The notes under the pieces are model-generated. The model saw only the letters and a program-made list of their open reading frames with translations. It made no database searches and was not told the origin of the DNA. 29,514 nt of DNA from a virus: positions 1 through 29,514 of IMG/VR virus record IMGVR_UViG_3300035698_009030. One strand, 5' to 3'. The stretch's first letter is position 1. Every line of letters begins with the position of its first letter. The translations under genes were made by a program, and so were the position numbers. Positions 1 to 29,514 of this stretch are shown in pieces.

Positions 1-325
1 ATTCTAATGGGCTCATAAGTCTTACTATATATCTGTACCCATCAAGGGGATGATCCCAATAAAAAGTTCTTCTTTTACCGGCTCCTTTTGTCTCACTGTG
101 CCAAAAACCCATTACTGTTGCGTGATCCGCTGGAGAAATATATTTCCACTGTAATTTCACATCGAAAAAATTATTTGCTGATACTCCAACAACTGAAACT
201 GTCTCATCATGAAACTCACGCACTACCTGACTTTTGTCACCTGTTTGGGGTAACGTTGTAGTTGGGTTTACGGAAAACACCGTTGTTATATAGTCAGCCG
301 TTTTACCATCTAAGTAATTATACAT
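1..325 (-). CDS. Minor tail protein, second paralogue (3' end outside window)
   Basis: Open frame of 108 codons that runs off the left edge, so only the N-terminal part is present. It starts ATGTATAATTAC and is clearly paralogous to the 153-residue protein at 1084-1545: both share GKTADY, FSVNPTT, FFDVKLQWKYISP, ETKGAG and RRTFYW. Its ATG overlaps the stop of the fibre-like gene as TAATG, so translation is probably coupled; the upstream SD is weak. Position after the tape measure and the Trp/Phe-rich beta pattern suggest a minor tail or tail-tip component, comparable by position with lambda M-type proteins. That assignment is inference; the paralogy is seen directly. Confidence 0.8.
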   Translation of the reverse strand, partial: MYNYLDGKTADYITTVFSVNPTTTLPQTGDKSQVVREFHDETVSVVGVSANNFFDVKLQWKYISPADHATVMGFWHSETKGAGKRRTFYWDHPLDGYRYIVRLMSPLE

Positions 326-1056
326 TAGCTTATCGTTCCGCCGTTATTGCCAGCGACTATCCATCCGCTTGCAGACCAAACAAGTGTGCAGCCTTCTCCT
401 GCTGCCGCAAATGTTATCTGAGTTCCGCCAACCATGTGAACAGGGGTTATTTTCCAGGTATCGGAAGAATCTCCTTCTACTTCACAAACTATCGTTTTTA
501 TTTGCCCGGTTGCGCCATCAGCGAGAGTAACGTTATCAAGGTCTGTATCACCATTAGTCGTAACAAGTGTAAGCGCCGTAGTTATGGAAGCGGCAACTCC
601 TTCGCCCGTTGCTGTAATGGAATCCGGTGCTTGAAATAGCGCTCCTGTCATACTAATTGTGGCTATAGCCGTTAAACTACTTATGTCTGAATTAGCCCCA
701 CTTGCTGCGGCGCTAAGAGTCCCACGCTGTGCTGCTGCATCAGCATCGTCAAGTAGCGCACGTCCAGCAGCGGTGCAAACAATTTCTTCTGTTGCGCCAG
801 CGCCAGCCGTACTCCGTCCAAGAAGTTTGTCTGTTGCACTAACATCTTGGATTTTTGCATACGTTACTGCTTTAGCTGTTATAGTCAAAGCGCCGCTTCC
901 GGTAACTTCGCCAGAGTGAGTGGCGTTAGTTACTTTTAACGTATTCAAGTCAACTGCTGTTTTAGTTGTGTCGAAGTTCGTGTCAATTGCCGCCATCATT
1001 AATTTCGGAGTCATTAATGAGCTAACGTTATCGATTGTTGTAAAAGTCACAGCCAT
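325..1056 (-). CDS. Tail fibre-like structural protein
   Basis: 243 residues, Ala/Thr/Ser/Gly-rich with almost no charged clusters, typical of beta-structured fibre or baseplate-attached proteins. The segment DKLLGRSTAGAGATEEI near residues 75-92, followed by an Ala-rich stretch and RGTL, is of a kind common in phage tail fibre proteins, where such repeats link to receptor-binding parts. Start ATG has AAGGA upstream. It lies between two paralogous minor tail proteins and overlaps the next one as TAATG. A role in host contact is likely from composition and position; no catalytic motif is visible. Confidence 0.7.
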   Translation of the reverse strand: MAVTFTTIDNVSSLMTPKLMMAAIDTNFDTTKTAVDLNTLKVTNATHSGEVTGSGALTITAKAVTYAKIQDVSATDKLLGRSTAGAGATEEIVCTAAGRALLDDADAAAQRGTLSAAASGANSDISSLTAIATISMTGALFQAPDSITATGEGVAASITTALTLVTTNGDTDLDNVTLADGATGQIKTIVCEVEGDSSDTWKITPVHMVGGTQITFAAAGEGCTLVWSASGWIVAGNNGGTIS

Positions 1057-1083
1057 TTTTAATTCCTTTTAATATAAAATCTT

Positions 1084-1545
1084 TTACGCCCAATAAGTTT
1101 CATACGTGTCCCATGTTTCAGTATAAACAACCCACGCGGAGTCATAAACAGTTCCTCTTATCCCTTCCACTCTCAAAGTGACCAGAGACACGGATAAATG
1201 TCCAACTGGATCATACGCTGATTTTAAAGGAGTCATAAATCTAACCGTATAAATACGCTCGTCAACTGGGTGTAACCAATAAAAAGTTCTTCTTCTACCG
1301 GCTCCTTTCGTTTCATCGAACCAAAAGTCCATCAGGGTTACATGGTCAACGGGAGAGATGTATTTCCATTGTAGTTTTACATCAAAAAAATCACTTACGG
1401 ATAACCCGATCACAGAAACATTACCGTCATCTAAATCGTGAACCACCTGTTTCTTTTCACCTTTCTGTGGCAAAACAGTAGTTGGGTTTACAGAAAACGT
1501 TGTTGTCGTGTAATCTGCTGTTTTACCATTTAAGGAGTTATACAC
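1084..1545 (-). CDS. Minor tail protein (tail-tip family, first paralogue)
   Basis: 153 residues, starting at GTG with AGGAG eight bases upstream; the start overlaps the end of the tape measure gene by eight bases. The middle (FFDVKLQWKYISPVDH, then RRRTFYWLHPVDERIYTVRF) has the alternating aromatic pattern of small beta-sandwich tail proteins encoded just after tape measures, and ends with a strand LVTLRVEGI. By analogy with lambda M or distal tail proteins it would sit at the tail tip where the tape measure C-terminus binds. Function is inferred from position and pattern. A close paralogue begins at 325. Confidence 0.65.
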   Translation of the reverse strand: MYNSLNGKTADYTTTTFSVNPTTVLPQKGEKKQVVHDLDDGNVSVIGLSVSDFFDVKLQWKYISPVDHVTLMDFWFDETKGAGRRRTFYWLHPVDERIYTVRFMTPLKSAYDPVGHLSVSLVTLRVEGIRGTVYDSAWVVYTETWDTYETYWA

Positions 1546-4500
1546 GTGCCACTCTCCTAATCTGCGTTTGGGTTTCAGGATCGGTTCTGATTATTTCTGC
1601 CGTTACATTTTTTAACTCTCTGTCACCGATGAAGACCCTGACCTGGGTATCACTGCTTCCACTGTCTTTACTTACAAGCTGTTGAAGAAGAGCTTTAACA
1701 TCAACCATGTCTGAGTCTGTTGTAATGTGTTCAACACCGTGAAAAGTAGTTGGGAGCGTATACCCAGACATCGGTCCTGATATAACTCCGCCGCCAGCAA
1801 AGGAATTGATGTTGGCTGCTTCCATAAAAGCATCTCGAAACTGGTCCAGCGGCCTGTTTCCACTTTTTAAAGCTTCTACCCAATAGTCAAAACCGGGTTG
1901 ATCAATCATACCTGGGTCTGTGCCAAATTCAGTTCTGCCGATACTATTGTAAGCATCTAACACTACTGACTCTATGGCGTCGTATCCACCAGAATTCCAC
2001 CCATCGTCGGTCTCGCGGGAAGTCACATCTGGGGTCCACCCGGGGATTTGTGCCAATATCTCATAGAGGTCTGCGAGTGTTTTACCACCTGTGATTTCAT
2101 CCGCCATTGATGTTGAGTCGGGTAATGCTCCCTGTAAAGCAAAAAGATCATTCAAAACTCTTTCCATTGCCTTCGGGTCACCGTAATCGGATATAAAATC
2201 AAGATAATTATTTGCGAACCCTGTAAAATCAGAAACTTTAGTTGGGTCTGATTGGGCATCTGATAACAAAGAAGCGTACCTTTCTTCAAAATATGCTTTT
2301 GATTGAACGCCCATGCCAGAACCACCCATGATTTCATCAATGGTCGCCTGGATATTATCAAAAGCTCCTGAAAAATCATCGACAGATTCCGCTGCGTCCT
2401 CTATGGACCAAATAAACTCTTGTAATGGGTGTAGCGAAGTGTCTATCGATGCAAGTTCTAACGCTTTACCAATATCTGTTGCGAGACCTTCCTCGCCCAA
2501 AGCTGATAAAGCTCGAATTTCAAGGTTCTTTATCGTCTTGCTCTGATCTTCAAGATAGCTGTAATATTTATCAGCAGTCTTTGAAAAGTCCAGTAGTTTT
2601 GCGTAAAGCTTTACTCCAGATTCAGTCGATAAGTCAACGGCTTCTATTGTCTTTCTATAAGCGTCTCTTGACCCAGGTAAAGCGAGCCCAACAGCGTCCA
2701 GTGCTGATGTAAGATTTCCTTTAATACCTGCTTGTTTTTCAATAGCAGAATAAAAATTATCATAAAAACTCTTTACATTTGTCTGGAATGCGTCCAGCCC
2801 ACCGGATAGTTTTACAAGCTCTTGACTTAAGATCAATGCCCTATCCCCGGTACTTTCAAACCCAGTCCCCAGCTTTTCCGTCGCCCCTCTTACAACTTCC
2901 AATTCGGTGAGTACTCTGATCAGACTTTCAAAGGCACCTTCTCCTATTTCCTGAAACTGTTGAATGGTGTTACCGTACAGCCCTGCTGCCATTTCATCTG
3001 CAAGCTCTGAAAATTCTTCAGATAGCTTTTTAGCTATCTCTTCGCCATCCAAATCTTTTAAATCAATTTTATCAATTTCAAATTTATAATCGCTAATTGC
3101 CTGGTCAGGGGCAATTCCTGTCCCTGTGGAAAATGCCTCGGCGGCACTTGCAAAACTCTGAAGAACTGCCGTGAATGAATCTAAGATATTTTGATCTTCT
3201 ACTGTAGAGATCCCCACTCTTCCAGTCGTGCTGTCTGTCCCAAACCACCCACCAGTTTCAAAAATACTGACATCTTGAAATGACTTTAACTTCCCTGCAA
3301 GATCCCCAGATACAAGCTCTGATATTGCGACCGGGTCCAGAATAAACCCTGCTGCTTTTAAAGTTTCTGTGATATCCCCACCGAAAGCATTTCCTAAAAT
3401 ACCCCCTATTGCTTTCCAAACATAACCGCCAACGTCTGCGGCAATTGCAGAAAGGTAGTTAACACCGTCATCATAAGCTTCGTCCCACGCGGTTTTGATA
3501 TCTCCAAGCTGTAAAGATTCATCGATGTTTAAAGAAGCCGCATTAAACAATCCATATGACCTCACAATATTTGTTGCTATAGAAGTTATGTTATTATTAA
3601 GATTAACCATTTCATCATATATGCCTGACAGCATGTCATACTGATCAACGTCGATTTTATTTAGCATTTCAAGGCTATTGGATATAGAAGCACTACCAAA
3701 CCCTGCTGCCCCACCTAATACTGTACTGTCCTCTAAGGTTACAACTAATGGGGGAGGCGTACTGCCCTCATCACCGCTTAATCCCTCTAAGATAGAGTAG
3801 ACTGCGCCGACATATTGAACACCCTTCATCCAATCATAATTAGCTGTTTTATTACCTGCGTCATTTTTATTCCAAGAATCGTGTAACTCGCCTGATGAAT
3901 CACTGAATGAATCAATAATATCGTTTATAGAGTCATTTATTTTGCTGCTGAACCCATCTGTCCAAGTGACAAGCATCTCCGCTGTTGTGTTATTAAAAGT
4001 CTTTACGAGACTTTCGTTGAATGACTCCCAATCCTGCATCTGCCCATCTAACAAATCACCCCAAAAGTCAGCGGAAATGTCATGGATGTTATTGTACATA
4101 TGCTGATTGATGTCTTCTACTTCATCGGCTGTTTTTTTCCAGATAGCTTTTTGTTTTTTTCCACTGTTCTTAAGCTCTTTTTCAAATTCTTTAACTTCTT
4201 TTGCAAATCTTTCATCATCAGTCAGGAGTATAGAGTCAAATAACTTTTCAACTGATTTACTAAGCGCTTCCGCTTTTTCTATACCTTTTTCGACTTCTTC
4301 GTTAAATACCCTAACCCCTTCTGCAAACCTCTCAGCATCAGTTAAAAGTATGGTGTCAAATAAGCCACTGACTGCTTTTTTAAACTCCTCGACTTTTTTT
4401 GCCCCTTTATCTATAGTCTTCTCAAGTGTGGTAATCACTTTTTCAGCGTTTTCAATTATGTCAACTCTCGCTCCTTCCATCTCTCTATAGTCAACAAGAC

Positions 4501-6457
4501 CCTTTTTAAGTGTGGAAAGTCTATAGGTATCCTTTCTTTGAATAAGTTTAATCTGTTCTTCTTCAAACTCTTTAAACATTTTTTGCTTTTTTACCATCCT
4601 ATCTTTTTCATTCGACCACGTTTGCGTCATTGCCTTTTCAATATTCGCGGCATCGCGGAGTCTTGTGGCATTAGGTGATGTCAAACTTGGCATAATACTC
4701 ATTGTACGGTCAAATACAGGGGGGAGGACAGTAGGGAAATAAAATTCCTTCATTGCTTCTAAAAGTTTTATAACATCTTCCCCGGCTGAAGCTATCTGTT
4801 TCACTTTATTGAGCATCCCACCCAGAAAACCTTTCACAAAATCTGACTCACTTAATTTTGTGCTAATGGTGATAAGGTCTCCAAGTATACTGGCGAGGTC
4901 TTTAGCGCCAGCTAATACTTTTGGATCTTTAAGTGTTTCACCTAAACTTAGCAAAGACGTCGTAACATCGTCCATGAATCCAGAATCAGCCATTTCGTTT
5001 TTCAACCTTTCCCATCCTTCAGCTAACTTATTAGAAGCTTTTACCGAAGCATCAATCGTACCGGTATAGTTTTTTCCTAAAGCTTTTCTAAATTTAGGAA
5101 GAAAATCATCAGCGAAAACTTCACCCGCGCTAACAGCTTTATCAAACGCCTCCACTGTCATACCCATGGCTTTTGCACCTAACTGAAACGCGCCAGGGAT
5201 ATTATCCCCAAGCTGTCTACGGATTTCTTCCATAGACACTTTACCTTTTGACATCATTTGTTCCAAAGCAAGGAATGACAGCTTCATTCGTTCATTAGAC
5301 AGTCCTAAAATGGCCCCAGCGTTCGATACTGATTCAAAAATTGCTTGGACTTCCCGCATGGGGAGTTTTGATGATTGGGCAGCAGCTAAAAACCCTTTAT
5401 ATCCTTCCCTCATAGTAAAAAAGTTTAACCCAAGTTTATCCGCCGTTTTACTTATAAATTCAAACTGCTTGTCCGCGTTTGCTACAGAATCCGTTATTTC
5501 TTTGTACGCGTTTTCAGCAACTTTTGTGGCAATGCCAGCTTCCCATATTGCTCCACTCATGTTTTTAATAGCGTACACTGTCGTACCTGCGGCAAGACCT
5601 ATGCCTAAAAACACCCCTTTCATAGAAGATATTGAACTCATCACACCACTGGGGAACATCTTTGCGGCTTTTATTTTTGCTTCATCAAACTTTTTATTCA
5701 TCTTATTAGCTTCATGTCGAGCTTTGTCAAACTCATAAGCTAATTTTTTAGTCTTAACAGCAGCTTTACTAAACGCCTGATTCATACTCAATGCTTCATT
5801 GCGCATTTTATCAAACTTTGCGTTGTTAAACTCAGCATTCATCTTCTTTGCTTCGTGCCGCATTTTAACATAAGCGGCTTCCAGACTATCCGCCATCTTC
5901 AATGCTTCATGATGCGCTTTTGATAAAGCGTAAGTAGCTTCTTTCGCTTTATCAAAAGACTTATTCATCTGTAACGCTTTCGCTTGAACTTTATTAAACC
6001 CACCAGATAATTTAAGAGCTTCCTTTTCTGTATGACCCATTTTGACAGCAAGACCGTTAATTTCTTTAGTTGAGAGCCCTGCTGCTTTGGCAACATCTTT
6101 CATTGCTTTTGCCGAAGTGTCCCACGCTTGTTTTTTAAGCATTTTTTCATTTAAAGCTACAAACTCTTTTCTTGTCAATCCGAGTTCTTTTCTCAGCTTT
6201 AGATTAGCTCTGTTAATAGCGTTTGCAGAAACCTTAAAACTCTGCTCAGGAATCTTGGCTGTTTGAGCGAGCTGCTTCATACCTGTAGTTAGGGTGGAAA
6301 GGCTCTTACTCGCTTTATCTGAAGTTATGCCAGCGTTTAAAGCTTCGCTGATTACCTTTGAAGAAGACTTTGCTTCTGTGCGAAGAGTACGCATTGACTT
6401 ATCAAAAAGCTTGGTATCTGCGGAAACTTCGACATAGATAGAACCAACACGACTCAC
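1538..6457 (-). CDS. Tail tape measure protein
   Basis: 1639 residues, the longest gene here. Tape measure proteins set tail length and are threaded inside the tail tube. After a short N-terminus (GSIYVEVSADTKLF) come about 100 residues of Ala/Lys/His helical repeats (HEAxKMN), a Gly/Ala hydrophobic segment near 280-300, then the conserved tape-measure domain at about 315-470 (LPMREVQAIFES, GKVSMEEIRRQLGD, PGAFQLGAKAMGM). A Lys/Glu coiled region at about 620-770 holds a 40-residue duplication. Near the C-terminus FAGGGVISGP and YTLPTTFHGVEH resemble the usual ends of such proteins; the segment before (GRTEFGTDPG..WVEALKSG) resembles DUF4214. I chose GTG at 6457, eight bases after AAGGAG, over GTG 6466, which overlaps that SD. 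It overlaps the preceding 47-codon gene by four bases. Confidence 0.93.
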   Translation of the reverse strand: MSRVGSIYVEVSADTKLFDKSMRTLRTEAKSSSKVISEALNAGITSDKASKSLSTLTTGMKQLAQTAKIPEQSFKVSANAINRANLKLRKELGLTRKEFVALNEKMLKKQAWDTSAKAMKDVAKAAGLSTKEINGLAVKMGHTEKEALKLSGGFNKVQAKALQMNKSFDKAKEATYALSKAHHEALKMADSLEAAYVKMRHEAKKMNAEFNNAKFDKMRNEALSMNQAFSKAAVKTKKLAYEFDKARHEANKMNKKFDEAKIKAAKMFPSGVMSSISSMKGVFLGIGLAAGTTVYAIKNMSGAIWEAGIATKVAENAYKEITDSVANADKQFEFISKTADKLGLNFFTMREGYKGFLAAAQSSKLPMREVQAIFESVSNAGAILGLSNERMKLSFLALEQMMSKGKVSMEEIRRQLGDNIPGAFQLGAKAMGMTVEAFDKAVSAGEVFADDFLPKFRKALGKNYTGTIDASVKASNKLAEGWERLKNEMADSGFMDDVTTSLLSLGETLKDPKVLAGAKDLASILGDLITISTKLSESDFVKGFLGGMLNKVKQIASAGEDVIKLLEAMKEFYFPTVLPPVFDRTMSIMPSLTSPNATRLRDAANIEKAMTQTWSNEKDRMVKKQKMFKEFEEEQIKLIQRKDTYRLSTLKKGLVDYREMEGARVDIIENAEKVITTLEKTIDKGAKKVEEFKKAVSGLFDTILLTDAERFAEGVRVFNEEVEKGIEKAEALSKSVEKLFDSILLTDDERFAKEVKEFEKELKNSGKKQKAIWKKTADEVEDINQHMYNNIHDISADFWGDLLDGQMQDWESFNESLVKTFNNTTAEMLVTWTDGFSSKINDSINDIIDSFSDSSGELHDSWNKNDAGNKTANYDWMKGVQYVGAVYSILEGLSGDEGSTPPPLVVTLEDSTVLGGAAGFGSASISNSLEMLNKIDVDQYDMLSGIYDEMVNLNNNITSIATNIVRSYGLFNAASLNIDESLQLGDIKTAWDEAYDDGVNYLSAIAADVGGYVWKAIGGILGNAFGGDITETLKAAGFILDPVAISELVSGDLAGKLKSFQDVSIFETGGWFGTDSTTGRVGISTVEDQNILDSFTAVLQSFASAAEAFSTGTGIAPDQAISDYKFEIDKIDLKDLDGEEIAKKLSEEFSELADEMAAGLYGNTIQQFQEIGEGAFESLIRVLTELEVVRGATEKLGTGFESTGDRALILSQELVKLSGGLDAFQTNVKSFYDNFYSAIEKQAGIKGNLTSALDAVGLALPGSRDAYRKTIEAVDLSTESGVKLYAKLLDFSKTADKYYSYLEDQSKTIKNLEIRALSALGEEGLATDIGKALELASIDTSLHPLQEFIWSIEDAAESVDDFSGAFDNIQATIDEIMGGSGMGVQSKAYFEERYASLLSDAQSDPTKVSDFTGFANNYLDFISDYGDPKAMERVLNDLFALQGALPDSTSMADEITGGKTLADLYEILAQIPGWTPDVTSRETDDGWNSGGYDAIESVVLDAYNSIGRTEFGTDPGMIDQPGFDYWVEALKSGNRPLDQFRDAFMEAANINSFAGGGVISGPMSGYTLPTTFHGVEHITTDSDMVDVKALLQQLVSKDSGSSDTQVRVFIGDRELKNVTAEIIRTDPETQTQIRRVARV
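4124..4363 (-). repeat. 120-bp in-frame duplication inside tape measure gene
   Basis: Two copies of a 40-residue unit, the first starting LFDTILLTDAERFA and the second LFDSILLTDDERFA. The Leu codons lie at 4363 and 4243, exactly 120 bp apart. The start of the unit is strongly conserved and the Lys/Glu-rich remainder is diverged. Whole-repeat gain or loss would change tail length without a frame change. Confidence 0.8.
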
Positions 6458-6597
6458 ATGGAACACTCCTTGCCCAAACCAAGAACATCATAAATGAATA
6501 TCTCAGACACCCTAATATAACGAAACGGTGGGTCGCCTTGGTATAGGAACTCTTTATACTGTCTTTTAATGACTACACTTTGATCAAGTTTTCTCAT
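6454..6597 (-). CDS. Small protein between chaperone and tape measure (47 aa)
   Basis: Short gene starting ATG AGA AAA CTT directly after the TAG of the chaperone T frame and ending TGA, overlapping the GTG start of the tape measure (GTGA). AGAGG lies about nine bases upstream. The product (MRKLDQSVVIKRQYKEF...) is basic at the N-terminus and then aromatic-rich; I do not recognise a family. The tight fit between stop and next start on both sides argues that it is real and translationally coupled to the tape measure. A small tail-assembly role is possible but not shown. Confidence 0.65.
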   Translation of the reverse strand: MRKLDQSVVIKRQYKEFLYQGDPPFRYIRVSEIFIYDVLGLGKECSM

Positions 6598-6990
6598 CTA
6601 TCTTTTCCTCTTAGCAGCTTCAGCTTCGTTCATCTTGTTTATGAAGTACCTCCCTAAATGAAGAACTTTTTCAAAAGTATCAATCCCGTATTCTATATGG
6701 TACAACTTCATTGCTTCATGTACAGCCACCTGATTCAACGCCACTGGACCACCCATACCCGACATTATGTATTGATCCTGAACGAGGGCGTATATTTTTT
6801 CTGCGTCCTCATTTTCTGGCAATACGGGAGGCACACATATGAGACAACCAACAGGGTCAAAAGCTTCTCCTTTTAACTTTTTACAGGTTTGGCAGGACGG
6901 CTTTTCCTTGAGTCGCTCTGCCCTTTCGACAAATTTACGGTCACCTTCGCTGTTCGCTCCTCTTCCAACTCTCCAAGTTGAACAAGGCAA
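6598..6990 (-). CDS. Tail assembly chaperone, T frame (C-terminal part of frameshifted GT-type protein)
   Basis: Open frame overlapping the 3' end of the upstream chaperone gene in the -1 frame, with no ribosome site at its nominal start. It is best read as the T part of a lambda G/GT-like protein made by a -1 slip at 6930-6936; the fusion starting at 7331 would be 244 residues. After the slip site the frame reads KFVERAERLKEKPSCQTCKKLK, with a four-Cys pattern (CQTC, then CLIC 13 residues later) that could bind zinc, then a helical C-terminus with a basic end (AEAAKRKR). In lambda the T part recruits the major tail protein to the tape measure; the same role is inferred here. Confidence 0.8.
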   Translation of the reverse strand: MPCSTWRVGRGANSEGDRKFVERAERLKEKPSCQTCKKLKGEAFDPVGCLICVPPVLPENEDAEKIYALVQDQYIMSGMGGPVALNQVAVHEAMKLYHIEYGIDTFEKVLHLGRYFINKMNEAEAAKRKR

Positions 6991-7331
6991 TTGGATACAA
7001 ACTGAGAAAACCCAACGTTCTCAAGCATAAGTGTTAACTTTGTTTCGGTGTCACACACAAGAGGTTTACCGTCATCATCTTCTAAATTGTTCCACTCAAC
7101 AATAGTGTAGTCCCACAGCATTTCAGAAAACTTGTCATCGTTAGTATCGGTGAACTCGAACCGTTGACCGTTCTTATATTCGGTCTTATTTTTAACACAT
7201 TTTTTCTGGATCTCCAAGCGTTTAACTTGGTTGACCGCACGAATTCGGATTTCACCAGAATCAGGATCGTCTTCATTAAACTTAAACCATGCGCCAGGGT
7301 TGGGTTCTTTAATCGAAAAAACTGTTGCCAT
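6873..7331 (-). CDS. Tail assembly chaperone (G-like)
   Basis: 152 residues, acidic in the middle, with a good SD (GAAAGGAAAG) before ATG. It lies between the major tail protein and the tape measure, the invariable position of tail assembly chaperones in long-tailed phages. The N-terminus (FSIKEPNPGAWFKF, then IRIRAVNQVKRLEIQKKC) resembles small G-type chaperones that start with a short beta region and continue helical. The gene ends in a basic tail (SRKSRPAKPVKS) that would be replaced by the T part on frameshifting. In lambda, G and GT are needed for tail assembly but are absent from the virion. Confidence 0.82.
   Translation of the reverse strand: MATVFSIKEPNPGAWFKFNEDDPDSGEIRIRAVNQVKRLEIQKKCVKNKTEYKNGQRFEFTDTNDDKFSEMLWDYTIVEWNNLEDDDGKPLVCDTETKLTLMLENVGFSQFVSNCLVQLGELEEERTAKVTVNLSKGQSDSRKSRPAKPVKS
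6930..6936 (-). promoter_or_regulatory. Programmed -1 ribosomal slip site AAATTTG
   Basis: On the minus strand the upstream frame reads GTA AAT TTG, giving the heptamer A AAT TTG, an exact X XXY YYZ match. A -1 slip gives AAA TTT G and enters the T frame, which stays open to 6598. The upstream frame continues another 19 codons to its own stop, so the site lies inside the overlap as expected. Confidence 0.75.
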
Positions 7332-7361
7332 TGAACTTTCCTTTCTTTTATAGTGTTGTAT

Positions 7362-7388
7362 TCTGAGGAGAGGTTATCTCTCCTCAGA
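7362..7388. terminator. Perfect 11-bp hairpin after major tail protein gene
   Basis: Inverted repeat CTGAGGAGAG / CTCTCCTCAG with a five-base loop, extended by one flanking T-A pair. It lies eight bases downstream of the major tail protein stop. No U-tract follows on the minus strand (AATACAAC), so it may act as an mRNA-stabilising or attenuating hairpin rather than a full terminator. Confidence 0.6.
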
Positions 7389-7395
7389 GTTTTAG

Positions 7396-7851
7396 TTAGA
7401 CCGCACGTACCATCACGCCAGAGACTTTTGCAGTAAAGGAAACAGTACCCAATCCTGACTTGTCCATGCCGATATTGAAAGTGGTAATTGTTACAGTACT
7501 CAACACCGTTGGCATGAGAACTGAATATGCTCCAGGGGCAAAATGCCCGGTTGTCTGACACGGCTCAAAATAACTGGTGTCGTTAATGTATAGCCTCAGA
7601 TCTGCAAGTTTTGAGTTATACAGGTTTGCTTGTTGCAACATATCCTGCCCAGTTGCATCCGTTGGATCATAATGCCCATTAAAGGACACAGAACCCCCGT
7701 CCTTCATACCATATTCAAATGTTTTCCAATCATCGTTAAAGGCACTCGCATCGAACTCTTCTGTCGAAATACCATCCAAAGTCCACGTACCCATACCTAA
7801 GACGGTAGATGTTCCGAGCGTTACCTTTCCATCTTTACCAACTATTGCCAT
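7396..7851 (-). CDS. Major tail (tube) protein
   Basis: 151 residues with beta-rich composition and a start MAIVGKDGKVTLGT typical of siphovirus tail tube subunits. The following WTLDGISTEEFDAS and FNGHYDPTDATGQDML match the usual pattern of a tube protein in which a strand pair is followed by a D-x-T-D loop. It would form the hexameric rings of the tail tube. SD AGGAG precedes ATG. It is unusual that two sugar-enzyme genes separate it from the tail terminator gene; it is a candidate target for modification by them. A strong hairpin follows the gene. Confidence 0.85.
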   Translation of the reverse strand: MAIVGKDGKVTLGTSTVLGMGTWTLDGISTEEFDASAFNDDWKTFEYGMKDGGSVSFNGHYDPTDATGQDMLQQANLYNSKLADLRLYINDTSYFEPCQTTGHFAPGAYSVLMPTVLSTVTITTFNIGMDKSGLGTVSFTAKVSGVMVRAV

Positions 7852-7862
7852 AATAAAATCTC

Positions 7863-9653
7863 CTACATTTTAGGCTTTATCTGTTTACAAACTTGATGTA
7901 AAAACCGATTAACTTCAACGGTAGTCAAATGCCCTACCTCAATTGACGTATCAACAAAAATACGAAGGCCCGCCCGCCTTGCTTTGCTGCAAAAATAAAC
8001 ATCCTCCCCAACAGTATGCCCATCTACTTTCTCAAAGGCAAACCATGGGTGTTCCACTCTATCAAAAACTGCCATGTCAAACAAAAGGCACCCTGTTCCA
8101 GTTGCATCTATCTCAACCAAATCCCCGGAATAAGCTTCTTCATCTGGGATGCTTTCATACTTTCCAATATCCCCTCGTAAAAAAATTGGGTCAAAAGGCA
8201 TCCACCTTCTATGCACTCTAACCCCGCAAATATCCACTTTATGAGATAGTAACTTAGTAAGAGTGTTGGCAGGATACGTCTGATCGGTATCGAGCATCAG
8301 TAAGTACTTTGCTCCTTCCAGTTGAGCCTGTTCTATCAAACTGTTCCTCGCATCTGCTAAACTGCCCGAAAAAGGACCGTGGGGGAATTTAGGGATCAGC
8401 AGCGCATAAGAATCAGGTTTATCCATACAAGCGTAACTTGTAAAAAACTGAACTGGGACCTGTGTATCGACCAAAGGAAAACCAATCGCTATTTTCCCCC
8501 CCATTCGTTCTCTCTTACGTCGGATGTATGTTGTCCTGTCCCTCTCAAGTTTATTATTTTTATAAGCGGCTTTATAAAACTCGTCATTAAGTTCCGCTCC
8601 GTAGTTAACAGGGTGGTAGTGCTTTACCCTTGCCCCCATAGCAATGATTCTTCGCCCCAGTTCTTTAGAGATGTCACTTAATTCATCGTCACAAAAACAA
8701 TGTTCATAGGCCATGTTGAAAAATTGTCTGTCTGGGAGTAACCCAAGCATCTTTTTATGAGCCATCCAATGAGCACGATCATTCCCCGGATGGGTCCAAA
8801 CACCGACAACCCCAAACCAGTTATCATCAACAGTAGAGAGTGTATATTCTAATGCCCTCTCAAACCCTTCTTCAAGTTCGGTATCGTCCCCTAAAAAAAG
8901 AACCCATTCTCTCGTTGTCTCTTTTGTGAGCATATCTACCATCGCGGGGCAACCTATTCTCTCTGTGTCAAATGCAGAAACAATCTCCGCATTTGGCAGA
9001 TGTTTCTCTACTGACCCAATACACCGTTTTGCTGAGTCGGGGCGTACCACCGGAATAATGACACTTATCTTTTTTGACAACTCAGAAGATGGCCCCGGTG
9101 TCAAAAAAGTATATTCAATTTTTTTGAGATAAGGCTTCAACTTTTCTACTTGGTCAGCGTAAAGAAAATTCCCTTCTGTGTCCCCAATGGCGTGAACGTC
9201 ACAACTCACAAAACAAAAAGATGTACACCCCATATATTCTGCTAACTTGACCGCTGTCGCTAAAGAAAATTCATTATGTGCCATACCGAGTTTAGCCCAA
9301 TTAAATACGTGCCTTGGGGAATAGTCTTCGTAGCAGTATTTAGACTCGGCTTCATGCACAAGTAGAATTGCTTTCTCAGGTTTAACCATCTTGCAAAAAT
9401 CTAAACTGCATTGTCCCCTAAAATCACACTCTGGGTTTTGGTTATCTTGTTGTTTTATCCTCTTACTCCCCCCGTCTTTCACCATTGCATATGTGGCGTT
9501 GGGTAAACCCAAAGGCTCAACTTTATAGATGGCATGGTTTAGGGTGATAACAATCCCTTCTCCAATGTCCTCTTTTGTTAAATGCTGTAAAGATGCCCCT
9601 TTCCCAACTATCCAAACTTTTTGTCCTTCGTGCTTGTTTCTAAGACTTTTCAA
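7863..9653 (-). CDS. Three-module glycosyltransferase
   Basis: 596 residues in three parts. About 10-190: a DUF115/MptE-like module with VWIVGKGASLQHL, a nucleotide-binding type start. About 195-370: a GT-A fold of family-2 type, with ISVIIPVVRPDS and the acidic FLGDDTELEEGF. About 385-590: a second GT-A module with KYLLMLDTDQTYP (DxD), CGVRVHRRW and VGEDVYFCSKARRAG, the late E-D motif of GT2 enzymes. It would transfer sugars from nucleotide donors to an acceptor in the cytoplasm. I chose TTG at 9653, seven bases after AAGGA; TTG 9668 would overlap the SD. It overlaps the dehydratase gene by 14 bases, so the two form one unit. The acceptor is unknown: virion tail protein or host surface glycan. 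Confidence 0.85.
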   Translation of the reverse strand: MKSLRNKHEGQKVWIVGKGASLQHLTKEDIGEGIVITLNHAIYKVEPLGLPNATYAMVKDGGSKRIKQQDNQNPECDFRGQCSLDFCKMVKPEKAILLVHEAESKYCYEDYSPRHVFNWAKLGMAHNEFSLATAVKLAEYMGCTSFCFVSCDVHAIGDTEGNFLYADQVEKLKPYLKKIEYTFLTPGPSSELSKKISVIIPVVRPDSAKRCIGSVEKHLPNAEIVSAFDTERIGCPAMVDMLTKETTREWVLFLGDDTELEEGFERALEYTLSTVDDNWFGVVGVWTHPGNDRAHWMAHKKMLGLLPDRQFFNMAYEHCFCDDELSDISKELGRRIIAMGARVKHYHPVNYGAELNDEFYKAAYKNNKLERDRTTYIRRKRERMGGKIAIGFPLVDTQVPVQFFTSYACMDKPDSYALLIPKFPHGPFSGSLADARNSLIEQAQLEGAKYLLMLDTDQTYPANTLTKLLSHKVDICGVRVHRRWMPFDPIFLRGDIGKYESIPDEEAYSGDLVEIDATGTGCLLFDMAVFDRVEHPWFAFEKVDGHTVGEDVYFCSKARRAGLRIFVDTSIEVGHLTTVEVNRFLHQVCKQIKPKM

Positions 9654-10647
9654 CGTTTTTCCTTTCAATTATCCAGTTAACGGTTTTTTCTAAAGATTCA
9701 TTAAAACCTTTAGGTGAAACCCACCCGAGTTTACTAATTTTTGCTCCGTCTAAAGCATACCTTAAATCGTGCCCAGGGCGAGATGAATGAAAATCCACCA
9801 TTTTATAATTTAATGGTTTGCCAACTATTTTGGCAATTTCTTGTGCCAAAGTTAAATTGTCTATCTCTCGCTCACCCACTATGTTATACTGTCCTTTTGA
9901 AGCGTCAATGTTATCTAAAACTTCGGTACCGTTTAACAGCAAAAAACTTACTGCGTTTGCAACATTTCTGGCATGGATGTAGAATCTTGTCCCGGCTTTT
10001 GTTTTACTTGCATCAGCGTGAATTGTGACAACTTCTCCATCAAGTACGTACTTAATGATTAGCGGGACAAACTTTTCTGGATGCTGTCGTTCCCCGATAA
10101 CGTTCATCGTATTAGTTATAATTATGGGGATACCATAAGTATTTGCATACGCTCTACAAAGGGCTTCCTGCGACGCCTTACTCGCTGAGTAAGGGTTACC
10201 AGGGTTCAGTCTGTCTCCTTCACAATAGTTTAATCCAATGGGGGCTGTTCCGTATACTTCATCAGTAGAAAACTGAACGAATTTTTTTAACCCTTTTAAC
10301 TCTTTCGCCCATTCTAACATATGCAGCATCAAGTTAACGTTATTCTGTACAAAAGGAACAGAGTTTTCAATTGAATTATCAACGTGACTTTCGCTTGCCA
10401 TATTAACAATATAATCAAGCTGGCCTACTTCTTGCTTAACTCCATCAGAAATAGGCATAGTTAAATCGACTGGAAAAATTTTCACTCTTGGGTTATTAAT
10501 ACATTTTATTCCTCTAAGCCGGTCAAACCCCGAAGAAGCGTAAGACAATTTGTCAAAAATAACTACTTCCCAATCGGTATTCTTCAAAAAATGCTCGACA
10601 AAATGATGCCCGACGAAACCGCACCCTCCTGTTATAAGTATTTTCAT
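9640..10647 (-). CDS. RmlB-like nucleotide-sugar 4,6-dehydratase / epimerase (extended SDR)
   Basis: 335 residues with the complete short-chain dehydrogenase scaffold: NAD-binding GGCGFVG (7-13), ASESHVDNSI (84-93, the RmlB/GalE region), STDEVYG (127-133, with the Thr-Asp-Glu of dTDP-glucose 4,6-dehydratases) and catalytic YSASK (Tyr153, Lys157). Length is as expected for the family. The likely reaction is dehydration of an NDP-hexose to a 4-keto-6-deoxy sugar; the exact substrate cannot be read from sequence. I chose ATG 10647 (MKILITGG) with AAGGA upstream rather than ATG 10662. It is coupled to the glycosyltransferase downstream, which may use its product. Such a gene inside a tail operon is not part of the core siphovirus set. 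Confidence 0.9.
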   Translation of the reverse strand: MKILITGGCGFVGHHFVEHFLKNTDWEVVIFDKLSYASSGFDRLRGIKCINNPRVKIFPVDLTMPISDGVKQEVGQLDYIVNMASESHVDNSIENSVPFVQNNVNLMLHMLEWAKELKGLKKFVQFSTDEVYGTAPIGLNYCEGDRLNPGNPYSASKASQEALCRAYANTYGIPIIITNTMNVIGERQHPEKFVPLIIKYVLDGEVVTIHADASKTKAGTRFYIHARNVANAVSFLLLNGTEVLDNIDASKGQYNIVGEREIDNLTLAQEIAKIVGKPLNYKMVDFHSSRPGHDLRYALDGAKISKLGWVSPKGFNESLEKTVNWIIERKNVEKS

Positions 10648-10662
10648 CCTTTTTCCTTTCAT

Positions 10663-11058
10663 CTAAGATTTAAGGTATCTACATTCATATGTTACAACTG
10701 CTCGATACCATTGATTCTGGTCACCGTCTCTCACCATTTGCTGGTTCGTCCTTTCCATTAATATAGAAGTGTACCCTGTCGCCGTTGGTTTTGAATCATC
10801 ATAAAGATTTACAAGCGCCTGATACGCCGCTAACCTTAAAAGGTTTGTTTCAGCATAGACATCAAACTGAATTGTCACTATCTCAAAACGTCTATCCGCA
10901 AACCAGTAATCAGGATAACCACTCACCATAAAATATGTGGCGTAAGTGGGGGATGCTCCTTGCGGGGCCATCTCAATATAGAGTCCGCCAGGTAACGCAG
11001 TTTTTAGTGCAGCATTGCCACTGTACGCACTGTATACGCCTGTTAGGATGTTTTGCAT
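10663..11058 (-). CDS. Tail terminator / completion protein (DUF3168-like)
   Basis: 131 residues. The layout (N-terminal helix with LTGVYSAYSGNAALKTAL, then strands YFMVSGYPDYWF, IVTIQFDVYAET, a helix and a closing WYRAVVTYECRY) fits the small alpha/beta tail completion proteins (DUF3168, gp17-like) that cap the tail tube and join it to the head. It follows the gp10-like gene and precedes the tail protein region, the expected place. Its ATG lies at the end of the preceding gene (one-base overlap). Family assignment is from pattern and order. Confidence 0.75.
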   Translation of the reverse strand: MQNILTGVYSAYSGNAALKTALPGGLYIEMAPQGASPTYATYFMVSGYPDYWFADRRFEIVTIQFDVYAETNLLRLAAYQALVNLYDDSKPTATGYTSILMERTNQQMVRDGDQNQWYRAVVTYECRYLKS

Positions 11059-11327
11059 TATTTTACCCTTCTACCGGCCTGTGCAGGTATCAAATCATAC
11101 CCGTACCACCTTGCTACTTCGCAAACAGTATTAAAAGAAAGTAAAGGTTCTGCTTCAACGGAGACTTTATCTACGTGCAAATCAATAATGGCTTGCACTG
11201 TTTCACCCGCTCTCATCCGAATATCACAAGAACGAACACCTCCTATCTTACTACCGTCTTTATGTGAAAACTTGGCATTCTTTGTTATTAAACTTGAAGA
11301 TATCTTAATAAAATTTTTACGCATCAT
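11058..11327 (-). CDS. Hypothetical head-tail joining region protein (89 aa)
   Basis: 89 residues starting with two Met codons after GAAGGG, overlapping the gp10-like gene by four bases and the tail terminator gene by one. The product is mixed alpha/beta, with a basic N-terminus and VCEVARWYGYDLIPAQAG near the end. I do not recognise a family. Tight packing in the head-tail block suggests a structural or assembly role. Confidence 0.65.
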   Translation of the reverse strand: MMRKNFIKISSSLITKNAKFSHKDGSKIGGVRSCDIRMRAGETVQAIIDLHVDKVSVEAEPLLSFNTVCEVARWYGYDLIPAQAGRRVK

Positions 11328-11698
11328 ATCATCCCTTCATTAAATTTTTCGATTGCTGCCTTGATGTTTCTGTCAAGCGCCGGTTTAAGAAATGGGTGCG
11401 CAGGGGTGTGGGGTGAACTCAGTGTCGGTCCAGCATGACCGTGCTCGATCAACCATGCCTGCATCGCCCCTTTACCGCCAGCTTTAACCATGTACCCACC
11501 GTCATCAAACTTACTCTTCTTTCGTTTGATAGACCTTCTCAAGTTACCTGACTTGTCAATAAATGCTGCCGAAGCTTTTGCGTCGACTTTTATCTTGTTT
11601 GCAATCTGCGCAGCCTTGTCATCAAGATACTCTTCAAGTTCTTTTTCAAACCCTTCAGTATACATCTCAAAAGTAACTTTAGCTGTTAATTTAGGCAT
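11324..11698 (-). CDS. HK97 gp10-like head-tail / tail component
   Basis: 124 residues. The N-terminal helical part (FEKELEEYLDDKAAQIANKIKVDAKASA), SGNLRRSI near 55-62, and a final HTPAHPFLKPALDR are the hallmark pattern of the HK97 gp10 family, which acts in head-tail joining. I start it at ATG 11698, which has AGGAGG seven bases upstream and overlaps the adaptor gene stop as TGATG, rather than at 11716 upstream of that SD. Order (connector, adaptor, gp10-like) is standard. Confidence 0.88.
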   Translation of the reverse strand: MPKLTAKVTFEMYTEGFEKELEEYLDDKAAQIANKIKVDAKASAAFIDKSGNLRRSIKRKKSKFDDGGYMVKAGGKGAMQAWLIEHGHAGPTLSSPHTPAHPFLKPALDRNIKAAIEKFNEGMI

Positions 11699-12024
11699 CA
11701 GATAACCTCCTGGCAACGTAATACCATATAGTTATCTCTTTGATAATCTTCGGGGCCCCCTTGAATACGGTAGGTCTTTGTCTTGTGAATTACTCTACAA
11801 GTTGCAGTTATCCTTGTGTCCCGGCGCACCCTCAACTTAAACTCGACTTGAGACTCAAGCTTGTCAGCATACACCCTTTCCAGACCACGGACAGGAAGGT
11901 ATTCAGCCCATTTAGGGGCGTTTACTAAAGTGGTGTAAGTGTCAATTGCTGCACCCATTCCATCGGAAGTGGTGGAGAGTTCTTGTATCGTTATAGGCTG
12001 ATCGAGCTTACCAATTCTCTGCAT
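11698..12024 (-). CDS. Head-tail adaptor (stopper) protein
   Basis: 108 residues matching the phage head-tail joining family (SPP1 gp16 / HK97 gp7-like): IGKLDQPITIQELSTTSDGMG near the start, WAEYLPVRGLERVYADKL in the middle, and a beta-barrel end with HKTKTYRIQGGPEDYQRDNYMVLRC. These proteins close the connector after packaging and dock the tail. It starts two bases after the connector gene stop. Confidence is high because the N-terminal motif, length and neighbours all agree. Confidence 0.9.
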   Translation of the reverse strand: MQRIGKLDQPITIQELSTTSDGMGAAIDTYTTLVNAPKWAEYLPVRGLERVYADKLESQVEFKLRVRRDTRITATCRVIHKTKTYRIQGGPEDYQRDNYMVLRCQEVI

Positions 12025-12026
12025 CT

Positions 12027-12641
12027 TTAACTCCTGTTAAACAGCCGGTAAGGTTGAAGCATTGAAATTATATACCCTGGAATTTCAGCATATTTATAAT
12101 AGGGCCCAAGTAGGAAACTCTCTCGGTTTGCATACATATCGCTAACCATTACCATCGCTGCGACCTTAAGAACTTCAGGCACTACAATTGGGTCAACTCC
12201 ATACCCACAAACAAACTCTATTTCAATGGGATTAGATGGATACAGGGTGTCGTTTGGCCACGTCTTATCTACCCCTAAAATAACCCGACCGGGGTCAGAT
12301 GTCGTGTCAACAATGTATTCTGACGCTGCTAAAGTAGACTGATCATTGTCTTCATCTGTGTACTTTATTGCAGTAACGGATTGAAGATTACCAAAAGGAA
12401 GAGTGAAAAAATTTTTAGGCCAATCATCTGCATAAGCTTTCCACGTTTGAGTGATTAACCTACGGTTAGTTATATTTTCAACCTGTACCGTTGCCGCGAG
12501 TATAAGAGACGCTATTAAGTTATCAGACTCAGCGTGATCCACTACTAAATGGTCTTTTACTTCTTCTAATTGTAAGAAAATTCCAGTTGGTTTTGTAACA
12601 AGCACTGTTTTCATGTAGCTGTTATCTTCAAATTGGTTCAT
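12027..12641 (-). CDS. Head-tail connector (gp6-like)
   Basis: 204 residues. LQLEEVKDHLVVDHAESDNLIASLILAA and the following VENITNRRLITQTWKAY are the helical signature of gp6-like head-tail connectors; the C-terminal IEIEFVCGYG and PEVLKVAAMVMVSDMYANRE also fit. It would form a ring below the portal. The start ATG 12641 has GAGGG about 11 bases upstream; an internal ATG ten codons later (MKTVLVTKPTG) is an alternative. The capsid gene is unusually far upstream, with about 4 kb of other structural genes between. Confidence 0.88.
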   Translation of the reverse strand: MNQFEDNSYMKTVLVTKPTGIFLQLEEVKDHLVVDHAESDNLIASLILAATVQVENITNRRLITQTWKAYADDWPKNFFTLPFGNLQSVTAIKYTDEDNDQSTLAASEYIVDTTSDPGRVILGVDKTWPNDTLYPSNPIEIEFVCGYGVDPIVVPEVLKVAAMVMVSDMYANRESFLLGPYYKYAEIPGYIISMLQPYRLFNRS

Positions 12642-12706
12642 GTTGTAATAACCCTCGTGTAAACCTACTTTAAACTGCTCATAAACCCGTAACCATTATT
12701 TACCTC

Positions 12707-12979
12707 TTATCCGTTTGGTGTGCTCAGCTCAAATACATATTGCTGATTTAAGACTAAATCCACTACGTTATCGGTGTAATCATCTTCATAATAAAGTGTT
12801 AACCTCCCTCCATCTGGGACTAAATAAGGTGATACTACTAAATCCCTATCCATTGCTCCGGGTGCTAAAATATGAACTAAAATTGTGTTGACTATTTCCC
12901 CATCTGTATTTGTAATCACTAAACTAATGTGCGCGTTCTCCCCTGGCGCAGCCAGTGCATGAGAAGCGTTATGTAGCAC
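12707..12979 (-). CDS. C-terminal part of a probable frameshifted head/fibre protein
   Basis: Frame of 90 codons from a GTG that has no ribosome site. The frame is open further upstream, to just after a TGA at 13025-13027, and reads VFSTQDVYIQRVIWVLHNASHA before the nominal start. This beta-rich sequence (HISLVITNTDG) resembles the NLSLVITPT segment of the 195-residue neighbour. It is in the -1 frame relative to the gene starting at 13179, and the two join naturally at a run of four G (13021-13024) to give a 157-residue protein. I read it as the second half of that product, by programmed or accidental frameshift. Confidence 0.6.
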   Translation of the reverse strand: MLHNASHALAAPGENAHISLVITNTDGEIVNTILVHILAPGAMDRDLVVSPYLVPDGGRLTLYYEDDYTDNVVDLVLNQQYVFELSTPNG

Positions 12980-13179
12980 CCATATAACACGTTGGATATA
13001 AACATCTTGTGTTGAAAATACCCCTCATCATCAGAAAGGTTAAAACGATGTATCCTACCAGTATCGACTTCACGCCACCGAGAACCGTTAGGAGGAGCAT
13101 TCCCGGTAGCGGACGACGGTTTAGTTTCCGAGCTTAATCCAGAAAAGTTTTTTACTGCTGTTTCAAAAGTGTTAGACAT
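12919..13179 (-). CDS. N-terminal part of a probable frameshifted head/fibre protein
   Basis: Starts ATG overlapping the previous stop as TAATG. Residues 1-55, including NGSRWREVDTGRIHRFN, resemble the 60-residue protein at 13791-13973 (IHVIDTGDEYIYHDGTW), a short 'DTG' domain. After SDDEG at about residue 53 the reading becomes unlike a structural protein and ends 33 codons later, whereas the -1 frame continues as a plausible beta domain to 12707. The true product is probably the 157-residue fusion; the 86-residue form would be a short variant if the shift is partial. Confidence 0.6.
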   Translation of the reverse strand: MSNTFETAVKNFSGLSSETKPSSATGNAPPNGSRWREVDTGRIHRFNLSDDEGYFQHKMFISNVLYGCYITLLMHWLRQGRTRTLV

Positions 13180-13766
13180 TAAACGTCCACTTCTTCCCAG
13201 ACAAAACCAAAAAGCATAACATCGCCACTTGCCAAAAGTGTGTCCGTAGCAATCGCATACCCAGGTGGAACTACAATTTGTCCATCAATATCAAACACAG
13301 TTGGGCCTGAAATCAGATCAGTTGTAATGTTGGTTCCCAGAGTTCCTATGTGTTTTACGACAACGCCAGATGCACCTGTTATAGTAGCGGCTGCGTCAGC
13401 TATCGCTGAAGATGTAGCAGCACCCCATTTACCATTCCTAACTGTAATATCTGCTGCATAACCTGCGTGTGTCGGTGTGATTACAAGTGATAAATTTGTA
13501 TCCGCCACTGGGCTATCCGTCATTGCATAATTAAACTCATGCATGATATAGTTTTTTCCGCTCGTACTCGGATTTAAAATCGCAAGTCCTGTAAAAGTAT
13601 TGTGGAGAGTAGTACTTGTTGTCACATGTGCTTGGTTACAAGCGCTAAAGACTCTTCCTGCTAAAGTCGCTTCCGCTAATTTCCCACCGCCGCTTACCAC
13701 TACCAATTTTCGATCATCGTCAATTAAGGGTGCCCGTCCGACACCGGCTGAAGTTTTTGCGTACAT
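13179..13766 (-). CDS. Putative head decoration / fibre protein (195 aa)
   Basis: 195 residues, beta-rich, with few Lys and many Thr/Ala/Gly; segments such as TTLHNTFTGLAILN, NLSLVITPTHAG and GQIVVPPGYAIA suggest a sandwich domain with an exposed loop. Good SD AAAGGGG upstream of ATG. It is in the block between capsid and connector and is probably a virion surface protein; I cannot name a family. PPGYAI followed by GDVMLFGFVWEE resembles the end of capsid-attached proteins in other phages, a weak hint. Confidence 0.65.
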   Translation of the reverse strand: MYAKTSAGVGRAPLIDDDRKLVVVSGGGKLAEATLAGRVFSACNQAHVTTSTTLHNTFTGLAILNPSTSGKNYIMHEFNYAMTDSPVADTNLSLVITPTHAGYAADITVRNGKWGAATSSAIADAAATITGASGVVVKHIGTLGTNITTDLISGPTVFDIDGQIVVPPGYAIATDTLLASGDVMLFGFVWEEVDV

Positions 13767-13790
13767 TTGTTATTTCCCCTTTGTTAATCG

Positions 13791-13973
13791 TTAAACTTGC
13801 CTAAGTGCATTTATCATACGCAGATCTTGTTCCCAAGTTCCATCGTGATAAATGTATTCATCACCTGTGTCTATAACATGGATGGTTGACCCCTCCCTGA
13901 TTGCTGTATCAGGGAAAGAGTCTGAAGATACCACGTTAAAGTGTTGTATTACTGTTTGTAATTTAATAGCCAT
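13791..13973 (-). CDS. Small structural protein with 'DTG' domain (60 aa)
   Basis: 60 residues; start ATG with GAGGG seven bases before. The core IHVIDTGDEYIYHDGTWEQDL resembles short domains in phage structural proteins in which a D-T-G-x-x-Y strand is followed by a W-containing turn. The same pattern occurs in the first part of the gene at 13179. Probably a small virion protein made with its neighbours; no enzymatic motif. Confidence 0.6.
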   Translation of the reverse strand: MAIKLQTVIQHFNVVSSDSFPDTAIREGSTIHVIDTGDEYIYHDGTWEQDLRMINALRQV

Positions 13974-13985
13974 GATTTCCCTCTA

Positions 13986-14471
13986 TTAAGCTGCTACCAT
14001 TGAAGCGCCCTCATCAAGTGGGATGTACCATACAGACCATTTGACTGTTCCTGTGGCCGGAGAAGCAGATGAAGTAAGATTCAAGCTACCTGTTTTTAAC
14101 ACCCATTCGCTCGCAGTACTAAAATCAGCCGCACTTGAACCAACAGATAATGTCAATGCTGATCCAACCGCTGTCGGCAGCGTCATCATCCTACCTGGGG
14201 CAAAGCTTTGTATGTCAGCGCTATCGATGCACAAGGCAGTAACTACTGCCGTTGCATCTGTGGTTAAGTGTGATATGTTCAGTAGGGTAGCCGTCGCATG
14301 TATGGCAACAGAAACCTCGCCCAATAACCCAGTTAATAAAACACGACCACCTGTTACAGTGAATAAAGGGATAACAGCTCCTGTTGTCAATGCTACTGCT
14401 GTTTTGTCAACTCTCATTCCTGTTACCAGATCTGCAATTCTCGCTCTTGTGCTTGGTGCGTAGTTAGCCAT
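13986..14471 (-). CDS. Putative head decoration protein, paralogue 2
   Basis: 161 residues, tandem paralogue of the gene at 14501. Both begin MANYAPSTRARIADLVTGMRV and share GGRVLLTGLLGE, PGRMMTLPTAVG-type and DFSTASEWVLKTG segments; the central part is diverged. SD and start region are identical at DNA level to those of the neighbour (TTTGTCAGCTCCTATTT on the plus strand). The VLLTGLLGEVSVAI pattern fits a beta-structured, multimeric phage surface protein. Decoration of the head is an inference from location after the capsid gene. Confidence 0.65.
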   Translation of the reverse strand: MANYAPSTRARIADLVTGMRVDKTAVALTTGAVIPLFTVTGGRVLLTGLLGEVSVAIHATATLLNISHLTTDATAVVTALCIDSADIQSFAPGRMMTLPTAVGSALTLSVGSSAADFSTASEWVLKTGSLNLTSSASPATGTVKWSVWYIPLDEGASMVAA

Positions 14472-14500
14472 TTGTCAGCTCCTATTTAACTGTTTTTAGT

Positions 14501-14983
14501 TTATGCCTCTATCATTGAAGCGCCAGCATCAAGAGGAATGTACCATGCTGACCACTTAATAGTTCCGGTAACCGGAGCCGCCGAACCAAGGAGTTGTAAA
14601 GCTCCTGTTTTCAACACCCATTCGCTCGCAGTACTAAAATCAGCCGCACTTGAACCAGTTGATATAGTCAATGCCGTTCCAACCGCTGTCGGTAATGTGA
14701 ACATTCTACCGGGGTCCATGCCTGTGATATTCCCACTTACAGCAGACATGTATGTTAAAACTGCCGTTGCATCTGTAGTGGTGCTCAAAATCCGTAATGT
14801 GGTAGCGGTTGCTGCGATTTTAACTGAAATCTCGCCCAACAGACCGGTCAATAGAACACGACCACCAGTTATAGTAAACAAATCTACGGTTGCAGCCGTT
14901 ACCAATGCTGCTGCTCTCTCAACCCGCATACCTGTAACAAGGTCTGCGATTCTCGCTCTCGTGCTTGGTGCATAGTTAGCCAT
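14501..14983 (-). CDS. Putative head decoration protein, paralogue 1
   Basis: 160 residues, beta-rich, Ala/Thr-rich. It differs from its downstream tandem copy mainly at residues 22-45 and 65-95, while the N-terminus and the C-terminal third are nearly the same, including a run of over 40 identical bases (plus strand 14615-14657 against 14100-14140). ATG follows AGGAG. Two diverging copies suggest either mixed occupancy of the virion surface or an evolving receptor-contact protein. Family not recognised. Confidence 0.65.
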   Translation of the reverse strand: MANYAPSTRARIADLVTGMRVERAAALVTAATVDLFTITGGRVLLTGLLGEISVKIAATATTLRILSTTTDATAVLTYMSAVSGNITGMDPGRMFTLPTAVGTALTISTGSSAADFSTASEWVLKTGALQLLGSAAPVTGTIKWSAWYIPLDAGASMIEA

Positions 14984-14993
14984 TTGTCAGCTC

Positions 14994-15335
14994 CTATTTT
15001 GTTGGTTTACTCCGTTTTGTTGTTTTTTTTGGAACAACGGTTTCTTTTTTGTCCTTCACTTCAACTTTTTTTTCTGCTTCAACTTTTTTTTCTGCTTCAA
15101 CTTTTTTTTCTGCTTCAACTTTTTTTTCTGCTTCAACTTTTTTGTCCTTCACTTCAACTTTTTTTTCTGCTTCAACTTCAGCCTGTTCTGCTGCATAAAT
15201 GTTATCAAGATATTTTTGATATGTGATAGCCTTCCCATCCTGACATAAGCGTCTTGCAAGAGAACGTTCAATAAAATAGGCTTTACCAATTTTGTGCCCA
15301 TCGTGAGACTTTGTGTAAACAATTTTCATTGTCAT
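14994..15335 (-). CDS. Small virion-region protein with Lys/Glu repeat tail
   Basis: 113 residues. The first 50 (KIVYTKSHDGHKIGKAYFI..SLARRLCQDGKAIT) look like the small beta domain found in many phages after the capsid gene, in which a hydrophobic strand is followed by an 'LxxxGxA' helix. From residue 54 the protein is almost only Lys, Glu, Val and Ala, built of repeated VEAEKK units with VEVKDKK at both ends, then a Lys-rich end (KKTTKRSKPTK). The tail is probably a flexible or helical charged arm. GGAGG lies just before ATG. Confidence 0.7.
   Translation of the reverse strand: MTMKIVYTKSHDGHKIGKAYFIERSLARRLCQDGKAITYQKYLDNIYAAEQAEVEAEKKVEVKDKKVEAEKKVEAEKKVEAEKKVEAEKKVEVKDKKETVVPKKTTKRSKPTK
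15046..15177 (-). repeat. 18-bp tandem repeat coding VEAEKK
   Basis: Four head-to-tail copies of an 18-bp unit (plus-strand unit ACTTTTTTTTCTGCTTCA) between two 21-bp VEVKDKK-coding units, with one more VEAEKK copy beyond. All are in frame in the 113-residue gene. Near-identity of the copies implies recent expansion by slippage. Confidence 0.9.
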
Positions 15336-15337
15336 GG

Positions 15338-16174
15338 TTAATCCTCCACTTTTTTAACTTCTGGCAATAACTCAGGCTGATGGTATGTTACATACGCAGG
15401 ATACAGTGGTCTGCTACCACTATAAAGGCTATATGTAGGATCACCATTCTTCCACGCCCATTCAATCCAACGGCGTTTTATATTCCAAATTAAATGCTCA
15501 GGTTGTTTTAACGTAATATCGCTCCTGGCAACATGTTCATCAACCAAGTCTTCAATGAAATTTTGTTCTGGTGTTATATCCCACAAACTCGAATCGCCAA
15601 TGAGATGCTCATATTCTGTGCAAGCTCGTTTTAAAATAACTCTGGTCGTTCTTCCTTTGTCGTCAATTTCATCCACCAAAGGTGCTGTCACTTCATTCTC
15701 AGACAAAGCTTTTTTCACTGCCCCATAACATTCCAGACCCGCTACATGGCTTTTGTTATAAAAATACCCGCCGTACAACCCAGGCACAGAATCACGAACC
15801 TCAATCCCGCATTTAGATGGCCGATCAAGTGTCTTTTCAATTTCTAATAACGTAAAGAGTTGTTGTAACGTTCTGGGTTTAACAACGACTTTCCAACACG
15901 ATTGGCACTTACGCGGCACAAATTTTTGTGCTTCTGGTAATTTAGGCACGATAAGGTTAAATGTTATTTGATGCCATAACCCACAATCAAAACCAGGCAT
16001 ATGTTTAACGTGAATCCAAGGTGTGTCTTTTGCAATCTGTGTCTGTTTTGGTTCAAGCTTCCCATCCACATGTCTTAAAATGTACCCACCCCCGTCAAGC
16101 AACGGTTTCAACATTTCAATAATGTCATACGCTCTAAAATGGTCATACGGATTTTTTATGTAGTTTTCAGTCAC
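15338..16174 (-). CDS. Conserved-looking phage protein of unknown function (278 aa)
   Basis: 278 residues with a mixed, enzyme-like composition unlike the Ala/Thr-rich neighbours: eight Cys, many aromatic residues, and segments CQSCWKVVVKPRTLQQLF (about 92-109), CGIEVRDSVPGLYGGYFYN (about 122-140) and a C-terminal IWNIKRRWIEWAWKNGD. The Cys pattern might bind a metal. GTG start with AAGGA about eight bases upstream. It sits between putative decoration proteins, so it is probably expressed late. I do not recognise it and assign no function. Confidence 0.65.
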   Translation of the reverse strand: MTENYIKNPYDHFRAYDIIEMLKPLLDGGGYILRHVDGKLEPKQTQIAKDTPWIHVKHMPGFDCGLWHQITFNLIVPKLPEAQKFVPRKCQSCWKVVVKPRTLQQLFTLLEIEKTLDRPSKCGIEVRDSVPGLYGGYFYNKSHVAGLECYGAVKKALSENEVTAPLVDEIDDKGRTTRVILKRACTEYEHLIGDSSLWDITPEQNFIEDLVDEHVARSDITLKQPEHLIWNIKRRWIEWAWKNGDPTYSLYSGSRPLYPAYVTYHQPELLPEVKKVED

Positions 16175-16198
16175 TCCTCTTTCCTTTCTTTTTATATA

Positions 16199-16220
16199 GG
16201 CTGCTCAATTAAGAGCAGCC
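16199..16220. terminator. Hairpin between decoration gene and 278-aa gene
   Basis: Perfect inverted repeat GGCTGCTC / GAGCAGCC with loop AATTAA, just downstream of the 170-residue gene. On the minus strand TATATAAAAAG follows rather than a U-tract, so a stabilising or partially terminating hairpin is more likely than a strong terminator. Similar in kind to the hairpin at 7362. Confidence 0.5.
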
Positions 16221-16239
16221 CATGTTTATGTTATTGTTA

Positions 16240-16752
16240 CTATAACGTTGTAGGCGGAGAATCTTGCTGGTATCTCAACCCGGTTAAAATACATACTGCA
16301 CTACGCAGCCCAGTCGCTCCAACAGCAGCCCCGTTAAGCCTGATTGCACTGACTGGAGTTGACACTGATACAGATGACGTGGATACCGAAAGCGTACCCA
16401 ATTCTGCTGCCAATACTTCAACAACGACCATTGTACTATTAAACGAACTTGGAATAGTGGCAACTGACGCAGAAACGACTGACGTACTTTTCGTAAATGT
16501 GTCACCTGACAGAGTATGGATATACGTTAACGTACCATCGGCAGATGCTAAGCTTGTTGCATTTGTCCCACTCGTGTCTGTTGCAACTGCAATTGTCAAT
16601 GCGTAGGAACTCGACATTGCGCCATGGTCAACCAAAAAGGTTGCTTTCGTAGCATTTTTCATGCTCACCCAATCGGTTACAATCGCTGTTCCGGTTGCAT
16701 CTATGGGGTGTTGGAAAACGTTTACTTTCGTGTTTTCAGTAATATCAAACAT
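16240..16752 (-). CDS. Putative head decoration / capsid-associated protein (170 aa)
   Basis: 170 residues encoded directly after the capsid gene. Highly rich in Ser/Thr/Ala/Val with alternating strand pattern (SYALTIAVATDTSGTNATSL, SVSTSSVSVSTPV), fitting an all-beta surface protein. The start MFDITENTKVNVF is followed by WVSMKNATKATFLVDHG, a pattern found in small phage virion proteins. Decoration of the capsid is the best guess from position; not proven. Confidence 0.65.
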   Translation of the reverse strand: MFDITENTKVNVFQHPIDATGTAIVTDWVSMKNATKATFLVDHGAMSSSYALTIAVATDTSGTNATSLASADGTLTYIHTLSGDTFTKSTSVVSASVATIPSSFNSTMVVVEVLAAELGTLSVSTSSVSVSTPVSAIRLNGAAVGATGLRSAVCILTGLRYQQDSPPTTL

Positions 16753-16794
16753 TTTATGTCCTCACTATTGTTAAATTGTTAACCGTTATCAATA

Positions 16795-18123
16795 CTATCT
16801 TGTTGCAAGGGCAACAAAATGGCTGAGAGTGTTAGTTCCTTTAAACGGGGTGATAGCTGAACCAAGCACTGGTTGACCATCCCAACGATAAGTAAATCTG
16901 AAAACAGATTCATCTACGAGAAACTGTACGTGAATTGAAACATCTCCTTTCAAGCCACCTTTATCAATCGCTTTATACTGAGAAAAATCACACAACATAA
17001 TATCCCCAGTGGTTCCCACCGTCTGACATTGCTCAATGGGGACAACAGGTCGTCCAAAAAGTGTTCCGTAAGGAGCCGCCGAAGCGCCGCCCGCTGGCAT
17101 GTATACCGGAACTCCACCAGTACCAACTGCGATTGACATCTGATTTAACTGAGGCTCACAGTCCTGATTAATTACCCAAACTGCGTTTGGCCGAGATTTA
17201 GCCATCAGTCTTGACCACATGTTGTTGATATTTTCAAAAACAATCGTGCCTGCTGTCTGACCCGCTTCTGCGTCAACAGTCACAACACAACCCGAATTCA
17301 TGATACCGAGTGCTTCACCAGCGCCCGTACCATTTATAATCTGATCTGTGATTTTGAAATCAAACTCGTCTTTAAACCCTGTCTGAATAATCTGGGCGAG
17401 TGCATTTGAATCTTCAAGATTTTCATCTGTGGCATAACAAAGTCCCATGAGTTTATTGAGTTTTAACTCGATCTGACGGAACTTGGGTTTACTTGCTGTT
17501 GCTGCTGCTGCTTCGGCAACGGTGTAAACAACAATCCCACCGGCTCTCGACCCGTTTACACGACTTGTCTCATCAAGCCCGTTAAAGGCCATCCCATTTT
17601 TATTACCTGAAAGAGTAATTTTTGAAATTTTTGGAAGAATTACTCCTGAATCCCAAACGTTTTTAAGGATTTCATTTGAATATTCAGTCTGAACCAAAAA
17701 ACCACCATCTGACGGAGTCGTTTCATTGAGCCCGGTAGCTGCGTTATAGAGCCTTGGATCTACGGTACCGCCTGCAAGACCTGCTTGCATTATGGCTGCC
17801 ATGTTTTGCCCAAAGGAGTCAAACGTGTCCCTGGACCGATTATTGATGCCTACTTCATAAACAGGCGTAGTTTTATCTGCGGGGGTGTCTTTAACAACAG
17901 TCTTTGCTTCTGCGGGTTTCCCCATCCGGGCAAGAACCACTTCCTGTCGTTCAGCAGCCATAACGATTGTTTCAGTTTCTTCGATTCTATTCAATATGTC
18001 AGTTTTCAAATTGATTTCAAGGGGGGTGAGATCACGATTTTCTGCAATCGCTTTTGCGTCAAGATCCCCAATCTTTTTTGACAGATTAGCAATATCTTCT
18101 CTGTACTGTGTTACTGTTTTCAT
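16795..18123 (-). CDS. Major capsid protein (HK97 fold)
   Basis: 442 residues. Residues 1-100 form a charged helical delta/scaffold region (KTVTQYREDIANLSKKIGDLDAKA), which the protease encoded just upstream would remove. The HK97 core begins at about 105 with LNETTPSDGGFLVQTEYSNEIL (about 130-151), the usual first segment of these capsids, followed by strand and spine-helix regions, and ends with VFRFTYRWDGQPVLGSAI. It builds the icosahedral shell. SD GGAG eight bases before ATG. Order portal, protease, capsid is canonical for HK97-like phages. Confidence 0.94.
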   Translation of the reverse strand: MKTVTQYREDIANLSKKIGDLDAKAIAENRDLTPLEINLKTDILNRIEETETIVMAAERQEVVLARMGKPAEAKTVVKDTPADKTTPVYEVGINNRSRDTFDSFGQNMAAIMQAGLAGGTVDPRLYNAATGLNETTPSDGGFLVQTEYSNEILKNVWDSGVILPKISKITLSGNKNGMAFNGLDETSRVNGSRAGGIVVYTVAEAAAATASKPKFRQIELKLNKLMGLCYATDENLEDSNALAQIIQTGFKDEFDFKITDQIINGTGAGEALGIMNSGCVVTVDAEAGQTAGTIVFENINNMWSRLMAKSRPNAVWVINQDCEPQLNQMSIAVGTGGVPVYMPAGGASAAPYGTLFGRPVVPIEQCQTVGTTGDIMLCDFSQYKAIDKGGLKGDVSIHVQFLVDESVFRFTYRWDGQPVLGSAITPFKGTNTLSHFVALATR

Positions 18124-18160
18124 ATGTTACTCCGTATATGCTTATTTTTTGGTTGATTTT

Positions 18161-19144
18161 TTATTCTTCCTTCGGGTGCGGCGAAGGTGCTATATCTTCA
18201 GCTCTTGCCAACAGTTCTGTTGTTGTCAGCAATTCAGCCCTCTCCAGCAGGTCAGTGGTTGGGTCATTAATAACAAGATCCTCTTCTGCAACAACGTCCC
18301 GTTGTTCTTCAGTAAGAACTTTCTCGTCTTTGACTTCAACCACAACGTCCCGTTGAGTTTCATCAATGACGAGATCCAGTTTCGTCTCGACAACAACGTC
18401 TCGTTGTTCCGCTTCAAAACCTTCTGCAATTATCCCTTTCGCTTGTTTTGTGCTACATCCAGCATCCCGCAAGATGTGCTCTATTTCCCTTGCTGTTAAT
18501 TCTTTATCTTTATTTTTTAATTTATCCGGCACTTTTGCAAATACCGACAGGTCAAATGTTGTGACAGTAGAAGCTTTCTCTTTGCTCACGTCAGCAATAC
18601 TGTCAATGAAGCCTTCGTCAAGGGCTTCTTGTGCCGTCATCCATGTTTCTTCTAACATCATGTCAAAAGCTTCTTCTTCCTTTTTACCGGATTTATCAGT
18701 GTAGACTTTTGCAATCGTGCCACGAATTTTATCCAGTAAATCAGCTTCCTTCCGCATTTCTTCTGCATCCCCTGCCACAAAAGACCATGGCTCATGGATC
18801 ATCAAAAAGGCGTTTTCAGCCATTATAACTTCATCTGCCGCCATGACTATCACTGAGGCAATAGAAGCGGCGAGCCCGTCTACGTAGGCGACCGTTTTAG
18901 AAGAATGCTGTTTGATAGCGTTAAAAATTGTGAGTCCTTCAAAAACAGACCCCCCCGGAGAATTCACACGTATATTAATTACTTTTGAAGTAATCTTATT
19001 AAAATCTTTAACAAATTCCTCCGCGCCTATCCCCCACCAGGAAATCTCATCATAGATATAAACGGTTGTTTCGTCCGCTTTGTTTTCAACCCTGTACGCT
19101 GTGCGCCCTTTCCTTTGAAATGGACTTCTGTTTTCAATTCTCAT
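18161..19144 (-). CDS. Head maturation protease (ClpP/S14-like)
   Basis: 327 residues. The N-terminal 190 form a ClpP-type domain: NSPGGSVFEGL (61-71, oxyanion region), GLAASIAS (90-97, catalytic Ser94 by alignment with ClpP AAS) and MIHEPW (115-120, His117). It would cleave the capsid delta domain during prohead maturation. The C-terminal third is unusual: three 17-residue repeats beginning QRDVV between about 250 and 300, then a Leu/Glu-rich helical tail ending PSPHPKEE. Such tails can act as scaffold-like extensions in head assembly; that is inference here. Confidence 0.93.
   Translation of the reverse strand: MRIENRSPFQRKGRTAYRVENKADETTVYIYDEISWWGIGAEEFVKDFNKITSKVINIRVNSPGGSVFEGLTIFNAIKQHSSKTVAYVDGLAASIASVIVMAADEVIMAENAFLMIHEPWSFVAGDAEEMRKEADLLDKIRGTIAKVYTDKSGKKEEEAFDMMLEETWMTAQEALDEGFIDSIADVSKEKASTVTTFDLSVFAKVPDKLKNKDKELTAREIEHILRDAGCSTKQAKGIIAEGFEAEQRDVVVETKLDLVIDETQRDVVVEVKDEKVLTEEQRDVVAEEDLVINDPTTDLLERAELLTTTELLARAEDIAPSPHPKEE
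18288..18440 (-). repeat. 51-bp repeat in protease C-terminal tail
   Basis: Three copies marked by ACAACGTC on the plus strand at 18291, 18342 and 18393, exactly 51 bp apart, each coding QRDVV plus a variable acidic stretch. In frame, so copy number can vary without breaking the gene. Confidence 0.85.
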
Positions 19145-19161
19145 AGCATCGTCCTTGTTTA

Positions 19162-20406
19162 TTATTCGGGTAGGGCATCATTACCCTCCTCATTAGCATT
19201 TACTTTAACTGAGTTTTTTCCAACGTCTTCAAGTTTTTGCATGTTAAGCGGAACAAGATGAATGTCTCCACCTTCAATCGGATTCATGTCTTCTTTTTCA
19301 AGGACCATATTTATGCTAAACACGCCTCTATCCAACATTACTTTATAGTATTCTGCCCTGTCTTTACTGCTGCCTCGTAATAAACCCGCAAGAACGTGCT
19401 TAAAGTAACGACCTGTTTTAAACTGATTTACCGATAATAGCTGTTGGTTATAGCTCTGCTCAAGCCTTACCACCCATGGGAGTAGACTATCTACTACAAA
19501 AGACGTTTGTTCTGCTTCGATATTGTTAAACGATGATTTTGTTAAATCTTTAAGCTTGTGTGGGGGTAGGTTAAACCACCTTGCGATTTCCGGTATCTGA
19601 AACTGTCTACTTTCAATAAACTGCGAATCATTTGGGTTAATACCTAATGTTTGCATTTTCATACCCTCTTCGAGAAGCATGAGTCTATGGCTCTTACCGA
19701 GACCCGAATGGGCTACCATTAGTGAATCTTTAAGATTCTTATGCGCTGGTTCGGTCAATTTACCTGGATGTTCAACTATCGTGCCTGGATGTGTCCCGTT
19801 ACCGAAAAAGTTGCTCCCGAATGTTTCCATTGCTTTGGCGAGACCAATGCCCCTACTCGCCATAGTGATTACCGAGTAACCAACAAACCCGTCGAAACCT
19901 AAACCTGCAACATGTAAAATGTTTTCTCTCGGTAAAACAACGGTTTCTCCATCAACAGCTATTTCATACACCATATTCCCGTCTTTCATCTTCGGAGTTA
20001 CTCGATTTGGTGTAATAGGCCACAACTCAATGACATTCCCATATGTATCTATCACTTTTTCGGCGTAGCCATTGCCCCACGTTAACGTATGAGACAGTAA
20101 ACACTCTCTAACTGCCATTGCTGTCATAAAAGGGTTTGCTGCTGAATGCATTGTTCGGTATAAAGGAAGTGTTGTTGCGGGGAGTGTTTCTCTACCACGC
20201 CGCTGCATGAGATGGAGTGGAAGTGCGCCAATAGTGCCAGATATAAGCGATATAGCGTTCCAAACTGCGGAGTATGTTAAAGCTGTGTATTCATTTACAT
20301 CTTCGCCAGAAGGTGTCTGGTTTCCGGCAAGACTCCATAGGGCTGAATTCCACATCTTTTCATCTGAGACACGATTTATGGAGAACAAATTCTTAAAAAA
20401 GCCCAA
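19162..20406 (-). CDS. Portal protein (HK97 family)
   Basis: 414 residues. The start TTG at 20406 follows AGGAG by seven bases and gives MGFFKNLFS, the typical N-terminus of HK97-type portals; TTG 20424 would put the SD inside the gene. Recognisable segments: YSAVWNAISLISGTIGALPLHLM, NGYAEKVIDTYGNVIELWPI, ENILHVAGLGFDGFVGYSVI, and near the end RFFNLPPHKL-like (WFNLPPHKLKDLTKSSFNNIE). The portal ring sits at one vertex and is the channel for DNA. A sigma70-like promoter lies just upstream, after a terminator, so this gene begins the head operon. Confidence 0.95.
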   Translation of the reverse strand: MGFFKNLFSINRVSDEKMWNSALWSLAGNQTPSGEDVNEYTALTYSAVWNAISLISGTIGALPLHLMQRRGRETLPATTLPLYRTMHSAANPFMTAMAVRECLLSHTLTWGNGYAEKVIDTYGNVIELWPITPNRVTPKMKDGNMVYEIAVDGETVVLPRENILHVAGLGFDGFVGYSVITMASRGIGLAKAMETFGSNFFGNGTHPGTIVEHPGKLTEPAHKNLKDSLMVAHSGLGKSHRLMLLEEGMKMQTLGINPNDSQFIESRQFQIPEIARWFNLPPHKLKDLTKSSFNNIEAEQTSFVVDSLLPWVVRLEQSYNQQLLSVNQFKTGRYFKHVLAGLLRGSSKDRAEYYKVMLDRGVFSINMVLEKEDMNPIEGGDIHLVPLNMQKLEDVGKNSVKVNANEEGNDALPE

Positions 20407-20438
20407 ATTCTTGCTCCTAATCAATTGATTTTAGAGCT

Positions 20439-20468
20439 ATTCTACAATGGCTTACAAGGAAATTGCAA
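20439..20468 (-). promoter_or_regulatory. Sigma70-like promoter before portal gene
   Basis: Minus strand: -35 TTGCAA (20463-20468), 18-bp spacer, -10 TAGAAT (20439-20444). This matches consensus at 4/6 and 5/6 positions. Transcription would start near 20432, leaving about 26 bases of leader before the portal start. Its place right after a terminator supports it. Confidence 0.6.
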
Positions 20469-20529
20469 GGCGGTGGGATGGAAAGTGTGAAGATTGGGTT
20501 GTTTTGAGGTGTTTTAGGAAAAATAAGAT

Positions 20530-20573
20530 AAAAATGCCCAGGTTAGGCGACTTTGCGTCTTAGCCCGGGCATT
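20530..20573 (-). terminator. Intrinsic terminator closing the cassette before the portal
   Basis: On the minus strand AATGCCC pairs perfectly with GGGCATT, continued by two G-C pairs after a bulged T, and an inner GAC-GCAAA-GTC hairpin; the right arm runs into TTTTT and a second T-rich stretch. It lies between the 48-codon gene (stop at 20614) and the portal promoter. The inner sequence GACGCAAAG and CCTAA recalls part of the c-di-GMP-I riboswitch core, but the rest of that structure is not evident. Confidence 0.75.
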
Positions 20574-20613
20574 ACCGTTCGTCTTTTTTGCCCCATTTTC
20601 TACGTTAGGGGGA

Positions 20614-20760
20614 TCAGTTTATAATTGACAATGAGCAGACAGAGGCCGCTTCTCTGCGCTCCTTAAACCACTTTCCGGTAGGACTGCGTGGTCTTACTGT
20701 GACCACAGGCCCGATAATGCCTGTATAAAATGTGGGCCACAGTTTAATGTATTGACTCAT
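20614..20760 (-). CDS. Small hypothetical protein (48 aa)
   Basis: ATG with AAGGGAG six bases upstream, 48 codons, TGA at 20614. The product (MSQYIKLWPTFYTGIIGPVV...) is hydrophobic at the N-terminus, basic in the middle (RPRSPTGKWFKERRE) and unrecognised. Strong SD and position at the end of the small-gene cluster, about 40 bases before its terminator, support it as real. The first part could be a membrane-interacting segment, but it has Pro and is short. Confidence 0.6.
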   Translation of the reverse strand: MSQYIKLWPTFYTGIIGPVVTVRPRSPTGKWFKERREAASVCSLSIIN

Positions 20761-20775
20761 TTATTCTCCCTTGTT

Positions 20776-20982
20776 TTATTTAAACGCTGCGACATTCATA
20801 CTGTAACTTCCGTCTTTTCTTTTAATGGTATCTGTGACAAGCAGCTCCGCTCCACACATGTTAAGAACTTTCCCGATTATTTCTGTGAAAAAAGCTTCGT
20901 CTCTAACGTGATCTTTCTTACAAGAGACGGTTCCTTCAAATTCATCCCACTCTACTTGCTGGAAAATTGGTTTTAAAGGCAT
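20776..20982 (-). CDS. Hypothetical protein (68 aa)
   Basis: 68 residues; ATG two bases after the stop of the ribbon-helix-helix gene, whose 3' end supplies the SD AAGGAG, so both are co-translated. Acidic N-terminal half (WDEFEGTVSCKKDHVRDE), then GKVLNMCGAELLVTDTIKRKDGSYSMNVAAF. No family recognised. Pairing with a small DNA-binding protein could suggest an antitoxin-toxin order, but no toxin motif is visible. Confidence 0.6.
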   Translation of the reverse strand: MPLKPIFQQVEWDEFEGTVSCKKDHVRDEAFFTEIIGKVLNMCGAELLVTDTIKRKDGSYSMNVAAFK

Positions 20983-20984
20983 CG

Positions 20985-21125
20985 CTATTCTCTCCTTAAC
21001 TTTTTTACGTACTGCTCGATAATGTGACGAAGAAAAGAACTAACTGTATGACCCTTTACTTTGGCTTCTTTTTTGACAGAGTTAATGGTTTCTTCATCTA
21101 ACTTTACCTGGATTGTCTTTTTCAT
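20985..21125 (-). CDS. Ribbon-helix-helix DNA-binding protein (46 aa)
   Basis: 46 residues: MKKTIQVKLDEETINSVKKEAK (beta strand plus helix 1), then GHTVSSFLRHIIEQYVKK (helix 2). This is the Arc/MetJ/CopG pattern: a basic amphipathic strand whose residues (here around TIQVKLD) contact the DNA groove as a dimer, and the G-x-T/S-V-S-x-F-L turn. It probably represses or autoregulates the local cassette, whose promoter lies at 22331-22359. SD is weak (GAAAG). It sits next to the 68-residue gene, coupled by a 2-base gap. Confidence 0.82.
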   Translation of the reverse strand: MKKTIQVKLDEETINSVKKEAKVKGHTVSSFLRHIIEQYVKKLRRE

Positions 21126-21140
21126 AGGTTGTCTTTCTGT

Positions 21141-21548
21141 TTATTGTTGTGGTAAATCTTCGTCTGTGAAGATAAGCTTTCTCGTTGTTTTAAAATTAGC
21201 GCAACTTTTACATGTCGGGATATTGTCCGTTTTACCGGAAAAATCAAAACATGTAGCTCTTGACAAGAGCCTATCGTTTTGATCAGGGCATTGTATAAGT
21301 TCCTCTCCAATCTGGTCAGGTGTTTGTAAATGCTCCCCGATAGCGAGGATATTGTGTCCGTTTATTACCTTTTTGATAAGACTGGGCTGTTTTGCCGCTA
21401 TGGCCAAATCAGTCGCGAGCTTTACCCATTTATGCTTTTCTTTATGCATACTAAGTTTTATTTTTATTTCGCTTACTTTTATCTCCCCTCTTTCAAACTG
21501 AACCATCATCCTGTCAATATCTTTAATTGCACTACCCATTAATGACAT
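21141..21548 (-). CDS. Cys-rich hypothetical protein (135 aa)
   Basis: 135 residues, ATG with AAGGAG upstream, overlapping the end of the previous gene by 17 bases. The first 60 residues are helical and basic (DRMMVQFERGEIKVSEIKIKL, HKEKHKWVKLATDLAIAAK); the end has four Cys (CPDQN, ATCFDF, TCKSC) that could form a zinc site. The pattern is seen in small phage proteins but I cannot give a function. Part of the promoter-to-terminator cassette. Confidence 0.6.
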   Translation of the reverse strand: MSLMGSAIKDIDRMMVQFERGEIKVSEIKIKLSMHKEKHKWVKLATDLAIAAKQPSLIKKVINGHNILAIGEHLQTPDQIGEELIQCPDQNDRLLSRATCFDFSGKTDNIPTCKSCANFKTTRKLIFTDEDLPQQ

Positions 21549-21912
21549 CTCTAATCTCCTTTATCTTAGATTTATATTCCATTTCGTCCAAACTACACTC
21601 TGTAATAAAAATTGCTGTTTTATATATGCTGTTAGCTTCGGCCCATTCCTCGTCGCGTATGGCCCCTAACAACAAACTCTCTACACTACTCTTACTACGT
21701 CCGTTAAACGGTTTGAAACTAATTGCGTCTGATAACTTGGTGAAACAATCAGTGCTACAACAGTTTTGCCTTAATTGCCTTCTTGAATTAAGATTAACGT
21801 GGTTTGTTTCTTTGTTGAATGTAGTAAACTCACTCTTTTGAGCGTCGGTTAGCCTATCTTTCTGCCCCCAAGAAAAATCTTCTTTCGTCGTTAAGGTTGA
21901 CCCAAGGCACAC
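21532..21912 (-). CDS. Cys-rich hypothetical protein with uncertain start (126 aa from GTG)
   Basis: From GTG 21912 the product is 126 residues but lacks a ribosome site. The frame is open up to the stop of the upstream gene (TAA 21925-21927) and there reads IICPVCLGSTLT, so the first Cys of a CPVC zinc knuckle lies before the GTG; more Cys follow (NCCSTDC). Either translation starts at ATT/ATA just after the upstream stop, or the true ATG at 21941-21943 is separated by a one-base shift near the AT-rich run. The rest is helical with acidic C-terminus (ECSLDEMEYKSKIKEIRDV). Confidence 0.5.
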   Translation of the reverse strand: MCLGSTLTTKEDFSWGQKDRLTDAQKSEFTTFNKETNHVNLNSRRQLRQNCCSTDCFTKLSDAISFKPFNGRSKSSVESLLLGAIRDEEWAEANSIYKTAIFITECSLDEMEYKSKIKEIRDVING

Positions 21913-21924
21913 GGGACAAATTAT

Positions 21925-22293
21925 TTAATCTAAGCGGCAGCATGCTCTTCTGCTTTTTGTTCTGTAACATGTCGTACATAAATCAATGCCAAATTCACTA
22001 ACGCCTCTTTCCTCGAAATCGTAGTATTTAGGGAAATGCGTAGAATCAACAAGGTAGTCATTTGGGTTCGCCCTATCATCAAGCCAATAACTCATGTCTT
22101 TTTCATAATCCCATAGGATTCGATTACATCCACCGCATTTTTTTATGTGGTTATAGGTTTTTTCTAAATACAATCCCTTCTTTCTGCATTCTCTACAAAT
22201 ACCCCGATGGTGGAGACCGTTGTACTGCCATCGGCTTTTTAGAAATTGTAAGGTGCTTTTTTTAGTGCCGCATATGTTGCAGATTCGTTTCAC
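21925..22293 (-). CDS. Multi-CxxC putative zinc-binding protein (122 aa)
   Basis: 122 residues from GTG 22293, which has GAGGAG eight bases upstream; an upstream TTG at 22359 is rejected because it falls in the -35 box. Four CxxC pairs: CNIC (near 4-7), CREC (near 34), CGGC (near 52) and CTTC (near 107), then a basic CC end. This arrangement fits two zinc-ribbon or treble-clef sites, as in small nucleic-acid-binding or HNH-like proteins; no HNH His is obvious. It is the first gene after a strong promoter. Confidence 0.72.
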   Translation of the reverse strand: MKRICNICGTKKSTLQFLKSRWQYNGLHHRGICRECRKKGLYLEKTYNHIKKCGGCNRILWDYEKDMSYWLDDRANPNDYLVDSTHFPKYYDFEERGVSEFGIDLCTTCYRTKSRRACCRLD

Positions 22294-22330
22294 GTCTCTT
22301 CTCCTCAATAAAAACAATCTCTCATAATCC

Positions 22331-22359
22331 TTTATACTGCTACGTATTACCTTTGTCAA
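22331..22359 (-). promoter_or_regulatory. Consensus sigma70 promoter of the small-gene cassette
   Basis: Minus strand TTGACA (22354-22359), exactly 17-bp spacer, TATAAA (22331-22336). The match is 6/6 and 5/6. Transcription would begin near 22324 and reach the GTG at 22293 after about 30 bases. It lies between the HTH gene and the Cys-rich cluster. Confidence 0.82.
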
Positions 22360-22373
22360 GCACTAAAATTAAT

Positions 22374-22628
22374 TTATTCAGTTAAATTAATTTCATAGGA
22401 TAAAACAGAAACCCTTGTAACACGAACTGTCCCGGCAATCTTAACTGCTTCCAGGTGCCCGCGCTCACACCATTTATGTATGGTCCGACGAGTAACAGAA
22501 AAATACGCCGCTGCTTCATCTGGCCTTATTAACGTTTTATAAGGTAAACTTTCGACTTTTTTCGGCGGAGCGGGCGGAGGATCTGGTCTTTTTATGCCTT
22601 TTGGCATTTCATTTGAACCTTTTTTCAT
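22374..22628 (-). CDS. Helix-turn-helix DNA-binding protein (excisionase/MerR-like, 84 aa)
   Basis: 84 residues. A Pro/Lys-rich N-terminal 25 (RPDPPPAPPKK) precedes a winged-helix DNA-binding domain: LIRPDEAAAYFSVTRRTIHKWCERGHLEAVKIAGTVRVTR at about 33-73, the pattern of excisionase-family or MerR-like HTH ('DEAAxYxxVxxRTIxxW..xGxLxxxKxxG..RI'). It follows the large terminase gene directly and ends about 15 bases before a consensus promoter, which it may regulate. Start has AAGGAAA. An excisionase role is possible, but no integrase is in the window. Confidence 0.8.
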   Translation of the reverse strand: MKKGSNEMPKGIKRPDPPPAPPKKVESLPYKTLIRPDEAAAYFSVTRRTIHKWCERGHLEAVKIAGTVRVTRVSVLSYEINLTE

Positions 22629-22653
22629 TATTTTTCCTTATAATATCAATAAG

Positions 22654-24192
22654 TTAAAGCGTTATTACGCCACGAGTTTCATACACCGATGGTCCTTCTT
22701 TCTCAATCTTAGCCACGATACCAAAAGCATTTGACATAGCCGCCAGACCATCAATTCTTCCTTTTGCTTTAGCCTTATCGAGCTTTCTATTACCTGCCGG
22801 ATCTTTAGCTACTACTGCATTGGCAGCGCACATCTTTAGTACCGGGTGTCCCCCGTGAGCGATATGACCATTTAAAAAAGCTTCTTCCATATCGTCTAAC
22901 GCGGGTGCTTGGTCCTTGTACCCCTGTCCATAGGGTTCCAGTGGAAACTCAACCCCCACTCGTTCCATTGCTTTCTTGAAAACGTCAATCCTCCACCTGT
23001 CAAACCCAATGGACGCGATAGTACAGTTCGACAATATTTCAACCATCCTCTCGACCACAAAGTCATAATCGACAGTAGCTCCCGGGGTAGTTTCAATAAA
23101 ACCGTCTTTCGCCCACTGGTCATAAGGTGCCCCGTCTCTATGCGCTCGGTCTTTCAGTCCGATTTCAGGGGTAAAAAAAAACACTCTTGTGTGCCAAACC
23201 TTCTCAACCTGCCAAATAACGGCTAAAGCGGTTAAATCCGTTCTTGCTGAGAGATCCAAACCACAGTAAACTTCGACTCCATCTATCTCATCCGGTATTG
23301 CGTCGCAAGACTCGAACACTGCTTTTGATATAAATGGTGACGACACATCGATTCTCTGGTTAAGGTATAAGTTACGGAAAGAACTCTCCATGGAAGGCAT
23401 ACGTTGAGCTTTTGCTGCAAAGTCTCGCATTTCGGTCAAGCTTCTAAAGTCACCGAGTGCAGGGTTGGCCAGATACCAGTTTTCTTCGTCCCAAATATCG
23501 TATTCTTCGGGTACTTGGTATAAAAAACTGATAAAAGTCGGGTCTATTATCTCACCTTCTCTCACCTTTTCCCCATAATCAATCAATTCTGATAGCAGTG
23601 CAATCTCATTTGGCGCCTGGGTCGAAAAGGTCCAGACCATGGGCTCCTCGTGCGCAGCCGTGGAGGTCAATAATGCGTCATATAACGTACGGTCATTGCC
23701 GAATTCTGCCAACTCATCGAAGGCAATAAAAGAAGACGATTTTCCCATCTTACCTTTTTTTTCACCGGATAAAACAGAATAGGCAGACCCACTAACGGGG
23801 TCAAATATATGTTTTCTTGATTCAGTTACATTAAGACGTTGGGAAAGTGCTTCGTTCATGTAGACAACATTTTTAGCGTAATTGAATAAAACCCCTGCTT
23901 GCTCCCTGTCAATACTGAGACTATAAAGTTGACCATTGCGAACAGCTTCAGGCCCACATAGATGGCAGATTACCAGGAATGAAACTATCGATGTTTTAGC
24001 GTTTTTTCTCGCCATTGAGAGTACCGCTTGGCGTATTAAACGCCTCCCGTTCTCATCACAGGGGTCGTAAGCCGCACGAATGATGTCTTTTTCCCAACCG
24101 CGTAAAACAACAGGCTTCCCCGCCCACTTGCCGTCTGGGAGACGCATCATCTCAATAAACTTAATTATTCTGTCTGATCGTTTAACTGCCAT
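22654..24192 (-). CDS. terL: Terminase large subunit (TerL)
   Basis: 512 residues. ATPase part: LSMARKNAKTS (58-68, Walker A deviant typical of TerL) and FIAFDELAEF (155-164, Walker B with catalytic Glu). Nuclease part begins near residue 310 with YCGLDLSARTDLTAL, the RNase H-like Asp motif, with further acidic residues downstream. This is the HK97-type Terminase_1 family, the motor that packages DNA and cuts the concatemer. The ATG overlaps the preceding small gene by 28 bases and has no good SD of its own, so it may depend on coupling. Confidence 0.95.
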   Translation of the reverse strand: MAVKRSDRIIKFIEMMRLPDGKWAGKPVVLRGWEKDIIRAAYDPCDENGRRLIRQAVLSMARKNAKTSIVSFLVICHLCGPEAVRNGQLYSLSIDREQAGVLFNYAKNVVYMNEALSQRLNVTESRKHIFDPVSGSAYSVLSGEKKGKMGKSSSFIAFDELAEFGNDRTLYDALLTSTAAHEEPMVWTFSTQAPNEIALLSELIDYGEKVREGEIIDPTFISFLYQVPEEYDIWDEENWYLANPALGDFRSLTEMRDFAAKAQRMPSMESSFRNLYLNQRIDVSSPFISKAVFESCDAIPDEIDGVEVYCGLDLSARTDLTALAVIWQVEKVWHTRVFFFTPEIGLKDRAHRDGAPYDQWAKDGFIETTPGATVDYDFVVERMVEILSNCTIASIGFDRWRIDVFKKAMERVGVEFPLEPYGQGYKDQAPALDDMEEAFLNGHIAHGGHPVLKMCAANAVVAKDPAGNRKLDKAKAKGRIDGLAAMSNAFGIVAKIEKEGPSVYETRGVITL

Positions 24193-24347
24193 TCACCAAA
24201 AGCCTTTTCATTGTTTGATGGTCTCGATTTTTCCCAACAATCATCACAAACTTGACAACACCCTGCGGTAGAATTGAGACCAAACTCATCCTTTAGTTCA
24301 GCCAATGCTTCTTCCTCTGGTCCGCCCTCGCCTAAAACCCCACACAC
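24165..24347 (-). CDS. Cys-rich small protein before terL, start probably disrupted
   Basis: From GTG 24347 this is 60 residues. Upstream the frame is open to the TGA of the preceding gene and reads STFICSVCG, so a CSVC knuckle matching CCQVCDDC later in the protein lies before the GTG. A proper start exists at ATG 24375 with GGGGAG upstream and overlapping the stop as ATGA, but in another frame: the run AAAA (24369-24372) has one base too many. With AAA the protein would be MKVSTFICSVCG..., 69 residues. This is a sequence error, a real lesion, or a recoded start. Confidence 0.5.
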   Translation of the reverse strand: MCGVLGEGGPEEEALAELKDEFGLNSTAGCCQVCDDCWEKSRPSNNEKAFGEWQLNDQTE

Positions 24348-24371
24348 CGAACAAATAAAAGTTGAAACTTT

Positions 24372-24641
24372 TCATTTCTGCTCCCCTTCAGCTATCGCCG
24401 CTTTAGTTAAGGCTATTGTGCTTTCCATATATTTGTTTTTAGCCTTGAGGCAATCAATATGTGAATGAAATACCTTCATTTCTTTTCTACAGTTGCAACA
24501 TACTTCTACCCACAAACCACCTGATGCCTCCCTGTACTCATAAAAAACTCTTGCTTTATGCTCACACAGTATTTCTCTAACGTGTTTTTCAAGACGCCTT
24601 ACTGTCTCTTCTAATTCTTCAATCCTTTTTTTAAAAAACAT
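24372..24641 (-). CDS. Coiled-coil protein with Cys cluster between terminase genes (89 aa)
   Basis: 89 residues. First 25 are a classic heptad helix (RIEELEETVRRLEKHVREIL), then CEHKARV, and a cluster CCNCRKEM with HSHIDC, which together may bind zinc, followed by a second helix (AKNKYMESTIALTKAAIAEG). ATG follows GGTGGAG. Lying between TerS and TerL it could be a packaging accessory; that is an inference from position only. No family recognised. Confidence 0.65.
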   Translation of the reverse strand: MFFKKRIEELEETVRRLEKHVREILCEHKARVFYEYREASGGLWVEVCCNCRKEMKVFHSHIDCLKAKNKYMESTIALTKAAIAEGEQK

Positions 24642-24661
24642 TTTTCTCCACCCTTTACAGT

Positions 24662-25153
24662 TTATCCGCTAAACATCAACCCGTCCATGCCACTACCGGT
24701 TTCTTCCTTGGGTTTCGACGCTGCTGTCTTTACCCCCTTTGTTCTTAACTTAGTCGATATCGCACCCATAGAAGCTGCTGTCTCTTTCATTATTTTGTAC
24801 CAGGGGTTCTCTGTATAGACGTATTGTTTTTCTACTTCTGGTTTTTCTACTTCTGGTTTATCTAAATCCCCAAAGGTTTTGAGATCTGGTGGAATATAAA
24901 CTTCATTTTGAATGATAGAACCGAACTCCTCAACCTTTTTGGTGGCAAGGTACCTTTGGTTCTCTGTGTCACAAAACGCTGCCAACAGAACAATCGCTTC
25001 ATTGTCAAAAGTGCCAACGGGGTTATCCTTGACTATCCTTTTGAAAAGATTTCTTGACCTGGCCACCATCCCAAACGGGGGCAGCGGTCTTTTTGGTACT
25101 GTTGGATTTACCACTGCCAATTTTCCTTGGGGTTTTGGTCCACGTTTTCCGAT
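24662..25153 (-). CDS. terS: Terminase small subunit (P27-like), starting at ATC
   Basis: 163 residues from ATC 25153. The P27-type small terminase is recognised by the basic N-terminus GKRGPKP, then FKRIVKDNP, helical FDNEAIVLLAAFCDTENQRYL and the closing NPWYKIMKETAASMGAISTKLR. It recognises packaging sites and loads TerL. The usual M-G-K/R-x-G-P-x-P start is present in sequence but its first codon is ATC, seven bases after a perfect AGGAGG; the next standard codon, TTG 25120, has no SD and would lose the basic motif. A short repeat PEVEKPEVEK precedes the C-terminal part. Confidence 0.85.
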   Translation of the reverse strand: MGKRGPKPQGKLAVVNPTVPKRPLPPFGMVARSRNLFKRIVKDNPVGTFDNEAIVLLAAFCDTENQRYLATKKVEEFGSIIQNEVYIPPDLKTFGDLDKPEVEKPEVEKQYVYTENPWYKIMKETAASMGAISTKLRTKGVKTAASKPKEETGSGMDGLMFSG

Positions 25154-25167
25154 GGCGTTACCTCCTT
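25151..25167 (-). promoter_or_regulatory. Strong ribosome site before the non-standard ATC start
   Basis: AAGGAGG at 25161-25167 on the minus strand, then seven bases, then ATC at 25151-25153. It is one of the best SD sequences in the window, and it decides the start: it points at ATC and not at any ATG, GTG or TTG. Confidence 0.75.
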
Positions 25168-25214
25168 TTATCTAATATGGTGCTTTAAAAATTTTTATCC
25201 ATGCCAAACAGGGA

Positions 25215-25276
25215 AAAAATAATGTAATGGTCACTTGCATAGCGCAGCGGTGACAAGTGTACTATTTTATTGGCGG
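25215..25276. repeat. 62-bp direct repeat, copy A
   Basis: Identical to 26487-26548 except for one base (25268 / 26540). It covers the last four codons and stop of the methyltransferase gene and about 50 bases beyond. It contains an inverted repeat CACTTG / CAAGTG with a 16-base spacer. Copies are 1272 bp apart and bound a cassette of three genes. Confidence 0.9.
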
Positions 25277-26023
25277 ATTTACTCCGCAACGCTCTTGAGC
25301 TATATTCACATATTTTTCTGATATATCTACACCAATAAAATTACGGTTATTTGCTTGAGCCATTTTTAAAGTTGTGCCAGATCCACACATTGGATCAAAC
25401 ACAATATCAGATTCATTTGTCCAGGATACTATATGGTCATTGGCAAGTTTCTCTGGGAATGGTGCTGGATGCCCTTTTACGTTCTGCGTTGGTACAATCC
25501 AAACGTTATATCTTTGACCAAATTCTCCTACAGTTTTAATTTTATCTGATCGGACCATCTCACCAGATGATTTCCTTGAAGGTGATACTTTTCTAACTCC
25601 GACACGTTTGTTTTTTCTATCTTTTATGGAATTAAATGTTTTCGGTTTGCCTTTTGAGAAAATAAACATATATTCAAATATTTGATGGTGTCTATTATTT
25701 GATGGATTTGAAAAGTTATTTTTTTGATATATCATTGTATCATGTAGGTTAAACCCTATTTCTTTGAAGTATAAAGCCTGTTTAAAACTCGTACCTGTTT
25801 CAGAACCTTTAACACAAGCATCTCCGACAACCCAAACCACAACACCTCCAGGTTTTGTGACCCTTAATAGTTGATTTGCTATACCTTCAAAATCAAAGTC
25901 AAAGCCATTGTAATTCCTTAGATTATCATATGGTGGGCTTGTGACGGTTAAGTCAATACAATTATTCGGGAATGTTTTCATAATTTCTTTGCAATCACCT
26001 TGATATATCTTATTCGTTTCCAT
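25262..26023 (-). CDS. Site-specific DNA methyltransferase (amino-MTase, TSPPY type)
   Basis: 253 residues. Catalytic motif IV TSPPY (28-32) comes first; AdoMet-binding motif I is near the C-terminus (FDPMCGSGTTLKMA, then FIGVDISEKYVNIA), so this is a beta-type N6-adenine or N4-cytosine methyltransferase; the SPPY form favours N4-cytosine but does not prove it. The central HHQIFEYMFIFSKG is typical. Phage copies without a partner endonuclease usually protect DNA from host restriction. ATG follows AAAGGAC. Its last codons (PPIK stop) lie in the direct repeat, whose other copy holds the same PPIK-stop sequence as a remnant. Confidence 0.93.
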   Translation of the reverse strand: METNKIYQGDCKEIMKTFPNNCIDLTVTSPPYDNLRNYNGFDFDFEGIANQLLRVTKPGGVVVWVVGDACVKGSETGTSFKQALYFKEIGFNLHDTMIYQKNNFSNPSNNRHHQIFEYMFIFSKGKPKTFNSIKDRKNKRVGVRKVSPSRKSSGEMVRSDKIKTVGEFGQRYNVWIVPTQNVKGHPAPFPEKLANDHIVSWTNESDIVFDPMCGSGTTLKMAQANNRNFIGVDISEKYVNIAQERCGVNPPIK

Positions 26024-26137
26024 ATTTGTCCTTTCCTATAACCGGTTTATCCGGTTCATGCACTGATTGGTCTTGCTCGCCAAGAGCCAATAATTTAGTT
26101 CAGCGTTGAGCGTAGCGAACACGACTGCAACGGCTTA

Positions 26138-26332
26138 TTATCGATTTTTTAACCACCGTCTTCTTTGTCCGGTTGATCTATTGTTTCTCCTAGCAGCCAT
26201 AGCGAGTTTACCGTCCTCGAAGACAAACACCACGTCATGAACCAAACCACAATCACAACAGGCTATCCTATATACTTCACCGGTTGGAATTTCAAAACCT
26301 TCTCCATCTTCTCGCTGTATAAAATCAGTCAT
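26138..26332 (-). CDS. Conserved small phage protein with CCDCG motif (64 aa)
   Basis: 64 residues. The pattern EIPTGEVYRIACCDCGLVHDVVF is one I recognise from many phage genomes, where a short protein carries an ACCDCGLVH core and a basic C-terminus (here RRNNRSTGQRRRW). The Cys/His group may bind a metal. Function unknown. ATG has GGAAGG eight bases upstream, inside the end of the preceding small gene, and starts two bases after its stop. Confidence 0.8.
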   Translation of the reverse strand: MTDFIQREDGEGFEIPTGEVYRIACCDCGLVHDVVFVFEDGKLAMAARRNNRSTGQRRRWLKNR

Positions 26333-26334
26333 AA

Positions 26335-26472
26335 TTATTGCCTTCCATTACTTGGGTGATGCCCAACTTTTTTAGGGTTTTTAGATCCTTCCCTAACCCA
26401 ATTAGATTGTTTAGCCTTTCGCCTATCCCTGCGTTTTGATTTTTTCCGTTTCTTTTTTCTTCCGCGCCCCAT
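26335..26472 (-). CDS. Highly basic small protein (45 aa)
   Basis: ATG with GGAGG seven bases upstream and 45 codons to TAA two bases before the next gene. The product begins MGRGRKKKRKKSKRRDRRK and is about 40 percent Lys/Arg, ending KKVGHHPSNGRQ. Such a peptide would bind nucleic acid or acidic surfaces. A longer frame over the same DNA (to 26558) has no SD and runs through the direct repeat, so I prefer this one. It lies just downstream of repeat copy B. Confidence 0.65.
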   Translation of the reverse strand: MGRGRKKKRKKSKRRDRRKAKQSNWVREGSKNPKKVGHHPSNGRQ

Positions 26473-26486
26473 GATTTCCTCCAAGG

Positions 26487-26548
26487 AAAAATAATGTAAT
26501 GGTCACTTGCATAGCGCAGCGGTGACAAGTGTACTATTTGATTGGCGG
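26487..26548. repeat. 62-bp direct repeat, copy B
   Basis: One mismatch against 25215-25276. On the minus strand it still reads CCG CCA ATC AAA TAG, i.e. PPIK and stop, synonymous with the end of the methyltransferase gene, but no methyltransferase frame precedes it: 19 bases upstream lies the stop of a lipoprotein gene. It looks like the scar of an earlier gene end. Confidence 0.9.
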
Positions 26549-26567
26549 GATTTTCCAATATTTTAAG

Positions 26568-26879
26568 TTAGTTCGGTCTTATCGCATCATGTGCGTCTGG
26601 TCCGTAAACATGTATTTCGTCACCCCATCTTTGCAACATTCCAGAATATGTTATGCCATTATCAGGTATTTTTTTAAGTCTAAAATAAACCTCGGCTCCA
26701 CCATACGAGTTAAACCCCCAGAATCCCCATTGGAATCCTTCATAATCCATAACAGTAAAACCTTGCTTATCCCATTTAGATTCTGCCCTATCCTTAACAT
26801 AGTCTAAATTTCCAGAGCCGCAACTAATTAGTGATAGACAAATAATTGATGCAAAGAATACCATGATAAATCTTTTCAT
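26568..26879 (-). CDS. Small lipoprotein
   Basis: 103 residues from ATG 26879 (AAGGAAA upstream). MKRFIMVFFASIICLSLISC is a lipoprotein signal: basic n-region, hydrophobic core, lipobox LISC with the modified Cys at 20, followed by GSGN. The mature part has YRLK/GGAEVYFRLKKIP-type strands and ends with GDEIHVYGPDAHDAIR. Envelope-anchored phage lipoproteins often alter the host surface or block superinfection; that role is inference here. The start overlaps the preceding 33-codon gene as ATGA. Confidence 0.8.
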   Translation of the reverse strand: MKRFIMVFFASIICLSLISCGSGNLDYVKDRAESKWDKQGFTVMDYEGFQWGFWGFNSYGGAEVYFRLKKIPDNGITYSGMLQRWGDEIHVYGPDAHDAIRPN

Positions 26880-26977
26880 TTTATTTTTCCTTTTAGGTTC
26901 AGATAACAAATAACAGCAGCCTTTTTGCTGATAAACGGATCATCAAAGTTTGCTTGTAATGCTTTGGGTGTCACCAT
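26876..26977 (-). CDS. Small hypothetical protein (33 aa)
   Basis: ATG with AAGGAG about five bases upstream, 33 codons, TGA overlapping the lipoprotein ATG (ATGA). The sequence MVTPKALQANFDDPFISKKAAV is helical and basic at the end (NLKGKIK). Strong SD and stop-start overlap support translation. Function unknown; it may serve mainly for coupled translation of the lipoprotein. Confidence 0.6.
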   Translation of the reverse strand: MVTPKALQANFDDPFISKKAAVICYLNLKGKIK

Positions 26978-27005
26978 AGTGTCTCCTTGTCTTATAAGTA
27001 GGGCG

Positions 27006-27584
27006 TTATCCCCATTGATTTGCCATTGCTTCTGCTACTCCACGGAGCGTGGTGCTTCTTACTTTCCATCTGTCTGGGCCTGGCGCTGCATGATGGCACC
27101 TACCTCTTTCTTTGGCAGGAAGTAATTTCATCTCTTCCTCAACGTCATTTGTCTTTATTAGCCTTGGAAGGTTTTTCAACCATAGCCCTGTCATCTTTGT
27201 CTCAGGATGCCCGAACCACCAAGGCTGGATATACTGATCAGCTTTTCTTATATGAGATGAAATAACACCCTTTGGGTTTTCAAGGCATATTTTTTTGATC
27301 CCGCAATTTAAAAGCCTATGAACAAACAGCATAGAATCCAAACGATTTTTCCATCTTTCTGGGTTGTTTGGAAAATACTTGTTTGCTGCAACCGTCAGAT
27401 ATGTGCAGGGGGGATGGGCAACCATCAGATCCCAACCGTCCTGGATGATATCGAATACGTCTCCTTGGTAATGGGGACCTGGTGACTCGGTAGGTAGCAA
27501 GTCACAGGAAATTGCATTATGCCCCCTTGCTAAGAACGCATCCCTTACCCTACCTGAGTACTCACATGCGATTAAGACTCTCAT
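27006..27584 (-). CDS. C5-cytosine methyltransferase-like protein (short form)
   Basis: 192 residues. The Rossmann start MRVLIACEYSGRVRDAF (motif I), DLLPTE, then HPPCTYL (57-63, motif IV with the catalytic Cys60) and ENPKG (102-106, corresponding to the ENV motif VI) mark a C5-MTase relative. It is much shorter than typical Dcm-type enzymes and lacks a clear target-recognition domain; such short forms are common in phages. It may methylate cytosine, make a modified base, or be an anti-restriction relative. SD AAGGA, spacing six. A second, unrelated methyltransferase is at 25262. Confidence 0.85.
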   Translation of the reverse strand: MRVLIACEYSGRVRDAFLARGHNAISCDLLPTESPGPHYQGDVFDIIQDGWDLMVAHPPCTYLTVAANKYFPNNPERWKNRLDSMLFVHRLLNCGIKKICLENPKGVISSHIRKADQYIQPWWFGHPETKMTGLWLKNLPRLIKTNDVEEEMKLLPAKERGRCHHAAPGPDRWKVRSTTLRGVAEAMANQWG

Positions 27585-27613
27585 TTCAAATCCTTAGACT
27601 AATAAATATTCGG

Positions 27614-27652
27614 TTATACGTTCAACCATCCACAACCACATTGTTGGCACAT
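27614..27652 (-). CDS. 12-residue Cys-rich microprotein
   Basis: ATG with AAGGAG seven bases upstream, the best SD spacing in this part, then 12 codons: MCQQCGCGWLNV and TAA. The CxxCGC pattern is the one found at the N-terminus of the hydrogenase nickel chaperone HypB, and could bind a metal ion. Being so short it could be a leader peptide for the downstream methyltransferase gene, 30 bases away, or a remnant. Confidence 0.4.
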   Translation of the reverse strand: MCQQCGCGWLNV

Positions 27653-27663
27653 GTTATTTCTCC

Positions 27664-27852
27664 TTAAAGTTCAAAACGTACCCTACATCTATCTACCATG
27701 TAATCGCAGTAAAAACCCGGCATACTGGTGTTGATCATCACAATCTCCACTGCGCATGGCGATACCCCTGTTTCGGTTTTAAAGTCTTCAACTAAAGTAT
27801 GTATATCAGTCTCAAGTTTTCGTTTTTTCTCTATAAGTTCTTCTATGTTCAT
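27664..27852 (-). CDS. Hypothetical protein (62 aa)
   Basis: 62 residues from ATG 27852, which has AGGAGG about five bases upstream; a longer frame to 27948 lies inside the HNH gene and lacks an SD. Helical charged N-terminus (MNIEELIEKKRKLETDIHTLVEDF), then strand-like CAVEIVMINTSMP and YMVDRCRVRFEL. The pattern of helix then two strands is common for small phage proteins with an HTH-free fold. Unknown function. Confidence 0.65.
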   Translation of the reverse strand: MNIEELIEKKRKLETDIHTLVEDFKTETGVSPCAVEIVMINTSMPGFYCDYMVDRCRVRFEL

Positions 27853-27862
27853 TCTCTCCTCC

Positions 27863-28159
27863 TTATACATTCCAGTGATGGTTAGGGTCTTTAGGGGTTC
27901 CATCTTTATCACATCCTCGGTTCTTATCCCTTTTGTGGTGCTGCTCATGACACGAATGACAACTGCTCAAAAGATTCTTTATGTCAAGACGCTTTTCCGG
28001 GTAAAATTCTACTTCATCAATGTGGTGAACAAGTGTTGCTTTAACATATCTATCGTGCTCAAGGCACCACTCGCATAACGGGTTTCTGGCGAGTTTCATT
28101 GCTCTCAGTTTCACCCATTTTGAGTCGTAACCTCTTTCACTTGCGGAAGGACGTTTCAC
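27863..28159 (-). CDS. HNH endonuclease
   Basis: 98 residues. Zinc pair CEWC (29-32), the HNH core LVHHIDEV (43-50) with His45/46, NLLSSC (62-67), and CHSCHEQHH (67-75) with second zinc pair and final His. This is the phage HNH family encoded near terminase genes; in HK97-like cos phages such a protein (gp74) stimulates terminase cutting during packaging. Here about 2.7 kb of cargo separates it from terS. GTG start overlaps the previous stop as TAGTG. Confidence 0.93.
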   Translation of the reverse strand: MKRPSASERGYDSKWVKLRAMKLARNPLCEWCLEHDRYVKATLVHHIDEVEFYPEKRLDIKNLLSSCHSCHEQHHKRDKNRGCDKDGTPKDPNHHWNV

Positions 28160-28344
28160 TATGTCTCTAAACCCCTCGCTTTTATTAACTCAAGCGCTTC
28201 ACGCTTTGAAAACCCAACGCTCACCAGTGCGTCGTATCTATCTTTGTAAAATCTCGCCGCCGTGTATGTAGAAGCTACTACTCTCATATACGTCTCCTGC
28301 GACATACCATTAACAATGATCTCATCTTCCAATTTTTTTGCCAT
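28159..28344 (-). CDS. Hypothetical protein (61 aa)
   Basis: 61 residues, ATG 28344 overlapping the preceding stop as TGATG, with GGAG close by; a longer version from 28377 is rejected. Helical: SQETYMRVVASTYTAARFYKDRYDALVSVGFSKREALELI. The final 'GFSKREALELIKA' part is common in small phage proteins. Directly coupled to the HNH gene. Function unknown. Confidence 0.7.
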   Translation of the reverse strand: MAKKLEDEIIVNGMSQETYMRVVASTYTAARFYKDRYDALVSVGFSKREALELIKARGLET

Positions 28345-28664
28345 CACTCCATCCCCGCCATATAGGACTTGGTGCATCTAAGATAAGTATCGTCTCTAAA
28401 GTCTTCAATCAGCCGCTGTTGATTCTCTGCTACACTCATGCGAGGCACGTCGTATGCCTTAATCATAAGCCTTCTAAGCAATTTAACCGTAACATTATCG
28501 CCCTTAAGCGTTCCCATTAACTTCTGCATGGACCCACCACTCTGTCGGTATGTCATAATCTTTTCGGCTACCCGACCCATGGCGGCACAGACTTCCGTGG
28601 GGCTGTTATCTGCATAAGAGACTGTGGTAAATAAAATGATGAGTACCGTGATTAGAATTTTCAT
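28344..28664 (-). CDS. Exported small phage protein
   Basis: 106 residues. MKILITVLIILFTTVSYADN is a Sec signal peptide with cleavage after SYA; the mature part is about 87 residues, helical, with two Cys (near 27 and 97) that could form a disulfide in the periplasm. The pattern VCAAMGRVAEKIMTYRQSGG and LMIKAYDVPR, ending DDTYLRCTKS, is one I associate with small exported proteins of gammaproteobacterial phages. Function not known. GGAGGG precedes the start. Confidence 0.75.
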   Translation of the reverse strand: MKILITVLIILFTTVSYADNSPTEVCAAMGRVAEKIMTYRQSGGSMQKLMGTLKGDNVTVKLLRRLMIKAYDVPRMSVAENQQRLIEDFRDDTYLRCTKSYMAGME

Positions 28665-28668
28665 TATA

Positions 28669-29079
28669 TTACACCCTCCACTTCATGGTTTCTGCCCTTG
28701 CACGTTCTGATTCTGAGGGACTCTCTTGCCCACGAGACAGTTGCTTTTCCAGGTAATCAATTTCCTCTGCTGCGGATTTTATCTTATGAATATAGAACTG
28801 CTCAACCCAACTGTGATCAAAAATAGTACGACCGTCTCCCGGCCCTCTACTAAATAACGATGACCCCTCTCTTACCCGTGCAACAACGCAAGTTACCCTA
28901 ACCCCCCGTTCTTTACACATATTTTTAACCCTATCCGCTTCTCGCTGCTCTGTGAAAACTATCCTATCCCCGTCCTTTACTGAGTTCACAAGAGACATTG
29001 TCCGACCCGAAGCTCTGGCCGACTGAAATACAATTCTTGCTGCACCTTTAATTGCTGTACCAATTCCAAAATGATCCAT
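28669..29079 (-). CDS. Hypothetical protein (136 aa)
   Basis: 136 residues from ATG 29079 with GAGGAG upstream. Mixed alpha/beta, Arg-rich: GRTMSLVNSVKDGDRIVFTEQREADRVKNMCKERG and VRVTCVVARVREG look like a Rossmann-like half (strand, helix, strand), and FDHSWVEQFYIHKIKSAAEEIDYLEKQL is a helix near the end. Not recognised. SD of the next gene lies in its 3' end. Confidence 0.65.
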   Translation of the reverse strand: MDHFGIGTAIKGAARIVFQSARASGRTMSLVNSVKDGDRIVFTEQREADRVKNMCKERGVRVTCVVARVREGSSLFSRGPGDGRTIFDHSWVEQFYIHKIKSAAEEIDYLEKQLSRGQESPSESERARAETMKWRV

Positions 29080-29080
29080 G

Positions 29081-29149
29081 TTAATTCTCCTCTTTCATTA
29101 CATTAACAGTACGTCCGTTCCAAGAACCTCCTATTAGTAAGCATTTCAT
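29081..29149 (-). pseudogene. 22-codon frame, possible remnant of a small phage gene
   Basis: ATG overlapping the stop of the upstream gene (ATGA), 22 codons. MKCLLIGGSWNGRTVNV resembles the first residues of a common small phage protein (M-K-x-L-L-x-G-G-P-x-D-G), but then stops. The SD is too close (AAGGATAAATG). I read it as a remnant or non-functional leader. Confidence 0.3.
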
Positions 29150-29334
29150 TTATCCTTCCCTCCTTTTTTCGTAGTTAGTACCCCCAATGCTCGCCTCACA
29201 TGCTCTTCTGTATATCTTTTCCCCCCCGATGGGAGACGAAGGGGTGTTATCTTACCTGCTTTCTCCCAATAGATAAGAGTCCGTTTAGATATACCAATTA
29301 CCTTTATAAATTCTTTTGCGGTTACTAATTGCAC
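29146..29334 (-). CDS. MerR/excisionase-like HTH protein (62 aa)
   Basis: 62 residues from GTG 29334. LVTAKEFIKVIGISKRTLIYWEKAGKITPLRLPSGGKRYTEEHVRRAL spans nearly the whole protein and is the MerR-type winged helix: HTH, then a wing (PSGGKRYTEEHV). Short proteins of this type act as excisionases or regulators. AAGGAG lies 11 bases upstream, rather far. A weak promoter-like element stands in the 180 bases before it. Confidence 0.82.
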   Translation of the reverse strand: MQLVTAKEFIKVIGISKRTLIYWEKAGKITPLRLPSGGKRYTEEHVRRALGVLTTKKGGKDK

Positions 29335-29446
29335 TGTTTCGTCGGCTCCTTGTTACTGTGGTTATAAAGACTTCCAATTTTCAACAACGTTTTCTAAAAC
29401 CTTTAGATAAATTCCACTCTCTATACTTACCGCGACTTAACAACCT

Positions 29447-29475
29447 TGTCAACATAAATTGCACCACCTTGCACC
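29447..29475 (-). promoter_or_regulatory. Possible promoter/operator before HTH gene
   Basis: Minus strand: perfect -35 TTGACA at 29447-29452 but only a poor -10 (TAAGTA at 17 bp). Just upstream is a direct repeat GGTGCAA, GGT, GGTGCAA (29459-29475), an operator-like arrangement. The other bases up to the window end hold no open frame I can support. Confidence 0.35.
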
Positions 29476-29514
29476 TTTTTTTGCGTAGTTAAACACCGAA
29501 ACTGCACGTAAAAG

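Follow-up and report, generated by a model that had tools for sequence, protein, structure and literature searches.

A probable moron-type accessory operon at the terminase-portal junction of an HK97-type phage

Six small genes stand between the large terminase gene (terL) and the portal gene of a tailed phage of HK97 type, whereas in HK97 itself terL and portal overlap. What are they doing there, and do they belong to the packaging and head genes or to a unit of their own? In the sources that describe HK97 and HK022 (Juhala 2000; Hendrix 2000; PMC2629481, PMC6316719), a moron is a gene or set of genes that brings its own promoter and terminator and stands between two genes which adjoin in relatives. 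The first-pass annotation of this DNA read the interval as such an independently transcribed cargo unit. The idea holds in that the unit is separately signalled and its site is empty or differently filled in relatives; its actual transcription we infer. We consider it likely that the six ORFs form a moron-type accessory operon inserted between an HTH_17 gene and the portal promoter, with bounds at about 22373 and 20470, because one relative has an empty site, another carries different cargo and a conserved portal promoter lies downstream.

The stretch analysed here (the window) is a whole IMG/VR record of 29,514 bases with linear ends, and it derives from a tailed phage whose packaging and head genes are of HK97 type. 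These lie on the minus strand and encode the small terminase (24662-25120), terL as the upstream neighbour of the cassette (22654-24192; PF20441 and PF03354), portal (19162-20406; PF04860, E 1.8e-96), protease (18161-19144), major capsid protein (16795-18123) and, farther on, the tape measure (1538-6466). The portal reading frame probably begins at the TTG at 20406, which follows AGGAG, rather than at 20424. Among named phages, HK97 has the terminase closest to that of the window (44.8% identity), and the portal best resembles those of Firmicutes gut phages and Streptococcus prophages (about 39-44%). No near relatives of the window were found in phage and genome collections, and a search of genomes with the terminase led to one distant Paenibacillus locus. 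Elsewhere in the window, glycosyltransferase-like and dTDP-glucose-4,6-dehydratase-type genes lie amid the head-tail connector and tail genes (7863-10662); a small structural-region protein is present as tandem paralogues (13986-14471 and 14501-14983), with a related protein at 5439-5948 of the relative designated L034; a near-perfect palindrome, TTCTGAGGAGAGGTTATCTCTCCTCAGA, with a plus-strand T-rich tail separates two minus-strand tail genes (7361-7389); two 300-nt stretches (1-300 and 1221-1520) are 70% alike; and a 62-nt direct repeat, 98% identical between its copies (25215-25276 and 26487-26548), bounds a gene for an N6/N4 DNA methyltransferase (25262-26023).

On the minus strand the order at the locus is terL, the HTH gene, a promoter, six small ORFs, a terminator, a second promoter-like site and portal. 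The presence and order of these elements can be read directly from the DNA, and the two signals that bracket the ORFs exceed what chance would provide. The cassette promoter (22331-22359, minus strand) consists of TTGACA at 22359-22354, a 17-nt spacer and TATAAA at 22336-22331, sits inside the 80-nt gap between the HTH gene and ORF1, and matches the sigma70 consensus at 11 of 12 positions. Across both strands of the 29.5-kb window it alone scores 11/12 or higher, whereas dinucleotide shuffles lead one to expect 0.5 such sites per strand. At the far end, a 10-bp stem followed by TTTATCTTATTTTT and a T-rich tract reaching about 20515 forms a predicted intrinsic terminator (20533-20573, minus strand), identified by sequence and fold. 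This is the only strong minus-strand intrinsic terminator of the window, six 15-kb shuffles yielded none, and its RNA fold has a z score of -2.5 against shuffles. Promoter and terminator, both of which the first-pass annotation had called, outrank all other minus-strand sites of their type and occupy the two gaps that flank the ORFs. The exact terminator core has no other copy in viral contigs. A c-di-GMP-I riboswitch at the terminator (loop GACGCAAAGUC) was considered and rejected, as it scored 9.1 bits where the gathering score is 35, and control genomes gave similar values; no Rfam family was found in the window.

Comparison of terL-portal junctions among relatives, which the first-pass annotation had named as a check, speaks for insertion, as the gene set does not recur at this place. 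A search with the HTH gene identified L034 (IMGVR_UViG_3300020045_004654), whose portal, capsid and HTH proteins are 59%, 55% and 51% identical to those of the window. In L034 the terL and HTH genes share 4 nt, and the interval from the HTH stop to the portal start is 87 nt; as judged by gene order, the site is empty, the HTH gene running into portal without cargo. The L034 terminase is of another subfamily, with 26% identity to that of the window, so L034 is a close relative in its head genes and a recombinant upstream of them. More broadly, a profile scan based on the two portals recovered 80 loci, with portal identities of 35-67%. Of the 45 that contain both genes, the window included, 36 have an HTH-to-portal distance of 103-281 nt, against 1,968 nt in the window, a value exceeded only in L093. 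There, about 4.8 kb with genes on both strands lies between an HTH gene and portal (59-4995). The short distance in most loci places the HTH gene in a conserved module and the six ORFs in an inserted segment. No direct or inverted repeats of at least 9 nt, as might mark an insertion scar, were found between the two cassette ends.

The HTH protein itself (22374-22628, minus strand; PF12728, E 1.2e-9; TIGR01764) is of the HTH_17 or excisionase type. Its gene is found just before portal in about 45 loci, and as a conserved portal neighbour it is, by synteny, part of the packaging-head module and not of the cassette. A role as cassette regulator, proposed for this protein encoded just before the ORFs, is thus unsupported, and a gene conserved in about 45 loci is unlikely to be part of a moron; the protein could still bind at the cassette promoter. 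It may instead regulate the head genes, as a sigma70-like promoter often lies between the HTH gene and portal, although the co-occurrence of gene and promoter (p = 0.03) is confounded by GC content. In many relatives, a small Cys-rich protein (VCECGCKYFIP...SPTGQELTAQ...CxxC) is conserved just before the HTH gene (for example, L040 892-1158, L042 184-408, L043 4339-4599, L060 4442-4681 and others); it is missing from the window.

How could head genes be expressed beyond a terminator? A new promoter in front of portal had been reported in the first-pass annotation, and its standing depends on the measure used. By consensus, the putative site in the window (TTGCAA-18-TAGAAT, 20439-20468, minus strand) scores 9/12, which is not above chance. 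Conservation argues for it: 16 of the 63 distinct relatives carry a site that scores 10/12 or better no more than 150 nt before portal, mostly with an 18-nt spacer, whereas dinucleotide shuffles of the same 63 stretches give a mean of 2.2 and a maximum of 6 in 100 trials, and random stretches of the same loci contain such a site in 7 of 588 cases. By a family weight matrix, the 20468 site, which precedes the portal start by 62 nt, comes second among minus-strand sites of the window, a rank that is supportive rather than proof as the matrix derives from few sites; the 22359 site does not fit this matrix. On this comparative evidence, a sigma70-like promoter ahead of portal is conserved across relatives, and the window retains a match to it at 20468. 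Such a promoter could allow head genes to restart past the cassette terminator, which would in turn explain why a terminator-bearing unit is tolerated here.

The content of the terL-portal junction differs in every relative examined, and none shares the gene set of the window. That terL and portal are usually adjacent is true of HK97 but not of this group, in which gap lengths form a continuum from 11 to about 2,200 nt over 75 loci with this gene order (L003 and L005, which have other head genes in between, were left out of the count). Most junction cargo is on the same strand as its neighbours and has good ribosome sites, and no terminator was found in the window between terL-HTH and the cassette, which could thus also be expressed by read-through from the packaging genes. 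These features fit a reading in which the six ORFs are simply part of the packaging/head transcript, an unusually long example of a variable small-gene interval without independent expression. We think this improbable. Of all promoter sites and minus-strand terminators in the window, the best ones stand on either side of the ORFs, and cargo in most close relatives lies between terL and the HTH gene, whereas in the window, L035 and L075/L077 it lies between the HTH gene and portal with a strong promoter directly behind the HTH gene (12/12 at 4135 in L035; 11/12 in L075/L077). L035 (IMGVR_UViG_3300024258_000029; portal 67% identical) has the same layout as the window, with HTH gene, strong promoter, cargo, terminator (4818-4847) and portal in succession, but its cargo is a single unrelated ORF of 189 aa instead of six ORFs. 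No terminator was found after the cargo of L075/L077.

What the cassette encodes is less easily placed. The first-pass annotation listed six small same-strand genes, including three successive Cys-rich proteins and a ribbon-helix-helix (RHH) regulator. All six ORFs are present on the minus strand, as are the three CxxC or Cys-rich proteins, but ORF2 is doubtful as a separate gene, and the codon scores of ORF1 and ORF6 are negative and neutral, respectively; ORF2, ORF3, RHH and ORF5 are coding by the codon model of the window. ORF1 (21925-22293, 122 aa) has a GTG start after GAGGAG and four CxxC motifs, and scores -0.23 in that model despite its strong Shine-Dalgarno sequence and these motifs. 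ORF2 (21532-21921, about 129 aa; CPVC ... CCSTDC) has neither an ATG nor a Shine-Dalgarno sequence and is in frame with ORF1 across a single TAA (21927-21925); its CPVC motif is upstream of the first usable GTG, at 21912, and would need an ATA/ATT start or read-through. ORF1 and ORF2 may therefore represent a single broken gene, one gene expressed by read-through or two genes coupled by reinitiation, and they look partly decayed. A match to ORF2 in L033 is a 31-residue local one within the frame of another protein, and we judged it chance or unrelated. ORF3 (21141-21548, 135 aa) combines a helical N-terminus with a Cys-rich C-terminus (CP...C...CxxC) and has one relative, at 3972-4361 in the terL-portal junction of L047 (phmmer 2.4e-6); the shared part is the Cys-rich C-terminus, and the L047 relative adjoins a 290-aa zinc-ribbon protein. 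The RHH (Arc/CopG-type) assignment of the 46-aa protein at 20985-21125 is borne out by PF01402 (21.5 bits, cut-off 20.5); the protein also matches AvtR in the PDB (E 4e-4) and has a weak positional analogue in L052/L054 (E 0.035). ORF5 (20776-20982, 68 aa), which starts 2 nt past the RHH stop, and ORF6 (20614-20760, 48 aa), whose codon score of about zero leaves its coding status uncertain, are orphans, as is ORF2.

Searches of the cassette proteins against Pfam, PHROGs, NCBIfam and PADLOC returned the RHH fold and a weak zinc-ribbon match only. By tblastn, no homologues were found in phages for ORF1, ORF2, ORF3, ORF5, RHH or HTH, nor in plasmids for ORF1, ORF2, ORF3 or ORF5; ORF1 had none in genomes, and pattern scans of viral contigs with ORF1, ORF3 and ORF5 gave no match. 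AlphaFold2 models were unusable (mean pLDDT 34.7 for ORF1 and 41.4 for ORF3). The cassette has a GC content of 39% against 42%, no mark of recent import.

The zinc-ribbon match raises a second alternative, in which ORF1 and ORF2 are the remains of a zinc-ribbon homing nuclease that once drove its own insertion, the other ORFs being passengers. ORF1 matches nothing but the zinc ribbon of Hpy99I-type nucleases, and this through residues 2-39 (Pfam His_Me_b4a2, E 0.021; PADLOC REase_II, 0.023; PDB 3fc3, E 0.33), an in-frame TAA separates ORF1 from ORF2, and the same junction contains HNH-like genes in L099, L097 and L095, GIY-YIG genes in L107 and L084, and remnants of a nuclease of one or other type in L077. 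However, these matches are weak (E 0.02 to 0.3), no catalytic region was matched in ORF1 and no catalytic HNH, His-Me or GIY-YIG motif was found in ORF1 or ORF2, ORF1 showed no significant similarity to the L047 and L099 proteins when compared with them directly, and a homing nuclease would not require a unit of six genes that includes one for an RHH protein. A homing origin thus seems doubtful, to about the same degree as a shared packaging/head transcript. Least probable is a toxin-antitoxin or defence unit in which the RHH protein would be the antitoxin or regulator and ORF5 or a zinc-ribbon protein the effector: the 2-nt RHH-ORF5 spacing is that of type II pairs, RHH weakly matches RelB/CopG antitoxins and the same junction holds AbiL (L020 3087-4686; AbiLi, E 9.5e-23), AbiD (L025 2154-3089; E 2.7e-14), ParE/DinJ-like pairs (L024 2096-3581) and RelB (L028 2120-2425) in other phages, but this is guilt by location, with defence-bearing phages distant from the window (portal about 39%), no toxin or defence family matched by the cassette proteins (in PADLOC, none better than E 0.02) and no family match for ORF3 or ORF5 of the kind expected in a type II pair.

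Returning to a moron-type operon, we find the ORFs between two genes that are close together in relatives (L034 and about 36 loci with 103-281 nt), with a promoter and a terminator of their own that exceed chance, and with content that varies between relatives. We propose that host sigma70 RNA polymerase would start at 22359-22331, transcribe ORF1 to ORF6 and stop at 20573-20533. Head-gene transcription would then resume at 20468, where the conserved portal promoter lies, so that the insertion would spare portal expression. Low expression of the unit is probably maintained by the RHH protein through binding at its own promoter, and the small zinc-ribbon proteins probably target the host or bind nucleic acids; here we infer both autoregulation and all protein functions. 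Expression from a prophage, which the first-pass annotation mentioned as common for morons, is unsupported: a search for tyrosine integrases found none in the window and none in 13 of the 14 relatives covered, and one for resolvases found none in 11 records, most of the records being incomplete. There is likewise no positive evidence for the suggested defence or host-control role, defence genes appearing only as the cargo of other phages at this junction.

That cargo recurs at one junction in distant phages is more interesting than the unit itself. The AbiL, AbiD, ParE/DinJ-like and RelB carriers are gut and Streptococcus phages. Other occupants include an HTH-IrrE protein (L023), an aminoglycoside-adenylyltransferase-like gene (L026), small zinc-ribbon and RHH genes, and an N6/N4 DNA methyltransferase (L109 3783-4541). 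Because this methyltransferase is 54% identical to that at 25262-26023 in the window, where the gene lies outside the junction, it appears to move between sites. We tentatively suggest, as a possibility with the odds against it, that the terL-portal boundary is a general docking site for cargo in this broad group of phages, since head genes with their own conserved promoter and an HTH_17 gene upstream would make terminator-bearing insertions harmless; the cassette would then be a six-gene occupant whose new zinc-ribbon and RHH proteins target the host or rival phages. The conserved portal promoter offers a testable reason for tolerated insertions, and the boundary is a simple place to seek new defence or host-takeover genes because AbiL, AbiD, toxin-antitoxin, methyltransferase and homing-endonuclease genes occur there across distant relatives. 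A literature search that covered few subscription papers found nothing specific on this junction as a known cargo site.

Compared with known systems, the unit would be an ordinary kind of phage add-on whose proteins are nearly all orphans. Like the morons of HK97 and HK022, it has its own promoter and terminator between genes that are neighbours in relatives; those morons have one or two genes, whereas the cassette has six and occupies a site, between terL-HTH and portal, where HK97 has nothing. The SPP1 segment of ORFs 8-10 (PMC6316719) is similarly bracketed by transcription signals and interrupts the packaging/head gene order, but it follows portal, carries a replication origin and encodes proteins unrelated to those of the cassette as far as tested. 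The best parallel is the ‘ant moron’ of P22-like phages (immunity I region; PMC2629481), which is found before the tailspike gene, contains an antirepressor and has no demonstrated sequence relation to the cassette, but is, like it, a variable multi-gene unit of the late region with RHH repressors (Arc, Mnt) that is missing in some relatives.
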